Assembly (NCBI GenBank): GCA_017469525.1
Contig: JAFUGG010000013.1
Coordinates: 186,001-250,000, forward strand
Direction: 5' to 3'
Length of the DNA stretch: 64,000 bases
Source of the DNA: Bacteroidaceae bacterium
GTDB taxonomy: Bacteria > Bacteroidota > Bacteroidia > Bacteroidales > Bacteroidaceae
Below the pieces are notes generated by a model. That model was not told where the DNA came from. It searched no databases and saw only the letters and a list, made by a program, of their open reading frames with translations. Position numbers and translations under genes: made by a program. Shown piece after piece: positions 1 through 64,000 of the stretch (the first letter of the stretch is position 1; every line of letters starts with the position of its first letter).

Positions 1-413
1 TCTACGGACTTTTCAACGAACATTTCCAACAATATCAAGCCCTTTGGGAAGGTGAACACGGGCGAACTTTCTTCTATCAATGTGAGACGCCGTACGATGC
101 GCCAAGCCAGGATACCTATATGAGCCACGGCGGAACGGTGAAAGGTTTTGCCGCCTATAAGGTTGGCGACATGGTGCGTCATCACGAAGCTACTGGCTTT
201 GGCATCTACGATGTGCTTTTCAATTCCGAGATTCGAATTGAGAGTTCTGTCGAAGTTCCAGAGAAGAAAGGTATCAAGCTGCGTCACATCTGCAACAACT
301 CGCTGTCGAATCCCGGTCCGCGAGGCTTCGGCTTCATCGTCAACCACAACACACCAAGCACATACAATACATGGCGCGACAACAGGACCTACGTCGATAA
401 ACTCGATTTCTGA
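1..413 (+). CDS. C-terminal fragment of an unidentified, probably secreted protein
   Basis: Only the last ~137 codons lie in the window; the frame is open from base 3 to the TGA at 411-413. The visible part is rich in short beta strands, Gly, Asn and aromatic residues (for example 'MSHGGTVKGFAAYKV' and 'RGFGFIVNHNT'), with no membrane segment and no C-terminal sorting tail. From memory it resembles the last strands of secreted beta-helix, pectate-lyase-like proteins of Bacteroidota. That would suit the neighbouring glycosidases and sulfatase, but I cannot name a family. The next gene starts 373 bp downstream behind its own promoter, so the two need not be co-transcribed. Confidence 0.6.
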   Translation, partial: YGLFNEHFQQYQALWEGEHGRTFFYQCETPYDAPSQDTYMSHGGTVKGFAAYKVGDMVRHHEATGFGIYDVLFNSEIRIESSVEVPEKKGIKLRHICNNSLSNPGPRGFGFIVNHNTPSTYNTWRDNRTYVDKLDF

Positions 414-469
414 TGATTTTCTTACTGAATTTTCCATCCTCGTTGCCCAACTTAGCGTGCCGGGTTGTT

Positions 470-535
470 TGCACATACATGTAGATGCAATTGCATATAC
501 ATGTAAATGCAATTGCATCTACATGTATGTGCAAA
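470..535. repeat. 22-bp tandem array D (3 units)
   Basis: Three units start at 470, 492 and 514. Each follows the pattern TGCAnnTACATGTAnnTGCA plus two bases, so every unit is itself nearly palindromic. The whole array with its GTT and AAC edges (about 468-537) is also close to a perfect palindrome. It lies between two plus-strand genes. Confidence 0.95.
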
Positions 536-742
536 CACCTTGGCGTATTATCTCTGCCTGAGAAACTTAGGATTTTGGGCAAAAAGGAGTGCCGAATAGG
601 ACGTTTCCTTTATATGGTTCATATAGTATAATGTAATAAAACCGTCATTGCTTATTAAACATAACGTCCATTAAATATTCAAAATACTGATAAATACAAT
701 AACATCACGATGGTTTTATTTTGATATTATGAGAAAAAAACT

Positions 743-750
743 TAACTTTG
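743..750 (+). promoter_or_regulatory. -7 box TAACTTTG of the oxidoreductase/sulfatase operon
   Basis: Matches the Bacteroidota consensus TAnnTTTG; a TTTG at 720-723 lies about 19 bp upstream, the usual -33 spacing. Predicted leader is about 30 nt. Confidence 0.7.
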
Positions 751-786
751 CAGAGTTGAAACAAGATTTGATGCAACAAAAATAAT

Positions 787-1767
787 ATGAAGATTTCAAT
801 AGCAGGAACAGGTAAGATTGCCGAAGAAGTCATGCGAATGCTGCATGAGGAATTTGCAGGAAAGATTGAAGTGACAGGCATTTACGCCCGAGAACACAGC
901 ATAGAACATGCCATCGACCTTTGCCAAGCGTACGCTCCGACGGGTTTCGTCTTCACCGACTACCAGCGAATGCTTCAGGAAGCCGAGGCAGATTATGTTT
1001 ACATCGCCAATGCCAACCACGTTCATCATGAGTTTGCGATGCAAGCAATGCAGGCCGGAAAGAACGTAATTGTTGAGAAGCCCATCGCAGTCAACCGTGT
1101 TCAGACAGAGGAACTCATTGATACGGCCATCCAGAGATGCGTTCACCTGCTGCCAGCCTTCTCGTTGCTCTACATGCCTCTTTTCAGGAAAATGCAGGAA
1201 GAACTGCCTAAGATTGGCAAAGTCAGAATGGTTCATTGCAACTTTGCCCAGCGAAGTAGCCGCTACGACCGCTATCTCAAAGGCGAACTGACGCCAGTCT
1301 TCGACCCGGAAATGGCGGGCGGGACACTTGCCGACCTCAACATCTACAACCTTTGCTTTGCGATTGCCCTCTTCGGACCGCCAAGAACTATCCGCTACGA
1401 CTGCAACCGAGGCTACAATGGCATTGACCTTAGTGGCACCCTACTCTGCCATTATCCCACTTCCCTGGCAGTCCTGAGCGCTTCGAAAGACTCGGACGGA
1501 ATCTCTTACGGCTGTATTCAAGGCGAAGACGGATACATCGAAGTGCATGGCCCGGTGAGCATTCTCGACTCCTTCACCCTTCATCTGAACGGTCAGCCAC
1601 CCGTCACATTCAAGAGCGAGACAGGTCGCCACCGCCTTAGCTACGAGTTCCAGGAGTTCCTTTCACTCGTCGAAAACAGGCAGGAATGCCACATTGTCAT
1701 ACCTTACGTAACAAGAGTCATGCAGGAGATTGCCATTGCGCAAGAACGCATGATACAAGACATTTAA
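787..1767 (+). CDS. Gfo/Idh/MocA-family NAD(P)-dependent oxidoreductase
   Basis: A 326-residue cytoplasmic protein. The N-terminal Rossmann fold opens with 'MKISIAGTGKIAEEV' (GxGxxA dinucleotide loop, residues 7-12). The family motif EKP appears near residue 97 in 'GKNVIVEKPIA'. The C-terminal half is the family's open-faced beta-sheet substrate domain. Relatives oxidise or reduce sugars, inositols or glycosides; the substrate cannot be told from sequence. It is first in a two-gene operon, with the sulfatase starting 14 bp downstream. The plausible role is processing a sugar released by a neighbouring enzyme, which is inference. No signal peptide; start chosen at the only ATG that suits the Rossmann motif, ~36 nt after the promoter box. 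Confidence 0.88.
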   Translation: MKISIAGTGKIAEEVMRMLHEEFAGKIEVTGIYAREHSIEHAIDLCQAYAPTGFVFTDYQRMLQEAEADYVYIANANHVHHEFAMQAMQAGKNVIVEKPIAVNRVQTEELIDTAIQRCVHLLPAFSLLYMPLFRKMQEELPKIGKVRMVHCNFAQRSSRYDRYLKGELTPVFDPEMAGGTLADLNIYNLCFAIALFGPPRTIRYDCNRGYNGIDLSGTLLCHYPTSLAVLSASKDSDGISYGCIQGEDGYIEVHGPVSILDSFTLHLNGQPPVTFKSETGRHRLSYEFQEFLSLVENRQECHIVIPYVTRVMQEIAIAQERMIQDI

Positions 1768-1781
1768 CAAAACCCTATATC

Positions 1782-3332
1782 ATGAAGAAACTTCCCTTCC
1801 TTCTCCTTGGCAGTTGTGCCATGCAAAGTGCTCAGGCACAACGTTGGAACATCGTCTACATCATGAGCGACGACCATTCCTATCAAGCTATCAGCGCCTA
1901 CGGACACCAGCTTTCCCGACAGGCTCCGACGCCCAATCTCGACCGACTTGCCGAGCGAGGAATGCTCTTCCACCGTGCTTATGTCGAGAACTCCCTCAGC
2001 ACCCCCAGCCGAGCCTGCCTGATGACTGGCATGTATAGCCACCAGAGCGGACAAAGAACCCTTGACTGCCCTATCGACGAGAACGCGCCTTTTGTGAGCG
2101 AATACCTGCAGAAGGCTGGCTATCAGACGAGTATGATAGGCAAATGGCATATGCTTTGTGAGCCGAAAGGCTTCGACGACTACCATATTCTCCCTGGTCA
2201 GGGCGTCTATTACGACCCGCGTTTTCGTTCGAAAGAAACTGACGGAAAGTACGTCGAAGAGAAGGGCTATGCCACGGAACTCATTACTGACCATGCCATA
2301 CAATTCCTCGAGAATCGCGACAAGACGAAGCCTTTTGCCCTCTTCGTCCATCATAAAGCGCCCCACAGAAACTGGATGGCGCCCCTCGATATGCTTGATC
2401 TCTACGAAGATATCGAGTTTCCGATGCCCGAAACCCTCTTCGACGACTACGAGACAAGAGGTCGTGCCGCCCACGAACAGCAGATGAGCATCGAGAAAGA
2501 CATGGAGATGTGCTACGACTTGAAAGTGACGCAGATAAAGCCTGGCATGGGATATACGCACGAAAGAAACGGCGACGGCTTCCGAGGCCAACTTAATCGT
2601 ATGTCACCGGAACAGCGGGAAAGGTGGGAATCGGTGTATAACCCACGCAACGAAGCCATGCTTGCCCAGCACCTGACGGGCAAAGAATTGGTCAAATGGA
2701 AGTATCAGCGTTACATTCGCGACTATATGCGTGTCATCCACAGCATCGACGAACAGGTTGGACGTTTACTTGATTATCTTGAAGCCAACGGGCTGATGGA
2801 CAATACGATGGTAGTCTATACAAGTGACCAAGGCTTTTACATGGGCGAGCACGGCTGGTTCGACAAGCGCTTCATGTACGAGGAATCCTTCCGCACTCCC
2901 CTACTCGTCTGCGCTCCTGGCATGAAGGGCGGTCAGGAAAGCAAGGCTCTGGTGCAGAACATCGACTTTGCTCCCACCTTCCTCGACATCGCAGATGCGG
3001 AGAAGCCACAGCAGATGGTGGGCACATCGCTGCTTCCCGTCATGGCTCGTGGCGGCAAGCAACCGAAGAATTGGCGCAAGTACCTGTACTATCACTACTA
3101 TGATTGTCCGGCCGAGCATAACGTCATGCGGCACGACGGCGTAAGCGACGGGCGCTACAAACTCATTCACTTTTACGGGAAGAAAGGCTCCTACGACGAG
3201 CTTTATGACCTGAAGAAAGACCCTAACGAACTGCATAATGTCATTGGAGACAAGAAATATGCCAAGCATCTCAGCCGTTTGCAAGAGCAACTCGATACGT
3301 TCCGAAGGGAGCAGAATGTTGATGAGTGGTAG
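1782..3332 (+). CDS. S1-family sulfatase, serine type
   Basis: A 516-residue secreted or periplasmic sulfatase starting with signal peptide 'MKKLPFLLLGSCAMQSAQA'. 'IVYIMSDDHS' (residues 24-33) carries the metal-binding Asp pair. The maturation motif is S-T-P-S-R-A-C-L-M-T-G (Ser73 to Gly83). The residue converted to formylglycine is therefore serine, so activation should need an anaerobic radical-SAM maturase (anSME), which is not in the window. 'IGKWH' and 'VVYTSDQGFYMGEHG' are further family motifs. It hydrolyses sulfate esters, probably on a glycan; the substrate is unknown. A frame-open extension to 1686 overlaps the upstream gene and lacks a signal peptide, so ATG 1782 was chosen. It ends 15 bp from the convergent GH127 gene. 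Confidence 0.92.
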   Translation: MKKLPFLLLGSCAMQSAQAQRWNIVYIMSDDHSYQAISAYGHQLSRQAPTPNLDRLAERGMLFHRAYVENSLSTPSRACLMTGMYSHQSGQRTLDCPIDENAPFVSEYLQKAGYQTSMIGKWHMLCEPKGFDDYHILPGQGVYYDPRFRSKETDGKYVEEKGYATELITDHAIQFLENRDKTKPFALFVHHKAPHRNWMAPLDMLDLYEDIEFPMPETLFDDYETRGRAAHEQQMSIEKDMEMCYDLKVTQIKPGMGYTHERNGDGFRGQLNRMSPEQRERWESVYNPRNEAMLAQHLTGKELVKWKYQRYIRDYMRVIHSIDEQVGRLLDYLEANGLMDNTMVVYTSDQGFYMGEHGWFDKRFMYEESFRTPLLVCAPGMKGGQESKALVQNIDFAPTFLDIADAEKPQQMVGTSLLPVMARGGKQPKNWRKYLYYHYYDCPAEHNVMRHDGVSDGRYKLIHFYGKKGSYDELYDLKKDPNELHNVIGDKKYAKHLSRLQEQLDTFRREQNVDEW

Positions 3333-3347
3333 CAGACCAGACTGAAA

Positions 3348-6338
3348 TCAATAGGCAATCTTCTTGCCTGCAACGATGTTGACGCCGTGTACGGGCTTTT
3401 GCAGCCGCTGGCCAGCAAGGTTCACTATCATTGAGCCTTGCTGGTCAGTGCTTTTTAAGTACTCTCCAAAAGGGAAGAGCATTCCTGTTGCATCCTCTAC
3501 CGACGACATCATATAGGCGTAGAATATACCGCCGGTTGTTGTCCCTGTTGGTGAGGTCAGGTGTATGCGAACACTCTCCTTACCGCTCGTGGCTTCTTCA
3601 GGAATTGGATAACAACGCATCATGAATCGTCCAGGGTCGTTATGACAAAGGCTTTCGCTGGCCACCAGTACGTCGTCGCACATGATGTCGAAGTTGCGTA
3701 TGTCGCTCTCGTCACCCCAATAAAGGAGCATCAGATAGTTGCGGTTCGTCTTGTTCACCTTCATCGTCCACGCCTGTCCCGTTGTTCCAGAGCCGTCAAG
3801 CCAGGTCCTTCCACGAAAAGAGCCGCTGCCACCATTGCTTGAATAACGATGGCTGGTGCGTGAAATGCTGTTGGTGGTCCACATATAATCCACCGGAACA
3901 GTTCCCTCCGGCACACCTTCCGAGAGGGCTGTATAGGCACCGAAGATGCCTCCTACAGTATTATTCTCATTGATGGCCTGCATCTTTATCGTCACCTTCT
4001 CTTTACCTTTCGTCAACTCAAAAGGAATAGGATGACGCATATAATAATATTCATTGGGAGCAAAGCCGTTAAGTTCATCGTAGGAGAAAATCGTCCCGTC
4101 GCAATAGATGTCGTATTTCCTGTTGCCTCCGTCGCTACCCCACTGCTTCGTAATGAAGTCCATGGGGCGACCGGAGTCGATCTTGAGTTCGTAGCTTATC
4201 CAGCCTCCGGGAGCGTCGCGCCAGCCAAGGTCGCTCCCTGTCCTCATATTGCTGCCTTGCAGATTGTGAGCTTTTTCGCTGGCACTGTTGCAAACCTTCA
4301 CTTCGTCGATAAAGTCGATGGGACGTTCCATTTTGCTGGCATCTGTTGGAATCCAAACCATCATTGCTGAGGCGGCACGATGGGCACGGGCAAAGTATGG
4401 GATGAGAAAGATGTTTTTGTTGGCAGTGACCACCTTGTCACCATTCAGCGTTGCAGACTTTCCACTTAAACGAATCCTCTGGATACCACCTCTGAAGAGC
4501 GATGTCAATGCTGTGGGAGCTGCCACCGACGTGCCGTTTGTTCCTTCTTCCACAAAGAGGTTGTCCAACTTTCCACCATTATCAATGCCTTCCATGCAAT
4601 AAACCAACGGACCCCGCTCGTAGGCACAAAGGCCTTCGTTACTCTTCAGGTTCTTGTTCGAAATGACTTGATGAACGTCCATCGGCAGCGACAGGCTCAC
4701 CTCGTCACCCTCCTGCCAGTCGTGAGTGAGAACGGCGTAACTGTTCTCCACTGTGTAGCTGATTTCCTCGCCATTGAGCTTGATGACGACAGGAGTTGTG
4801 GTTGGGTTTGTATAGGAATAGAGGTCACTTTCTACAGGCTTATTTACTGCCCATCCAGGAATGCGAACCTTCAGCATCTTGCCGCTGGCATCACCTTCCA
4901 CACCATTGAACGTCAGCTTCATCTCTCCTTTATAAGGATATGAGCCCGTGACGGTTATGTCCATCTTAGCATCGCCCACGTTTGCCGTTGCAGTACTTGC
5001 CACGAAGAGGTTCCAATAGAGTGCATCGTCATCGGTGGCATAGATGTAACCAGGCACGGAAGGAATGAGGCGGCAGAGGTTCGTGGGGCAGCAACTCGTG
5101 CCGAACCATTCCGGACGCGCATCGCCGCGACTGGTGGAAGCCAAGCGGTTGGGATAGTAGAACGTCTTGCCCGCTATGCCGTAGCCGTCGAGTACGGTAT
5201 TGTAGAGGGCACGTTCCAGCATATCGATGTACTTGCCTTCGCCATGCAGACGAAACATTCGGAGGCAGAACATACTACCAGCCACCGAAGCACACGTCTC
5301 GCAATAGGCCGAAGCGTTGGGCAACTCATAATTCTCGCCGAAAGCCTCATTATTGTCTCGCGCACCGAAGCCGCCAGTGATGTAGAACTTCTTCGAAGCG
5401 ATGTTGTCCCATATAGCCGTGACAGCCGTCTCGTAAGCTTGGTCGCCCGTATAGCGCACCCAATCGGCCATGCCGCTATAGAAGTACATGGCACGTACGG
5501 CATGCCCCACCGCCTCGCGTTGCTCCACGGCAGGCAGATGGTCCTGCCAATACTTGCCGTTCACGCGCAGGTCGGCACTCGTGGGGTCAAACTTGCGGAT
5601 GCCACGGCAATCGAGGAAGAACTTACAGCCCTGCAGGTAACGCTCCTCGCGCGTCAGCTCGTAGATACGCACCAACGCCATCTCCACCACAGCATGACCG
5701 GGAGCCATCCTGATGCCTTCTTCGTTGAAAATAGAAAGCATATTGTCGGCAGCACGTTTGGCGCAGTTCAGAAGTTTGTCCTTACCTGTAGCCAAGTAAT
5801 AGGCAATGCCCGCCTCGATGAGTTCCGCCACGTTAAATGTCTCGTGCGAAAGGTTCCAGTCGTTCGTCCACTTCTCGCCGCCGTACCACGGATGCAAGGG
5901 ATTGTGGATGGTGAAATTTGTCTGCAGATAGCCGTCGGGTTCCTGAGCAGAGCAAATCAAGTCGATTACGCCGTCGCAGTACTCTTCGAGGCTGGCATTG
6001 GGCTGTGTCGTTAGCACATAGGCAGCACCCTCCAGCACCTTGTAGACCTCGGCATCGTCGTATGGCTGCCCCGATTGGAACGAGAGTTCGCCCACCTTCG
6101 CCTCGCCGCTCACTATCTTGCCGGCATACTCGAAGTTGCGCAGCTGACCCGCATCCGTACACTTCTGGAAGGCATAGCGGATGGTCGTGCCCCGCATCAC
6201 GTCGAGACGTTGTTTCCAAAACTGGTCTTTCACCTGTACGTCGGTAAAAGGCACCTGCTTAATCTCGCCGCTCGTTGCCGCCCCTGCCGAAAGCAGGAGC
6301 AGCGACGCGGCAAGCATCATTAGAGTTCTTTTCATCAT
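3348..6338 (-). CDS. GH127 (DUF1680) beta-L-arabinofuranosidase-like enzyme with C-terminal extension
   Basis: A 996-residue secreted protein. After the signal peptide ('MLAASLLLLSAGAATS') comes the (alpha/alpha)6 GH127 domain, to about residue 650. The zinc/catalytic residues known from HypBA1 are visible: 'CETC' at 346-349 (Glu347, Cys349) and 'SCCPTN' with Cys416/Cys417, the latter the expected nucleophile. GH127 removes beta-L-arabinofuranose, for example from hydroxyproline-linked arabino-oligosaccharides. Residues ~700-960 hold two similar beta-sandwich modules, and the chain ends with a tail containing 'NLAGQRLQKPVHGVNIVAGK'. It is much longer than a plain GH127 (~650). It has its own promoter box (6413-6420). 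ATG 6335 is an equally good start. Confidence 0.9.
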   Translation of the reverse strand: MMKRTLMMLAASLLLLSAGAATSGEIKQVPFTDVQVKDQFWKQRLDVMRGTTIRYAFQKCTDAGQLRNFEYAGKIVSGEAKVGELSFQSGQPYDDAEVYKVLEGAAYVLTTQPNASLEEYCDGVIDLICSAQEPDGYLQTNFTIHNPLHPWYGGEKWTNDWNLSHETFNVAELIEAGIAYYLATGKDKLLNCAKRAADNMLSIFNEEGIRMAPGHAVVEMALVRIYELTREERYLQGCKFFLDCRGIRKFDPTSADLRVNGKYWQDHLPAVEQREAVGHAVRAMYFYSGMADWVRYTGDQAYETAVTAIWDNIASKKFYITGGFGARDNNEAFGENYELPNASAYCETCASVAGSMFCLRMFRLHGEGKYIDMLERALYNTVLDGYGIAGKTFYYPNRLASTSRGDARPEWFGTSCCPTNLCRLIPSVPGYIYATDDDALYWNLFVASTATANVGDAKMDITVTGSYPYKGEMKLTFNGVEGDASGKMLKVRIPGWAVNKPVESDLYSYTNPTTTPVVIKLNGEEISYTVENSYAVLTHDWQEGDEVSLSLPMDVHQVISNKNLKSNEGLCAYERGPLVYCMEGIDNGGKLDNLFVEEGTNGTSVAAPTALTSLFRGGIQRIRLSGKSATLNGDKVVTANKNIFLIPYFARAHRAASAMMVWIPTDASKMERPIDFIDEVKVCNSASEKAHNLQGSNMRTGSDLGWRDAPGGWISYELKIDSGRPMDFITKQWGSDGGNRKYDIYCDGTIFSYDELNGFAPNEYYYMRHPIPFELTKGKEKVTIKMQAINENNTVGGIFGAYTALSEGVPEGTVPVDYMWTTNSISRTSHRYSSNGGSGSFRGRTWLDGSGTTGQAWTMKVNKTNRNYLMLLYWGDESDIRNFDIMCDDVLVASESLCHNDPGRFMMRCYPIPEEATSGKESVRIHLTSPTGTTTGGIFYAYMMSSVEDATGMLFPFGEYLKSTDQQGSMIVNLAGQRLQKPVHGVNIVAGKKIAY

Positions 6339-6348
6339 AGTTTTTTAG

Positions 6349-6370
6349 GAGCGCGAACATCCTCGTCCGC
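6349..6370. repeat. REP-like 22-bp palindrome, copy 1
   Basis: An interrupted palindrome with arms related to GCGGACG/CGTCCGC, in the leader between the promoter box (6413-6420) and the GH127 start. A better-preserved copy is at 19691-19712. Such GC-rich repeats are common between genes in Bacteroidota. Confidence 0.75.
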
Positions 6371-6412
6371 ATAGTCTTTTTGAATTGAGATAATAGTTGT
6401 CTTTTCTGGCTG

Positions 6413-6420
6413 CAAAGATA
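6413..6420 (-). promoter_or_regulatory. -7 box TATCTTTG for the 996-aa GH127 gene
   Basis: The plus strand reads CAAAGATA. It lies between the small peptide gene and GH127, so GH127 can be transcribed separately; predicted leader ~70 nt containing the REP-like palindrome. Confidence 0.6.
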
Positions 6421-6428
6421 GTGGAAAA

Positions 6429-6587
6429 CTACCAAATATCATCCCAACCGCCCGAATTTTCTTTCGCTTCCAGTGTAACATCGTCCTTCCAATCCACTTC
6501 GTCGGACTTGAAGGAGACCGCTATCACACCTTGCGCCTCTGCCATATTGACTTCAATGGCAGGCACGATATATCTTTTCTTTTCCAT
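6429..6587 (-). CDS. Small 52-residue acidic, Trp-containing peptide of unknown function
   Basis: A short frame with ATG at 6585-6587 and TAG at 6429-6431. The product starts 'MEKKRYIVPAIEVNMAEAQG', continues with 'VIAVSFKSDEVDWKDD' and ends 'ENSGGWDDIW'. It has no signal peptide or membrane segment. The N-terminal pattern K-x-Y-x-x-P-x-I-E-V resembles a class of small Prevotella peptides of unknown role that follow larger secreted-protein genes. Its ATG begins one base after the TAA of the 855-residue gene, so it is probably translationally coupled to it. Function is unknown; a structural peptide, a secreted peptide and a precursor peptide are all possible. Confidence rests on the tight coupling and the recognisable N-terminal pattern, not on a family match. 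Confidence 0.6.
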   Translation of the reverse strand: MEKKRYIVPAIEVNMAEAQGVIAVSFKSDEVDWKDDVTLEAKENSGGWDDIW

Positions 6588-6588
6588 A

Positions 6589-9156
6589 TTACCTGATGAC
6601 TTTCTTTCCTTTAATGATATTGATGCCCCGAGGCAATTTACGATTTGACGATTTACTATTTACGATTTGCTGACCAGCGAGATTGTAGATAGTGTCCTTA
6701 AAGTCCTTAAGGTCCTTAAAGTCCTTAAGGTCGTTAAGACCAGTAGCCTCATCACCCAGAACGATGTCGTAAGCCTTGACTCCCGAAGCAGTCCTGATGG
6801 CTGCGCGATAGGGATTGAGCGTACCGCTGTTTACGCCGACGAACTGACCTTCGGAAAGGCCATAGACGCCATTGACGCTTTGAGCATTGTATGTGCCGAA
6901 GAACTCAAAGTCGCCTACAGAATAGGACAGCGAGGCAGGCGTCTGAGGAAGCAGTGTCTCGTCCATGTCCTCGAGGAGTTTGCCGTCGTTGGCAGGAACG
7001 AGAACATAAGGTTTGTTGGCTTCGGTTCCGGCTGTTACAGGAGCAAACACAAGAGTTGTTCCTGAGATGGAGCTCAGTTCGTATGCCGTGCCGTTAAGCT
7101 TGTCGGAAGGAACAGCGACAGGCAGGATGAAGGAAACCATACGACCTGCTTCCACGTTGCGGTCATAGCTTACGCTTGCCACCTGCATATCAGCTTTGAT
7201 TTCCGGCAATGCCTTTCCGTCCTCAAGAAGAAGGTTGGTGCCGTAATAGGTAAGAATGAAGTTGTCGAACACGCACCATGGCGATTCGGCATTCTGCTGA
7301 GAGCGGACGCCAAGGCGAAGCGTGCCGTCGGATACCCAGACCTTAACCGAAGCCTTATACTCGCCAGCATTGAAGGCCTCACCAGCAGCGCGGGTGTTTT
7401 CCACTTCGTCTGTGATGACGTCGAGTGCCGTCTCGCTTTCGTTAGCAAAGAGCACGCCATCGGCATTCTTCGTGAATGCTTGTGCCTGAAGTTCATAGAG
7501 GCCGTTCGGCATATCGGTCAGCACTTGATAGACCTCGACATTCGCATCGCTGCTCTGTCCCACATAGTTGGGGTCGTTGTTCGTGGCATCTTCCACATTG
7601 AAGTTGCCTTGCCACGTCTGATACATCCTGTCGTGACGTCCGAAATAAGAACCTTTGACGAGCGGCGTGGCGTTGACGGGAGCGGATGCCGAAGCAGCGG
7701 CCATCTCTGCCTTAATCACTTCGGGCGTGACAAGTTCCCATTGGGCAATCTCGGGCGAAGCGAGCAAGCCAAGGAACTGCAAGCCAGAGCGTCCGTCGCC
7801 ATTGTCCTGAATGACCTTCGATTCGAAGTCGTCTATCCGAATGGCATACCTGCCTTCGCCCGTCTTATGGAGCGTGTAGTTGAATGCCCCGCCATCGACG
7901 TAGCCGTTCGTGCCAATGAAGTGACTGCCTTCGTTCTCGAACACTTGGCTGTCCAACGTATAGAAGCCGTTTCCCTGATATGTTGATTTAATGTTCAAGC
8001 CATTGAAGGCATTCGTGGCAAGCTGTGTACCCCAATCGTGGCCTTGCGAGATGTAGAGACCGCTTGCCACGTTGCGAAGCAGATAGGTGCCGTCGGGAAC
8101 TATCGGCGTATCAGCCTCTACGGCAGCAACCGTTGTTTCTGTTCCGTAATAGTAAAGTTCGAAGTTGTCGAACACGCACCAAGCGTTAGCGTCCGCCCCA
8201 CTTGCCTTGATGCCGATGCGAAGTGTGCCGTCGGTCACTTCCACTGTGACGGTGTTCTTGTACTCACCGCCATTGAAGGCGTTTCCTGCTGCCTCGCAGT
8301 TCGCTGGATTAGAGCCGTCGGCGATGTTCCTCAATGGCGTCTCGGCACTTCCTGCATAGAGCTTTGCCACGACACCTTCGCCGGCACCTGCCTTATAGAA
8401 GCCTTGAGCACAGAGTTGATATGTGCCGTTAGGCAGACCGCTAAGCGTCTGATGGATGTCGTAATCCGTGACGCCTGTCTTCTGGCCGACGTAGTTGCTT
8501 CTGTTGCTGCCCCAGTCGAGAATGTCGCGAGGTGTTTGTCCTGCTTCGCACAAGCCTTCCCAAAGGGCAGCCGGACCGTCGTCGTGGCGGCAGAAGTCCC
8601 AGCACTCTATCATGAAGGTGGCGTCCTTCGGGAAACCATTATAGAGCGATGGAGCGGTAAGCTCTGCCAGCAAGTCGGCTTTGGTGAGCATCTGCCAGAG
8701 GAAGACGTAGTCGCGGTTCTGGTTGTTCCAATCGTTGTGGTTGTCGGAGAAGCGCCCACGATCTGTTTCCCAAGGATAGTTCTGGCAAAGTTGCTCGCTG
8801 TTCTCTGCATTCACAATCAGGGCAAGGTGCTTTGCCTCGTCCACCCATGAGATACTGAGCGGCGTGCCGCCATTGTCTATCCAGCAGTCGCCACGGAACC
8901 AATGCTCGTTCATGTTGTCGCCCGAGAGGTTGGTGTTCAACTTGTAGACGCCATCCACTTTCTCGTAGGTGAAGCGTTTGCCATGCTTGCCCATAGCAGC
9001 CATCACGCCCCAGTCATGTCCTGCCTTCAGGAACATACCCGTGGCATTGTTTCGGATGAAATAGTCACCCTCGGGAATCTCGTTCTCCGCATACAGAGAA
9101 GAGAAAACCATTCCCGTCAACATTCCCATCAATAAAATCTTTTTCACCATACTCAT
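6589..9156 (-). CDS. Large secreted protein with two repeated lectin-like/beta-sandwich modules
   Basis: 855 residues with a signal peptide ('ILLMGMLTGMVFSSLYA'). Two copies of a composite module occur. Each begins with a 'PEGDYFIRN'/'PDGTYLLRN' segment with a 'GHDWG' pair, reminiscent of a ricin-like fold (~25-160 and ~345-440). Each continues with a beta sandwich marked by 'LPNGTYQL'/'MPNGLYEL' and 'WCVFDNFELYYYG'/'WCVFDNFILTYYG'. No catalytic signature was recognised, so carbohydrate binding is an inference. The C-terminus has an in-frame low-complexity linker (DLKDFKD repeats) and a tail with 'NLAGQ' and 'GINIIKGKKVIR'. No promoter box was found in the 188-bp upstream gap, which suggests read-through from the 1006-residue gene. 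ATG 9150 is an alternative start. Confidence 0.8.
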   Translation of the reverse strand: MSMVKKILLMGMLTGMVFSSLYAENEIPEGDYFIRNNATGMFLKAGHDWGVMAAMGKHGKRFTYEKVDGVYKLNTNLSGDNMNEHWFRGDCWIDNGGTPLSISWVDEAKHLALIVNAENSEQLCQNYPWETDRGRFSDNHNDWNNQNRDYVFLWQMLTKADLLAELTAPSLYNGFPKDATFMIECWDFCRHDDGPAALWEGLCEAGQTPRDILDWGSNRSNYVGQKTGVTDYDIHQTLSGLPNGTYQLCAQGFYKAGAGEGVVAKLYAGSAETPLRNIADGSNPANCEAAGNAFNGGEYKNTVTVEVTDGTLRIGIKASGADANAWCVFDNFELYYYGTETTVAAVEADTPIVPDGTYLLRNVASGLYISQGHDWGTQLATNAFNGLNIKSTYQGNGFYTLDSQVFENEGSHFIGTNGYVDGGAFNYTLHKTGEGRYAIRIDDFESKVIQDNGDGRSGLQFLGLLASPEIAQWELVTPEVIKAEMAAASASAPVNATPLVKGSYFGRHDRMYQTWQGNFNVEDATNNDPNYVGQSSDANVEVYQVLTDMPNGLYELQAQAFTKNADGVLFANESETALDVITDEVENTRAAGEAFNAGEYKASVKVWVSDGTLRLGVRSQQNAESPWCVFDNFILTYYGTNLLLEDGKALPEIKADMQVASVSYDRNVEAGRMVSFILPVAVPSDKLNGTAYELSSISGTTLVFAPVTAGTEANKPYVLVPANDGKLLEDMDETLLPQTPASLSYSVGDFEFFGTYNAQSVNGVYGLSEGQFVGVNSGTLNPYRAAIRTASGVKAYDIVLGDEATGLNDLKDFKDLKDFKDTIYNLAGQQIVNSKSSNRKLPRGINIIKGKKVIR
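6636..6670. repeat. AT-rich 9-10-bp low-complexity repeat inside a coding sequence
   Basis: Repeats of the TTTACGATTT/TTTACTATTT type code for the 'NSKSSNRK' part of the 855-residue protein tail. The same kind of sequence, on the other strand, lies between genes at about 50570-50610 and just upstream of this gene (9157-9178). Confidence 0.7.
6694..6738. repeat. 5 x 9-bp in-frame repeat (GTCCTTAAR)
   Basis: Five tandem 9-bp units, in frame, encode alternating LKD/FKD triplets as a linker before the C-terminal tail of the 855-residue protein. Confidence 0.9.
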
Positions 9157-9231
9157 TTACTATTTGACTATTAAAAAATTACGATTCATTTTCGCTTTAG
9201 TGTCGGCGTTCGCAGAAAGGCGACTGGCCAA

Positions 9232-9328
9232 ACGCAGCACTATGTGTCGCCCGATGCAGCACTATGTGTCAGCCGACGCAGCACTATGTGTCAGCCGACG
9301 CAGCACTATGTGTCAGCCGACGCAGCAC
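9232..9328. repeat. 22-bp tandem array A (4 units plus a 9-bp partial)
   Basis: Units start at 9232, 9254, 9276, 9298 and 9320 (partial). The core reads ACGCAGCACTATGTGTCAGC, and it includes short inverted repeats CAC-tat-GTG and GTC-agcc-GAC. It lies between two minus-strand genes. Units 2-4 are nearly identical. Confidence 0.95.
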
Positions 9329-9344
9329 GCGACGTTTTCCACCC

Positions 9345-12300
9345 TTACCTGATGACTTTCTTGCTGCCCTCTGCCGACTTGATGATATAGACAGCCTTTT
9401 CCTTCGGACGGAACGCTGTGCCTTCGCCTTCGTAGACCATTCTGCCGTCCATCGTATAGACCTTCACCTTGCCTTCCAGCGAGACGGTTCCGTCCACCTT
9501 GCCAATGCCGTCGGCTCCCGACACGTTGGGGTCGCAGAAGATAATCCTTTCGCGGTTCATGTCGAAGCTGATGCAATACTCGCCCACGGGGATGAGCCAC
9601 TTCGTGTCGCCACGGTAGCGGTTGAGGTCGTCGTAGATGACATCCTTCTCAGCATCGTTCGTGTAGCCGGCATTACCATAACGTGCATGGTTCCAGTCGT
9701 ATGGGTCGCGGCAAGCAAAGAGCGTGACGCCGGCCCTGCCATTATCGAAGTCCTCGAGGGTGACTACGCCCTCGTAGATGCCATCGCCCAGATGTGCCAA
9801 CGGACAAGCATCGTTGCGCTGCCAATGGCCGGTGGGCAGTGTGCCTGCCAAATAGACGTTCTCGGGCCAAGGATACTCGCCGACGGGCTGCATGTCGATG
9901 GTCATGTTCTCGAGGTCGATGTCCACGTCGAAGTCGCCACCTGTCGTGTTGAAGCAGTCGTCGTCGCGGTTCGTGAGCAGACCCATCTTCTTGGCATGGT
10001 GAGCAGGCGTGAAGAAGCGGTCCAAACTGCCTGCCTCTCGGCCGAAGCTCTTGCCCTGATATACGAAATAGATGCTGGCGCGACCGCCCCAACCCTCGCT
10101 TCTGTCCTGAAGAGAGATGCGTCCCGTGTAGTGACCATTCTCGGCGCGCGAGAGCGGATAGAGCATACAGAGCTGGTTCCAATCACCGTCCAGCATGTCG
10201 CCATAACAATAGATGGCGTCGAGTTCGGGCAGACGATAGATGTCATGAGCCAGCTGCAAAGCCTCTTCGTCCGTATAAGTACCTTCCCAGATGCCGTTCC
10301 AACATTCGTTGTAGAAGCTCTCCAGTTCCGTGTAACGCTCTTCGGAAACATTCGGGTTGCCCGTGAAGGCGATGTCCGACATGTATTCCAAAGCCGTCAC
10401 CAGCGTGTCGTAACACTCGATGCCCTGATATACATTATTTATATATGTGTTGATGTCGGCCAGCATCTGCAGCTTCTCTTCGCCGTCCTCACACGCCTTG
10501 GCTGCGGCAATGGTGTTCGTCAGGAGTTCGAGATGATCGTTATAGAAATAGGTGTCGCTCATCCCGGAAAGCATATCGGCACGAGTTTCCATATTATTCA
10601 GCATATCGTTCACTGCATTTTCATCGTGAGCGCGGAAGATAAGCTGAAAGTCTGCCCATACACACCAGTCATTATTGTAATATGGTTTGCGAGTATGTCG
10701 CATGCCTAGAGTGAGTATTCCATCGGTTACGATGGCGTATGCTTTCTGCTTATAACGACCTCCATTGAAAGCAATTGAAGCGCCATGGCTGCTGTTCGGC
10801 ATGTAGCCGTACTCGTCGCTGAAGTCATCTTGCGGCCAACTGCCCACGTTGTCTATCCAACAGTTCTCATGATTGCGGGCTTCGTCGGCAGCGACGCCGT
10901 CGGAAATGATGCTCTGCACCGTGGTGGTATAGCCGTTCATATAGACCTCGACGGGCAGCTTCTCCACGGGATAGTACATGCCTTGACCGGGACGATAGAG
11001 TGCCTGGAAGTCCAACTCATAGATGCCATCGGGCAGAGTATTCTCGATGGTCTGGTGGAAGTCGAACGAGCAGTTCCAAGCCTCGCCGAGCCACACGTCG
11101 GAATACTGCTGCCATCCGTCGGCCTTGGCACCTGTGCGAGAGTAGAAGTTGCCGCTGTTCGTGCGCGACCACTCCCAGCCTTCGAAGTTCCCTTGGCTGA
11201 AGTCGGCGTTCTTAATCATATAGGTGATGTTCGTGCCATCACCGATGCCGTTCTCCACGGCCGTCGTGTAGAGAGTTTCCATGAAGGTGATTTCCTCGAG
11301 AAGCTCCTCGGTGGTGAGGGCCTTGCTGTCAATGATGTAGCCGAACGAACCACGTGGGAAGGTCTCATCCGGCTCTACATAATCGGTGAGATAGGCTTCG
11401 AGGACGTCTCTCTCTTCACCATATATTTCGTTTTCATACATCTTCTTGAGCAGTTCTTCCTGCTTCTGCTTGTAGGCTTCATAAGCATCGGCATTGGCTT
11501 TCACGCTGAGGCAAAGGGAATCCACGAGGCTGAATGTGGCAATGATGTCTGCGGGAGCTTCGGCGTTCCGGAAGTTCTCGACGGCTGCGGCGTAAGCCTC
11601 CTTGAGCGACTCCACAGCAAAGAGTTCCGAGAGGTCCTGTATGAGTTCCGTCTGTTGCTCTTTGATGAGAAGGTAGGCATCATCGGAAGAACCGAGATAA
11701 TAAAGCTTCCAGTTGTCCACGATGCTCCATTGTCCCTCGATGTAATTAGGGTCACGGAAGCCGATGGTCAGGTTTCCGTCGGTGACGCAAACGTAGGTGC
11801 TGTTCTCTTCATAATAGCCACCCATCGTGTAGAAGTGGAAGGATTCAGGATTATCGGGGATGTATGTGCCGTTAGCAAGCTGTGCTGTGCCGTACTCGGA
11901 GGCAGGCTCGAAGGTGGAGCAGGCAGCGAGGTCCATGACAGGAGCACTGAGGTCGATGCCGCCGCTCTTGCCGTAGAGGACAGAAGTACGCAAGGTCTCG
12001 TCCGAGAGGACACCAGAGTTGTACCATGAATCCCAGTAGTTGCCGACGCGATGAAGCGCGCTCGCGTTCAGTTCGTACACGCCATCGGGGAGGTCGCTGC
12101 CAAGGTTCTGGTAGTGGTCGAAGGGGTGGTTCCAGTTTTCCCACGTTCCCCAAGAGACTTGGGTCGCGCTTGTTCCTTCCCATCCGGCACGGCTGTCGCC
12201 GTCGTAATTAGGGTTGACGATGAGCAAGGTCATGTCCAGAGGCTCTTCCAGAGAAGCCTCCGAAGCCAGATTGAACAGGGAATCTCTGACTGAAGTTTCA

Positions 12301-12365
12301 GTTTGTGCCCAGCCAGCACTGCAGATAAGCAACGCAAGGGGCAGGGAGTAGAATTTTGATTTCAT
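9345..12365 (-). CDS. Large secreted multimodular protein, putative glycan-binding, with T9SS-like tail
   Basis: 1006 residues with signal peptide 'PLALLICSAGWA'. It contains at least two beta-sandwich modules of the kind seen in the next gene: 'LPDGVYELNASAL' with 'NWKLYYLG' (to ~residue 225) and 'LPDGIYELDFQALYRPGQG' with 'ADFQLIF' (~375-560). Helical segments rich in Glu and Ala separate them (~230-370 and ~560-690). The last ~90 residues form a sorting-type end ('VYTMDGRMVYEG ... YIIKSAEGSKKVIR'). No catalytic motif was recognised. The gene starts 12 bp after the arabinofuranosidase stop, so it is surely in the same operon. Its likely job is binding or presenting an arabinose-containing glycan at the surface, which is inferred from context only. 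Confidence 0.82.
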   Translation of the reverse strand: MKSKFYSLPLALLICSAGWAQTETSVRDSLFNLASEASLEEPLDMTLLIVNPNYDGDSRAGWEGTSATQVSWGTWENWNHPFDHYQNLGSDLPDGVYELNASALHRVGNYWDSWYNSGVLSDETLRTSVLYGKSGGIDLSAPVMDLAACSTFEPASEYGTAQLANGTYIPDNPESFHFYTMGGYYEENSTYVCVTDGNLTIGFRDPNYIEGQWSIVDNWKLYYLGSSDDAYLLIKEQQTELIQDLSELFAVESLKEAYAAAVENFRNAEAPADIIATFSLVDSLCLSVKANADAYEAYKQKQEELLKKMYENEIYGEERDVLEAYLTDYVEPDETFPRGSFGYIIDSKALTTEELLEEITFMETLYTTAVENGIGDGTNITYMIKNADFSQGNFEGWEWSRTNSGNFYSRTGAKADGWQQYSDVWLGEAWNCSFDFHQTIENTLPDGIYELDFQALYRPGQGMYYPVEKLPVEVYMNGYTTTVQSIISDGVAADEARNHENCWIDNVGSWPQDDFSDEYGYMPNSSHGASIAFNGGRYKQKAYAIVTDGILTLGMRHTRKPYYNNDWCVWADFQLIFRAHDENAVNDMLNNMETRADMLSGMSDTYFYNDHLELLTNTIAAAKACEDGEEKLQMLADINTYINNVYQGIECYDTLVTALEYMSDIAFTGNPNVSEERYTELESFYNECWNGIWEGTYTDEEALQLAHDIYRLPELDAIYCYGDMLDGDWNQLCMLYPLSRAENGHYTGRISLQDRSEGWGGRASIYFVYQGKSFGREAGSLDRFFTPAHHAKKMGLLTNRDDDCFNTTGGDFDVDIDLENMTIDMQPVGEYPWPENVYLAGTLPTGHWQRNDACPLAHLGDGIYEGVVTLEDFDNGRAGVTLFACRDPYDWNHARYGNAGYTNDAEKDVIYDDLNRYRGDTKWLIPVGEYCISFDMNRERIIFCDPNVSGADGIGKVDGTVSLEGKVKVYTMDGRMVYEGEGTAFRPKEKAVYIIKSAEGSKKVIR

Positions 12366-12377
12366 AATATAATTAGT

Positions 12378-14894
12378 TTAGATGTTGTTTTTCTTGAGCC
12401 ATTTCCTGCCGTCGCGGACATAGATGCCATCAGGCTTGGCGAGCGGAAGTCCGCTGATGGTGTAGGTTCCTGCCTTGACGTTCGGCACGGAGCTGCTGAC
12501 TTTGTTCATCCCCGTGCCTGCATCTTTTGCAGCAATCACAACGACGGTGTAGCTGTAGGACTTGAGGATGAGCCTTGCCCCGGGCATTACCGACGACTCG
12601 ATAGGCACGAAGCGTGTGGGCCGCTCGGGTGTGTTTTCGCCGCTTTCCGTGCCGCTGAGCGTGTATGTACGAATGTTTTCCACTTCGCCGAAGCCTGCCA
12701 AGTTAAGTGTCAAGCCTCGTGTCGAAGTGCCGTAGTTCACGATGTGCAGGACGATGGTGTCGCCTGCTTCGTTTCGGGTGGCGGTATAGTCAAGGTTATT
12801 GTTTGTGGAGCAAGAACTCTCGATGAGCAGCGGCTGATGGTTTGTAGCTGCCATCTGCTGGGCATAGAACGGTGGTTGCATCCAGACTTGGCTGGGCGAG
12901 AAGAAGATTTGTCCCTGGTCCCAGCCGTTGTCATTCTGTTTGTATGGCTGCAAGGCATTGGCGGGACTGTCCAGCGGCACAAACCCTCCGGCACGCCGAA
13001 CCACATTGAGCATGACGGCATGGGCAAGGGCGCGGGCCACGTCGTGCGTGTTGCCGTTCTCTTCCAGAATGGCGCATCGCATCGTGGTCTGTGGGTTCCA
13101 CTCGAGGAAATACTGCCGCATCTGTGCTATCTCCGTTTCTTTCTCCTTGGCTTGCTGTGGCGTCTCGGTCCACGGATGGTAGTCCCAGAGGTCGCACTTG
13201 CCGTCAAGCGACTGGAAGACGTACTTCATCGTCTCCACTTCATCTGGTCTCCACCAGGCTGCATTGATGAACTGAAGGCTCGGATAGGCTGCATGAATGG
13301 CTTCATACAAAACGAGGTATCGCTCGACGTAATGTTCGTAGTCGTGTCGAGCGGCACTGAACAGGTTCTCCTCGTTGCCTATCTCGATGTACTTCAACCC
13401 GTAAGGCTCGATGTACTGAAGCAAGGCGAGCACGTCGGCAGGATTGTCCTCGATGTTGATGGCAAAGCACGGCTCGGTGTCGATGAGACGGGCAAACTCC
13501 ATGAACTCGGGTATGGCGAAGCCGTTCGTGGCGTATCGGTACCAATGGCCAAGATAGGGTTGACGCTCGAGGCGGCTGCCCGTCATGTTCTTGGTCATGT
13601 ACTCGGCAGCATTGACCATCGTGCCGCCATAGCGGAGGAAACTGAGGTGTTGCTCGCGGAAGGCGTCGGTGATGTCCGAACGGAATGGGTAAGAGTCAGT
13701 ACAGAGCAACACCTGGTCGACCCAGACGCAGCCTTCTTCTGCCAGAGAGAGCACGAAACGTCCCTTCGGATCGCTTTCCGTGGGCGTCAGCTCGGCATCG
13801 AATCGCTGCCATTCATCCGTGAGACCACCGATTTCCGTGCGAGCATATTCCTTGCTTCCGTCTGCCGACTGGAGGGCTGCCAGCACTTTTGCATTGCCTT
13901 TCAGATAGAGGGAGAGCATGAGGCTCTCGCTTTTCTCAATGCCAATTCCCCAGCGATTGAGGCCCATGTTATAAGCCCCCACCCCCAACCCCTCCCCCAA
14001 GGAGGAGGGGAGTTCCGCGGCAGAAAGCCTCCCTCCTCGGGGGGAGGTTGGAGAGGGGCTGGCTATCTTCTGCGCATATTTGCCGGTGAAAGGACAAGAG
14101 GAGTCGTGGTCGAAGACACCCTCGCCGAGTGCCGTCCACATGCCAGAAACGTTAGGTCCGTCGCTCTCGAACGCCACCTCCTTTCCTGCGACTTTCAGAT
14201 TCCTGAATGTTGCCGAGCCGCCATAGGAACGCAGGCCTATGAAGCCCGACGTCAGAGGATTGTTCGTGTCCTCATAGGTCATGAGTTTCTTGCCGTTGAG
14301 GTATATCGTGAGCTTCGCTTTGCTGAGGATGACGCGCAGTTTATTCCATTCGCCCAAGGGGTTGAAGCTCGTCGGTGTGTCCGAAATGGGCTGCCAGTTC
14401 TGCTGATGCTTGCCGAGGACGAAGGAACCGAGGCGTGCGTTGAGTGCCACTTCATAACCGTTGAAAGCGTCGGCACCTGTGCCTGCATCGCTCACATGTA
14501 CTATCAATCCGGCGATTGCATTCAGGTCGTCCATGCGAAACTCCACTTCGACGGAGCCGCTCGAAAGCTGTTTCTCCTGGTAGATGAGCTTGCCGTGACC
14601 GGACGTCTGCAACTGCGCCATGCCCGACGTCACGCTCCAACGCTCGTCGTAGGCCTTGAAGCCTTTGATGTCGCAAAAGGCCGGTTCCTCGAAACCCTCG
14701 CCGAATATCTTCTGATCGTACAGGCCGCCATAGATTTCGTGATTGACGTCCTCGGCTCCAGCTCCGTAGATGAGCGGCTCTATCCGGCAGAGGACATGAC
14801 TGGCATCCACCGTCAACGTCTGAGCCGCGACAGGCATTCCGACGAAAGACACAAGTAGAAAAGACAGTACGAGACGGGTAATTTTCTTCTTCAT
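12378..14894 (-). CDS. GH51-like alpha-L-arabinofuranosidase with inserted LamG/DUF1080-type domain
   Basis: 838 residues from ATG 14892-14894, where a signal peptide begins ('LVLSFLLVSFVGMPVAA'); a longer frame to 15023 runs through array C and was rejected. After a short GH51 start ('IEPLIYGAGAEDVN') a laminin-G/DUF1080-like module follows (~50-230), then a beta-sandwich region and the catalytic barrel. 'YIEIGNEEN' carries the expected acid/base Glu and 'CAILEENG' the probable nucleophile Glu. The enzyme should release alpha-L-arabinofuranose from side chains of pectin or arabinoxylan. The chain ends with 'YTISGLPLAKPDGIYVRDGR', a sorting-type tail. A GC-rich hairpin repeat is inserted in frame at 13976-14063. 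The symporter gene lies 172 bp upstream. Confidence 0.87.
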   Translation of the reverse strand: MKKKITRLVLSFLLVSFVGMPVAAQTLTVDASHVLCRIEPLIYGAGAEDVNHEIYGGLYDQKIFGEGFEEPAFCDIKGFKAYDERWSVTSGMAQLQTSGHGKLIYQEKQLSSGSVEVEFRMDDLNAIAGLIVHVSDAGTGADAFNGYEVALNARLGSFVLGKHQQNWQPISDTPTSFNPLGEWNKLRVILSKAKLTIYLNGKKLMTYEDTNNPLTSGFIGLRSYGGSATFRNLKVAGKEVAFESDGPNVSGMWTALGEGVFDHDSSCPFTGKYAQKIASPSPTSPRGGRLSAAELPSSLGEGLGVGAYNMGLNRWGIGIEKSESLMLSLYLKGNAKVLAALQSADGSKEYARTEIGGLTDEWQRFDAELTPTESDPKGRFVLSLAEEGCVWVDQVLLCTDSYPFRSDITDAFREQHLSFLRYGGTMVNAAEYMTKNMTGSRLERQPYLGHWYRYATNGFAIPEFMEFARLIDTEPCFAINIEDNPADVLALLQYIEPYGLKYIEIGNEENLFSAARHDYEHYVERYLVLYEAIHAAYPSLQFINAAWWRPDEVETMKYVFQSLDGKCDLWDYHPWTETPQQAKEKETEIAQMRQYFLEWNPQTTMRCAILEENGNTHDVARALAHAVMLNVVRRAGGFVPLDSPANALQPYKQNDNGWDQGQIFFSPSQVWMQPPFYAQQMAATNHQPLLIESSCSTNNNLDYTATRNEAGDTIVLHIVNYGTSTRGLTLNLAGFGEVENIRTYTLSGTESGENTPERPTRFVPIESSVMPGARLILKSYSYTVVVIAAKDAGTGMNKVSSSVPNVKAGTYTISGLPLAKPDGIYVRDGRKWLKKNNI
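13976..14063. repeat. GC-rich inverted-repeat element inserted in frame in a coding sequence
   Basis: C-rich and G-rich arms (CCCCTCCCCCAAGGAGGAGG and CCTCCTCGGGGGGAGG types) surround a centre near 14020. In the arabinofuranosidase it encodes a Pro/Ser/Gly/Leu-rich insert including 'SPSPTSPRGGRLSAAEL' and 'SSLGEGLGVGA', foreign to the fold. Similar arms are frequent between genes in this phylum; here the copy keeps the frame open. Confidence 0.85.
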
Positions 14895-14932
14895 GACAGT
14901 ATTCTTTTTATAACATAACAGGGAGGGGAGTT

Positions 14933-14998
14933 TGCTGATACATGATGCAGCAATTGCTGACACATGAACCAGCAATTGCTGCATCATGTATAAGCAAA
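14933..14998. repeat. 22-bp tandem array C (3 units)
   Basis: Units start at 14933, 14955 and 14977. The shared frame is TGCnnnnnCATGnnnnnGCAA plus one or two bases, the same layout as arrays D and E but with different bases. GTTTGC and GCAAAC edges make the array close to a whole palindrome. It lies between the symporter stop and the arabinofuranosidase start. Confidence 0.95.
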
Positions 14999-15066
14999 CT
15001 ATGCCACACGTCACCTCTGCCAACTTCTCCTATGGAATGGAACGATTTCATGTATCATCTCGACGC

Positions 15067-16395
15067 TTATTCCGTGACCAATTCGCTCTGTATCTGCTCC
15101 AAAGACTTGTTCTTCGTCTCGGGCAACTTCCATGCAAACACGATGCTCAGGGCACTCATCACGGCGAAGATGCCGAAGATGAGCGCGCCTCCGGAGCTTC
15201 CCGTACCGAGGAAGACGGGGAAGGTCCACGTCAGCAGAGCCGACCAGAACCAATGCGTCATGCTGCCCAGCACTTGTCCCTTACCGCGAACGCTGTTGGG
15301 AAAGACCTCCGCGATGACCACCCAGATGCAAGCTCCAAGGGAGACGGCGAAGAAGGCTATGAAGACCATGACGCAGACGAGCAGGAGGTAGCCCGAAGTC
15401 AGCTCGCCGTAGAAGCCGTAGCTGGCTGTCCCGAGAGCCAACGTCATGCCCAGCGAACCCACATAAAGCAGTTTCTTGCGGCCCACCTTGTCAATCAAAA
15501 CCATGCCTATCATGGTGAATGTGAGGTTGGTAAGACCGATGATGACGCTCTGCACCAACGACGCTCCGCGTGCCACGCCGCTCATCTCGAAGATGCGGGG
15601 CGCATAGTAAAGGATGGCGTTGATGCCGGCAAGCTGGTTGAAGGTGGCGATGAGGAACGCTATCAGAATGGGCTTCCAGTATTTTCTCTGGAAGAGGGCT
15701 TCACTTTCACCCTTGTCTTCGGCCAGAGAGGCACGAATCTCGGCCACCTGCCCCTCAAGGTTCGTGTCGTCCACGCTCGCCAGGACCTTCCTCGCCTCTT
15801 GCTCCCTACCCTGCCCCATCAGCCAGCGAGGGCTCTCGGGAATGGTGAAAAGCAGCACGGCAAAGAGCAAGGCGGGAATGGATTCCACGCCGAGCATCCA
15901 TCGCCAGTCGTTGTCGATGCCGTCGATGAGGAGGTTGCTGACGTAGGCCAGCACGATGCCAAGCACGATGTTGAACTGGAAGAAGGCCACAAACCTGCCT
16001 CGCCATGTGGAAGGCGAAATTTCGGCGATGTAGAGGGGACCTGCCACGCTCGACGCTCCGACAGCCAGTCCGCCAAGGAATCGCGAGAAGATGAAGAGCC
16101 ACCAGGCATCGTCGGGAGCCAGCGCGCTGCCGATAGCCGACAGCAGATACATGAGGGCAATCACGATGAGACACTTCTGCCGACCGTACTTCTCGACGGG
16201 GCTTGTGCTGAACAACGCGCCGATGATGGTGCCGATGAGTGCCGACGACATGGTGAACCCGTGCAGAAAGTCGCTCAGACCATAGACTTGCTGGATGTCT
16301 TTCTCAGCTCCGGAAATCACTGCCGTGTCGAATCCGAAGAGCAGACCACCAAGTGAGGCTACGAAAGCCACAAAGAACATAAACTTCTTCATCAT
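15067..16395 (-). CDS. MFS sugar/H+ symporter (sugar porter family)
   Basis: 442 residues with about 12 hydrophobic segments. Sugar-porter signatures include 'SLGGLLFGFDTAVISGAEKD' at the N-terminus, 'SRFLGGLAVGASSVAGPLY' after TM4, 'ESPRWLMGQGR' at the start of the central loop and 'NQLAGINAILYYAPRIF' in TM7. Relatives are XylE, AraE and GalP, which import pentoses or hexoses with protons across the inner membrane. It starts 2 bp after the glycyl radical enzyme, so the two are surely co-transcribed, and the transported sugar is probably the feedstock for that enzyme's pathway. Arabinose is the obvious guess from the GH127/GH51 genes. Without a SusCD pair, outer-membrane uptake must be passive or encoded elsewhere. 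Confidence 0.93.
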   Translation of the reverse strand: MMKKFMFFVAFVASLGGLLFGFDTAVISGAEKDIQQVYGLSDFLHGFTMSSALIGTIIGALFSTSPVEKYGRQKCLIVIALMYLLSAIGSALAPDDAWWLFIFSRFLGGLAVGASSVAGPLYIAEISPSTWRGRFVAFFQFNIVLGIVLAYVSNLLIDGIDNDWRWMLGVESIPALLFAVLLFTIPESPRWLMGQGREQEARKVLASVDDTNLEGQVAEIRASLAEDKGESEALFQRKYWKPILIAFLIATFNQLAGINAILYYAPRIFEMSGVARGASLVQSVIIGLTNLTFTMIGMVLIDKVGRKKLLYVGSLGMTLALGTASYGFYGELTSGYLLLVCVMVFIAFFAVSLGACIWVVIAEVFPNSVRGKGQVLGSMTHWFWSALLTWTFPVFLGTGSSGGALIFGIFAVMSALSIVFAWKLPETKNKSLEQIQSELVTE

Positions 16396-16397
16396 GT

Positions 16398-18467
16398 TTA
16401 CTTAAATCTTATTCTGTTGATTACATGGTCTTGATAACATTCGTCCAGCTCGACGAAATAGCCGCTCCAGCCCCAGACACGCACGATGAGGTTGCGATAC
16501 TTCTCGGGATGTTTCTTCGCGTCCAACAGCTTCTCGAGGCTAATGGTGTTGAGCTGCAGCTGATGTCCGCCAAGGACGATGAAGGTGCGGACAAGCTGGC
16601 CGAGCTTCACGACTGCCTCTTCGTTACGGAAGATGCTTTGGTCGAACTCCAAGGTCAACGGGCCGCCGTTTATCACACGCTCCAGGTTCGGCTTGGCAAA
16701 CGATTTGATGACGGACAAGGGACCTTTCTCGCGGATGAACAACGAAGGCGAATAGTTGGCCGGAATCATTTCGCTGCTCTTGCGGCCATCGGGCGTGGCA
16801 CCCAGTTCGGTGGCGTGCCAGATGTAGTACATCGCGGTTCCCGTGCCGGCACGGTATATGCCGCCGCGCTCGTTCACACGTCCCTCCAGGCTCTCCGCAA
16901 AGACATCGAGCAGGCGAACGGCTATGTCATCGACCCAATCGATGTCCTGTCCGAACTTGTCCGTCTCTTTGCGCAGAAGCTCGTCCAACGTCTCGTGACC
17001 CTTGAAATTGTTCCGGGTGGCATCAATCATCTCGTCGGCCGTGACGGTTCTGTCTTCATAGTAGTGCTTCTTCAAGGCAGCCAACGAATCGACCGCCGTG
17101 GCGACGCCAGTCCCGTGGAAGCCGAAGTTGTTGTACTTCCCACCGAGCGAAGCATCCCTCGCCCTTTCGATGCAGCCGTCCATCATGAGCGACATCATCG
17201 GAGCAGGCACGATGTAGAGGTCGTGCTCCTTGGCGCAAATGGCATCGACGCGCTTTGTTATCTCGCTGGCGACGAGGTGGAAAAGGTCTTCGAAAGTGTC
17301 GGCCTTGCCAAGCCTGCTTGTCGCTTCCTTCACGCACTCAGCCAGCGGAACGGCATCGATGTTGGGAATGTCGACAGCCGTGCCTGGTATGATGAACTCC
17401 CAGCACGCCGCCACGACGTAGTTATAAGCGTCCTCGGGGCTGTAGCCAAGGCGAAGGAGGCCAGGAATGACCACGTCGTCGTTGCTGTATTGCGGGAAGC
17501 CGAGGCCAATCTTCGTGAGTTGGGAGCCGAGGGTGTATATCTCTTCGGGCGTCTCGGCATCGACGCGGATGTTTATCTTCGGGTCGATAAGCTCGAGTTC
17601 GTAGCTCGATTCGAGGCACATCTTTGAGACTTCGTTCCAGAGATACTCGCCTTTCTGACTTCTTCCTGCCAGCACGATGCTCTGTCCGTTGTCGCCCTGC
17701 TGCATTCCCGGATAGAGGTCGCTGTCCTTGTTGCACATCAGGAAGAACTCTTCGATGAGTTCCTTCGCCTCTTCTCGCGTGAGCCGACCGCTCTCTATAT
17801 CGCGTACATAATATATATATATGTATTGGTCGAAACGTCCGAGCGTGTTGTGATAGTGACCGGCCTCCCATAGGCAGAAGTGCATGACGCGGAGCAGTTG
17901 GAGAGCCTGCCGTAAGGTCTGGGGCGCGTCGCTCGTGATGGCTCGGAATGTCTCTGCAAGCTTAGTGTCACCCTCTGCGTCGGCTTTCTCGGCATAGCGT
18001 AGGATGAAACCTTGTATCGTGTTGAGGCAGACGACTTCACTCTCGAGGAACTCCTTCTGCCCGGCTGTCAGTTCGGCGTCCGTCTGTCGTTCCTTTACCT
18101 CGCGAAGCATCTGTCCCAGACCTTTCCGAAGCATCATTTCGTAGTTCGGCGAGATGTTGCAGAGGTCGCCTTTCTCGTGGAGATAGTGGTTGGAACTGAT
18201 TTCGTCCCACTCTTCCTTAGTGTAAATGCTGGGAATATCCTTGATGGTTCGCGTGACGGCGATGCGCTCTTCGGGTAGCAGGACAGGCGTTTCTGCCTCA
18301 AGCATCCTTTCCAGTCGGATGGCGGCACGCATCTGGTAGCTCATCCCTGCTGCCTTCATCTCCTCTGCCATACCAGCCAAACCGGCTTCTCCTGCCGTCC
18401 GACGAAGTGCATGATGCTGCTTCGTGAAGATGTATTCCCTTAGTCGTTTGATTCTTTCGCTTATCAT
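16398..18467 (-). CDS. Glycyl radical enzyme, eliminase/dehydratase type, substrate unknown
   Basis: 689 residues, shorter than pyruvate formate-lyase (~760) or diol dehydratase (~790). The C-terminal glycyl loop is 'IVRVWGWSGYFVEL', with radical Gly666. The active-site loop is 'VVAACWEFIIPG': one Cys (355) and a Glu two residues later (357). That pattern is the Cys-x-Glu pair of dehydratases and C-N/C-S lyases, not the Cys-Cys pair of PFL. The usual GCVEP is changed to ACWEF, so the substrate cannot be transferred from known members. 'NTLGRFDQYIY' and 'GDNGQSIVLAG' are family motifs. It is first in an operon with a sugar symporter, with its regulator divergent and its activase nearby. The reaction probably uses a sugar or sugar-derived diol under anaerobic conditions (inference). 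Confidence 0.9.
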   Translation of the reverse strand: MISERIKRLREYIFTKQHHALRRTAGEAGLAGMAEEMKAAGMSYQMRAAIRLERMLEAETPVLLPEERIAVTRTIKDIPSIYTKEEWDEISSNHYLHEKGDLCNISPNYEMMLRKGLGQMLREVKERQTDAELTAGQKEFLESEVVCLNTIQGFILRYAEKADAEGDTKLAETFRAITSDAPQTLRQALQLLRVMHFCLWEAGHYHNTLGRFDQYIYIYYVRDIESGRLTREEAKELIEEFFLMCNKDSDLYPGMQQGDNGQSIVLAGRSQKGEYLWNEVSKMCLESSYELELIDPKINIRVDAETPEEIYTLGSQLTKIGLGFPQYSNDDVVIPGLLRLGYSPEDAYNYVVAACWEFIIPGTAVDIPNIDAVPLAECVKEATSRLGKADTFEDLFHLVASEITKRVDAICAKEHDLYIVPAPMMSLMMDGCIERARDASLGGKYNNFGFHGTGVATAVDSLAALKKHYYEDRTVTADEMIDATRNNFKGHETLDELLRKETDKFGQDIDWVDDIAVRLLDVFAESLEGRVNERGGIYRAGTGTAMYYIWHATELGATPDGRKSSEMIPANYSPSLFIREKGPLSVIKSFAKPNLERVINGGPLTLEFDQSIFRNEEAVVKLGQLVRTFIVLGGHQLQLNTISLEKLLDAKKHPEKYRNLIVRVWGWSGYFVELDECYQDHVINRIRFK

Positions 18468-18506
18468 TTCATTTATTATTTAATTGCTCACAGGCTCTTT
18501 CCGCTG

Positions 18507-18514
18507 CAAATATA
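18507..18514 (-). promoter_or_regulatory. -7 box TATATTTG of the glycyl radical enzyme operon
   Basis: The plus strand reads CAAATATA. Predicted start near 18502, leader ~35 nt. The operator-like repeat at 18526-18545 covers the expected -33 region. Confidence 0.75.
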
Positions 18515-18525
18515 CGATTATTTAT

Positions 18526-18545
18526 CCGTACCAGTTCGTACCAGT
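18526..18545 (-). promoter_or_regulatory. Operator-like direct repeat O1
   Basis: Read on the minus strand it is ACTGGTACGAACTGGTACGG: two copies of a 10-bp unit, i.e. about one helical turn apart. It lies 11 bp upstream of the -7 box of the GRE operon, overlapping the -33 position, which suits a repressor. A 16/20 match is at 20688-20707. The adjacent GntR/LacI-type regulator is the natural candidate to bind it. Confidence 0.65.
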
Positions 18546-18676
18546 GGCATAAATCTTTCTATGTTATTAAACATATCAAGCCTAATCTTCTACTTTCTAA
18601 TCGATTAACGTTTAACTTTTCAGAGACAGCAGCAAATTATTCTCTTTTCAATTTTCCCTTTTCCCTCAAAAAGTCG

Positions 18677-18684
18677 TACCTTTG
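18677..18684 (+). promoter_or_regulatory. -7 box TACCTTTG of the regulator gene
   Basis: Consensus TAnnTTTG; predicted leader of about 18 nt before ATG 18707. Confidence 0.7.
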
Positions 18685-18706
18685 CAGCCGCAAAACCTAA
18701 AAAGGT

Positions 18707-19684
18707 ATGCTAAACAATGACTCAAAGTATAAACTGATAGTCCGATTCGTCGAGGAAGGCGTCACGGCTGGCAGGTTGCAGAAGGGCGACTGGATTCCTT
18801 CCATCAACGAGTTCAGACATATGTTCAACCTCTCGCGCGACACGGTCTTTGCCGGCATCACGGAACTCAAGTCGCGGGGCATCATCGCTTCCCGACAGGG
18901 CAAGGGCTACTACGTGGTGAGCACGAACTTCCAGTCGGAGCACAACATCTTTCTGCTCTTCAACGAGTTGAACGAGTTCAAGGAAGACCTTTACAATGCG
19001 TTCATGGAAAGTATCGCCGACAGTAATTCGGTCAACCTGCAGTTCCACAACTACAATCGGGAGGTGTTCGACAAGTTGCTTTCCGAAGCCAAAGGCAAGT
19101 ACACCACCTACATCGTCATGACGGGAAAGTTCCTCGGGACTGAGGATTTGCTCGACTCGCTGGGCGGGCGCGTCTTCCTGCTCGACCATTTCGACGAGGA
19201 ACTTCGGGGCAAGTATTCTGCTGTTGCACAAGACTTTGAGACAGACACCTACGATGCTCTGACCTCTGGCATCAAGCATCTTGCGAAGTACAATCGCTTC
19301 ATCATGGTGCAGAACGAAGCAAAGGAACCCTACGAGCGATTTGGCGGGCTGAAGCGTTTCTGCGGGGAGCAAGGCTTCGAGTGCAAGTACCTGAACAGCA
19401 TAGAGAACCGCAGGATTCAAAAAGGGGACGTTTTCATCCTCGTGAACGACCGCGACCTTGTTACCATCATCAAGCAGGCATCACGTCAAGGCTTTGTGCC
19501 CGGCAGGGAATTCGGCATCATTTCCTACAACGAGACGCCGCTCAAAGAAGTGCTTTTGGGCGGCATCACAACCCTCTCCACCGATTTTCGCCAGATGGGA
19601 CGCACCTTGGCTTCGCTCCTCGAAAAGCCTGGCATCGAGCAGGTTCGCAATCCCTGGTGCCTCAACATCCGTTCCTCTATCTGA
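18707..19684 (+). CDS. GntR-type transcription regulator with LacI/PBP-like effector domain
   Basis: 325 residues. Residues 1-75 form a GntR winged helix ('GDWIPSINEFRHMFNLSRDT' followed by 'LKSRGIIASRQGKGYYV'). Residues ~80-325 have the layout of a periplasmic-binding-protein-like sugar sensor as in B. subtilis AraR and Bacteroides FucR ('DVFILVNDRDLVTIIKQA', 'GIISYNETPLKEVLLGGITT'). It is divergent from the GRE-symporter operon across a 239-bp gap containing operator O1. By analogy it senses a sugar or sugar phosphate and controls the GRE, symporter, activase and second GH127; the operator pair supports this but binding is inferred. A convergent activase gene follows after 219 bp. Confidence 0.88.
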   Translation: MLNNDSKYKLIVRFVEEGVTAGRLQKGDWIPSINEFRHMFNLSRDTVFAGITELKSRGIIASRQGKGYYVVSTNFQSEHNIFLLFNELNEFKEDLYNAFMESIADSNSVNLQFHNYNREVFDKLLSEAKGKYTTYIVMTGKFLGTEDLLDSLGGRVFLLDHFDEELRGKYSAVAQDFETDTYDALTSGIKHLAKYNRFIMVQNEAKEPYERFGGLKRFCGEQGFECKYLNSIENRRIQKGDVFILVNDRDLVTIIKQASRQGFVPGREFGIISYNETPLKEVLLGGITTLSTDFRQMGRTLASLLEKPGIEQVRNPWCLNIRSSI

Positions 19685-19690
19685 AATTGG

Positions 19691-19712
19691 GAGCGCGGAC
19701 GTCCCCGTCCGC
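19691..19712. repeat. REP-like 22-bp palindrome, copy 2
   Basis: GC-rich palindrome with arms GCGGACG and CGTCCGC around TCCC, just after the regulator stop. It is related to the copy at 6349-6370. Confidence 0.85.
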
Positions 19713-19723
19713 CCAAGCCAAAG

Positions 19724-19750
19724 ATTCGTGTAATCCGTGCAATTCGTGGT
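19724..19750. repeat. 3 x 9-bp repeat (ATTCGTGTA type)
   Basis: Three 9-bp units follow the REP-like palindrome directly. The same unit recurs at 30392-30427. Confidence 0.85.
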
Positions 19751-19794
19751 AAGAAATAATGCAGGTAGTTCTTTTGAAGAGTTAGTCGGCAGTT

Positions 19795-19882
19795 TGTCTC
19801 ACTTATGAGACAAGATTTTCTCATGTATGAGACAAGAATTTCTCACGTGTGAGACAAAGTTTTCTCATACGTGAGAAAAACC
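19795..19882. repeat. 22-bp tandem array B (about 4 units)
   Basis: In one phasing units start at 19804, 19826, 19848 and 19870 (partial), preceded by a partial unit from 19795. Each spacing of 22 bp contains the hairpin TCTCA-nnnn-TGAGA. The loop bases vary (cttA, tgta, cgtg, tacg) while the arms are constant. The array sits between two convergent genes, so it could also end transcripts. Confidence 0.93.
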
Positions 19883-19903
19883 GCAGAGGTTAGGGAGAGT
19901 TTA

Positions 19904-20659
19904 CTACAACACCAGCACTTTCACTCCAGCCTCCTCAAGTATATCGGTGTGCAGGCGTGGCTCGGCATCGGTGTTGAAGCTTGGTTTGTATTCCATCCCC
20001 ACCATGCTGTACTTGGCGCCCGCCATCTTGTTGTATCGCAACAACTCGACCCTTTGGAGATGCTGTGCGTCTCTCGCGAGATTGAGGATGCCAAGGAAGT
20101 TCTCCTTCGTGTCGTTGGCGCCGGGAATGAGCGGTATGCGCAGGACGAAATCCTTGCCACTCTCCTTCAAAATAGAAAGGTTTCGGAGGATGGGACGATT
20201 GCTGACGCGCGTGTACCTCTTGTGAAGTTTATCGTCCGTCTGCTTGCAGTCGAAGAGCACAAAGTCAAGGTTATCAAGGACTTTCCCAAACACCTCTTCG
20301 CTTGCATAGCCGCTCGTCTCAATGGCACAATGTATATGCGGACGGATCTCGCAAAGCACTTCCAGGAGGAAGTCAGCCTGCATCAAGGGCTCGCCGCCTG
20401 TGAAAGTCACGCCGCCCTTGTTCAACTTGAAGATTTTCTCGTTGCGCAACAGTTGTTTTGCCAGTTCGCTCGAATCGATTTCCTTGCCGCTCATGACCGT
20501 CTCGTCTCTCTTCTTCATCAGTTGCGGATTCGGACTTAGTCCCTCAGGGTTGTGACACCACTCGCATCTCAACGGACAACCTTTCATAAAGACCGTTGTC
20601 CTGATGCCCGGGCCATCGTTGATGGCAAACTCCTCTATGCTGAATATCGTCCCTTTCAT
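19904..20659 (-). CDS. Radical-SAM activating enzyme for the glycyl radical enzyme
   Basis: 251 residues. The radical-SAM motif CxxxCxxC is Cys28, Cys32, Cys35 in 'GCPLRCEWCHNPEG'. 'FTGGEPLMQADF' is the SAM-binding GGE segment. 'MKGTIFSIEEFAINDGPGIR' is the standard N-terminus of PflA-like activases and fixes the start. The enzyme makes the glycyl radical on Gly666 of the GRE. After the radical-SAM cysteines there is no cysteine-rich ferredoxin insert, which activases of most eliminase-type GREs carry; here it is replaced by a short linker as in PflA. It is not next to the GRE but separated by the regulator, and shares the operator-like site O2. The -7 box predicts a leaderless transcript. 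Confidence 0.93.
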   Translation of the reverse strand: MKGTIFSIEEFAINDGPGIRTTVFMKGCPLRCEWCHNPEGLSPNPQLMKKRDETVMSGKEIDSSELAKQLLRNEKIFKLNKGGVTFTGGEPLMQADFLLEVLCEIRPHIHCAIETSGYASEEVFGKVLDNLDFVLFDCKQTDDKLHKRYTRVSNRPILRNLSILKESGKDFVLRIPLIPGANDTKENFLGILNLARDAQHLQRVELLRYNKMAGAKYSMVGMEYKPSFNTDAEPRLHTDILEEAGVKVLVL

Positions 20660-20663
20660 GCTG

Positions 20664-20671
20664 CAAAGATA
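20664..20671 (-). promoter_or_regulatory. -7 box TATCTTTG of the activase gene
   Basis: The plus strand reads CAAAGATA, only 4 bp upstream of the ATG (20657-20659). The predicted start of transcription is at or beside the A of the ATG. Confidence 0.65.
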
Positions 20672-20687
20672 AGAGTTTTTACACTAA

Positions 20688-20707
20688 ACTGGTATGTTCT
20701 GGTACGA
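20688..20707 (+). promoter_or_regulatory. Operator-like direct repeat O2
   Basis: Reads ACTGGTATGTTCTGGTACGA, 16/20 identical to O1. It lies in the 147-bp divergent gap between the activase and the second GH127, about 17 bp upstream of the activase -7 box and about 60 bp upstream of the GH127 -7 box, so one site could control both. Confidence 0.6.
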
Positions 20708-20767
20708 ATATATCGTCATTTAGTTATTTTTGTGTCCTTTTTTCATCCAGGCTGGGAAAGTTTTTTA

Positions 20768-20775
20768 TAACTTTG
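20768..20775 (+). promoter_or_regulatory. -7 box TAACTTTG of the second GH127 gene
   Basis: Consensus TAnnTTTG; predicted leader of about 27 nt. Confidence 0.7.
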
Positions 20776-20806
20776 CCATGCAGAAACAACAAACAGACAC
20801 AAAACC

Positions 20807-22762
20807 ATGACGAAGCGAGCTTTTTTATTCTTCATTCTTCATTCTTCATTTTTCATCCTTTCGGCTCAGCCCAAGATGCAATACCCTGCTCCCAGTCGGG
20901 TAAAGATAACCGACAAGATGTGGAGCCCTATCCTTGAGCGCACACGAACCGTCACCATTCCCGACGTGCTCGACAAGTTCGAGGGACGTCACATCGACCA
21001 TGTGGAAAAGGACGACGATGCTTTCTGGTCGCCCGACCGCGGACGTGTGACAAAAGAAGCTTCCGAGAGCCGCACGCACAACACGCTCAGGAACTTCGAG
21101 CTTGTGGCTGAGGGTCATGTAGCCGATGGCGGACATTTCGGCTTCCCATGGTTCGACGGACTGATTTACGAAACGATAACCGGCATCTCGGACTACCTGC
21201 TCCAGCATCCAGACCCTGCTATGGAGACGCGTCTCGATGAGTACATCCGTCGCATAGAGGCTGCACAGAAGGCCGACCCGAATGGCTACATCAATACCTA
21301 TACAACGCTCCAGGAGAACGACCATCGCTGGGGCGAGAACGGCGGCAACCTCCGTTGGCAGCACGACCTCTACAACAGCGGTGCCCTGGTGGAAGCTGGC
21401 GTACATTATTATAAAGCTACAGGCAAGACACAACTCTTGGAGGTTGCGACGCGACTTGCCAACTACATGTACGACTACATGGCCGGGGCGAACCACAACG
21501 TTGTGCCGGGTCATGCTCTTCCCGAAGATGCGCTCATCCAGCTCTACCTTCTCTATAAGTCTGAGCCGAAGCTTGCAGAAAAGCTCGCCGTGCCTGTCCC
21601 CGCCGAACACTATCTGGCGCTTGCCAAGTTCTGGATTGACCAGCGCGGACATACCGAAGGGCGACGCCCCTTGGAAGCATACGCCCAAGATGCTGAGCCT
21701 GCCTTCGAGGCCAAGACCATCGAAGGCCATGCCGTTCGTGCCACACTTTTCTGGACAGGCGTGGCGGACGTGGCACTTGCAGGTGGCGACCGTCGCTACT
21801 TCGATGCTGCCCATCGCATTTGGGACAACATGGTGGGTCGCAGGATGTTCATCACGGGTGGCGTAGGTGCCATCCACGAGGACGAGAAGTTCGGTCCCGA
21901 CTATTTCCTTCCTACGAACGCGTATCTCGAAACGTGTGCCGCCATCGGAGCAGGCCTCTTCTCGTGGCGCATGAACGAGCTGACGGGTGAGGCGAAGTAC
22001 ATGGACGTGCTGGAACGCATCATCTTCAACAGCATTCCCACAGCTGTCAGCATGGACGGAACAAACTACACCTACCAGAACCCGCTGAATGCAGACAAGA
22101 TGAACCGCTGGCCTTGGCACGACTGCCCTTGCTGTCCGCCCATGCTACTCAAGTTCACAGGCTTGCTGCCATCCATGATTTATGCGGTGAGCGGTCGGGA
22201 CATCTATGTCAACCTCTTCATCGGCAGCACGGCCACCTTGCAGGTTCTGGGCGTCGGAGATGTTGAAATCAGTCAGCAAGTGGATTGGAACACGGGCAAA
22301 GTAGCCATTCAAGTTCATTCGGAGAAGGTGAAAAGACTGCGTCTCCATGTCCGCATCCCCGGATGGGAATGTGGCGAGGAACTGCCCCTCGGACTTTACA
22401 CGAGCAGTCTCTCTGCCTCTCGAGGGAAAGCCGGCTACCAAACCTATAAGAACCTCAAGAACGACACCCTACTGACCCTCGACGTTTCCCCGCGAATCGT
22501 CAAGGCAGACAGTCGGGTTGAGCAGCTGAGAGGCCTCAGTTCCTTGGCAAGTGGTCCCTTTGTGTATTGTATGGAGAAACTGGACAACAAGGCTATTTGG
22601 GACAACCTCAACCTGTCGGGCCGCACCTATCACCTTGATGCCGAGCACCCCATCTTAGGCGTCACGCCACTTCGCAGCAACGACGGAGAGCTCACAGCCA
22701 TCCCCTTCTACATGATTGGAGGCAGATGTAAAGACACAGCCTATCGCGTATGGACAAAATGA
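20807..22762 (+). CDS. GH127 (DUF1680) beta-L-arabinofuranosidase-like enzyme
   Basis: 651 residues, the normal GH127 length. The catalytic/zinc residues are present: 'LETC' (Glu375, Cys377) and 'CPCCPPM' (Cys442, Cys443). The signal peptide 'FLFFILHSSFFILSAQ' is encoded by a 9-bp repeat (20827-20857), suggesting it arose from low-complexity DNA. It should act in the periplasm on beta-L-arabinofuranosides, possibly the end product of the larger GH127. It is divergent from the activase with operator O2 between, and the next gene overlaps by 13 bp. Compared with the 996-residue paralogue it lacks the C-terminal modules and tail, which suggests a periplasmic rather than surface site (inference). 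Confidence 0.9.
   Translation: MTKRAFLFFILHSSFFILSAQPKMQYPAPSRVKITDKMWSPILERTRTVTIPDVLDKFEGRHIDHVEKDDDAFWSPDRGRVTKEASESRTHNTLRNFELVAEGHVADGGHFGFPWFDGLIYETITGISDYLLQHPDPAMETRLDEYIRRIEAAQKADPNGYINTYTTLQENDHRWGENGGNLRWQHDLYNSGALVEAGVHYYKATGKTQLLEVATRLANYMYDYMAGANHNVVPGHALPEDALIQLYLLYKSEPKLAEKLAVPVPAEHYLALAKFWIDQRGHTEGRRPLEAYAQDAEPAFEAKTIEGHAVRATLFWTGVADVALAGGDRRYFDAAHRIWDNMVGRRMFITGGVGAIHEDEKFGPDYFLPTNAYLETCAAIGAGLFSWRMNELTGEAKYMDVLERIIFNSIPTAVSMDGTNYTYQNPLNADKMNRWPWHDCPCCPPMLLKFTGLLPSMIYAVSGRDIYVNLFIGSTATLQVLGVGDVEISQQVDWNTGKVAIQVHSEKVKRLRLHVRIPGWECGEELPLGLYTSSLSASRGKAGYQTYKNLKNDTLLTLDVSPRIVKADSRVEQLRGLSSLASGPFVYCMEKLDNKAIWDNLNLSGRTYHLDAEHPILGVTPLRSNDGELTAIPFYMIGGRCKDTAYRVWTK
20827..20857. repeat. 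9-bp repeat encoding a signal peptide
   Basis: About 3.5 copies of an ATTCTTCATT-type 9-bp unit code for the hydrophobic 'FFILHSSFFIL' core of the GH127 signal peptide. Confidence 0.85.
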
Positions 22763-23568
22763 GTATGCTTCAAGAACTTACAGACATCGTCGTCGAGGCA
22801 TCTGCCCTGATGCTCACCGATGACTTCCAAATTACGGAGAAAGAAGGAATCGCCAACATCGTCACCTCGTCCGACGTGGCCGTGCAGGAGTTCCTGCGCA
22901 GCCGTCTCGCTGGGCTTCTGCCCGATAGCGGTTTCCTTATGGAAGAGGAAGACACCCACGACCTTGCGCATGAATACATTTGGATAGTTGACCCCATCGA
23001 CGGCACAGCCAACTACGCCCGAGGCATACGTGAATGCGGCATCTGCGTGGGATTGAGATGCGGCTCGCAAATGCAGCTGGCAGTCGTCTATCTGCCCAGG
23101 ACTGACGAACTCTTCGCAGCCGAAAGCGGCAAAGGCACCTTCTTGCATCACCCCGTTTCAGGAAAGCCGTCGCGCAGGCTCAAAGTATCGGAACGCCCCT
23201 TCAGGGAAGGCATCATGTGTACGGCACTCTCGCTTTATCACAAGGAGAATGCGCGTCTCTGTTCCGACATCATCATGGACATCTACATGCAATGCAACGA
23301 CATCCGCCGTTTCGGTTCAGCTGCTTCGGAGCAGTGTTACATGGCTATGGGTCTGTATGAGCTTTACTTTGAGTACATTCTTTCTCCATGGGATTTTGCT
23401 GCATCGTCGCTCATACTGGAGGAAGCCGGTGGTGTGCTTTGCGATTTGCAAGGGAGGCCGCTTGACCATACGAGGCCGTCTGGCGTGCTTGCAGCCAACA
23501 GCAGGGAGAACTTGGACCGTCTGCTTGCCATCGTTACTTCGCATGGCGCTGAACTTTCCAGCCCTTAA
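22750..23568 (+). CDS. Inositol monophosphatase-family phosphatase
   Basis: 272 residues, cytoplasmic. The metal-dependent phosphatase motifs are 'FLMEEEDTHD' (metal-binding Glu), 'WIVDPIDGTANYARG' (Asp-Pro-x-Asp-Gly-Thr) and 'SPWDFAASSLILEEAGG' (Trp-Asp-x-Ala). Family members remove phosphate from inositol phosphates, sugar phosphates, histidinol phosphate or 3'-phosphoadenosine phosphate. Its ATG overlaps the end of the GH127 gene by 13 bp, so translation is coupled. That link suggests a sugar-phosphate substrate in the same pathway, which is inference. A start at the second Met (22759) is also possible. Confidence 0.9.
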   Translation: MDKMSMLQELTDIVVEASALMLTDDFQITEKEGIANIVTSSDVAVQEFLRSRLAGLLPDSGFLMEEEDTHDLAHEYIWIVDPIDGTANYARGIRECGICVGLRCGSQMQLAVVYLPRTDELFAAESGKGTFLHHPVSGKPSRRLKVSERPFREGIMCTALSLYHKENARLCSDIIMDIYMQCNDIRRFGSAASEQCYMAMGLYELYFEYILSPWDFAASSLILEEAGGVLCDLQGRPLDHTRPSGVLAANSRENLDRLLAIVTSHGAELSSP

Positions 23569-23622
23569 ACTTTTTAGCTTTAAACTTTTTAATCCTTTAA
23601 CCTTTTAACTTTTAACCTTTCC
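23569..23622. repeat. Low-complexity 9-10-bp repeats between convergent genes
   Basis: Tandem variants of CTTTAAACTTTTT/CCTTTTAACTTTT fill the gap between the convergent phosphatase and GxGYxYP genes. No terminator hairpin is visible. Confidence 0.75.
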
Positions 23623-25776
23623 TCAGTGTGCCCCGTAGATTTCTATGTCGCCTATGCGTGCATAGCCGTCTGTACCGCCTTTGGTGACGCTGACCCTGAC
23701 GTATTGTGCGCTGACGGGAGTGATGGTGGCATCAGTGACGGGAGAGGTGTTATCCGTATGAGTACCAACCGTCTGCCAAGTCTCACCGTCGAGGCTGGTT
23801 TCCACTATGAAGTCACGGTTGTTCAGCCCGGGGTCTAAGCCTCCTGCTTCAGCATGGCGAATCACGTAGCGACTTATGTCGTAAGGTTCCTTGAAGTCCA
23901 TCTGTACCCAGCCCGTTCCGTCGGTAGCCCTGGAAATCCAGATATATCCCTCCGATGGCGAACCGTCGGCAGCGAGCCTGTTGCTTGTCCTGCCTGGCGA
24001 CGAGGTAATCTTCATGTCTTGCAGCAGGGTAAGGTTGAAGGGCAGGTGGTGAGCCTCGTTGTAGTAGCTGAACCAATGGTCGGCCCGCACTATCTTGATG
24101 TTGCCTGTCGAGAGGGCGTTGAGCTTTGTCTTCAAGGCTATGAGTTTGTCGGGACCGGCATCCCAGACAGACGCCTGTCCCGTGACGAACATGGGCTCTG
24201 TGCCTGTGAAGTTCTTGATGTCGCGATTGAAGAAGTCTGTGATGACATCCGCACCATTGGCATAGCAGGGATATTGGGGAATGATGGGGAGCCAGCCGGA
24301 CTGCACCTTGCCAGTCAGTCGGCCTACCTGACGTTCCCAGTCGTTGATGGTGAGTCCGTACAGATATGGGCAGTTCTCGGCATAGGTCCTACGCTGGACA
24401 GTGCTGATGTCGTCCCAGATGGTGATGACACGGAGGCCAGACTTCTCGATGTATCGTTGGGTGAGCTGGGTGTAGGGAGATATCACCCTGCTGGTAGTCG
24501 AGGAGCCGTTGTATCGCGAATTGTGAGCATCGTATGGCATAGCATAGCCCAAGCCCGACGGACCGCTCACGAAGCAGTCGTTGTTTGTTGCCTTGCCGTA
24601 ATAATAGTTCAGCATCGTGGGCGATATGTCGGCCAAGGCAGGGCTGACAGTCCAGTTAAGTGGCATCTGCCCTCGTCCGCTCTGCTCATATATCTTCGCC
24701 ATGGCGTGCTGGCAATACTGGATATTGTCGCCGTCGCTGATATAGATGGCAGCATACACCTTGTTTTCCAGTTTGGTACGCTTAGGCACGGGAGGTATCT
24801 TCACGGGATTGTTGACAGCCGTATAGACCGTAGCATTCTCGAAGAAGTCGGCAGGCACGCTGGAGAGTCCGTACTTGGTTGCCTCGCCCACGCCTGAACG
24901 CTCCTCGGGATACCAGCCCAGAACGATGTCGCGACCGGGTGTCATGTCTTTAAGCATCTTGTCGAGCAACGTACGTTCGGTAGCAACACGAGGGTCGAGC
25001 CACACACATGCAGAGCCACAGGCAGCGCCTATGTCGTGAACGTAAGGTATCTTGGGGCGTTCGCTGATGAGCAGACGATGGTTGCAACGGCTCCAATAGT
25101 TTTCATAGAGATATGTATAGACAGCCAGGGCACTGTTCATGGTCAGCGTGGTGAGGTCTTCCACAACGGGATAGTCCATGCCGTTAGTCACGAGTTTTGC
25201 CCTTATCTCCTCAGTCACAGGAAGCAGGCGGTCCAGTCCGGCTATGGTGACAGCCAGGTTGGCGAAGTGTTCGTTCTGCTCCTGGCTATAGAGTACTAAG
25301 CCTTTTATCTCGTCCTTGAATTGTTTCACCAGAGTATAAGGATTGGCAACAGCGACAGCAGATGTCGTGAGACTGTGTGCCGTGGGCCAGGTGGCTTGCG
25401 GTTCCTCGTTGTGGTTGTAGAGGAGGATGCGCGGGCAGGTTCGGTTGACGATACCCTGCAGCGTGCAGAACATGATGCGCTCCTCACTGCTGAGCGAGGC
25501 AGCATTCATGTCCAGCGACTTGATAGGCGAAGCCGGAGGAAGGAAGAAGGGCACAAGTCGGTCGTCGGGCCAGCACAGTTCGTCGGCTTCGAGAATGCGG
25601 TAGCCCGTGCTGGTGAGGTTATATGTCGTGTCGGCAAATGTTATCTTTTCCACTTCGCCCACGTCAGTACGGACGACTGCGCCATTGGCAAGCTTCATGA
25701 GCATCGTGGTAGGTTGCTGAGCCATAAGCTGTAAGGCTCCAAGGGTGGCTATAGCCCATAGGAATATCTTTTTCAT
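23623..25776 (-). CDS. Secreted GxGYxYP-family putative glycoside hydrolase with C-terminal F5/8-type (CBM32) domain
   Basis: 717 residues with a signal peptide ('FLWAIATLGALQLMA'). Just after it comes 'MKLANGAVVRTDVGEVEKITF', a short motif shared with two neighbours. The main domain (~60-570) has GxGYxYP features: 'VYAAIYISDGDNIQY' and 'SGPSGLGYAMP', the motif that names the family, whose activity is unproven. The last ~150 residues are an F5/8 type C, CBM32-like domain ('ISRATDGTGWVQMDF', 'RDFIVETSLDGETW', ending 'ARIGDIEIYG'), which normally binds galactose-type sugars. It starts 34 bp after the upstream small secreted protein gene and is probably in an operon with it. Its substrate and relation to the arabinoside system are unknown. 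Confidence 0.85.
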   Translation of the reverse strand: MKKIFLWAIATLGALQLMAQQPTTMLMKLANGAVVRTDVGEVEKITFADTTYNLTSTGYRILEADELCWPDDRLVPFFLPPASPIKSLDMNAASLSSEERIMFCTLQGIVNRTCPRILLYNHNEEPQATWPTAHSLTTSAVAVANPYTLVKQFKDEIKGLVLYSQEQNEHFANLAVTIAGLDRLLPVTEEIRAKLVTNGMDYPVVEDLTTLTMNSALAVYTYLYENYWSRCNHRLLISERPKIPYVHDIGAACGSACVWLDPRVATERTLLDKMLKDMTPGRDIVLGWYPEERSGVGEATKYGLSSVPADFFENATVYTAVNNPVKIPPVPKRTKLENKVYAAIYISDGDNIQYCQHAMAKIYEQSGRGQMPLNWTVSPALADISPTMLNYYYGKATNNDCFVSGPSGLGYAMPYDAHNSRYNGSSTTSRVISPYTQLTQRYIEKSGLRVITIWDDISTVQRRTYAENCPYLYGLTINDWERQVGRLTGKVQSGWLPIIPQYPCYANGADVITDFFNRDIKNFTGTEPMFVTGQASVWDAGPDKLIALKTKLNALSTGNIKIVRADHWFSYYNEAHHLPFNLTLLQDMKITSSPGRTSNRLAADGSPSEGYIWISRATDGTGWVQMDFKEPYDISRYVIRHAEAGGLDPGLNNRDFIVETSLDGETWQTVGTHTDNTSPVTDATITPVSAQYVRVSVTKGGTDGYARIGDIEIYGAH

Positions 25777-25810
25777 ATTGCAAAAGTCTATGTATTGGGA
25801 GATTAATAAA

Positions 25811-26374
25811 TCAAAGCCTTATCTTGGCAGAAAGTGTACCCACCTTCACGATGAAGATGCCGGAGCCCAGGGTCGCACGGTCCAGCCGAAGCTCGTCGCC
25901 CCGCAGGGAAGGTGTCGGGAGGCTGCGGCCATCGATGGAATAGACGAAAGGCTTCACGCCCTTGGGGATATTCCTGAGCACTACCCCACCCTCCTGCATC
26001 ACATACGAGAAGCTTTCGGGCGCCTTGATGCCGGTTGCATCAGCTGCATCACCGAACGTTATCTCAGCAATATCGGAGATTTCAAACTCGAAGGTCTCTT
26101 TTGTACTGGATTTGACTGTCAGCTTGCCTTTGTTGACCGTTACGACTGGATTTGCCTCGAAGAGCACAGCCGCCGTCTCGCCTCCAATTGTCTTCACCAG
26201 CAAGCCTTGTCCCGCTTCCTCTGTGGAAAGGAAACTGATTTGCTTCATGTCTGCCAAGCGCGTCTTGGCAGTCGTTCCGTCAGTCTTCTGGATGTTCAAA
26301 ACCTTCTCTTCTTCCTGAGCCTGGACAGACAGGGCTGCAAAGAGAAAAGGAACTGCAAAAAGAATCTTTCTCAT
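25811..26374 (-). CDS. Small secreted protein with T9SS-like C-terminal tail
   Basis: 187 residues with signal peptide 'ILFAVPFLFAALSVQA'. Residues ~25-50 carry 'LNIQKTDGTTAKTRLADMKQ' followed by ISF, a motif also found in the next gene and in the DUF4595 protein. A second beta-rich repeat follows ('VTVNKGKLTVKSSTKE'). The C-terminal ~75 residues resemble a type-A sorting domain ('PFVYSIDGRSLPTP', 'LGSGIFIVKVG'). No enzyme motif is seen. It is first in an operon with the GxGYxYP protein and may be its secreted partner (inference from adjacency). Confidence 0.8.
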   Translation of the reverse strand: MRKILFAVPFLFAALSVQAQEEEKVLNIQKTDGTTAKTRLADMKQISFLSTEEAGQGLLVKTIGGETAAVLFEANPVVTVNKGKLTVKSSTKETFEFEISDIAEITFGDAADATGIKAPESFSYVMQEGGVVLRNIPKGVKPFVYSIDGRSLPTPSLRGDELRLDRATLGSGIFIVKVGTLSAKIRL

Positions 26375-26421
26375 TACCTATATTATCTAATACTACTATA
26401 TGTAATATACATATCGCTTTG

Positions 26422-26429
26422 CAAAGATA
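26422..26429 (-). promoter_or_regulatory. -7 box TATCTTTG for the GxGYxYP operon
   Basis: The plus strand reads CAAAGATA; leader ~43 nt. Confidence 0.7.
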
Positions 26430-26536
26430 CGAATAATATCTGAGAACCCACACACTTTGCGTAATGTTTTTCATCCAAGCAAAAAAAATCTGCAAAAATT
26501 CAAGCTTCACTGCCCTACTTTGCGTGCCGGGTTGTT

Positions 26537-26602
26537 TGCACATACATGTAGATGCAATTGCATGTACATGTATATGCAATTGCATCTACATGTATGTGCA
26601 AA
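26537..26602. repeat. 22-bp tandem array E (3 units), second copy of array D
   Basis: Units start at 26537, 26559 and 26581. Units 1 and 3 are identical to those of array D and unit 2 differs slightly. Flanking homology with D spans about 147 bp (26522-26669 versus 455-601), so this array belongs to a dispersed element. Confidence 0.95.
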
Positions 26603-26809
26603 CCCCCTTGGCGTAGTATCTCAGCCTGAGCAACTTAGGATTTCGGGCAAAAAGGGGTGCAGAATCGGACTATTCTGAGTGCCGGATAAGGGGGGCAAGT
26701 CCTCTTATTTTCTTCGAATAACTGCCTGTTTTTCTCCTCTCTATGACTCACAATACTTCATTCATTAAAAAAATACGTCAAAAACATACAAGCCTTTAGA
26801 TTTTATTTG

Positions 26810-26817
26810 TATATTTG
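26810..26817 (+). promoter_or_regulatory. -7 box TATATTTG for the DUF4595 gene
   Basis: Consensus match about 150 bp before the ATG; implies a leader of ~140 nt in which no structured element was recognised. Confidence 0.5.
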
Positions 26818-26963
26818 CCATGTCATTGATGATTAGTCCTCGACCTGATTTGCAGCACTGGGATTAGGGGATGAACAGACGTGGCAAGGTCTTGGTCAGC
26901 TTTTTGTTGTTCAGATGATTAAAAAGATTGTTAAACAGAAGTGCTGCGATTTTTTTGGTTAGT

Positions 26964-27884
26964 ATGAAAAAAAGTATTACACTTGCAGGCATGATGCTTC
27001 TGATTTCAGCAGTTATGTCGGCACAAAACTATTACATGGTAGTAGAGAAAAATGACGGTTCAAAGGTTGCCTTTCCAACGACAAGTATCAGTCAGGTTTC
27101 TTTCCTGAATGTCGGCGAGAGTGCGTTCCAAGGACCAACACGCGTGTTTGGCAGTAATCTGCTGAAGAAGTTTACTTATACCTCAAATCCGGGAACTGCA
27201 TACGCAAGCACAGAAAGCTGGACATACACCTACAACAGCGAAGGCTTTATCACACGAATGGATATCTCTGACGAATATTATGCTACGATTGACTATAGTG
27301 CAGGAAACGTAGTTGTTACTCAAAGTTTTGACAAGTCTGATGGTTCTTTATTAAGAAGGGAAGATGTGGTCATTGGTAGCAATGGATATGCCAGTTCATA
27401 CAGTTACACAGGAGATAAGGGCAGAGTTTACAGAGTTGAGTACACTTATAGTATAGATGAACAGATAACAGATATTGTTTCCTACACGGATGGTGAAAAG
27501 GATTGGGATTATCGCTTTGAATACTCCGACGGCGACCTTGTAAAAGCATACGAACTCGAATGGGAGGACGATGTTCTGGTTCAGAACAAGTTATATGCTA
27601 CTATCTTCTACGAAACGGATACCCAAAGTAAGATTGACAACGTAGGTGGTATAATGGAGTTTGACCACATGATGCATATTGACTGCGACATGAGTGAAAT
27701 ATTCCCATTTGGTGCTTTCGGCAAGCCCAACAAACACCTGCCGCTATACGTTAACTATAACACTTCCACCTTTACCAATACATACACGTTCGATAGTGCT
27801 GGCAGAGTTGTCGCTGCCACTACTGTTCGTACTGAAAGTGACAGCGATACTACATCCACTAAATCTTTCACCTGGGAGTGGTAA
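26964..27884 (+). CDS. Secreted DUF4595-like protein
   Basis: 306 residues from ATG 26964, where a signal peptide begins ('LAGMMLLISAVMSAQ'); a start at 26928 would place a charged stretch ahead of it. Next comes 'MVVEKNDGSKVAFPTTSISQ' with VSF, the short motif shared with the two minus-strand secreted proteins nearby. The rest consists of beta-hairpin repeats rich in Tyr, Thr and Asp ('WTYTYNSEGFITRMD', 'YDGE/YSDGDL' types, 'NTYTFDSAGRVVAATT'). It resembles the DUF4595 porin-like fold and, more distantly, YD repeats. Function unknown; probably an exported beta-sheet protein. The DNA is more AT-rich than the neighbouring glycosidase genes. Confidence 0.75.
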   Translation: MKKSITLAGMMLLISAVMSAQNYYMVVEKNDGSKVAFPTTSISQVSFLNVGESAFQGPTRVFGSNLLKKFTYTSNPGTAYASTESWTYTYNSEGFITRMDISDEYYATIDYSAGNVVVTQSFDKSDGSLLRREDVVIGSNGYASSYSYTGDKGRVYRVEYTYSIDEQITDIVSYTDGEKDWDYRFEYSDGDLVKAYELEWEDDVLVQNKLYATIFYETDTQSKIDNVGGIMEFDHMMHIDCDMSEIFPFGAFGKPNKHLPLYVNYNTSTFTNTYTFDSAGRVVAATTVRTESDSDTTSTKSFTWEW

Positions 27885-27937
27885 CATATTAATACCCAAA
27901 TTAATTGCTCTTCGCTGTCCGACTTTACCGAACTGCA

Positions 27938-27976
27938 ATAATAAAAAAATAAACCTCAGTCGTGAGACTGAGGTTT
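27938..27976 (-). terminator. Rho-independent terminator of tRNA-Arg
   Basis: An 11-bp stem (AAACCTCAGTC 27951-27961 with GACTGAGGTTT 27966-27976) has a 4-nt loop and, on the minus strand, is followed by a T-rich run. It lies 24 bp past the tRNA. Confidence 0.85.
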
Positions 27977-28000
27977 AGTAATGGTTTGTATGACTTGTTT

Positions 28001-28078
28001 TGGTGATTCGGAAGGGGCTCGAACCCTTGACCCGCAGCTTAGAAGGCTGCTGCTCTAATCCAACTGAGCTACCGAACC
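28001..28078 (-). tRNA. tRNA-Arg (anticodon UCU)
   Basis: On the minus strand the acceptor GGTTCGG (28072-28078) pairs with CCGAATC. The D arm (AGCTCAGTTGG), the anticodon loop CTTCTAA with anticodon TCT, and the T arm GGGTTCGAGCCCC are all present. The 3' CCA is encoded (28001-28003). Reads AGA codons. Confidence 0.96.
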
Positions 28079-28140
28079 AACCTTTTTCGGGCACAAAATT
28101 ACTACTTTATTTCTTTCTGTGCAAGTTTTGGGACGCTTTT

Positions 28141-28956
28141 TTATTGTTTGGAGCCAACCTTCAAAGCGTCTTTGTGTACGGAAGCGGCTCCCGCAGAGTT
28201 CAAGTCGAGGGTTTGTGTCTCACCAGTGAGGGTGAGGTCTGATGCTCCGGATGCTACGACGTCGGTCTTCTGAGTTTGGATGTCGAGCGTACCGCTGGCA
28301 GCCCCCATCAACTTCAATTCCAGCTTTTCGGCTGCAACTTTGCCGTCCAGCTTTGCTGCACCCTCCACACGCAGTTCCATGTCTCCCGCAGCGGTAACAT
28401 TGCCGAGGTTAGCTTCGCCAGCTCCGCTGATGGTAATGTCGAGTTCCTGCGTCCGTAAGGTTGCCATGGTGAGTTTCCCTACCCCAGCGAGACTGATGTC
28501 AAGGTCTTGCTGCTGTGTGACGTCGCTCATATAGATGACCTCTGAAGCACCTGAGCCTTTTATCTCAGAAAGATAAGGTGCCGAGATGCGGATGGTGATG
28601 GCAGGCGTGTCGCTGTTCACCTTGCCGCTGCCATCCTTCTGTGTCACCTCAAGTTCCTCGTCGTCCACTTTGATGGAATAGGCTTCGATGGCTTTCTCGT
28701 TGCCATAGACCTGGAGGGAGAAGATGCTGTCCTGCGTGTATTCAAGGCGGACAGCCCCGCTGAGCTCTACCTCGTGGAAAGCGAGAACGGGAAGGTCGGT
28801 GGTCTTCACCTTGCCCCATTTCTCGGAGTCCTGATAGTTGTGGTTGACGGTTTCCATTGCTGCCTCAAGGGCATTGTTGACCAGCTTCTCGCAGGAGGTG
28901 GTGAGTGCCGATGCTGCAATAAGGGCAAGGGCTGTGAGAATGTTTTTTGTCTTCAT
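28141..28956 (-). CDS. DUF2807 (head GIN domain) lipoprotein
   Basis: 271 residues from ATG 28954-28956, which gives a lipoprotein signal ending 'ALTTSC' (Cys22). The body is a right-handed beta-helix-like repeat domain with 'HEVELSGAVRLEYTQD', 'ISAPYLSEIKGSGASEV' and 'ISGAGEANLGNVTAAG', the head-GIN/DUF2807 pattern. In Bacteroidota these genes commonly sit beside a GntR regulator and an ABC transporter, as here. Function unknown; an envelope-stress or adhesion role is a guess. The gap to the upstream GntR stop is 135 bp with no clear promoter. Confidence 0.88.
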   Translation of the reverse strand: MKTKNILTALALIAASALTTSCEKLVNNALEAAMETVNHNYQDSEKWGKVKTTDLPVLAFHEVELSGAVRLEYTQDSIFSLQVYGNEKAIEAYSIKVDDEELEVTQKDGSGKVNSDTPAITIRISAPYLSEIKGSGASEVIYMSDVTQQQDLDISLAGVGKLTMATLRTQELDITISGAGEANLGNVTAAGDMELRVEGAAKLDGKVAAEKLELKLMGAASGTLDIQTQKTDVVASGASDLTLTGETQTLDLNSAGAASVHKDALKVGSKQ

Positions 28957-29091
28957 AATAATATAATAATGTAAGTTAATATCCGAAATACTGTTTGCAA
29001 TAGGCAGCCAATGTGCTGTCATAACGTTCTGAGCAATCTTTGTCGTTCATGAGGGGGATGTCCTGAGCCCGGTGAAGACAATCAGTTCGTC

Positions 29092-29454
29092 TTATTCATG
29101 GCAGAGTTCTGTGATATGTTGTACTACTTCATTGACTTTGATGCCAAGCTTTTGCATTTGTGCAACAACATCGGGCAGTGTTTCTTGGAAGAAAGTCTCG
29201 CAAAGACTCGTGCGGATGCTTTCCTTAGCGCCTTGGCTGACGAAGTAGCCCATGCCACGCTTGCTCTCGATGATGCCCCTCTGGCTAAGCCATTCGTAAG
29301 AGCGGGCAACGGTGTTTGCATTCACCTCCACCTCGGCAGCATATTCACGCACGCTTGGCAGTCGCTCGCCTTCGGGATAAGTGCCTCCAAGTATCTCGTA
29401 GCAGATATGTTCTGCTATTTGGAGGAAGATTGGTTTATTGTTCTTGAAGTCCAT
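29092..29454 (-). CDS. Short GntR-family (YtrA-like) regulator
   Basis: 120 residues from ATG 29452-29454, two bases after the permease stop, so translation is coupled. The winged helix spans residues 1-75 ('PIFLQIAEHICYEILGGTYP', 'LPSVREYAAEVEVNANTVAR', 'YEWLSQRGIIESKRGMGYFV'). A short helical tail replaces the effector domain, as in YtrA-type regulators, which normally control the ABC transporter beside them. A longer frame to 29565 is out-of-frame permease sequence. Likely an autoregulator of this operon. Confidence 0.9.
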   Translation of the reverse strand: MDFKNNKPIFLQIAEHICYEILGGTYPEGERLPSVREYAAEVEVNANTVARSYEWLSQRGIIESKRGMGYFVSQGAKESIRTSLCETFFQETLPDVVAQMQKLGIKVNEVVQHITELCHE

Positions 29455-29456
29455 AG

Positions 29457-30299
29457 TTACGGGTTGCGTTTGGTTGTCAGTTGTGCTCTTGTATAGAGGC
29501 GATAGGTAAGCAGCCAGATGCCGATATAGAGCAAGGCTGCGAAGATGTTCATGCCGACAATCCATGCCGTGGGATTCGTCCCTCTAATCCATTCGAGGAA
29601 GGCATTGGCGCGTTCGGGAGTGATGAAATGGGCGCCGAACATCAGCAGCAACAGCGGCACAAGGGTCTGCAGGAGGAAGTAGATGAAGAATGTCAAGGGA
29701 ATGTTGTAGCGGTACTTCCATGCGTTGACGAGACAGAAGCTACGGACGTAGCAACATGCCATCAGCCAGAAGAACGTAAATAGGCCTATTGCGTTGCCTC
29801 TGCTGAAATCAAAGTCCATTAGTTCCACATAACGGAAACTGTAGGCTGCTGCTGTGATTGAGCGTATTTCGCCATGAGGTATCGCAAGTCGGAAGAGGGC
29901 GTGAATCAGGTCGGCCATCGCGACGCCAACAAAATATATTATATTGACACCTACGACGATGACGACGGCGTGCCACAGGAAACGCTCCAGGTTTGTGGCC
30001 GGAAGCGTGAGCTCGCTGATACGGCCCTGCTTCGTGAGCAGGTTATGGAACATGTAGCCTGACGAGATGACCATATAGGCCATGCCTACCCAGGCGATAG
30101 CAATAGAAAAACCTTCGACGTAGTCATAGTCGGAGATGTGGAAGCTGTTCGTGAGCAATCCGTAGAGATAGTAAAGCACTACGGGCATACAAGTGACGGC
30201 CACCATGAGTAGAGCCGAACGTGTATAGAACTTGCTGTTGACGCTGAGGTCCCAGCGGGCAACGTTGAGGAAACGTTGGAAGTTAAATTTATTCAACAT
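29457..30299 (-). CDS. ABC-2-type permease-like membrane protein
   Basis: 280 residues with six hydrophobic segments ('SALLMVAVTCMPVVLYYLYG', 'FSIAIAWVGMAYMVI', 'WHAVVIVVGVNIIYFVGVAM', 'FTFFWLMACCYV', 'TFFIYFLLQTLVPLLLLMFG' and a C-terminal one). The N-terminus is cytoplasmic and basic. Together with the ATPase 148 bp upstream and the GntR regulator directly downstream it forms a YtrA-like export or signalling ABC system; the substrate is unknown. No residue motif identifies it further. Confidence 0.8.
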   Translation of the reverse strand: MLNKFNFQRFLNVARWDLSVNSKFYTRSALLMVAVTCMPVVLYYLYGLLTNSFHISDYDYVEGFSIAIAWVGMAYMVISSGYMFHNLLTKQGRISELTLPATNLERFLWHAVVIVVGVNIIYFVGVAMADLIHALFRLAIPHGEIRSITAAAYSFRYVELMDFDFSRGNAIGLFTFFWLMACCYVRSFCLVNAWKYRYNIPLTFFIYFLLQTLVPLLLLMFGAHFITPERANAFLEWIRGTNPTAWIVGMNIFAALLYIGIWLLTYRLYTRAQLTTKRNP

Positions 30300-30340
30300 G
30301 TCAATTTACTATTATTGCTTAACTTAATTGATTTTCTTAC

Positions 30341-30427
30341 CACGAATTACTCTAATTTCACGAATTGGCTGCGCCATTAATGACAAGCAATAATTCGTGT
30401 AATTCGTGTAATTCGTACAATTCGTAG
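30341..30427. repeat. 9-bp repeats (AATTCGTRN x4) with inverted partner
   Basis: Four tandem 9-bp units at 30392-30427, with inverted copies (CACGAATTA/CACGAATTG) at about 30341-30368. Transcribed, this would fold into a long imperfect hairpin between the ATPase and permease genes. Same unit as 19724-19750. Confidence 0.85.
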
Positions 30428-30447
30428 TTCCTTAAATAAATGGTCCC

Positions 30448-31152
30448 TTAAATATCTGGTTTTTGTTCGACTGTCTTGATGAACAATTCTTCCAAGTCAA
30501 TGGCTGTATCTTTCTCTACGAGTGGCTCGTTGAGGAGCACCTTGTTGCGGTCGATGATGCAGACGTGGTCGAGGAGACGCTCCACATCATGCACCTGGTG
30601 GGTAGAGATGATGACAGTCCTGTCGTCTGTCATGCTGTCGATGATGGCCTTGCGAAACTGGCTCTTGGAGAGGATGTCCAGTCCGTTGGTCGGTTCGTCC
30701 ATAAGCAGATAGCGTGTACAGGAGGCGATTGCAATGCTCATATATACCTTCTTCTTCTGTCCCATCGAGAGCTGTCCGAGGTTTACGTCGGAGGTCATAT
30801 CGAAATTCTGAAGCGTTTTCTCGAGCAAATCGCCGCTGAAACGTGGGTAGAAAGGCTTGACTGCTTTGACATAATTCAAGAGAGAGATAGGAGGCAGGTC
30901 GTACTCTTCTGGCACGAGGTACATTTCACTGAGCACTTCGGGACTGCGTAGTGTTGCAGATGTTCCGTCGATAGTGACTTCGCCCTTCTGCGGACGCAGC
31001 AAGCCCATCATCAGATATAATAATGTACTCTTACCCGTGCCGTTCTTGCCCAGCAGTCCATAGATGCCGCCTTTTGCAAACTCGAGTGCGAAGCCGTCCA
31101 GCACTTTCTGGTGGCTTTGATAACCGAATGTGACGTTGTTGATTGTAATCAT
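30448..31152 (-). CDS. ABC transporter ATP-binding protein
   Basis: 234 residues. Walker A 'GLLGKNGTGKSTLLY', signature 'LGQLSMGQKKKVYMS', Walker B 'YLLMDEPTNGLD' and the switch His in 'TVIISTHQVHDVE' are all present, so it should be active. First gene of the ATPase-permease-GntR-DUF2807 series. Promoter box at 31192-31199, leader ~35 nt. Confidence 0.95.
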   Translation of the reverse strand: MITINNVTFGYQSHQKVLDGFALEFAKGGIYGLLGKNGTGKSTLLYLMMGLLRPQKGEVTIDGTSATLRSPEVLSEMYLVPEEYDLPPISLLNYVKAVKPFYPRFSGDLLEKTLQNFDMTSDVNLGQLSMGQKKKVYMSIAIASCTRYLLMDEPTNGLDILSKSQFRKAIIDSMTDDRTVIISTHQVHDVERLLDHVCIIDRNKVLLNEPLVEKDTAIDLEELFIKTVEQKPDI

Positions 31153-31191
31153 AACTAATGTATTTTAGTGTAATAGTTGAATAGTACACCG

Positions 31192-31199
31192 CAAAGGTA
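31192..31199 (-). promoter_or_regulatory. -7 box TACCTTTG of the ABC operon
   Basis: The plus strand reads CAAAGGTA; leader ~35 nt. Confidence 0.7.
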
Positions 31200-31360
31200 T
31201 GATATTTTTATATTCCCTTCCAAATATATTGTGGATTTTAACATAATTTTAACACTCTGCAAAGGATTTGGGAGTTTAGATTAAGGATTAAGGAGTTGAA
31301 ATGGAATTGTCGATGAAAAGACAGGTATTTTGATTATTATTGCTGTCCGATAAAAACAGC

Positions 31361-31447
31361 TTTGGCAAAGAGTACTAATACTTTGGCTAAAGAATACTAA
31401 TACCTTGGCTAAAGAATACTAATACTTTGGCTAAAGAATTATTGCTG
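31361..31447. repeat. 22-bp tandem array F (4 units)
   Basis: Units start at 31361 (21 bp), 31382, 31404 and 31426. The core is TTTGGCTAAAGAATACTAAT, and each unit contains the small hairpin CTTT-ggct-AAAG. It lies between two minus-strand genes. Confidence 0.95.
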
Positions 31448-31623
31448 TTCGGAGAACCCCCTCCGTCTGTAGTCTTTCGTCTCTTCTAGACTTTAGGGGT
31501 TTCCGCCTGCGCCTGAGCACCAAAGGAGCGCAAGAAGCCCACTTTATCTGCTTTTCGTTAGGAAAGCAGATGGATAGGCACATAAATTGAGGTGAGAACG
31601 ATTTTCCCCGGACAGCAATAATT
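31438..31623. mobile_element. Possible MITE or IS remnant with 16-bp terminal inverted repeats
   Basis: AATTATTGCTGTTCGG (31438-31453) is matched, with one mismatch, by its reverse complement at 31608-31623. A further direct copy of TTATTATTGCTGTCCG lies at 31334-31349, on the other side of array F. The 154-bp interior codes for nothing and contains a hairpin (31546-31571). No target-site duplication was established. Confidence 0.4.
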
Positions 31624-31654
31624 GATTATAAACTAATTGTGCTACGTATGGAAA

Positions 31655-31684
31655 CAAAAAAAGCCGTCCTGTTTTAAAGACGGC
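31655..31684 (-). terminator. Rho-independent terminator of glgB
   Basis: Stem GCCGTC (31663-31668) with GACGGC (31679-31684) around an AT-rich loop; on the minus strand it is followed by seven T (31656-31662). Confidence 0.85.
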
Positions 31685-31715
31685 ATAATAATAATATATA
31701 ATAATGTATTGCTCT

Positions 31716-33827
31716 CTAATCCTTCATTTTCCTGAGCACACAGGCTGTGCGGGTGGGCAGGTAGAGCTTGAGCCAACCTTTGTTGTCGCGAGCCAGATGG
31801 TGGTCATAGACGGTGTAGTGGATGAGTTTATCATCATTGAATCCATTGCCACCAAACTCGACCGCATCGGTGTTGAGGAGGTACTCGTAGGCACCTTGCT
31901 CCACCATGAAGCCATAGCCTGTGTAACTGTTGTTCGGGCTGAAATTGAAGAAGAAAAGCAGGTCTCCACGGCGAATTGCAAACACTTGGTCTCCATCGTT
32001 GTGCCAGATTTCTGTCACTGCCTGTTTCTCGAAGCTCTTGAACTTCTTGAGGAGCTTAATCATGGCCTGATCGAAGTCGCCCAGATAGTGATAGCAGAGT
32101 TCCTTATTATCGACAAGGTTCCATTGGCGACGTGCATACTTGTAGCTCCATCCGTTGCCTTCGCGAGGGAAGTCAACCCACTCGGGATGTCCGAACTCGT
32201 TGCCCATGAAGTTGAGATAGCCTCCATTGATGGTGCTCAAGGTAGCGAGGCGAATCATCTTGTGGAGGGCAATACCACGGTTCACGTTGGAGTTCTCGTC
32301 GCCTTTCTTGAAGTGCCAATACATGTCGCTGTCGATAAGACGGAAGATGATGGTCTTGTCGCCCACGAGTGCCTGGTCATGGCTTTCGCAATAGGAGATG
32401 GTCTTCTCGTCGCGGCGACGGTTGGTAAGTTCCCAAAGGATGCTGCTCGGTTTCCAGTCCTCGTCGCGCTGTTCCTTGATAATCTTTATCCAATAGTCGG
32501 GGATGTTCATTGCCAGACGATAGTTGAAGCCGTAGCCTCCATCCTTCATGGGGAGGGTAAGTCCCGGCATGCCGCTCACTTCCTCGGCTATGGTGATGGC
32601 ATTCTTGTTTACTGCATGAATGAGCTCGTTGGCAAGCGTCAGGTAGGTGATGGCGTCGCCGTCCTGATGACCATTATAATAGTCACCATAGTTCATAAAG
32701 CACTCGCCAAGACCGTGACTATAATAGAGCATTGACGTAACGCCATCGAAGCGGAAGCCGTCGAAGTGGAACTCCTCGAGCCAATACTTGCAATTGGAAA
32801 GTAGGAAATGTAGCACCTCGTTCTTGCCATAGTCGAAGCAGAGGCTGTTCCATGCGGGATGCTCGCGACGGTCGCCCTTATTAAAGTACTGGCAAGGATC
32901 ACCGGCAAAGTTAGCCAAGCCCTCCACCTCGTTCTTCACAGCATGACTATGCACGATGTCCATCACGACAGCTATGCCCATACTGTGGGCCTTATCGACA
33001 AGTGACTTCAGTTCGTCCGGCGTACCGAAGCGGCTGCTGGGAGCAAAGAAGCTGCTGACGTGATAGCCAAAGCTTCCATAGTAGGGATGCTCCTGTATGG
33101 CCATAATCTGGATGCAGTTGTATCCGTCGGCAGCGATACGCGGCAGGACGTTGTCGCGGAACTCAACATATGTGCCTACGCCTTCTTTGTCCTGTGCCAT
33201 ACCGATGTGGCACTCGTAGATGAGCAGAGGATTTGTGGTCGGACGGAACTTCTCGACATTCCACTGGTAAGCCTCCTCGGGGTTCCAAACTTGTGCGGAG
33301 AAGATATGTGTCTCCTCATCCTGCACGACGCGTGTAGCCCAAGCTGGGATACGTTCTCCCTGGCCGCCTTCCCAATGCACGATGAGTTTGTAGAGCGAAC
33401 CATGCTTGAAGGACTTGTTCTTAATCTTGATTTCCCAGCTGCCGTTGCCACCTTTGACGCGCTTCATGGCATAACGGGCGCTTTCCGTCCACTTGTTGAA
33501 GTCACCTACGACATAGATTTCCGTAGCATTGGGAGCCCACTCGCGCAGGACGTATCCGTCCTCAGTCTTGTGCAACCCAAAGTAGAGATAGCCACTGGCA
33601 AATTCGCTAAGATTGTTTGTACCGCCTGTGATTTCAGCCATCTTGCGTACTGCCTCATCATGACGTCCATTGATGGCATCGGCATATTCTGCCAATCCAT
33701 TGTCGTTCTTGATGAGTCTGAGTACGGCAGGAACCTGAGCAGCCTTTTCAACTTTCGCTTTCGTAGAAGACTTCTTCTTTGAGGCCTTCTTGGTTTCATT
33801 AGAAACCTGTGATTTTGTACGAGCCAT
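31716..33827 (-). CDS. glgB: 1,4-alpha-glucan branching enzyme, eukaryote-like GH13_8 type
   Basis: 703 residues, cytoplasmic. It makes alpha-1,6 branches in glycogen. A Lys-rich N-terminal extension (1-30) precedes a CBM48 domain ('YVLREWAPNATEIYVVGDFN'). The GH13 barrel has 'VVMDIVHSHAVKN', 'GFRFDGVTSMLYYSHG' (nucleophile Asp), 'TIAEEVSGMPG' (acid/base Glu) and 'CESHDQALVGDKT' (third Asp). The motif wording and the length match the plant/animal-like subfamily GH13_8, not the classical bacterial GH13_9, which is usual for Bacteroidetes. The MORN gene ends 59 bp upstream, so co-transcription is possible. A strong terminator follows. Confidence 0.95.
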   Translation of the reverse strand: MARTKSQVSNETKKASKKKSSTKAKVEKAAQVPAVLRLIKNDNGLAEYADAINGRHDEAVRKMAEITGGTNNLSEFASGYLYFGLHKTEDGYVLREWAPNATEIYVVGDFNKWTESARYAMKRVKGGNGSWEIKIKNKSFKHGSLYKLIVHWEGGQGERIPAWATRVVQDEETHIFSAQVWNPEEAYQWNVEKFRPTTNPLLIYECHIGMAQDKEGVGTYVEFRDNVLPRIAADGYNCIQIMAIQEHPYYGSFGYHVSSFFAPSSRFGTPDELKSLVDKAHSMGIAVVMDIVHSHAVKNEVEGLANFAGDPCQYFNKGDRREHPAWNSLCFDYGKNEVLHFLLSNCKYWLEEFHFDGFRFDGVTSMLYYSHGLGECFMNYGDYYNGHQDGDAITYLTLANELIHAVNKNAITIAEEVSGMPGLTLPMKDGGYGFNYRLAMNIPDYWIKIIKEQRDEDWKPSSILWELTNRRRDEKTISYCESHDQALVGDKTIIFRLIDSDMYWHFKKGDENSNVNRGIALHKMIRLATLSTINGGYLNFMGNEFGHPEWVDFPREGNGWSYKYARRQWNLVDNKELCYHYLGDFDQAMIKLLKKFKSFEKQAVTEIWHNDGDQVFAIRRGDLLFFFNFSPNNSYTGYGFMVEQGAYEYLLNTDAVEFGGNGFNDDKLIHYTVYDHHLARDNKGWLKLYLPTRTACVLRKMKD

Positions 33828-33886
33828 TACGGTATTTAGTATTTAATCATTGTGTCTCTTTTGACATTTGGGTTCTCCCTCGGATT

Positions 33887-35011
33887 TTACCATGTTCCCA
33901 CAGCAATCCCATTCTGATAGACAACCCTGCGTAGCAGCTGTCCGCTTTTGTCTTTCTCCACGAATTCACCTTCTTTTTTGTCATTGGAGAAGGTTCCTTC
34001 GTAGCGAATACCATCAGAATCCTCGAGGATGCCTTTGCCTTCCTTAAGTCCCTTACGAAACGTTCCTTTGAAACGAACGCCATCGGCTTGACGCAGGATG
34101 CCTTCACCGTCAAGCAGCCCGTCTGCCCAATGGCCATCGTATTCGTCGCCATTAGCCCAACGATACTTGCCCTGGCCGTGTTGCTTGTTGTGACGCCACT
34201 GACCCACATAGGACGCGCCAGTATGCCAGATGAACGTGCCCATACCGTCCTGCTCGCCGCTATTGAAATGTCCTACGTACCTGTCGCCGTTGGCAAAGGT
34301 GTAGATGCCTTCGCCGGTTCGCTGTCCATGCACATACTGTCCCTCGTAGCGATTGCCGTCGGCAAAGGAGAAGATGCCCTTGCCATGCTGCTGGTCATCT
34401 GCCCAGTCGCCTGTATAGGAGTCGCCTGTGGAATAAGTGAAAGAACCCTTGCCATGCTTATGATTTTCATGCCAAGAGCCTTCGTAGCGGTTGCCGTCCA
34501 TCCAGTCGAACACACCCTGACCTTCCTTCATGTCATTCTTCCACTGACCTTCATAGTAAGCACCACCCTGGGCATAGGTATATTTGCCTGTGCCTTCACG
34601 CTTGTCCTGCACCCAGCCGCCCACATATGTGTCGCCGTTATAATAGAACATTGTGCCAAGTCCCTGTTGGTAGTCGCGAAACCAAAGGCCCTCGTATCGG
34701 TTGTTGTTGGCAAAGTAATAAGTGCCTCTGCCGTGCTGCTGGTCTTGATACCATTCACCCTCATACTTCTCGCCGTCGGCAAACTGATAAACGCCCATAC
34801 CTTGACGCTTGCCCTTGACGTATTCGCCCTCGTGCCAATCGCCGTTAGGATAAACGGTCTTACCTTTTCCATAAGGTTTCCCCTTGAACATTTCGCCTTG
34901 GTATTCGCCACCGGCGGGGAAAGTATAATTGCCTATCTTTATCTGCTGGGCTTGAAGACCTAAGCAAAAAAGGCTGAATAATATATATATTGAGAAAGCA
35001 GAATGCTTCAT
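33887..35011 (-). CDS. Secreted MORN-repeat protein (14 repeats)
   Basis: 374 residues from ATG 35009-35011, giving a signal peptide ('FSIYILFSLFCLGLQAQ'). ATG 35018-35020 is close behind the predicted transcription start and also possible; the longer frame to 35113 lies upstream of the promoter. The mature chain is almost wholly 14 MORN repeats of 23 residues (x-Y-x-G-x-W...G-x-G-x-x-x-x-x-x-G), mirrored in the DNA as a ~69-bp periodicity. Bacterial MORN proteins form long beta-hairpin sheets and bind membranes or partners; no enzyme domain is attached here. The end 'VGTW' lacks a sorting tail. The role is unknown. Confidence 0.9.
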   Translation of the reverse strand: MKHSAFSIYILFSLFCLGLQAQQIKIGNYTFPAGGEYQGEMFKGKPYGKGKTVYPNGDWHEGEYVKGKRQGMGVYQFADGEKYEGEWYQDQQHGRGTYYFANNNRYEGLWFRDYQQGLGTMFYYNGDTYVGGWVQDKREGTGKYTYAQGGAYYEGQWKNDMKEGQGVFDWMDGNRYEGSWHENHKHGKGSFTYSTGDSYTGDWADDQQHGKGIFSFADGNRYEGQYVHGQRTGEGIYTFANGDRYVGHFNSGEQDGMGTFIWHTGASYVGQWRHNKQHGQGKYRWANGDEYDGHWADGLLDGEGILRQADGVRFKGTFRKGLKEGKGILEDSDGIRYEGTFSNDKKEGEFVEKDKSGQLLRRVVYQNGIAVGTW

Positions 35012-35032
35012 TATTGTCATAATATTTGCGCG

Positions 35033-35040
35033 CAAAGGTA
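35033..35040 (-). promoter_or_regulatory. -7 box TACCTTTG of the MORN gene
   Basis: The plus strand reads CAAAGGTA; leader 8-17 nt depending on the start codon. Confidence 0.65.
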
Positions 35041-35134
35041 CGACAATTATTTCAATCCTGCAAAACAAACGCAACGAAAAGCACTTAAAAAGTACTTTTT
35101 TGACACACGTCAAGAGAAGTACGGGAATCTCTAT

Positions 35135-36871
35135 TCAATCGAAAGTCAGGTGCAACTTGCTCACCAAATCGCCTACATCAGCGTTTTGATTCTTCAAGGC
35201 CTTCAGCATTTCCTGAGGGCTGTAGGACTTGGCAACCTCTTCTTCTTTTTCAAGTTGAGTCTCCAGAAGGAAGCCGTCGTTCCTGAGTTCTCTGCGCATG
35301 ATGGCAAGTATCTGAGGCATCTGGCTTTCCACTGTCTGCTGAACTTGCGGATTGCTGACTGCAAGCAGAGCTGTATTATCGTCATTGACTGTCGGCTGCA
35401 GACTCTTGAGACGCTTGGCAAGGGCAACGCTCTCGTGTGGCAAGGAATCGATAAAAGCATACCATGCCGCTGTCAGTCTCTCTGCATCAATAGGCAATGA
35501 CTCTCCCGTCCTCTCCGTCGCAGAGGAGACAGCCGAAGCCTCTTCTTCCTTCTTCCCTGCACCAAAGTGCTTGAACGAGACCTTGGGAAGCTTCTTTGTC
35601 GCGACAGACTCACCGGCTTGCTGTGGCTTGTCCTCTATGACGACAGGCTCGGTTTCAGCTTTAGGCACGTCAACTTTTACAACCGGTGCAGGCTGGACTG
35701 AAGGCTTGGTCTTGTCTTCTTTCTTGATGGGTTTTATCGTCTGGGCAGGGCTATGCCCGGAAGCGTCTGCGTTTTCAGGCTCTGCCGCTTGAGCGCTTTG
35801 GATGAGACATATCTCAACCTGTAGGCGTTTATTTCGACTTGTGCGATAAGCCTGGTCACAGTCATTGGTAAGTTTCAAGACTTTATAAACAAAGCGAATG
35901 GGACATCGCAATGCCTGTTCTTGATAACGGGTGCGCATCTTCTCGCTCATCTCAAGTAAGGGAAGCGTCACGGCATCCCGACTCACAAGCAGATTGCGCA
36001 TGTGTGTGGCAAGTCCTGCTATAAAGTTACCGCCATCGAAGCCTTTTTGTAGCACTTCGTTCAAGAGGAGCAAACACTCGGAAACCTTCCCCTCGAGGAA
36101 ATAGTCCACCAGTTTGAAGTAATACTCCTGATTGAGGACATTCAGGTTCTGACAGACGTTTTCATAGGTCAGATTACCTCCAGAGAAGCTTACCATTTGG
36201 TCGAAGATAGAGAGAGCATCTCTCATGCCTCCGTCCGCCTTTTCTGCGATAAGCGACAGAGCTTCGGGTTCTGCCGTGTAACCTTCTTTCTCGGCAACGT
36301 ACATCAGGTGGTCGATGGTGTTCTTTGTTGTCATCCGCTGGAAGTCATACACTTGGCAGCGGCTCAAGATGGTTGGCAGAATCTTATGTTTTTCGGTAGT
36401 ACAAAGGATAAAGATGACATAGGAAGGTGGTTCCTCCAGCGTCTTGAGGAAAGCATTGAAGGCCGATGACGAAAGCATGTGCACCTCGTCGATGATGAAC
36501 ACTTTATACTTGCCTGTCTGTGGCGGAATGAGCACTTGCTTACAGAGTTCACGGATATCGTCAACAGAGTTATTGCTGGCAGCGTCAAGCTCGTGAATGT
36601 TCATGCTACGCTGTTGGTCGAAGGCAAGACAGCTTTCGCACTTGCCACATGGTTCCCCACCCTCTTGAGAGTCGAAGCAGTTGATGGCTTTTGCGAAGAT
36701 GCGTGCACACGTGGTCTTACCCACGCCACGTGGTCCGCAGAAGAGATAGGCATGAGCCAACTTCCCGCTACTGATGGCATTCTTTAACGTTGTAGTCAAC
36801 GACCGCTGCCCCACAACGGAGTCAAAGTTGAGCGGACGATATTTGAGCGCAGAAACGACGTATTCTTCCAT
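35135..36871 (-). CDS. dnaX: DNA polymerase III subunits gamma and tau
   Basis: 578 residues from ATG 36869-36871. An earlier in-frame ATG (36892) lies upstream of the predicted transcription start and was rejected. This is the AAA+ clamp-loader subunit: 'ALKYRPLNFDSVVGQ', Walker A 'FCGPRGVGKTTCARIFA', zinc Cys cluster 'CGKCESC', Walker B 'IIDEVHMLSSSAFNAF' and sensor 1 'CTTEKHKILPTILSRCQ'. After ~residue 370 comes a Pro/Lys/Glu-rich linker and a short tau-like C-terminal domain. No frameshift signal for a separate gamma was noticed. Essential for replication; divergent from ftsB. Confidence 0.97.
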   Translation of the reverse strand: MEEYVVSALKYRPLNFDSVVGQRSLTTTLKNAISSGKLAHAYLFCGPRGVGKTTCARIFAKAINCFDSQEGGEPCGKCESCLAFDQQRSMNIHELDAASNNSVDDIRELCKQVLIPPQTGKYKVFIIDEVHMLSSSAFNAFLKTLEEPPSYVIFILCTTEKHKILPTILSRCQVYDFQRMTTKNTIDHLMYVAEKEGYTAEPEALSLIAEKADGGMRDALSIFDQMVSFSGGNLTYENVCQNLNVLNQEYYFKLVDYFLEGKVSECLLLLNEVLQKGFDGGNFIAGLATHMRNLLVSRDAVTLPLLEMSEKMRTRYQEQALRCPIRFVYKVLKLTNDCDQAYRTSRNKRLQVEICLIQSAQAAEPENADASGHSPAQTIKPIKKEDKTKPSVQPAPVVKVDVPKAETEPVVIEDKPQQAGESVATKKLPKVSFKHFGAGKKEEEASAVSSATERTGESLPIDAERLTAAWYAFIDSLPHESVALAKRLKSLQPTVNDDNTALLAVSNPQVQQTVESQMPQILAIMRRELRNDGFLLETQLEKEEEVAKSYSPQEMLKALKNQNADVGDLVSKLHLTFD

Positions 36872-36889
36872 TTGCTTAATAGATTTGTG

Positions 36890-36897
36890 CAAAGTTA
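36890..36897 (-). promoter_or_regulatory. -7 box TAACTTTG of dnaX
   Basis: The plus strand reads CAAAGTTA; leader ~15 nt. Confidence 0.65.
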
Positions 36898-36910
36898 CAA
36901 AATTATTTTG

Positions 36911-36935
36911 GATTTTGAATTATGAATTATGAATT
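36911..36935. repeat. Short 9-bp repeat (TTATGAATTA type)
   Basis: About 2.5 copies of GAATTATGA lie upstream of the ftsB promoter box, another example of the 9-bp low-complexity class. Confidence 0.7.
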
Positions 36936-36941
36936 ATTTCG

Positions 36942-36949
36942 TATCTTTG
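36942..36949 (+). promoter_or_regulatory. -7 box TATCTTTG of ftsB/divIC
   Basis: Consensus match; leader ~22 nt. Confidence 0.7.
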
Positions 36950-36975
36950 CAGAAAATTAAAACGACAGACATCTT

Positions 36976-37314
36976 ATGAGCAAAATACATTCCGCCTGGC
37001 TGTTCATGTGCAGGCACAAATATCTTCTTACGTTTCTTCTCATCGTCTTGATTATCGGTATTGTGGACGAAGACAGCTTCATGAACCGTCATCCGCGCCG
37101 TGTCCGCATCGACAACTTGAAGAAAGAGATTGCCAATTACAAGCAACAATTCACCGAGGCTGACCGGAAGATACAAGACTTGGAGAACAATCCGAAGGCT
37201 GTGGAGAAGATTGCTCGCGAACGCTATCACATGAAACGTGCCGACGAGGATGTCTTCGTCTTTGCCACTGAAGATGGAAATGGCGAGGAACCTGCTGAAA
37301 CTGAAGAAGAATGA
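36976..37314 (+). CDS. FtsB/DivIC-family septum formation initiator
   Basis: 112 residues: a short cytoplasmic N-terminus, one membrane helix ('YLLTFLLIVLIIGIV', ~16-31), a coiled coil ('IDNLKKEIANYKQQFTEADR', ~45-70) and the family's closing motif 'NNPKAVEKIARERYHMKRAD'. An acidic tail follows. It belongs to the FtsB/DivIC group that bridges divisome proteins. It overlaps the next gene by four bases (ATGA). Confidence 0.92.
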   Translation: MSKIHSAWLFMCRHKYLLTFLLIVLIIGIVDEDSFMNRHPRRVRIDNLKKEIANYKQQFTEADRKIQDLENNPKAVEKIARERYHMKRADEDVFVFATEDGNGEEPAETEEE

Positions 37315-37682
37315 AGGAGTTGACGCCACTACAGAACTGGTGCTTCCGCATTGGAGCGGTGATGATGCTCGTCGGAACAGCTGTTTACATAATGTATCCT
37401 ATGGTGGGGATGTACGTCTTCGGCATCGGGACTTTGATGTTTACGCTGATGCAAGTACAAGCTGAGTACATGGGACGGGAGATTACCATCATTCGCCTTC
37501 GTCGCCAGCAGCTGCTTGCCTGCTGCTGTTTCGTGCTTGCTATAGTGATGATGAGCATGCACAGACTTCAGTGGGGACCTTTCCGCAGACAGGAATGGGT
37601 TGTGGCCTTGACCATTGGCTGCGTGCTGGAACTCTACACGAGTTTCCGCATCCCGCAGGAAATAGAAAAAGTTGAAAATTGA
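37311..37682 (+). CDS. Small four-helix membrane protein, function unknown
   Basis: 123 residues with four predicted membrane helices ('IGAVMMLVGTAVYIMYPMVG', 'YVFGIGTLMFTLMQV', 'LLACCCFVLAIVMMSM', 'VVALTIGCVLELYTSF'). Conserved-looking loops 'REITIIRLRRQQ' and 'QWGPFRRQEW' lie between. It overlaps the ftsB/divIC-like gene by ATGA, so the two are translated together, which hints at an envelope or division role. No family was identified beyond a Bacteroidota conserved membrane protein. Confidence 0.8.
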   Translation: MKELTPLQNWCFRIGAVMMLVGTAVYIMYPMVGMYVFGIGTLMFTLMQVQAEYMGREITIIRLRRQQLLACCCFVLAIVMMSMHRLQWGPFRRQEWVVALTIGCVLELYTSFRIPQEIEKVEN

Positions 37683-37691
37683 AACTTTTTC
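37665..37691. terminator. Possible bidirectional terminator between convergent genes
   Basis: Inverted repeat GAAAAAGTT (37665-37673) with AACTTTTTC (37683-37691), AT-rich and flanked by T/A runs on both sides; it covers the end of the small membrane protein gene. Weak stem. Confidence 0.4.
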
Positions 37692-37699
37692 AACTTTTC

Positions 37700-38575
37700 C
37701 TACGGTAGCATATTCTTGTACTTCATGAACAAGTCGCTTTCTGTGTCGCCGATGGCTATCAGGAGGTTATAGATAGCTTGGGCATGCATGAGACGTATCT
37801 TTCCTGCCAGTTTCAACTGGGAGAACCTCATCACTAACCTACGTGCATTTGTCTCGGATTCTTGGCTCAGACTACCTCGCGTTTCTTTCTCTTCGAGCAG
37901 TTTCTCGCTGTCTTCCATCAGTACACGAATCTTCTTGTATGCTCTCGAGGTGTATGAACCGTACTGCGATTCAGAGACTTTGGCGAGGCTGACGAGCCGG
38001 ATGTCGTCGGCCGAAACTCTGGGAGTCCTGACGGCAAGCACGTCGCCCAAGGGCACGATGACGCATCCGCCTTCGTGACCCTTGACGCTTTCCAAGAAGC
38101 CTTTTATGCCGGCGAATCTGCCTTCGACGACCTGCACGATGTCGCTTATCATCAGTTCTTTGCTGCTGGGCACGAAATAATCCACTTCGCCGTCCATTTT
38201 GTTCACCGCCGCAAGCATCATCTGCATCTCATCGTCGGAAATATAGATACAGCCGGTGGGCGATGTGGAGGGACGAAGGAAGCGGAGGGTCGCATCGAAA
38301 GGCGGCCTTTTGCGAAGTCGGAGGATATCTTCCATCGTTGCTTGCAGGAAGACATAGTTGCCGGCTATGAGACGCCTGCGTTCTATGCTTTTCCCGTCGA
38401 CGACAAGACGCATTACATCGGTCGGCACAAAGAAATCATGGATGCCAGTCGTAGCACTTTCGAGCTTCTCTCTATCTAATATGTCAAGGATATTGATATC
38501 GCTGCTGTTGCTGTACATCACGAGCCAAGGCAAAGGCTGGCTGTCGGCAGTATTATTGTCAATTTCAGGTTTCAT
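37700..38575 (-). CDS. NusG-like (UpxY-type) transcription antitermination factor
   Basis: 291 residues from ATG 38573-38575; the earlier ATG at 38605 is upstream of the predicted transcript. An NGN domain (~15-120: 'LPWLVMYSNSS', 'HDFFVPTDVMRLV', 'LIAGNYVFLQA') is followed by a KOW segment ('SDIVQVVEGRFAGIKGFLES', ~150-175). A longer C-terminal helical region than in NusG follows. In Bacteroides such UpxY-type NusG paralogues prevent early termination in capsule or exopolysaccharide operons. Here no polysaccharide operon is adjacent, so the target is unclear. The promoter box is at 38594-38601. Confidence 0.82.
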   Translation of the reverse strand: MKPEIDNNTADSQPLPWLVMYSNSSDINILDILDREKLESATTGIHDFFVPTDVMRLVVDGKSIERRRLIAGNYVFLQATMEDILRLRKRPPFDATLRFLRPSTSPTGCIYISDDEMQMMLAAVNKMDGEVDYFVPSSKELMISDIVQVVEGRFAGIKGFLESVKGHEGGCVIVPLGDVLAVRTPRVSADDIRLVSLAKVSESQYGSYTSRAYKKIRVLMEDSEKLLEEKETRGSLSQESETNARRLVMRFSQLKLAGKIRLMHAQAIYNLLIAIGDTESDLFMKYKNMLP

Positions 38576-38593
38576 ATCTGCTATTTCCCGATG

Positions 38594-38601
38594 CAAAGAT
38601 A
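38594..38601 (-). promoter_or_regulatory. -7 box TATCTTTG of the NusG-like gene
   Basis: The plus strand reads CAAAGATA; leader ~14 nt. Confidence 0.65.
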
Positions 38602-38722
38602 GCAAAAAGAGTTGAAAGCTCCAAACAAAAACCCAACAAACTTCGCCCTACTTATTGGTTCTGTCGTTGGAAACACGGGAAATGCGACGACAATATCTGT
38701 CAGCGACCATTTGCAAAGTCGA

Positions 38723-38808
38723 GTTGTCACTTCTGCAGAGAAGTTGTCGAATTTCTGCAGAGAAGTTGACAAAGTTCTGCAGAGAAGTTGTCGAAGTTCT
38801 CTGGTGTT
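38723..38808. repeat. 22-bp tandem array H (3-4 units)
   Basis: Units start at 38723 (20 bp), 38743, 38765 and 38787 (diverged at its end). The core is GTTGTCGAATTTCTGCAGAG, and the inverted repeat TTCT-gcag-AGAA is in each of the first three. It lies between two minus-strand genes. Confidence 0.93.
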
Positions 38809-38842
38809 GTCTTGATGGTCCTGAGCCGTTCGGAACGGAGAA

Positions 38843-40333
38843 CTACTTCGAAACTTGGATGGGGGTCGTGAGCGCTTTCTCGGCAAATTGCCTCGGGGTG
38901 ATGCGCACGGGCTCTTTCATGAACTCAGGACGGCTCCAGCTACGCAGTAGCAGACGGAAGTACTCCGGGTCTTCCATTGGAACGAGGAAGGGCTTGTGGA
39001 CCTTACCCTGCTTGTCGAAATAGGCGATATAGGTGCGCGTGTAGTTTCCGTCGTCCCTGCGGCTCTCGAGGAGTATCCAGCGATCGCTCGACGAGAAGGA
39101 TGGATAGCTCTCGGGGAGCGGGCTGTTCAATGCCGCTACGTCGACGAGTTGACTGGTCTGCAAGTCGAGTATCTGCACATCGGCACTCGTATGCCAGATA
39201 TGGAACAGGCCGCATGGTCCTTCGGCGAAGAGCAGGTAGCGGCCGTCCTTCGAGGCACGTGGCTGCACGGCACTGCGGTTCTTGCTGGCTGCGTCGTAGA
39301 TAAGTTCGGGTTCACCGAAAGTCATCGTCCTTTCGTCAAAAGAGAGGCGATACAGGTTGTACTGCAACTTCCGGAAGTCCTCGAGCAGGTCTGTTGTGTC
39401 CTCGTACTTGCCTCGATACTCGTAATGGGCCGAGCAGTAGTATAGCCACTTGCCATCTGGGCTCCATGATGGGAAGAGTTCCAGTTCCGTCGAGTCGTTC
39501 AGGACTGTTGTGACGCGGTTATGCTCTACGTCGTAGATGATGAGGTCGCTGGCCGACTCCATGACTTCCACCTTCGTGATGTCTCGGGTATGGAAGCTCT
39601 GCATGGTGTGGTCTGTGCTGAAGGCAATGATGGGGAGGTGAGGATGCCACGAATTGTACGCAGCTGCCGATATCATCGTTTCGTCCTTGAGGTTCACGAA
39701 CAAGAGTTGCCCTCGGTAGACAATCATGGTGCCTGGGTTCTGCATTCGCATGTGGAACATCATGTTGTCCGTTCCGTAGTTCTGATAGGAGTGGCAATTG
39801 ATGCATTGTCCCTCAAGTCCATGGCTGACTTGACGGTTGTTGTAGATAGTCTTCTCCTCGAAATTGGTCAGATTGCGCTGGCGGATGGAGAGTTCGCCAT
39901 AGCCCACAAAGGTCGGTGGAAGCTGACGGAAGGAGACATACGGGTCGACTTCTTCCTCAGCCACATGGATAGAGAAAGGCTTGTAGGCGAGCCATTTGCC
40001 TTGCTTTTTTGCATAGACCGTGACGGCAAGGCTCTTCCCCTTGGCCTGGGCAAGCAGTTCGTGCCACTCTTCCTCGTCGATTTGAACCTTATTGTCCTTG
40101 CCACCATAATTGAGCTTCGTATCATTGTATTTGAATTCAGCCACGACATCATCGGCGTCGATGGCAAGAAAGTTGAGCGGAGCTATGTTTGGAGGCACCG
40201 TCACTCCGACGTAATCCGGAAAGATTTGTGCGGACTCGTTGACGCGCTTGAAGTCGGTCGGCAGCGAAGGATGCTTGGAGCATGCAACAAGGAGAAGCGT
40301 CAAAAATGGAATATAAACTATTAAACTTTTCAA
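38843..40333 (-). CDS. PD40/TolB-like beta-propeller lipoprotein with a haem-c motif
   Basis: 496 residues. The lipobox 'FLTLLLVACSK' makes it a lipoprotein. The only suitable start is TTG at 40331-40333, because a TAA lies four codons upstream and there is no in-frame ATG. That TTG lies within 9-bp low-complexity DNA. The middle carries 'GLEGQCINCHSYQ', a CxxCH cytochrome-c haem attachment site, followed by PD40 propeller repeats ('ELFPSWSPDGKWLYYCS', 'AVQPRASKDGRYLLFAEG', 'ESYPSFSSSDRWILLES'). It is last in an operon with a porin and the DUF6057 membrane protein. A one-haem propeller could be an electron-transfer or sensing protein of the envelope; function is unknown. Confidence 0.8.
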   Translation of the reverse strand: MKSLIVYIPFLTLLLVACSKHPSLPTDFKRVNESAQIFPDYVGVTVPPNIAPLNFLAIDADDVVAEFKYNDTKLNYGGKDNKVQIDEEEWHELLAQAKGKSLAVTVYAKKQGKWLAYKPFSIHVAEEEVDPYVSFRQLPPTFVGYGELSIRQRNLTNFEEKTIYNNRQVSHGLEGQCINCHSYQNYGTDNMMFHMRMQNPGTMIVYRGQLLFVNLKDETMISAAAYNSWHPHLPIIAFSTDHTMQSFHTRDITKVEVMESASDLIIYDVEHNRVTTVLNDSTELELFPSWSPDGKWLYYCSAHYEYRGKYEDTTDLLEDFRKLQYNLYRLSFDERTMTFGEPELIYDAASKNRSAVQPRASKDGRYLLFAEGPCGLFHIWHTSADVQILDLQTSQLVDVAALNSPLPESYPSFSSSDRWILLESRRDDGNYTRTYIAYFDKQGKVHKPFLVPMEDPEYFRLLLRSWSRPEFMKEPVRITPRQFAEKALTTPIQVSK

Positions 40334-40421
40334 CTTTTTGACTTTTTAGCGTTAAACTTTCAACTTCAAACTTTCAACTCTCAACTTTAAACTTTAAACT
40401 TTCAACTCTCAACTTTTCAAT
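40321..40421. repeat. Low-complexity repeats (AACTTTCAAC/TTAAACTTTC type)
   Basis: About ten imperfect 9-10-bp repeats fill the gap between the DUF6057 gene and the lipoprotein gene and extend over the TTG start of the latter. Confidence 0.85.
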
Positions 40422-42349
40422 TTGTCTGTACTTCTCTGAGGACACAATAGTCCCACATATAGGTATCTCCAAACTCTGTCCGGAGTGCTTTCCCTATCAT
40501 CTTCTCGTCCATTCCATGGCTGGCATATTGCTTCATCTTGCTAATGAAAGCCTTGTACCGCTCCACAACACGCTCGTCAAACTGTACGAAGGAGAGGTTC
40601 ACGTCCGTCATTCCGAGTTCATAGACTTCGAAGAGCATTGCTTCCTGAACGTGCATGGGGAAGTGTTTGCCAGGGTTGATGTTGTAGAACTGCTGGACTT
40701 GCGACCAGAAACACCTTCTGTCGCGCATCATCATAGCAGCGCCAAGGGCAACTTCCTGCGCCTGAGGGTCGTTGGTTATTGTGTACATCCACTTGTTCAG
40801 AATGGTCAGCTCCACATATTTGTCGTCAACTCCAACCAGTTCCGAGCCTTCGTTGTAGAGTTTGAGAGGCATTCGGAAGCGTTCATCCTTGGGTAAAAGC
40901 TTCTCGTCATCAGTGAAGCGACGCATCTCCTCGCTCCATTTCTTTTGGAAGGTGCTGCGACTCAAGAGTCGGAGATACTTGCGGGCATTGTCCATTTCAC
41001 CATTAATGATGGCACATCTGGCAAGCATTCGCATCGAGTAATACGAGTAGCCGTAGTACATGCAACGTTCCATCGTCCGGCGGATGGCAAATATCGTTTC
41101 ACCGAAATTGTAATAAATGAGGTCGCCAGCCTGGTCGGCAATACGAATGTGTATGGAGTCGCTGACTAAGGCAGGCGGTACGCTCTCATTATTATATATG
41201 TAGCGTTTGGAACAGAGTTCGCCCCTGTTCATGAGTGCGATGTCTCTGAACATCACCATTTCCCTCGTGACCGGGCCCTTCACTCTTGCTGCCTCGCTCA
41301 AGACGTCGTTCCACCGGCACTCCTCTACCCCGCGTTGCATACGAAGCTCTGCATGGAAGTTGTAGTCCGTAAAGTCTCTCTGACAGACTGTACAGCGCAG
41401 CCAAGGCTACGAGCATCATGATGCTTTGGCTGAGAAGCAGTCTCTTCGTCCCAAGCAACTTGATGAAGGGGAAGAATAATGGCACAATGAGCACCAGATA
41501 GAAAGGTATCTCGAGCGAATAGTCACGTAAAGAATCGAGTTCAAACCTATGGAAGCCATACGTCCAAGGTTGGTCGGGACGCATCAGCGTTGTACCGGAA
41601 GTCTCGAGCAACGGCACAAGCCAAATGGAGAGAAACAGCAGAGCCGTACCCATCAAACATAATTTCAGCCCGGACGTCTCTTTGTTTTCGTCTATGAAAA
41701 AGTTGAGGAAACTCAAGACTGCAGCCAGCAGGGCGTAGATGCCGAGTGGATAGTAGAAAAGAACCGCAACAAGCGGTATCCAGAGGAGTGACACATATTG
41801 CTTACTCTCCTTTTTTACAGGCAGATATCGCCAGAATGGTGAAGAGAGGAATAAGGCCGAGAAAAGTCCTAAGGGGTGATAAAAGACGTAATCAATGTCC
41901 TTAAGTATGTACACCCAATAGCCCAACTGGATGTCGCTCACGAGCAGGGCAACCATTGGAATAAAGAGCAGGAAGCTCCAACAACTTGGCACCTTGAACG
42001 ACCACTTTGCCAGAAAGAACGTCAACAGCCAAAGGCCAATGAGCAGGACACTGCCCAAAGCAGGATAATAGAAGTACTGGGTCAGGTAGGAACCCGTCCA
42101 TGCAAGCAAGCCTCCAGGCACGGAGATGCAGTCCTTGAAGTAGAGACTCGTACTGTTCCACCAGCCTCGGTCCTGCATGAAATACATCAAGTCGGCATTC
42201 TTTACATATAGGAAGTACCAACATAAAACGAGAAACAAAGAAATGTAGAGGATAAGAAAAGCATAAGGCTTTGCCCAAATCCTGTTCTCCGACTTTCCTG
42301 CTTTCCTGTTTTCTTCTTTCTTCAGAATCTTACGTACGCTTGTGCCCAT
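40417..42349 (-). pseudogene. DUF6057-like membrane protein, interrupted by a frameshift
   Basis: Two overlapping frames make one protein. The first (42349 to ~41380) gives ~12 membrane helices ('FLILYISLFLVLCWYFLYV', 'GSVLLIGLWLLTFFLA', 'LLQ/LVALAALYSLSER'). It then turns into Arg/Gly-rich nonsense from 'LYGLQLPCRASYATRGRG'. The second continues with 'RDFTDYNFHAELRMQRGVEE' and a helical, TPR-like soluble part to 40417. Reading is restored by adding two bases in the (GA)3 tract at 41374-41383, so a 2-bp contraction, phase variation or an assembly error explains it. DUF6057 proteins combine such a membrane half with a soluble half; function unknown. It overlaps the porin gene by 28 bp. Confidence 0.8.
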
Positions 42350-43494
42350 AGTTCATGGTAGTTGTGATCGGTCGAAGTCCTGTCATTGATATAGTTGTAC
42401 TGCACTTGAAACTTGAGGTTCTTATGCAACTGGAAGTTCGGGCAGATGCCGTAGATGCTCTTCATCGAGCTGAAGGTTGCATCCTTTCGATACACGTCGT
42501 AGCAGCAATAGACCTTAAGCCATCGTGTGAAGGGAACGCCAAGGAGGGCGTACCATCCGTCTGCTCTGCCCCGCGAGTCCTCTTTCCAAGACTGAGTTTC
42601 TGTGTCGAAATCGGTGGCATTACGTCCGGAGTGGTGTGCATACTCTGCCCGGAAGCTCCAGTCTTTGTGTTCGTAGATGCTTCCGAGAGCCCACCTGTTG
42701 CGTCTCACGCTGACTCCATTCGAGGCTGTATAAGTGCCTGTCCAGCCGAAAAGACCAATGTAGAGGTCTTTGATGGGCTGTACCTGAATGTTGCCTATCC
42801 AGTCCTTCTGCTTGTTGTTGTCCTTCTTGTTTTGTCCGTTGCCGTTATAGACGGCTGCCTGATAACGGATGAGTCGGCGGCCGTCCTTGCCCACGGGGAA
42901 GAGGTCGCCTTGAAGTTGAAGACCGATATCTCTGCCGTTCTGACCGAGTTCACCGCTCGGGTCATCCTGGATGAGTGCCGTCATGTGCTGACCCAACTGG
43001 GAATAGTTGCCCATGCCTACGTCCCAAGGGTTCAAGGGGTTATCGTAAGTGAAGCAACGCTTGAATTGTCCTACCTTGACTTGAAGTTCCTTCCATCGCG
43101 CCCACTCCAATGTATAGTCGCGCATCGCAGGGTTCTTCAGCTCGAGTTGTACTCTGTACTTGAAGTCCCTGAGAATTGTACCCGAGACGTAGAACCTTAT
43201 CATTCGGGCATCGAACCCATTCTCACCAGCATTGTCCTTGCTTGAATAGCTGTACTTTCCGATGACGTAACCACCGAATTGAGGAGCCGAGACGTACTTC
43301 GTGATATGGCGGCCATAGCGGAGTGGCTCGTCTTTCGTTTCATTATCCGACATCGCTTTCTCAATCGCCCTGTTTAGATAAGCCGTCAGAAAGCCTTCCT
43401 GATACTCGTCTGTCTGTTCCGCCTTGACTGACGATACAGCATTACCAAATATCAGATATACAGCGAGTAATGTCTTATGAAACGGGGAAGTCAC
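42322..43494 (-). CDS. Outer-membrane porin, phosphate-selective porin O/P family
   Basis: 390 residues, GTG start at 43492-43494 (no in-frame ATG fits), signal peptide to about 'AVSSVKA'. The chain is alternating beta strands with aromatic ends, closing with 'LWAQAYVRF', a terminal Phe typical of beta-barrel proteins. 'YRVQLELKNPAMRDYTLEWA' and 'VKVGQFKRCFTYDNPLNPWD' fit the OprO/OprP-like family. It probably forms a small-molecule or anion channel; phosphate specificity cannot be claimed. First gene of the operon with the DUF6057 and PD40 genes. Confidence 0.88.
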   Translation of the reverse strand: MTSPFHKTLLAVYLIFGNAVSSVKAEQTDEYQEGFLTAYLNRAIEKAMSDNETKDEPLRYGRHITKYVSAPQFGGYVIGKYSYSSKDNAGENGFDARMIRFYVSGTILRDFKYRVQLELKNPAMRDYTLEWARWKELQVKVGQFKRCFTYDNPLNPWDVGMGNYSQLGQHMTALIQDDPSGELGQNGRDIGLQLQGDLFPVGKDGRRLIRYQAAVYNGNGQNKKDNNKQKDWIGNIQVQPIKDLYIGLFGWTGTYTASNGVSVRRNRWALGSIYEHKDWSFRAEYAHHSGRNATDFDTETQSWKEDSRGRADGWYALLGVPFTRWLKVYCCYDVYRKDATFSSMKSIYGICPNFQLHKNLKFQVQYNYINDRTSTDHNYHELWAQAYVRF

Positions 43495-43516
43495 AGTTGT
43501 TACGTTTTTATGTTGT

Positions 43517-43604
43517 TCAAAGAGGTATAGGTCTTTGCCTAAAGAGGTATAGGTCTTTGCCTAAAGAGGTATAGGTCTTTGCTCAAAGAGGTATAGGTCT
43601 TTGA
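43517..43604. repeat. 22-bp tandem array G (4 units)
   Basis: Four nearly identical units start at 43517, 43539, 43561 and 43583. The core CAAAGAGGTATAGGTCTTTG has inverted arms AAAGA/TCTTT. Edges GTT and AAAC bound the array. It lies between the porin start and the leuB stop, both on the minus strand. This is the most regular array of the window. Confidence 0.97.
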
Positions 43605-43610
43605 AACAGT

Positions 43611-43642
43611 AAGCGTGCCGCGTTTGGCAACTAAGCACGCTT
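43611..43642 (-). terminator. Possible terminator of the leucine operon
   Basis: Stem AAGCGTGC (43611-43618) with GCACGCTT (43635-43642), loop 16 nt; one arm lies in the last codons of leuB. The downstream T-run is weak, so the call is tentative. Confidence 0.4.
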
Positions 43643-44710
43643 AATATAATCAACTATCCAGGCTCCCACTTCCTTGGTGCCGTATTTCTCGCCACCTTCG
43701 ACTTGTATCTCGGGCGTACGAACGTTTTGGTCGAGGGAAGCATTTACTGCCTCGCGAATGAGGGCGCCTTCCTTCTTCAGGTCGAAGTACTCGAAGAGCA
43801 TGGCTACGGAAAGTATCTGGGCAAGCGGATTGGCGATATTCAAGCCCTTGCCTTGCGGCCAGCTGCCATGAATAGGTTCAAAGACGGGAGTCGAACTGCC
43901 AGTAGATGCGCTCGGAAGCAACCCCATTGAGCCTGTGATGCAACTGCCTTCGTCGGTCAAGATGTCGCCGAAAGTGTTCTCCGTCACAATGACATCGAAG
44001 AAGCGAGGATCTTGTATCATCCTCATCGCGGCGTTATCCACATACATGAAGTCCGTCACGACATCGGGATATTCACCCATCATCTCTTGTGCCACCTTAC
44101 GCCACAGACGACTCGATGCCAAGACGTTGGCCTTGTCAACGACAGTCAAATGCTTTTTGCGGGCTCGTGCATACTGATAACCCACCCGCAGGATGCGCTC
44201 CACTTCGGGGCGGCTGTAGTAGTTCGTGTCGAGTGCATCTTCCACTCCCTCCGCGTTAACCGAAGGCTCTTGCTTCTTTCCGAAGTACATGCCACCAGTC
44301 AGCTCGCGGATGCAGACAAAGTCAGCGCCACGAACCAACTCGTCCTTGAGGGGAGACTTATGCACCAGGCAATCGAATGTCTCTACGGGACGGATGTTGG
44401 CATAAAGCCCCAACTTCTTCCGCATAGCCAACAAGCCTTGCTCCGGACGCACTTTAGCAGAGGGATTATTGTCGAACTTCGGGTCGCCCACACTGGCGAA
44501 GAGCACCGCATCGGCCTCTTTACAAGCCTGAAATGTCTCGTCGGGGAAGGGGTCGCCTACCTCGTCGATGGCATGAGCGCCACAGAGCGCTTCCTTGTAA
44601 CTGACTTCGTGACCGAACTTCTCTGCAACCGCGCTGAGCACAGCCACACCTTGTTCCATTATCTCCGGGCCGATACCATCGCCCGCCAATACAGCAATCT
44701 TTAGTTTCAT
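43631..44710 (-). CDS. leuB: 3-isopropylmalate dehydrogenase
   Basis: 359 residues, cytoplasmic. Oxidative decarboxylation of 3-isopropylmalate in leucine synthesis. '[15 protein letters not shown]' opens the fold. '[12 protein letters not shown]' and '[19 protein letters not shown]' with '[10 protein letters not shown]' match the substrate and NAD sites of the isocitrate/isopropylmalate dehydrogenase family. It is last in the leu operon, starting 9 bp after the second IPMS-like gene. The same enzyme can act on 3-methylmalate in the citramalate route to isoleucine. Confidence 0.97.
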
Positions 44711-44719
44711 ATCATTATA

Positions 44720-46261
44720 TTAATTGTTTTTATTCTCGTCTTCAAGGAGGTTGAGCATCTTGATGGTACTCTTGATGGCTGCTTCTGTCTGGTCGGCATC
44801 AAGGCCTCGTGTGCGAAGGACACGGTCGTTCCAGTTCCACGTGATGACTGTCTGCACCAAGGCATCCGTGCGTCCGCCGGGCGGAATACTGACCGTGTAG
44901 TTCGTCAACCATGGGAAGCTTCGGCCAAGACGGTTCTTGTAGATGTGTCGGATGGCACGTACGAAGGCATCGAACTGACCGTCGCCCTTGGCACTTTCTT
45001 CGTAGGTCTCGCCATTTACTTCAAGTCGGACGCTTGCCAGAGGCTTGAGGCCGTAAGCTGTCGTTACTACGTAAGAGAGCAACTTGACGTGTTCTTCCGG
45101 TGCTCCATGCTTCAGGACATCGCTCACGATATAGGGCAGGTCTTCTTGCGTGACGAGTTCTTTCTTGTCGCCAAGCTCGATGATGCGCTCCGTGACACGC
45201 TTCGTCTGCTCCGGCGAAAGCTCAAGTCCAAGCTCTTCGAGGTTGCGAAGGATGTTCGCTTTGCCTGAGTTCTTGCCCAGCGCATACTCACGCTTTCGTC
45301 CGAAGCGCTCGGGAAGAAGGGCGTTCTGATAGAGTCCGGCTTTGTTGTCGCCATCAGCATGAACGCCTGCCACCTGCGTAAAGACACTCTCGCCGGTAAT
45401 GGGTTTGTTGGGCGGGATGGCAATACCGCTGTAACTTTCCACGAGCCTCGACACTTCGCCTAAGCGACTCTCGTCAATATTGGTGTGGACATGAAGGTGG
45501 TCTTTCAGGACGGCTTGCACGCTGGCAAGCGGCGCGTTTCCTGCTCTCTCACCCAATCCGTTGACACTCGTATGGATACCTTGGCAGCCGACAGTAACGG
45601 CAGCAAGCACATTGCTGATAGCAAGGTCGTAATCATTATGGGCATGAAAGTCGAAGCGACACGTCGGATAACGCTCCACCATTTGACTCATGAAACCGGA
45701 AAGCTCGATAGGATTGAGGATGCCAAGTGTGTCGGGCAGCATGATGCGCTCTATCGGCATCTCGTTTAATTTATCCATCAAGCCAAAGACATAGTCGGGA
45801 CTGTCTTTCATGCCGTTGCTCCAGTCCTCGAGATAGAGGTTGACGCTTACGTCTTTTGACTTCGCATAGTCAATCGTGCGACGGATATCGCTGACATGCT
45901 CCTCGAGTGTCTTGTGGAGTTGACCTTCGCAGTGCTTCCTGCTTCCTTTGCAAAGGAGGTTCATGCACATGCAACCACTCTCCACAATCCAGTCCACGCT
46001 CTTCGTCTCGTCGACAAAGCCAAGCACCTCTATCCTATCGAGCTTGCCGTTCTGACTTGCCCAACGGGAGATGTTCTTGACGGCTTCCATCTCGCCTTCC
46101 GAGACACGAGCACTTGCCACTTCAATGCGGTCAACATTCAGGTCTTGCAACAAGGCCCTGGCTATCATGAGTTTCTCGTGAGGCATGAAGCTGACGCCGC
46201 TGGTCTGCTCACCATCGCGCAGCGTCGTATCCATTATCTCTATCGTCCGTTCTTTTCCCAT
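44720..46261 (-). CDS. Second isopropylmalate synthase-family enzyme, probably (R)-citramalate synthase
   Basis: 513 residues: HMGL-type TIM barrel ('[17 protein letters not shown]', metal ligands in 'DFHAHNDYDLAI' and 'HTSVNGLGERAGNAPL') and a C-terminal LeuA allosteric domain (~370-510). It is clearly different from leuA at the other end of the operon. A second synthase beside leuCDB suggests pyruvate + acetyl-CoA to citramalate, with LeuCD and LeuB continuing to 2-oxobutyrate for isoleucine. Alternatively it is a redundant isopropylmalate synthase. Sequence alone does not settle this. It overlaps leuD by 22 bp. Confidence 0.85.
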   Translation of the reverse strand: MGKERTIEIMDTTLRDGEQTSGVSFMPHEKLMIARALLQDLNVDRIEVASARVSEGEMEAVKNISRWASQNGKLDRIEVLGFVDETKSVDWIVESGCMCMNLLCKGSRKHCEGQLHKTLEEHVSDIRRTIDYAKSKDVSVNLYLEDWSNGMKDSPDYVFGLMDKLNEMPIERIMLPDTLGILNPIELSGFMSQMVERYPTCRFDFHAHNDYDLAISNVLAAVTVGCQGIHTSVNGLGERAGNAPLASVQAVLKDHLHVHTNIDESRLGEVSRLVESYSGIAIPPNKPITGESVFTQVAGVHADGDNKAGLYQNALLPERFGRKREYALGKNSGKANILRNLEELGLELSPEQTKRVTERIIELGDKKELVTQEDLPYIVSDVLKHGAPEEHVKLLSYVVTTAYGLKPLASVRLEVNGETYEESAKGDGQFDAFVRAIRHIYKNRLGRSFPWLTNYTVSIPPGGRTDALVQTVITWNWNDRVLRTRGLDADQTEAAIKSTIKMLNLLEDENKNN

Positions 46262-46857
46262 TCTTCTATTTTATCCTTGTTGGATAGGAGGAAATCAATG
46301 TCGTCGTAGGCATTCATCAAGCAATACTTCTTGTAACTGTTGATGGGGAACTGCTCGCTATGACCCGTCGTGAGATTCGTTACGGTTTGATTGGGCACAT
46401 CGACCTTCACTTCGGCTTTGGGATTTTCCTTGACCGTCTGGAAGAGTTCTTGCTGGAACTCTCGGCTCACTATCACGGGAAGCACGAAGCAGTTCAGCAA
46501 GTTGTTGCGATGAATGTCGGCAAAGCTGCTGCTGATGACCACTCGTGCTCCATAACCGGCAATCGCCCAGGCTGCATGCTCGCGACTTGAACCCGAGCCC
46601 CAGTTCTGCCCGCCTATGATGATTTCGTGTATTCCCTGACGAGGAGCCTCGCTATAAGCTGGCTGATTCATCACGAAGTCCTCGACCGGCTTGCCTTGGG
46701 CATTGTATCGAAGGTCGTGCATAAAGGCGTCGCCAAAGAACTTGGGGTCGCGCGTGGTACTTGCCAGATAACGTGCAGGAATGATAAGGTCCGTATTGCA
46801 ATTGTCTATCTCTATAGGAAGACAAGTAGATTGTATGATGTCGAATTTCTGCTTCAT
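46240..46857 (-). CDS. leuD: 3-isopropylmalate dehydratase small subunit
   Basis: 205 residues, the swivelling small subunit that pairs with LeuC to isomerise 2- to 3-isopropylmalate. The family motif is 'GQNWGSGSSREHAAWAI', and 'NCNTDLIIPARYL' opens the domain. It starts 48 bp after leuC and overlaps the next gene by 22 bp. Confidence 0.96.
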   Translation of the reverse strand: MKQKFDIIQSTCLPIEIDNCNTDLIIPARYLASTTRDPKFFGDAFMHDLRYNAQGKPVEDFVMNQPAYSEAPRQGIHEIIIGGQNWGSGSSREHAAWAIAGYGARVVISSSFADIHRNNLLNCFVLPVIVSREFQQELFQTVKENPKAEVKVDVPNQTVTNLTTGHSEQFPINSYKKYCLMNAYDDIDFLLSNKDKIEEWEKNGR

Positions 46858-46905
46858 TGGTCATTTGGTCGTTTGGGAAATTAGTCGTTTGGTCGTTTGG
46901 GGAAA
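46858..46905. repeat. Low-complexity repeats (TTTGGTCGTTTGG type)
   Basis: Four imperfect copies of a 9-10-bp unit fill the leuC-leuD gap, inside an essential-pathway operon. Confidence 0.8.
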
Positions 46906-48294
46906 TTACAACTTGCGAGGGTCAGTGATGACACCGGTGATGGCACTCGCTGCAACTACCAACGGAGAGGCAAGGACGGTGCGTGCTCCGGGGCCTTGAC
47001 GTCCGACGAAGTTTCTGTTGCTTGTGGAGATGCTGAGTTTGCCGGCCGGTACTTTGTCGGGATTCATCGCAAGACAACTCGAACAACTGGGCAAGCGAAG
47101 CTCGAATCCGGAAGCTTCGAGCACTTTGTCTATGCCTTCGTCTATGATTTGCTGACGTACCAGCCAACTGCCAGGCACGAGCCAAGCCACCACATTCGCT
47201 GCTTTCTTCTTGCCTTTCACAACGGAAGCAAAGGCACGGAAGTCCTCGATGCGACCGTTGGTACATGCTCCGAGGAAGCAATAATCTACGGGCGTGCCTT
47301 CGAGTTTCTGTCCTGGCTTGAATTGCATGTAGTCGAGCTGGGCAAGGAATTGTGCTTGGTCGGCTTCGGGAATGTTGTCGAGCGTCGGTATACATTCATC
47401 GATGGCTATGCACGCGCCTGGATTGGTTCCGTAGGTGATGCGCGGTTTGATGTCCTCGGCTCTGTAGGTTACTTCCTTATCGAAGACTGCATCGTCGTCG
47501 CTTTTGAGCTTTCGCCACTGCTCGACGGCCTTGTCCCAAGCCTCGCCTTTTGGAGCGTACTCGCGTCCTTTCAAGTAAGCAAAGGTCGTCTCGTCAGGGG
47601 CAATGATGCCGGCACGACTGCCCATCTCGATGGAGAGATTGGAAAGCGTGAGACGACCTTCCATGGACATCGAGCGGATGGTACTGCCCGCGTATTCCAC
47701 AGCGTAGCCTGTCGCGCCACTGGTTGTCATTTGGGCCATGATGTAGAGAGCAACATCCTTGGCTGTAACGCCCTTCTGAAGTTCGCCATCGATATTGATG
47801 CGCATGGTCTTTGGCTTCTGTTGAAGGATGCACTGGGAAGCAAGAACTTGAGCCACCTCGCTCGTGCCGATGCCCATCGCGATGGCGCCAACGGCTCCAT
47901 GTGTGCTGGTGTGTGAGTCGCCGCAAACGATGGTCATGCCTGGAAGGGAGAGTCCTTTCTCGGGACCAACAACGTGGATGATGCCGTTGTCCTTTGTTCC
48001 CATAGCAAAATGGCGGATACCAAACTCCTTGCAATTGGCGGCAAGTGTCTCCACCTGCTTACGTCCGATGGGGTCGTCGATGCGTTCCTGCTGGTCGCTC
48101 GGTGTGTTGTGGTCGGGCATCGCATAGATGTGGTCAGGCCGGAAAGCCTTGATGCCTTTGTCGCGAAGCGTGTCAAAAGCCTGCGGACTTGTCACTTCGT
48201 GCGCATAAAGCCTGTCAATATAAAGTTGTGTCGGGCCGTCCTCTACGTTCTGAACTACATGGGCGTCCCAGATTTTGTCAAATAATGTACGCAT
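46906..48294 (-). CDS. leuC: 3-isopropylmalate dehydratase large subunit
   Basis: 462 residues from ATG 48292-48294 ('[14 protein letters not shown]'); a longer frame to 48336 runs into leuA and is unlikely. It is an aconitase-type enzyme with '[20 protein letters not shown]' and the three 4Fe-4S cysteines in '[10 protein letters not shown]' and '[13 protein letters not shown]' regions. It acts with LeuD. It starts 16 bp after leuA. Confidence 0.96.
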
Positions 48295-48310
48295 GGTTAG
48301 AGAGAGTCTT

Positions 48311-49810
48311 CTATTTAAACTTATTGATACAATCAATATATGCTTCCACTGAAGCCGTTACGATGTCAGTATTTGCACCGAAGCCGTAGTAGACCTTGCC
48401 GTCGTATTCCACTTGCATGTGGACCTTGCCCATGTCGTCGCTGCCCTTCGAGATGGCTTGGATGGTGAACTCGCGGAGTGTCATCTGACGCTTGATGATG
48501 GTTTTCAGGGCCTTGATGGCTGCATCGACAGGACCGTTACCCGAGGCTGCGCTCTCGAACTTCTCGTTGGCGATAAGCAAGCCGATGCTGGCAACGCTGC
48601 GGACACCTTTGCCCGTAGTGACCTGAAGGTAGTCGAGCTTGACGTTGTGCGATGCAGAACGGTCGGCACCGGCAAGCACCAAGATGTCGTCGTCCGTGAT
48701 TTCCTTCTTCTTGTCAGCCAGTTTAAGGAACTCTTCATATACTTTGTCGAGACGTTCGCCGTCGATATCTACGCCATTGACGCTCAAGCGATGTTTCAGG
48801 GCAGCTCTGCCGCTGCGAGCCGTCAGCACGATGGCATTGTCGTCGATGCCCACGTCCTTCGGGTCCATGATTTCGTAGGTGGAGGCATTCTTGAGCACAC
48901 CGTCCTGGTGGATGCCGCTGCTGTGAGCGAAGGCATTTCTTCCCACAACCGCCTTGTTCGGCTGAACGGGCATGTTCATCAACGAGCTGACCATGCGGCT
49001 CGTTGGATAGATTTTTGTCGTGTTGATGTTGGTGTCGATGCCCAGGTCGGGGTGAGTCTTGAAGATCATGGCAATCTCTTCGAGTGACGTGTTGCCTGCT
49101 CTTTCGCCGATGCCGTTGATGGTCACTTCTGCCTGACGAGCGCCGTTCAGCACACCGGCCACAGTGTTGGCGGTCGCCATGCCGAGGTCGTTGTGGCAAT
49201 GTGTGGAGAGGATGCTCCGTCCGGCCGCAAAAGCATCAACATGCTCGTAGAGGTATTTTATTTTTTCTCCGTATTCGTAGGGCGTACGGAAGCCTGTCGT
49301 ATCGGGAATATTGCAGACGGTAGCACCGGCTTTTGTGACTGCTTCGATGACGCGAGCCAGGTACTCATTATCCGTCCTTCCAGCATCCTCGGCATAGAAC
49401 TCCACATCCTCCACATACCTTTTGGCATACTTCACGGCAGCCACCGCACGCTCGATGATTTCCTCCGGCGTAGAGTTGAACTTATATCGGATGTGGCTCT
49501 CGCTCGTTCCAATGCCCGTATGAATACGTTTGTGCTTAGCATATTTCAGCGCTTCCGCGGCGCAGTCGATGTCTTTTTCCACGGCGCGGGTCAAGGCGCA
49601 GATAGTGGGCCACGTCACTGCCTTGCTGATTTCTATCACACTATTGAAGTCGCCCGGGCTGCTGATGGGAAAACCGGCCTCAATCACGTCAACGCCAAGG
49701 GCTTCAAGCTGCTTGGCCACTTGAATCTTTTCTACCGTATTTAGCTGACATCCCGGAACCTGCTCACCATCGCGAAGCGTCGTGTCGAAAATAAACAATT
49801 TGTCGCTCAT
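48311..49810 (-). CDS. leuA: 2-isopropylmalate synthase
   Basis: 499 residues. '[19 protein letters not shown]' is the N-terminal signature, '[20 protein letters not shown]' and '[16 protein letters not shown]' carry the metal ligands, and a C-terminal LeuA dimer/regulatory domain (~365-499) provides leucine feedback. It commits 2-oxoisovalerate and acetyl-CoA to leucine synthesis. First gene of the operon, with a promoter box at 49861-49868 and a ~46-nt leader without a recognisable leader peptide or T-box. Confidence 0.97.
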
Positions 49811-49860
49811 GTCTTTTTCTGTTATTCAATCTTTTCCTTAATTGTTTTAAATTGCGCGTG

Positions 49861-49868
49861 CAAAGGTA
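49861..49868 (-). promoter_or_regulatory. -7 box TACCTTTG of the leu operon
   Basis: The plus strand reads CAAAGGTA; leader ~46 nt. Confidence 0.7.
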
Positions 49869-50037
49869 CGAGTTTTAATTCAAATTTCAAAATTATTAAA
49901 TTCAAAAATAATCAACTGAGGCAATTTCGGCTGTTAAATTAACCTTCAATTCGTTAAGAAAAACTTTACAAAACGCTACATGCGATTTTACACAAAATAA
50001 TGTAAAGATTTTTTCATCAAGAGCATTTTCGAGGGTC

Positions 50038-50125
50038 GAAACGTGAAAATTCTGAACTTCTCAAGTGAACTTTTCCAACTTGACACGTCGTTCTTGCTAA
50101 CTTCACACGTGAAGTTGACCGATTT
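50038..50125. repeat. 22-bp degenerate tandem array I (4 units)
   Basis: In 22-bp phase (50038, 50060, 50082, 50104) the sequence keeps ACGTG/AAGTG near the start and AACTT near the end of each unit; GTGAAnTT and AACTTCAC form inverted partners. It is less conserved than the other arrays but has the same period and length. Confidence 0.75.
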
Positions 50126-50492
50126 CACTGGTCTATTTGGCCATCAAAACACGCATATTTCACGCATATCACAGGAATATCTTTTGCATATAAAAGAAGG
50201 CATCTTGAGTATCAAACAGATAAGTAATCTCGATTATACGCATTCTATTCGCCCTCCCTGCCATCCGACCAAAAAGAACGCAAGGAGAAAGGGGCAAAAT
50301 CGAGAAATTTCATTACATTTTCATTTAGTTAAGCCAAGCATACCTCAGATTACAGGATTCATGCCTCGCCCCCCCTTGCACACCCATCCGACAGAATTGC
50401 CGACAGGTCAGAACGAAACAGCCCTGCAGTCGTTCCGTCTAGAATTTTGAAAACTTTCTTGGATAAATGTTGCAAATGATTTGCTTTTTTTG

Positions 50493-50500
50493 TACTTTTG
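50493..50500 (+). promoter_or_regulatory. -7 box TACTTTTG of the Na/Pi cotransporter gene
   Basis: Consensus match; leader ~108 nt, which includes the AT-rich 9-10-bp repeat. Confidence 0.65.
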
Positions 50501-50612
50501 CAGCGTCAAAAAAAACTCGCGTCACCCGACCCCTCTACCAAGGAAGAAGAGAGAGTAAATGGTTATATTACTAAATAGTAAATCGTAAATTGTCAAATTG
50601 TAAATAATAAAG

Positions 50613-52319
50613 ATGTCTTTACTTGTAATCTTTAAGCTCTTGGGCTCTTTAGCTCTCTTGATGTTCGATATGAAATCCATGAGCGAAGCCCTGCAGAAGA
50701 TGGCTGGCCCGCAGTTGCGTCACGTGCTTGGTGCCATGACGACAAATCGCTTTACCGGTGCCTTGACGGGTATGTTCGTGACGGCAGCAGTGCAAAGCTC
50801 CACGGCAACGACGCTGATGACGGTCTCGTTCGTGAATGCCGGCTTGCTGACACTCGTTCAAGCCATCTCCGTCATCATGGGTGCACATATCGGCACGACG
50901 CTGACAGCTTGGATCATGTCACTTGGCATGGGCTTCAACATCACAGACTTCGTCTACCCGGCATTCTTCATAGGCATCATACTTATATACATGAAGAAGC
51001 GCAGGATAGTAGGCGATTTCCTGTTCGGCGTGGCATTCCTGTTCTTAGGTTTGGGCACGTTGAAGGAGACAGGCTTCGCACTGGTGGAGGACCCTGCCTC
51101 CAAAGAAGCCATCGCAGCCTTCTTTACCGAATACAGCAGCGGAGGTTTCTTCGTGAACCTTCTCTTCCTGCTGATGGGCACCGTACTGACGCTCTGCGTA
51201 CAGAGCTCAGCTGCCATCATGGCCATCACGATGATGCTTTGCTCAACGGGTGTCCTGCATATCGACCAAGGCGTAATGCTTGTGCTGGGCGAAAACATCG
51301 GAACAACCATCACCTCCAATATCGTGGCTCTGAGCGCCAACACACAGGCTCGCAGAGCTGCCTTTGCCCACATGACGACCAACGTGCTGGGTGTCTGCTG
51401 GGTACTCATACTGCTGAAGCCTTTCTTCGCTATGGTATGTCATCTGGCAGCCTTCGACCCCACGATGACGCCTGACGAGCCCGGCTTCGCCATCAAGGCA
51501 AGCGTGGCACTGGCAACATTCCATTCTGCCTTCAACATCAGCAACACGGCTCTGCTCATCTGGTTCGTGCCGCAGATAGAGAAGTTCGTCTGCTGGGCCA
51601 TCAAACCCAAGAGCTCTGTCGAGGAAGAAGACTTCCGTCTGCACTTTATCACGGCCGGCATCATGAAGACGCCTGAGCTCTCCGTGCTCGAAGCACATAA
51701 GGAGATTATTTCCTTCAGCGAACGCATCCAGCGCATGTTCGGAATGGTAACAGAACTGCTGACGGAGAAGGACCAGAACAAGTTCAGCAAGCTCCTGAGC
51801 CGCATCGAGAAGTATGAGAACATTGCCGATAACATGGAAATCAGCATTGCCGAATATCTCGACCAAGTAAGCGACGCACATCTGAGCGACGACACAAAAG
51901 CCAAGATTCGCGCCATGCTACGTGAGATTTCAGAAGTGGAGAGCATCGGCGACTCGTGCTACCACATGGCCCAAACCATCAACCAGAAGGTTCAGGGCAA
52001 GAAGGAACACTTCACGGAGGAACAATACAAGAACCTGCACACCATGATGGGTCTGACGAACCAGGCCTTGACACAAATGAACCAACTCATCAGCGGCAGG
52101 AAGGACTCATTCGACGTCTACCGAAGCTACAACATCGAGACAGAGATAAACAACTACCGCGACCAGCTGAAGTCGCAGAACATCATCGACGTCAACAACC
52201 ACAAGTACTCCTATGGCATCGGAACCATCTACATGGAACTCATCAATTCCATGGAAAGATTGGGAGACTACGTAGTAAACGTGGTGGAAGCCCGCACCGG
52301 AACAAAGATGCAAGGCTGA
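50613..52319 (+). CDS. Na+/phosphate cotransporter (PNaS family) with PhoU-like C-terminal domain
   Basis: 568 residues. The two Na/Pi-cotransporter repeats each carry a QSS motif: 'AAVQSSTATTLMTVSFVNAG' and 'LCVQSSAAIMAITMMLCSTG'. Eight or more membrane helices lie before residue ~330. Residues ~350-565 are PhoU-like helices ('RIQRMFGMVTELLTEKDQNK', 'EVESIGDSCYHMAQTINQ', 'MERLGDYVVNVVEA'). It imports, or in some bacteria exports, phosphate with sodium; the PhoU part probably regulates it. Confidence 0.93.
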   Translation: MSLLVIFKLLGSLALLMFDMKSMSEALQKMAGPQLRHVLGAMTTNRFTGALTGMFVTAAVQSSTATTLMTVSFVNAGLLTLVQAISVIMGAHIGTTLTAWIMSLGMGFNITDFVYPAFFIGIILIYMKKRRIVGDFLFGVAFLFLGLGTLKETGFALVEDPASKEAIAAFFTEYSSGGFFVNLLFLLMGTVLTLCVQSSAAIMAITMMLCSTGVLHIDQGVMLVLGENIGTTITSNIVALSANTQARRAAFAHMTTNVLGVCWVLILLKPFFAMVCHLAAFDPTMTPDEPGFAIKASVALATFHSAFNISNTALLIWFVPQIEKFVCWAIKPKSSVEEEDFRLHFITAGIMKTPELSVLEAHKEIISFSERIQRMFGMVTELLTEKDQNKFSKLLSRIEKYENIADNMEISIAEYLDQVSDAHLSDDTKAKIRAMLREISEVESIGDSCYHMAQTINQKVQGKKEHFTEEQYKNLHTMMGLTNQALTQMNQLISGRKDSFDVYRSYNIETEINNYRDQLKSQNIIDVNNHKYSYGIGTIYMELINSMERLGDYVVNVVEARTGTKMQG

Positions 52320-52334
52320 TTTATCACTACCTTT

Positions 52335-53219
52335 TTATTGCTGCTCAGGCAACGTCAGCGCCTGGAGTTCTTCGAGTGTACCGTTGAAGATGTTACAATC
52401 GACAAAGCCCTTAATGCCAGCGACCTTGCCGCAATCGGTGTGCTGCCAGAACGTCCATTGGCCTTTATAGGCAAGCTTCTCTACGTAGTAATGTGCTATC
52501 CAATAGGGATAGTCGTCGAATTCCGGCGTATTGAGATAGTCAACCTTGAACTTGTAACCTGTATATAGGATAGGTTTCACGCCATATTCTTTCTCGACGA
52601 TATCGAGCCACGTCTTGACGTCACGACGCAACTGTTCTGACGACAGATTTCCATTCTTCTCAATGTCCAATATCGGTGGCAAGTCTCCAGGCTCAAGCAA
52701 TGCAATTGAGAGATAGTACTCGGCCTGCTTGCGCGGGTTGACGCCTGGAATGAAGAAATGATAAGCGCCTCTGATTATGTCGTTTCGCTTGGCATTGGCA
52801 AAGTTGCGGTTAAAGTAGTCGTCGAGCAAGTCGGAACCTTCTGTAGCCTTAATGATAACGAAGCTGACGGGAGCATCTCCCATTGAGGCGTTGCGAAGCT
52901 TTTCCCAGTTGACGCGCTCCTGATAGTGGCTGATGTCAATACCTCGCACCTCGTAGCCTTCAGGATAGGTTGCATCGCCATAGATGGCACGCCAACGGAA
53001 ACTGAATGGGTCAACAAAGAAGTGATAGAAGAGACCTACGTAGGCAGCAGTGATGAGTATGCCTCCCAGCCAAATAGTCCAAGAAGGTAGGCCTCGGAAT
53101 ATGCGCAAGAAGCGGAACCCACGGGAAGTCTGCTTTCTCTTCCCGCGGGTCTGCCTTTTTTGTCCGCTCGCCTTCCTCCTTTGAGGACGCGACGCAGTTT
53201 GTCTTCTTTCTTGTACCAA
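52335..53219 (-). CDS. GH25 lysozyme (muramidase) with N-terminal membrane anchor
   Basis: 294 residues. A strongly basic cytoplasmic N-terminus (1-45) is followed by one membrane helix ('TIWLGGILITAAYVGLFYHF'), then the GH25 domain: 'VRGIDISHYQERVNWEKL', 'SFVIIKATEGSDLLDDYF', 'DLPPILDIEKNG' and 'WTFWQHTDCGKVAGIKG'. The catalytic Asp/Glu pair is visible in 'DIEKN'. It cleaves between MurNAc and GlcNAc in peptidoglycan, acting in the periplasm while tethered. It starts 5 bp after the PPi-PFK gene, so they are co-transcribed although functionally unrelated. Confidence 0.93.
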   Translation of the reverse strand: MVQERRQTASRPQRRKASGQKRQTRGKRKQTSRGFRFLRIFRGLPSWTIWLGGILITAAYVGLFYHFFVDPFSFRWRAIYGDATYPEGYEVRGIDISHYQERVNWEKLRNASMGDAPVSFVIIKATEGSDLLDDYFNRNFANAKRNDIIRGAYHFFIPGVNPRKQAEYYLSIALLEPGDLPPILDIEKNGNLSSEQLRRDVKTWLDIVEKEYGVKPILYTGYKFKVDYLNTPEFDDYPYWIAHYYVEKLAYKGQWTFWQHTDCGKVAGIKGFVDCNIFNGTLEELQALTLPEQQ

Positions 53220-53224
53220 GTTTT

Positions 53225-54874
53225 TTATTTGCCTTGTTCAAGGGCAAGGGTCTTCGTGCACTGGTCACAAACCTCGCTTGGGCCCCAGTACTGGATGGGA
53301 CCAGGATAGACGTAGCATGTGTTCTTGGCCCATTCCTCGCGCTTGCTGGCGAAGAACTTGAAGGGTGCACCGTCCAGTTCTACCAGAGCCTTGCGGATAA
53401 CAGGTTTCATGGCACCATTGCGACGCTCCATGTTCATCATCATGGTGATGGGCACACCGCCTGCAATCCATTCAGCTGCAGGAGCGGTTGTGTTCTTGAT
53501 GACGCTCATGTAGCCTGTTTTGCCATTGGCAATCAGACGGCTTGCGTTGTAGCCGAGGCTGTAGCAGTAGTCAGCGTCATAATTGCTGGGAGCAGCGCAA
53601 CGACCTTCGTAACCGAAGAAGTGGTGCTGTGCGGAGAACTTACCGTTGTACTTACCTTCCTTCTTCCATGCTTCGAGCTTCATGCTGACCATAGCAGAGA
53701 GGAGCTTTTCCGTCTCGATGAGGCTGACCTGCACGTTGCCGTGGGGGTCGCGGTCGAGGCAAAGCTGGCGTTCTACATCCTTGGGAAGAGACTCGAGAAC
53801 AGCAAGATTCTCAGGTGCAATATGACTCTTGACGAAGGCCACCTGTGCGTCCTTGCTCTCGAACTCGCGGCTCTCGCCTGTTGCGGGGTCAGTCAGCACC
53901 TCGTTGAGCTCTGCGATAAGTTTCTTGATGGCGGGAATGAACTCGATGAGGCCTTCTGGGATGAGGACGGTACCGAAGTTGTTACCTTCGGCAGCACGGT
54001 CAGCCACAATCTTTGCGATGTAGGTAACGACGTCATCCAGGCTCATGTTCTTCTGCTCCACCTCTTCGCTGATGAGGCAGATGTTGGGCTGTGTCTCGAG
54101 GGCGCATTCCAGGGCAATGTGGCTTGCGCTGCGACCCATGAGCTTGATGAAGTGCCAGTACTTGCGGGCACTGTTGCAGTCGCGCTGGATGTTGCCAATG
54201 AGCTCGCTGTATGTCTTGCAAGCTGTGTCGAAGCCGAAGCTCGTCTCAATCTGGTTGTTCTTCAAGTCGCCATCGATGGTCTTGGGACAACCAATCACCT
54301 GAACGCCGTAGTTCTTGGCGGCATAGTATTCGGCCAGGACGCATGCATTGGTGTTGCTATCGTCGCCACCGATAATGACGAGAGCCTTGATGCCGAGCTG
54401 GCGAAGAATCTCGATGCCGCTCTCGAACTGGCTTTCCTTCTCGAGCTTCGTACGGCCGGAGCCGATGATGTCGAAGCCGCCGGTGTTGCGATACTCGTCG
54501 ATAAACTCGTCGGTGAACTCCACATACTTGTGGTCAACCAGTCCGCCGGGTCCCATCAGGAAGCCATAGAGCTTGCTCTGCTTATTCAGGGACTTCACGC
54601 CATCGTAAAGGCCGCTGATGACATTGTGGCCACCAGGAGCCTGACCACCGCTGAGGATGATGCCGACGTTGAACGGCTCGAGGGCTTTCTGCTCTCCTGC
54701 CTTGAAAGTAATGACGGGCATACCATACGTATTGGGGAACATCGCTTTGATTTCCTCCTGATTACCAACGCTCTGTGTTGCAGCACCCGCGACTGCAACA
54801 ACTGGCCCCTGCAAAGCCTTGGGGAGCTTGGGCTGATAGGCGGCACGAGCCACCTGAAGTGCACTTTTCTTCAT
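53225..54874 (-). CDS. Pyrophosphate-dependent 6-phosphofructokinase (long form)
   Basis: 549 residues, the length of the plant/Bacteroidetes-type PFP. 'ILSGGQAPGGHNVISGLYDG' and 'VIIGGDDSNTNACVLAEYYA' match the PPi-dependent active site; the GGDD motif replaces the GGDG of ATP enzymes. 'PKTIDGDLKNNQIETSFGFD' binds fructose-6-phosphate. It interconverts fructose-6-phosphate and fructose-1,6-bisphosphate reversibly using PPi. Promoter box at 54916-54923, leader ~37 nt. Confidence 0.95.
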   Translation of the reverse strand: MKKSALQVARAAYQPKLPKALQGPVVAVAGAATQSVGNQEEIKAMFPNTYGMPVITFKAGEQKALEPFNVGIILSGGQAPGGHNVISGLYDGVKSLNKQSKLYGFLMGPGGLVDHKYVEFTDEFIDEYRNTGGFDIIGSGRTKLEKESQFESGIEILRQLGIKALVIIGGDDSNTNACVLAEYYAAKNYGVQVIGCPKTIDGDLKNNQIETSFGFDTACKTYSELIGNIQRDCNSARKYWHFIKLMGRSASHIALECALETQPNICLISEEVEQKNMSLDDVVTYIAKIVADRAAEGNNFGTVLIPEGLIEFIPAIKKLIAELNEVLTDPATGESREFESKDAQVAFVKSHIAPENLAVLESLPKDVERQLCLDRDPHGNVQVSLIETEKLLSAMVSMKLEAWKKEGKYNGKFSAQHHFFGYEGRCAAPSNYDADYCYSLGYNASRLIANGKTGYMSVIKNTTAPAAEWIAGGVPITMMMNMERRNGAMKPVIRKALVELDGAPFKFFASKREEWAKNTCYVYPGPIQYWGPSEVCDQCTKTLALEQGK

Positions 54875-54915
54875 GATTGTTGTGTTTATGATTTTGAGTT
54901 AAATGTTTTCGGCTG

Positions 54916-54923
54916 CAAAGGTA
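54916..54923 (-). promoter_or_regulatory. -7 box TACCTTTG of the PPi-PFK/lysozyme operon
   Basis: The plus strand reads CAAAGGTA; leader ~37 nt. Confidence 0.7.
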
Positions 54924-54973
54924 CGACAATTAATTCAAAATTCAAAATATATGTTTGCAAAGTTAACATCTCA

Positions 54974-57900
54974 TCACCAAAGAGCAAGCCTCTTTTGTCC
55001 GTTCTGGATGTAAATACTCTTGGGCTGCTTCTCATTCACCATTTGGCCGCTGAGAGTATAGATGTTCATGTCTGTCTCTGTCCTGGACGTCTGACGCACC
55101 TGGACAGACTGTATACCGTCGTCTATGTCTGGTTCAAGCATCTTATCGCGAAAGGCATTGATGACAGCATTGGTGAAACCGAAGTACGATTTCACATACT
55201 CGCGGAATTTATCCTCGAGGGTCTCACCCTTCATGGTTTCGACGGCTGCAAACATCTCGTCGAGCTGCCCCTTGCTGCATGGGGTACCCCAGTAGGAGAA
55301 ATTGGTCAGCTCATAGTCCTTGTATATGTCGCTCTTGCTCATGCCAAGCAGTCCCTCGAGCAGGAAGGCAAGTGTGCCTGTCCTGTCACGGCCTATGGCA
55401 CAATGGAAATAAACTGGTTTTTCGGCCCTCACCTGTGTGAACACGTATTGCAAGGCTGTCTTGTATGTGGCCTTGGAGCCAGTGAGGCCGTTCATGTGGC
55501 TGGCAGTCTGCCCTAAAGGTGTACGTTTGTAACTGATGTCTGTACCCAGCACAGACCGTGTGATGCTCTTTGCTTCTGAGTCGCTACGCAGGTCGAGTTC
55601 TGCCTTGATGCCAGCCTGTCGCAATGCCTCGATGCCTTCGGGCTCCAGCGAGTGACCGCCGTTCCACTCTCCTCCACGGAACAGTTTGCCGTACTTCACT
55701 CGGCACCCGTTGGCTACAGGCCAGCCGCCCAGGTCACGCACATTGGCTGTCCCATCGGCTTTGAGGTGACGCATCTGTCCGGAAGTGAAGAACGAGAAGT
55801 ATCCGAGAACTCTCTGCTCATCATCAGGAGTCTGGGCTGTTATCTTGCAATAATATGTACGACGGGGAATGAGATTATAAATCTCGTATGAAGCCGCATC
55901 TAAAGGCACTTCGCATTTCACGGCATTGGCAAAGTCGGGGTTCTCGCTCCACGTTATCCATTGTGCCTGGGCAGTAGTGTCTTGTGTCCAGAAGACTTCC
56001 ACAGGCACAGGCCAGTCACGGCGTTCTGGCGGGTTCTGGTTGTAGGTGCTCACCTTGCTTGCATCGTCCTGGGTGTACTCGAAGTCGTGCACGAAGCCAC
56101 GCACCCTGCCGTTCTCGAGGTTGTAGTCCATGCTGAACGTGCCGGTGGCAGCGGGATGCAGCCTCCACATCTGGCGTGTCGTGTATGTACCGTTGTAGGT
56201 GCGTACCCTGGAGCCCGTATAGCTGTATGGCATCGTCGATGGGCCTTGAATCTTGAAGCTTCCGCCCTGTGCCCATGTTATGGTTTGCTCGCAGTCCGGC
56301 TCCTGTGTCAGCGAGATGGGTCTGTTGGAAGTGTTGGAACCTACCACAGTGCCCACGAACATCCCGTCCTCGCCATATTGCATCAGCCAACCTCCATTCT
56401 TGCGGGTCAGCTTGAAGTATGGCGGTGTATCGACCTCCTCAAGATTTACAACCGTCAGACCGTCAGTCTTTGCCTTGTCGGGATTGGCCGTGAGTGAGTA
56501 GCCAGGGAAGGCCACATTCTCAAAGCAGTAATAGCCTTCGTGGAGCGGATAGCAGTAGAGGCTGTTGTAGGCCGATATGATGCCGTTGACGGCTTTGTTG
56601 AGCTGCTCGAGGGTTGCAGTCTCGTCGAGGCTTTTAGCCTCGGCAATGATATTGTTCAGAGCCTCGACGCTACTTGCGGAATAGCATCCAGGGTCTGTGC
56701 CGACGGCATCACCTGCCGGAACCTTCGCCGTATAGTCGGCAAGCACCTTTTGCAGGTCCTCGTAAGAAACCTCTTCCCAAAGGTCGCCGATGATATCGTA
56801 CTCGCTCCAAGCAGCATCGGCCATGAAAGCCTGGTACATTGATGGGCGTACGTGGACATTGGCTCCATTGAAACTGAAGGTATAGGTGCGAAGCTTGGGC
56901 ACAGCATCGCAGTTCATAAAGACTTCGTACTTTTTCGCACCGTAGATGCAGAGTTTGTCGCCCCATGTGTTGGCTGCTATGTTCTCGCCGAAGATTATCT
57001 TTTCCAGTACCTTATTATAGCCCAATGCCTCATAGTCCATCAGAGTCACGGAGTTTGGCAGGACTATCTCCGTAAGCTGTGTCTGATAGATGGCTTTGTA
57101 GCCAAGGCTGGTGATACCCTCGGGCAGGTTCAGCGCAGTGACGTCGGCAAAGTGGAAAGCGTAGTCACCGATGGCCGTCACGTCGTATGTGGTGCCCTTG
57201 ATGGTCACCTGGGCCGGTATCGTCACCTCGCCGATATATGTACATTTGTTGGAAGCTGATGGCTGTGCAGCATTGGGATATGTTACAGCCACGGTTTTGT
57301 CGCCCGTGAACATGTACTTGATGCCATCGATAGTCATGTCATCGTCGGTGACTTCGGTGTCGTTGTGCGGAACGGGGAATTCTGCTCCCTGGGTCCAATT
57401 GTAGATATTCAGTTTTTCGGGCAAGGTGCCGTCGGTGAGTTGCGCTGCGGTGACGAAGGTGACGCTTGGTACCTTCGTCGCTGCCGTAGAGCTGCCTGCA
57501 ACGGACAAGCCCTGCAGGACATAGTTGTTGACAAACGATGTGGCATCCGAGGTGCTGTTGCCTACCAGAGCGCCACTTCGGGTAGCACCCGAGGGACTGG
57601 TGATGGTGCCGATGCTCAGATTGTTTGCTATGCTCAGTCCGCTCCTTGCGCTGCTGCTATAGCCCACGATACCTCCCTGATAAGCACTTCCGCTTGCTGT
57701 GCCTGTGGAGATGAGTGAACCGGCAAAGAGACAGTTGCTCACGGTGGTGTTGTTGGCATCGGGCCATCCTAAGATGCCAGCCACCTGCAGGTTGGTGGCT
57801 TCGCCGTCTATCGTTCCGTCATACACACAACGGGTGATGGTGCTTCCTTCTGCCCTGACCACAATGCCTGCCATGCGTAGCGACACAGAAGTTACTGTAG

Positions 57901-59209
57901 GATTGGTGATGTCCACCGAGCACCAGATATCCCTTATCTTATGAGCACCGTTCGAGGATGCTACCACGCCTGCTGCGAAGTGATCATATGTGGTTCCGGA
58001 AGCAACTACTGATCCTGATATCTCGAAGTCGTGAACATCCTTTGTGCCACTGTGATATCCGATGAAGGCAGAGAAGCTAACAGAAGCATCGGCCTGTATC
58101 TTGAGGTTCCTGATGCTATGTCCTTGCCCGTCAAATTCTCCACTGTGTTTGTTGACACCATTTCCCATAGGTGTCCAAAGGCGGTTCTCGAGGTCAATGT
58201 CTGCTGTAAGGCGAGCATTGGCAACTGTTGTTCCGTTGTTCACCATGAAGGCCAGCCAGAAGAGTTTACCGCCATTGTCTATCTGGTAGTATCCGTCACT
58301 GTCTTGACGGGCGGGTTCAAAGGGAGCGGTGTTACAGGTGCAGAAGCCGTTGACGTAGTTGTGCTCATGCGAGCGAGAGGTAGCAATGATGATGTTAGGC
58401 ACGTTGCGAACCGCACCGCCACTGAGTCTGTTTACCACACCGGCGCCAGACACCCAAAGTGTCGATGAGCCACCACCGTCAAGGTTTATGGCATCCGTCA
58501 ATCCGAGGTCTTCGGCAAGGGAGACCATGTTGGCGGTGGAGAAGCCTGTTGCCCCATCAAGACGTCCCTCCATCACCACCATATAAACTGTTCCGTCTGC
58601 CGTCTTGCCAAGCATCGTTCGGGGGTGTGGACCGTAAAACCCTTCACCGCCTATGTTGGCATCCACACTGACTCCACCCCGACGGATGATGGGTCCGGCG
58701 ATGACAAAGGCATCGTACTTCTTTCCCCAACTGGCAAGTGTGGCAGACGAGGTGGAGGCTGTGCAGGGTTCGATGGTGAAGTTGCCGTCTTTGAAGCATA
58801 AGGCACCGTTGCAACGGGCAAATTCCTCGGGTGCAGTGGTTGTTATCTCAGAGCCATACATCCAGACGGCTGTCGTGGAAGAATAGGTGCTCATGTTGAA
58901 ATAGCTGCCGTTGATAGCTACTGCGGCGCCGGCCTCAATGGCGAGGCTGTTTGTGCCTTGCGAAGAATGCTCTTTGTCGAAGAGCATGGTGCTCATCGCT
59001 GCTGAGGAATATTTGGCAATCGCCACTGCCTGAGCAGAGCCATACAGGTCAGTAAAAGTGGTACGGCCGTACGTCACTCCGTCGCGTTCCTGCCAATTCC
59101 AATCGGCACTGGCCAGTATCGAAGCATAGTCTGTGCCCTGTGCGACTTGTGCCGTAGCAAAAAAGAGAAGCAGAACCAGAAGGGCTCTGAGGGTTGTTGT
59201 TAGTTTCAT
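54974..59209 (-). CDS. Secreted fusion: NAGPA-type phosphodiester glycosidase + LRR/other modules + tyrosine phosphatase domain
   Basis: 1411 residues from ATG 59207-59209, giving signal peptide 'LRALLVLLLFFATAQVAQG'; the longer frame to 59374 is out-of-frame neighbour sequence. Domains: DUF2233/NAGPA (~25-300; 'AINGSYFNMSTY', 'HPRTMLGKTADG', 'INLDGGGSSTLW'), GLUG-like repeats (~330-640), BspA-type leucine-rich repeats (~690-850), a small helical module, a lectin-like part and an FnIII-like part (~1040-1140). Last comes a tyrosine-phosphatase domain with 'ANVRDLGGWPV' and 'YFHCAIGRDRTGTLAFLLEG' (Cys near 1270, HCxxGxxRTG). The tail 'NIYTLSGQMV...SIYIQNG' is sorting-like. NAGPA enzymes cut GlcNAc-1-phosphodiesters; the joint presence of a phosphatase suggests sequential removal of sugar and phosphate (inference). 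Confidence 0.85.
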   Translation of the reverse strand: MKLTTTLRALLVLLLFFATAQVAQGTDYASILASADWNWQERDGVTYGRTTFTDLYGSAQAVAIAKYSSAAMSTMLFDKEHSSQGTNSLAIEAGAAVAINGSYFNMSTYSSTTAVWMYGSEITTTAPEEFARCNGALCFKDGNFTIEPCTASTSSATLASWGKKYDAFVIAGPIIRRGGVSVDANIGGEGFYGPHPRTMLGKTADGTVYMVVMEGRLDGATGFSTANMVSLAEDLGLTDAINLDGGGSSTLWVSGAGVVNRLSGGAVRNVPNIIIATSRSHEHNYVNGFCTCNTAPFEPARQDSDGYYQIDNGGKLFWLAFMVNNGTTVANARLTADIDLENRLWTPMGNGVNKHSGEFDGQGHSIRNLKIQADASVSFSAFIGYHSGTKDVHDFEISGSVVASGTTYDHFAAGVVASSNGAHKIRDIWCSVDITNPTVTSVSLRMAGIVVRAEGSTITRCVYDGTIDGEATNLQVAGILGWPDANNTTVSNCLFAGSLISTGTASGSAYQGGIVGYSSSARSGLSIANNLSIGTITSPSGATRSGALVGNSTSDATSFVNNYVLQGLSVAGSSTAATKVPSVTFVTAAQLTDGTLPEKLNIYNWTQGAEFPVPHNDTEVTDDDMTIDGIKYMFTGDKTVAVTYPNAAQPSASNKCTYIGEVTIPAQVTIKGTTYDVTAIGDYAFHFADVTALNLPEGITSLGYKAIYQTQLTEIVLPNSVTLMDYEALGYNKVLEKIIFGENIAANTWGDKLCIYGAKKYEVFMNCDAVPKLRTYTFSFNGANVHVRPSMYQAFMADAAWSEYDIIGDLWEEVSYEDLQKVLADYTAKVPAGDAVGTDPGCYSASSVEALNNIIAEAKSLDETATLEQLNKAVNGIISAYNSLYCYPLHEGYYCFENVAFPGYSLTANPDKAKTDGLTVVNLEEVDTPPYFKLTRKNGGWLMQYGEDGMFVGTVVGSNTSNRPISLTQEPDCEQTITWAQGGSFKIQGPSTMPYSYTGSRVRTYNGTYTTRQMWRLHPAATGTFSMDYNLENGRVRGFVHDFEYTQDDASKVSTYNQNPPERRDWPVPVEVFWTQDTTAQAQWITWSENPDFANAVKCEVPLDAASYEIYNLIPRRTYYCKITAQTPDDEQRVLGYFSFFTSGQMRHLKADGTANVRDLGGWPVANGCRVKYGKLFRGGEWNGGHSLEPEGIEALRQAGIKAELDLRSDSEAKSITRSVLGTDISYKRTPLGQTASHMNGLTGSKATYKTALQYVFTQVRAEKPVYFHCAIGRDRTGTLAFLLEGLLGMSKSDIYKDYELTNFSYWGTPCSKGQLDEMFAAVETMKGETLEDKFREYVKSYFGFTNAVINAFRDKMLEPDIDDGIQSVQVRQTSRTETDMNIYTLSGQMVNEKQPKSIYIQNGQKRLALW

Positions 59210-59220
59210 ATGTATCTTCT

Positions 59221-61479
59221 TTAGAGACTTCCGTTTACAAAGGCTTCGGCTTCTTTCAGGGTGTCGAGCTTGCCGACGTCCATGAGCTTCAGCCCGGGCT
59301 GGATGTGGCCATATATGGGCTCCTTGTCGCAGACGCTTAGGTAGAAGTCGATGATGCTGAACTTGTCTCCCCATTCGTCGAAGTACCTAAACAGACGTGG
59401 GTTCATATAATGGATGCCGGCAAAGGCGTACCTCTGGTAGTGCCGGGGGTCGAGACCCGGATAGGGACTGCGCACTTCACCTGTGCCGGTGTTGGTCCAC
59501 CCCACGAGCCTCATGTCGTCGTCGAAGAGAAGAAGGCGCTGGGTCTCGCGCTGGCTGACGAGCAGCGTTGCTGCCCTGCCTCGTCCTGCTTCTGCCAGGG
59601 CGCGCAGGTCGGCATTGCTCAGAATGTCAACATTGTGGATGAGGAAGCCATCCTGAGCATCACGAAGCAGAGGCTCGGCATGTTTGATGCCGCCGCCTGT
59701 CTCGAGCAGTTGCTCGCGTTCGTCGCTGAAAAGGATGCGCATCTGCATGGGGTGCTGCTGGCACCAGTCCTCTATCATGTCGGCTAAGTGATGGACGTTG
59801 ATGACTACATCGTTGAAACCGGATGCTTTCAGTTTGCTAAGCAAATGCTCAATCAAAGGCTTTCCAGCGACAGGCACGAGAGCCTTTGGCATGGTGTCGG
59901 TGAGTGGCTTGAGACGTGTCCCCAGGCCTGCGGCAAAGACCATGCAGCGGGCTGGCGTCAGCACCTGCTCTATGCCCCTTTCACGATGGTAGATGTGCAC
60001 CTCGATGCCGAACTTCCTGTGGATGTGCTCGGCAAGATGCTGGGCACTATAGACGCTGCGATGCTGACCGCCAGTGCAGCCGAAGCTGAACATGAGGCTG
60101 GTGAAGCCTCGCTGGATGTAGCGCGCGATGTGTGCATCTGCCAGTTTGTAAACGCTCTCCAGGAAGGTCAGTATCTCCCCGTCGTCCTCGAGGAAGCGAA
60201 TGACGGGCTCGTCGAGTCCTGTCAACTGTTTGTATGGTTCGTAACGCCCCGGGTTGTGCGTGCTGCGGCAGTCGAAGACATATCCTCCGCCGTTGCCACT
60301 CGTATCCTCCGGAATACCTTTCTTATAAGAGAAACTGAACACGCGAACGACCAGGGGACCTTGTGCATCGTAGCGGGAGAATGTGGCCGGTCCGTCCTGC
60401 GGATGAGCATTGTATGGGTTGAGTTCTGTGGTCTTGAAGCCGTCGGCACGCGTCACTTCTTTCTGTGTTTCTGCCTTAAACTGAGGCATTGACACAAGGG
60501 CGGTAAGTACCTCGTTCAGATATGGATAAGGGCATCCGCCTTCACCAAGCAATTCTCGAAGGCTTTCCATTGCAGGGGGGATGCTTTCGAGGAAGTGTTT
60601 CTTGCGCTCGAAGTATCCACGGAAGCCATAGGCGCCAAGCACTTGGAGCAGCCGGAAGAGCACCTGGAGCTGCAGTCCCTGGCGGAATTGTTTCTCGCTG
60701 ACCTCCCGGTACCGGCTCAAGCTCTGCAGGTACACCCCTATGAGCTCCTCGCGAAGCTTCTTCGGGTAGCGTGCCGAGGCTTGCCAAAGGAAACTTGCCA
60801 CGTCGTACTGAACGGGACCTCGCCGACCGCCCTGGAAGTCGATGAAGAAGGGATTTCCCTGGCTGTCGAGCATGACGTTGCGGGCTTGGAAGTCGCGATA
60901 CATGAAGGCGCTGCCGGGGATGCCGGCGATGTCGCGTGCCATGAGACGGAAGGATGCCTCGAGCTTCAGTTCGTGGAAGTCGAGTCCTGTGGCTTTTAGG
61001 AAGCAATACTTGAAGTAATTGAGGTCGAACAGGACGTTTGTCTCGTCGAGAGCTTCCTGCGGATAGCATTGCGAAAAGTCGAGCCCCTGTGCTCCACGAA
61101 TCTGCATGGCAGGCAGTGCGGCAATGGTCCGCCTGAGCAGTTCTTTTTCATGGGCATTATAGCGGCCTCCTGCTTCCCGTCCACCTTTCAGGGCATCGAA
61201 GAGAGACCGGTTGCCGAGGTCGCTCTGGAGGTAACGCAAGCCGTCCTTGCTCTCTGCAATAACCTGCGGAACCGGCAGTCCAGCCTCGGCGAAATGCTTG
61301 GCCAGATAACAGAAGGCATGGTTCTCGTCGCGGCTGGTGCCGACAGCACCTATCAGCGTGCTGCCGTCCGTTCCCGTCAGGCGATAGTACTTGCGGTTGC
61401 TTCCGGCACCGGCAATGGCATCTGCGCAGGCCACTTCAAGTCCCGTTGCTTCTTTATACAGTTGCTTCAGTTTTTCCAT
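59221..61479 (-). CDS. Triple fusion: AmgK-like amino-sugar kinase, RapZ C-domain, MurU-like nucleotidyltransferase
   Basis: 752 residues, cytoplasmic. Residues 1-330: APH/AmgK-type kinase with 'MYRDFQARNVML' (catalytic Asp196, Asn201) and 'FIDFQGGRRGPVQYDVASF' (metal Asp214). Residues ~345-505: RapZ C-terminal domain ('VFSFSYKKGIP', 'FDCRSTHNPG', 'FGCTGGQHRSVYSAQHLAEH'). Residues ~508-752: sugar nucleotidyltransferase ('FAAGLGTRLKPLTDTMPKAL', 'HNVDILSNADL'). AmgK and MurU turn MurNAc into MurNAc-1-P and UDP-MurNAc in cell-wall recycling. RapZ's C-domain senses GlcN6P in E. coli. One chain would then hold kinase, sensor and uridylyltransferase (inference). It overlaps the permease gene by 13 bp and lies 11 bp before the phosphodiester glycosidase gene. 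Confidence 0.88.
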   Translation of the reverse strand: MEKLKQLYKEATGLEVACADAIAGAGSNRKYYRLTGTDGSTLIGAVGTSRDENHAFCYLAKHFAEAGLPVPQVIAESKDGLRYLQSDLGNRSLFDALKGGREAGGRYNAHEKELLRRTIAALPAMQIRGAQGLDFSQCYPQEALDETNVLFDLNYFKYCFLKATGLDFHELKLEASFRLMARDIAGIPGSAFMYRDFQARNVMLDSQGNPFFIDFQGGRRGPVQYDVASFLWQASARYPKKLREELIGVYLQSLSRYREVSEKQFRQGLQLQVLFRLLQVLGAYGFRGYFERKKHFLESIPPAMESLRELLGEGGCPYPYLNEVLTALVSMPQFKAETQKEVTRADGFKTTELNPYNAHPQDGPATFSRYDAQGPLVVRVFSFSYKKGIPEDTSGNGGGYVFDCRSTHNPGRYEPYKQLTGLDEPVIRFLEDDGEILTFLESVYKLADAHIARYIQRGFTSLMFSFGCTGGQHRSVYSAQHLAEHIHRKFGIEVHIYHRERGIEQVLTPARCMVFAAGLGTRLKPLTDTMPKALVPVAGKPLIEHLLSKLKASGFNDVVINVHHLADMIEDWCQQHPMQMRILFSDEREQLLETGGGIKHAEPLLRDAQDGFLIHNVDILSNADLRALAEAGRGRAATLLVSQRETQRLLLFDDDMRLVGWTNTGTGEVRSPYPGLDPRHYQRYAFAGIHYMNPRLFRYFDEWGDKFSIIDFYLSVCDKEPIYGHIQPGLKLMDVGKLDTLKEAEAFVNGSL

Positions 61480-62663
61480 ATGATATTAATGCGATGACGA
61501 ATGATGATGGCATTGGCAAGACTAATCACCATGAAAAGCACTACGCCAAGCATCAGCGCCGGCAGGATGCTGCCCTCAGCCATCTGAGGGAATACGGCAT
61601 GGAGCCTTTGCAGATATAAAGTGCGTATGTACCAAAGAACACCAGCAGCAAGAAACAGCAGTACGGCATTCATGCCGATGGTGAGCAGTTGGTACGGCAT
61701 TGCTACCCTTGCCGGGCTATAGCCGATGAGTAGCAGGGTGCGCATTTTTTCGGTGTTCTTCTCCACAAGAAGATAAACGGAGAGCATGAGAATGTAGAAG
61801 CTAAGCAGGCTGATGAGCAAGCCCACCAACATTACGATGCCAGAGGCGAGCCTCAGAAAGAAGGTCATGCGGCCTGCATCCAACTTGTCGTCCTCCATCT
61901 CGTAGCCCTTCCGGTTGATGTATTCGACGATGGCATCGTCGGCTGGATTGCTGACTTCCAAGATGATGCGCGATGGTTCGGCAGCCTCGTCGGGTGCATA
62001 GCGGGCATTGCTCCAGCGGATGAAGCTCTCTGGGGCAAGAATGGTGTTGAGCCTTGTGGAGAAACCTATCACACGACCTTTGATGTATTCGTTCAGACCA
62101 TTGCCACGCATGGAGATTGTCATCTCCACCATTCCCACGACACCTTCCGAGAGCTTGGGCAGGTTCTGGCTCTGTGCGAAGCCAAAGTTATAGATGGCCA
62201 GATAGGTCTTTGGAAGGATGATGGGCACAAAATCATCGCCCTCGCTGAAGTGCCATTTTTGCAGGTCCACATCAACGAAAGCATCGGGTACGCTCTCGAA
62301 GAACATCTCTGTGCCTATCTGTGCCACGCCGTCGATGCCCATGCTGCAAGAGACCTTGTACTGGCTGGCAGTGAAGGCTCCTACCCTCTTGGCAAATGGT
62401 TGCGATTCCAGTTCTTTCATTTCCCTTTCCGAGAAGGTACCAACGGAGCCCAAACCGATAGTATTGAGCGCCGAGATACGTTTGCTCAGGATGAGATAGT
62501 CTGGACGTATGAAGCCATCTTCCTCGTCGAAGACTGGTTTTACGTCTTGATAGAACTGCAGAGAAAGAAGCACAATGAGCAGTCCCAGCAGGTTGGCGAA
62601 GAAAAAGCCAGCGAATTGCGGCAGGCTAATGTGCCTGCGAAGAAGTTTCCATACAAGTCTCAT
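61467..62663 (-). CDS. ABC transporter permease, FtsX/MacB-like
   Basis: 398 residues from ATG 62661-62663, which overlaps the ATPase stop as ATGA; a GTG six bases earlier is less likely. One N-terminal membrane helix ('QFAGFFFANLLGLLIVLLSL'), a ~240-residue periplasmic domain, then three helices ('LASGIVMLVGLLISLLSFYI', 'LLTIGMNAVLLFLAAGVLWY', 'LPALMLGVVLFMVISLANAI'). This is the FtsX/MacB four-helix layout used for envelope mechanotransmission or lipoprotein/peptide handling, not for nutrient import. It pairs with the ATPase next to it. Confidence 0.88.
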   Translation of the reverse strand: MRLVWKLLRRHISLPQFAGFFFANLLGLLIVLLSLQFYQDVKPVFDEEDGFIRPDYLILSKRISALNTIGLGSVGTFSEREMKELESQPFAKRVGAFTASQYKVSCSMGIDGVAQIGTEMFFESVPDAFVDVDLQKWHFSEGDDFVPIILPKTYLAIYNFGFAQSQNLPKLSEGVVGMVEMTISMRGNGLNEYIKGRVIGFSTRLNTILAPESFIRWSNARYAPDEAAEPSRIILEVSNPADDAIVEYINRKGYEMEDDKLDAGRMTFFLRLASGIVMLVGLLISLLSFYILMLSVYLLVEKNTEKMRTLLLIGYSPARVAMPYQLLTIGMNAVLLFLAAGVLWYIRTLYLQRLHAVFPQMAEGSILPALMLGVVLFMVISLANAIIIRHRINIIWKN

Positions 62664-63304
62664 AGGCACAATGTTTTATCGTAGGCCAATTCCATGTGCT
62701 TGCCGATGCTGGTGATGACGATGCCTGCACCCTGTCGACGTGCTTCCTCCATCATGATGTCGGCCATCATGCGGGAGTTTGTCTCGTCGAGGTGGGAAAT
62801 GGGTTCATCGGCCAGCAGGAAGTCGAAGGGCTGTACCAAGGCACGTATCATGGCCACTCTCTGCTGCTGACCGAAGCTCATCAGCCGGACTGGCGACTGC
62901 ATCTTTTCAGCTATGCCAAGTGCTTCGAACCACCCTTCTATCTCCTTCTTCTGCTTGAAGTGGGTCAGGCTGTTTTTTATCTCAACGTTCTCCATTGCCG
63001 TCAGTTCCGGGAAGAGCCGTAGTTCCTGAAAGAGCATGCTGATGTGGCTTTGGCGAAGCTTTGTCCAGTCGCTTGTCTTGAAGCCAAGGCTGTCCTTGCC
63101 GTCGAAGAGTATCTTGCCGTCGAAGTCCTTTCTGTAGCCAATGATGAAGCTGCAGAGCGAACTCTTGCCTGTGCCGCTGCTGGCCTCCACGAGGTAGCTC
63201 TTGCCCTTCTCCAGGGTGACATGCTGGCGCCAGATGTCGCTCTGAAGGTCTGTCCTCTGGAGAAAGACATTTGGCAATGTATTATCGAGGTGAATGCTAT
63301 TCAT
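62660..63304 (-). CDS. ABC transporter ATPase, LolD/FtsE-like
   Basis: 214 residues from ATG 63302-63304; the frame to 63352 would overlap the upstream gene. Walker A 'VEASSGTGKSSLCSF', signature 'VRLMSFGQQQRVAMIRAL' (MSFGQ in place of LSGGQ), Walker B 'FLLADEPISHLDE'. The usual switch His is not obvious: 'IVITSIGKHMEL' has Ser/Ile where most have THD, so hydrolysis may be modified. It starts 13 bp after the DUF4836 gene and overlaps the permease by 4 bp. Confidence 0.92.
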   Translation of the reverse strand: MNSIHLDNTLPNVFLQRTDLQSDIWRQHVTLEKGKSYLVEASSGTGKSSLCSFIIGYRKDFDGKILFDGKDSLGFKTSDWTKLRQSHISMLFQELRLFPELTAMENVEIKNSLTHFKQKKEIEGWFEALGIAEKMQSPVRLMSFGQQQRVAMIRALVQPFDFLLADEPISHLDETNSRMMADIMMEEARRQGAGIVITSIGKHMELAYDKTLCL

Positions 63305-63317
63305 TTTCACTGTCCTC

Positions 63318-64000
63318 TCATTCTCCCATAAGAAGGGTAACGAAATTCCCAATCACCTCCTTGACGGGCTTCTTTGTCTGTAGGCTTAACTGCATACTTT
63401 GCTGTGAATCAGCCGTGAGTGTAACTTGGTCGAGGGCATCTATCACTTCACGGATTTGCGGCACCCCCCTGAGCAGCATGTTTACCCCAGGATATGCATC
63501 CACAAGTTGAGCAATGTCGAGCGAAGCGCTCAGGTACTTGCCTTTAATCGGCAATCTCAGCGTGCCTGAATCTTTATTCTCTCCGATGTTGCTCGCGACC
63601 TTATTGCTATTTGTTATATAAAGGTACTTATCGTGCACACCAAAGAATACCTGAGTGCCCTCGTAATCAGCAACAAAGTCTGATTCTCCAAGCCGCCTTA
63701 CCCTGCTCCATTCTTCAGCATTCTCTAGGAAATCTGTATTCGAAAGCGTGGCAGTAAGGAGTACGGCAGGATGCTGCAAATCAGGTTCTGGAACGGAGAT
63801 TACGACATCACCATCAATGGCCTTTATCATCATGTCAACATCCACACACAAGTTCAAGGCAAGAAGAGCGGTACGCAAGTTAGGCACTTTGCGCAACTCG
63901 GGCAAGAGCTTTTCGCCATTCATATTGAAACACACATAGGCAAAGGGATTGGCTGGAAGAACTCCGCTAAGGCCGATGTCACCCTTTATGGGGGACAGTG
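63318..64000 (-). CDS. DUF4836-like envelope protein, C-terminal part
   Basis: The frame is open to the window edge, giving ~227 C-terminal residues; the true start is outside. It has mixed beta structure with 'LSPIKGDIGLSGVLPANPFA', 'AIDGDVVISVPEPDL' and 'PIKGKYLSASLDIAQLVDAY'. This resembles DUF4836, a Bacteroidales family of lipoproteins of unknown function. It is first of the visible genes in the ABC/AmgK-RapZ-MurU/NAGPA operon. Base use is slightly more AT-rich than its neighbours. The family call is from recall of the motif pattern and is moderate. Confidence 0.65.
   Translation of the reverse strand, partial: LSPIKGDIGLSGVLPANPFAYVCFNMNGEKLLPELRKVPNLRTALLALNLCVDVDMMIKAIDGDVVISVPEPDLQHPAVLLTATLSNTDFLENAEEWSRVRRLGESDFVADYEGTQVFFGVHDKYLYITNSNKVASNIGENKDSGTLRLPIKGKYLSASLDIAQLVDAYPGVNMLLRGVPQIREVIDALDQVTLTADSQQSMQLSLQTKKPVKEVIGNFVTLLMGE

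Follow-up and report, generated by a model that had tools for sequence, protein, structure and literature searches.

Genes for bacterial NAGPA/DUF2233 proteins are common, and to our knowledge the substrates of their products are largely unassigned. A search of the open-access literature returned no useful reports on the substrates of bacterial NAGPA proteins. The locus described here raises the question of what such a domain does when it shares one secreted polypeptide with a tyrosine-phosphatase-type domain and several putative binding modules. It lies in the window, i.e., the whole stretch of 64,000 nucleotides of Bacteroidaceae DNA that was analysed.

Architecture of the fusion protein

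The fusion gene is encoded on the minus strand, with its ATG at 59209 and its stop codon at 54976-54974. The domains follow each other in the order signal peptide, NAGPA, beta-helix, LRR_5, helical segment, beta-trefoil, FN3, Y_phosphatase3 and short tail. The features are listed with their window coordinates, strand and main support.

54974..59209 (-): NAGPA-phosphatase fusion protein, whole gene, 1411 aa (open reading frame, Pfam matches, orthologues)
59135..59209 (-): predicted signal peptide, residues 1-25 (hydrophobic N-terminus in all orthologues)
58370..59134 (-): NAGPA/DUF2233 domain, residues 26-280 (PF09992, AlphaFold model, structural matches)
58562..58570 (-): E214-G215-R216 (EGR in the phosphatase-linked clade except L077/L078, DGR in other aligned NAGPA proteins)
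58460..58480 (-): NAGPA motif DGGGSST, residues 244-250 (DGGGS invariant in 47 aligned sequences)
57356..58369 (-): right-handed beta-helix, IgA1-protease type, residues 281-618 (Z 29.7 to 3n6z)
56834..57346 (-): BspA-type leucine-rich repeat, residues 622-792 (PF13306, E 7e-9; Z 16.8 to 4fs7)
56552..56776 (-): helical, weakly FIVAR-like segment, residues 812-886 (PF07554, E 0.08, below the cut-off; helices in the model)
56144..56548 (-): ricin-type beta-trefoil, lectin-like, residues 888-1022 (Z 17.4 to 3nbe)
55772..56116 (-): fibronectin type III domain, residues 1032-1146 (fn3 weak by Pfam in orthologues)
55136..55765 (-): Y_phosphatase3 domain, residues 1149-1358 (PF13350, structural matches)
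55376..55405 (-): P-loop HCAIGRDRTG, residues 1269-1278, with C1270, R1274, D1275 and R1276 (58-sequence alignment)
54977..55132 (-): C-terminal tail, residues 1360-1411 (variable yet motif-like in orthologues)

The position given in a preliminary description of this locus was right, and its domain identities and order agree with the Pfam matches (NAGPA PF09992, LRR_5, Y_phosphatase3 PF13350) and with the structural matches. The beta-helix is an extra module which that description did not mention. Two AlphaFold models were used, covering residues 26-618 (mean pLDDT 84.7) and 618-1372 (mean pLDDT 90.4). For the predicted enzyme, beta-helix, LRR and trefoil domains, model confidence is high and the structural matches are strong.

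The NAGPA match in Pfam covers residues 94-275 (E 3e-28, 99.5 bits against a curated cut-off of 25), and residues 26-280 resemble 3ohg (Z 25.3) and guinea pig NAGPA 6pku (Z 23.2). The fold is accompanied by the family motifs NG.YF, PR(T/S), [DE]GR and NLDGGGS. Across the 47 aligned NAGPA domains, N100, P196, R197, G215, R216 and the stretch N242-S248 (NLDGGGS) are invariant. The Y_phosphatase3 match covers residues 1150-1358 (E 3e-32, 113 bits against a cut-off of 22.2), with structural matches to C. difficile PTP 8dhj (Z 20.9) and M. tuberculosis PtpB 1ywf (Z 20.6). The CX5R P-loop of the PTP superfamily is present, C1270 and R1276 being invariant in 58 aligned phosphatases together with H1269, G1273, D1275 and G1278. 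Residue 1274 is R in 30 of these sequences, A in 27 and C in 1. The fold and the invariant P-loop Asp (D1275) are of the PtpB type, but the strict Lys before this Asp is replaced by Arg in HCAIGRDR.

As for the accessory modules, the structures nearest to residues 281-618 are IgA1-protease beta-helices of Bacteroides and Gram-positive bacteria, the match to 3n6z, a putative IgA1 protease of B. ovatus, having an rmsd of 3.1 over 295 aligned residues. The LRR_5 match in Pfam spans residues 676-745, and 4fs7 is a Bacteroides LRR protein. The "lectin-like" module of the preliminary description is real, since residues about 888-1022 are modelled with a beta-trefoil fold close to the ricin B-like lectin 3nbe; sugar binding is putative. 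A sub-threshold ricin-type Pfam match lies at residues 302-351, outside the trefoil region. The FN3 region matched fibronectin chains in both a profile search and Foldseek.

The same description also called the C-terminus a secretion tail. The tail has the look of a Bacteroidota C-terminal domain, but no curated CTD or tail model in Pfam or NCBIfam matched the fusion protein, so the assignment is plausible rather than formally confirmed. Judged by its sequence, it is probably a type IX sorting signal. Its columns average 50% identity among orthologues. The type IX translocon component SprA is encoded in the window's genome (SprA_N, E 2.9e-220), and a regular expression for the tail, too loose to be diagnostic, matches within the window only the fusion gene and one other.

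Conservation and linkage of the two enzymes

A whole-genome search found the fusion in 25 of 139 genomes searched in the genus, intact in 23 and split by contig ends in 2. Twenty of the intact copies have the full architecture and three (L029-L031) are without the beta-helix. Because the orthologues share 68-75% identity in independent assemblies of the genus, the fusion is due neither to chance nor to a chimera, and the 23 intact copies rule out an assembly artefact. The named records belong to uncultured Prevotellaceae/Bacteroidaceae, many of them labelled as goat, sheep, yak, water buffalo or roe deer gut. A fused copy occurs once in the sister genus (L075 in assembly G370) and may reflect transfer or mis-binning. 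Elsewhere in the order, among 344 genomes sampled and at the cut-off used, only the window's own genome had both enzymes. Viral spread was also considered, and no relative was present in the viral contigs scanned.

Both catalytic domains are well conserved. Every orthologue examined retains DGGGS, NGSYF and PRT in the NAGPA domain and HCAIGRDR in the phosphatase. Mean column identity among orthologues is 81% for the NAGPA domain and 87% for the phosphatase, and dN/dS in six close orthologue pairs is 0.03-0.14 and 0.03-0.09, respectively. On these sequence grounds, both domains are maintained by strong purifying selection and neither looks dead; the conserved active-site residues and the dN/dS values rule out a dead domain. 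The preliminary description had claimed a complete phosphatase signature and named inactivity of one domain in all homologues as an outcome that would speak against its reading. This outcome is not seen: the P-loop HCAIGRDRTG is intact, PF13350 is matched, and both signatures are complete in all orthologues examined.

In other genomes of the sister genus, the NAGPA domain and the phosphatase are encoded by separate neighbouring genes on the same strand. In L054 (genome G269), a NAGPA gene at 8056-9747 is followed on the same strand by an LRR-phosphatase gene at 9776-14773, with a gap of about 28 nt. In L069/L077 and L078, NAGPA, a gene for 461/462 aa and an LRR-phosphatase gene succeed each other on the same strand, and in L069 both the 461/462-aa protein and the LRR-phosphatase bear dockerins. 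These separate neighbouring genes suggest that the two enzymes act in sequence on one glycan, and the gene pair and the gene fusion together support, at the sequence level, a functional link between them.

The tree groups the phosphatase-linked NAGPA domains in a single clade, supported at 100/99 (L054 was excluded from the trees). Within this clade, the phosphatase is fused or adjoining wherever the contig extends far enough to show it; L028, L032 and L079 stop at contig edges. Outside the clade, none of 20 NAGPA genes has a relative of the fusion's phosphatase within about 5 kb. G334 (L074) was examined as a close pair and rejected, as its two genes are on opposite strands, separated by >4 kb and by other genes, and it falls outside the linked NAGPA clade. 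All NAGPA-phosphatase linkage may stem from one ancestral pairing inherited by descent, i.e., one event and not many. L065/L081 have a phosphatase with the same P-loop type and no NAGPA gene beside it. The relatives of the phosphatase are mostly without a NAGPA partner, and so the phosphatase has roles without NAGPA.

Within a single clade, both active sites have shifted, from DGR to EGR in NAGPA and from GADR to GRDR in the phosphatase. EGR is found in the fused proteins, L075, L079 and L054; DGR is found in L077, L078 and all other aligned NAGPA proteins, and the loop after EGR is mostly slightly longer than in DGR proteins. GRDR occurs in the fused proteins and most sister-genus relatives, and GADR in almost every other relative, L077 and L078 included. 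In PtpB, a Lys holds the corresponding P-loop position and matters for phosphoinositide binding; the Asp after it is catalytic (PMC3091653). We infer from the co-change a substrate with an extra negative charge.

The wider gene neighbourhood varies. The gene upstream of the fusion (59221-61479) has APH, RapZ_C and NTP_transferase domains and is AmgK/MurU-like; its stop codon and the first codon of the fusion gene are about 10 nt apart. A GH25 muramidase gene is also near. The AmgK/MurU-like neighbour is common to only four loci (the window, L039, L040 and L050), which rules out an operon with it as the general context. A conserved polysaccharide-utilisation locus was likewise ruled out, as there are many different neighbourhoods and no neighbour is constant across loci. 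The protein encoded at window 50613-52319 reads like a Na/Pi cotransporter. Several NAGPA genes that are not linked to the phosphatase adjoin genes for unrelated phosphoesterases (GDPD, PHP, histidine phosphatase, metallophosphoesterase plus alkaline phosphatase, HAD), a suggestive observation, but one made post hoc and with no background rate.

Proposed mechanism and competing explanations

In our preferred reading, for which we see about an even chance, the protein is secreted and probably anchored to the cell surface, and its two enzymes remove phosphodiester-linked sugars from a glycan, one step after the other. First, the NAGPA domain would cut the sugar-1-P bond of a sugar-1-phosphodiester, so that the capping sugar is freed and a phosphomonoester remains. 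The animal NAGPA enzyme leaves such a phosphomonoester, thereby exposing mannose-6-phosphate (PMC12024695). This product belongs to the substrate class of a phosphatase, and a phosphatase on the same chain could remove the phosphate. The PtpB-like domain would do so through a cysteine-phosphate mechanism in which the P-loop Asp serves as general acid. Attachment to the glycan or the cell surface may be provided by the beta-trefoil, LRR and beta-helix, and the binding modules and secretion signals would place the reaction outside the cell. Candidate glycans are phosphomannan of rumen fungi or protists, teichoic-acid linkage units and phosphodiester-containing capsules. The catalytic activity, the order of the steps and a single shared substrate are inferred. 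The data give no reason to prefer a host target to a microbial or dietary one. Speaking against this reading are the possible single origin of the linkage, the L065/L081 phosphatase with no adjoining NAGPA gene, the varied neighbourhoods and the lack of a NAGPA partner in most relatives of the phosphatase. In a narrower form, which we advance tentatively and at slightly under even chances, the protein would be a single-polypeptide machine that takes apart sugar-1-phosphodiester decorations, one domain uncovering a position and the other dephosphorylating it, and the two active sites would have shifted in concert (EGR with GRDR). On a rumen glycan it would be a bacterial catabolic counterpart of animal mannose-6-phosphate uncovering.

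The two domains could instead work independently on an adhesive scaffold, NAGPA trimming a glycan while the PtpB-like domain takes phosphate off proteins or phosphoinositides that belong to the host or to protozoa or fungi of the rumen. The nearest characterised phosphatases, M. tuberculosis PtpB and the Listeria enzymes, have phosphoinositides and phosphopeptides as substrates (PMC3091653), the fusion has Arg where the PtpB type has its phosphoinositide-binding Lys, and adhesin-like modules are present. However, a basic P-loop residue is largely confined to the NAGPA-linked clade, related phosphatases having GADR, an extracellular protein has no obvious access to cytoplasmic phosphoinositides, and the phosphatase adjoins NAGPA even when the two are not fused. 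We regard independent action as unlikely, yet worth keeping in view.

Two further explanations were considered. In general phosphate scavenging, there would be no dedicated glycan; both domains would act on assorted phosphodiesters, e.g., nucleotide sugars and teichoic-acid fragments, and free their sugar and inorganic phosphate. The animal enzyme also hydrolyses UDP-GlcNAc (PMC12024695), some unlinked NAGPA genes adjoin alkaline phosphatase, metallophosphoesterase, GDPD, PHP or histidine phosphatase genes, and the putative Na/Pi cotransporter gene lies in the same window. The large binding modules conserved across orthologues nevertheless suggest a specific polymeric target, and we consider scavenging improbable. 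Salvage of cell-wall sugars, with the fusion acting on the GlcNAc-1-phosphate linkage of wall teichoic acid and feeding the AmgK/MurU-like kinase-nucleotidyltransferase, seems very improbable to us. It draws on the position of this gene directly upstream and on the nearby GH25 muramidase gene, but other orthologues have other neighbours; as the AmgK/MurU-like gene occurs in four loci only, we put little weight on its cell-wall-sugar hint.

Relation to known proteins and significance

The individual parts of the protein have known counterparts. The mannose-6-phosphate uncovering enzyme NAGPA and the Bacteroides DUF2233 protein BACOVA_00430 (3ohg) have the same fold and conserved motifs. Both are without a phosphatase, whereas the NAGPA domain described here reads EGR for DGR and shares its chain with a phosphatase and binding modules. 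The phosphatase shares its fold with M. tuberculosis PtpB and C. difficile PTP (Z 20.6-20.9), and the PtpB family, including Listeria Lmo1800/Lmo1935 and C. difficile PTP 8dhi, has the same P-loop Cys, Asp and Arg. The PtpB-like signature is HCXXGKDR; in contrast, the fusion has GRDR for GKDR and is secreted with FN3, trefoil, LRR, beta-helix and NAGPA, its function being putative. Also related are the LRR-FN3-phosphatase proteins L033-L037 of the same genus. They share LRR_5 and Y_phosphatase3 and are 43-47% identical over the LRR-to-phosphatase part, but have no NAGPA domain and a P-loop reading HCHIGADRTG. The prok-TelC/NAGPA proteins of Bacillota likewise combine NAGPA with a second enzyme and extracellular binding domains (eLife 2025, PMC12419801). 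Their second enzyme, however, is a Lipocone domain and not a phosphatase, and they belong to a different phylum (PMC12419801).

No published description naming both the NAGPA and Y_phosphatase3 families was found in the open-access literature. The preliminary description knew of no characterised protein with this domain order, and within the same literature we found none either. Each domain family is known, and the combination of NAGPA and phosphatase appears, within that literature, to be undescribed.

The natural fusion, together with the separate gene pair in relatives, offers a testable clue to the role of NAGPA/DUF2233 proteins, in which a phosphomonoester would be made and then removed. 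If this is true, the protein would represent an enzyme pair for breaking down phosphodiester-linked glycans. It would also let rumen bacteria draw sugar and phosphate from the walls of fungi, protists or bacteria.

Domain content of the fusion and its neighbour

The roughly 340-residue beta-helix of the fusion protein is missing from three of its orthologues (L029, L030 and L031) and is therefore dispensable for the fusion. The window's genus also has a second family of LRR-phosphatase proteins (L033-L037), in which NAGPA is absent and the P-loop reads HCHIGADRTG. Upstream of the fusion lies the following gene:

59221-61479, minus strand: 752-aa protein in which an APH-type kinase and a nucleotidyltransferase are combined with a RapZ C-terminal domain

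Its product resembles a fused version of AmgK-MurU with RapZ_C inserted.

Phosphoesterases beside standalone NAGPA genes

In about 5 of the 20 standalone NAGPA loci (L121-L140), phosphoesterase genes adjoin NAGPA on the same strand, and these belong to several superfamilies (GDPD, PHP, His_Phos_2, Metallophos with alkaline phosphatase, and HAD). One of the loci, L130, holds a tandem pair of NAGPA-like genes (4881-6660, minus strand), each with DGGGS.

Fused and separate forms in the sister genus

Two sister-genus loci are described here:

L075, 1-4047, minus strand: fused NAGPA-phosphatase copy, assembly G370
L069, 4927-9400, plus strand: 461-aa protein and phosphatase, both ending in a type I dockerin domain

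The presence of L075 in G370 may reflect transfer or mis-binning; the assembly additionally carries a phosphatase with the same P-loop type, unlinked to NAGPA (L081). The dockerin ends at L069 are perhaps a complex-forming arrangement of the 461-aa protein and the phosphatase.
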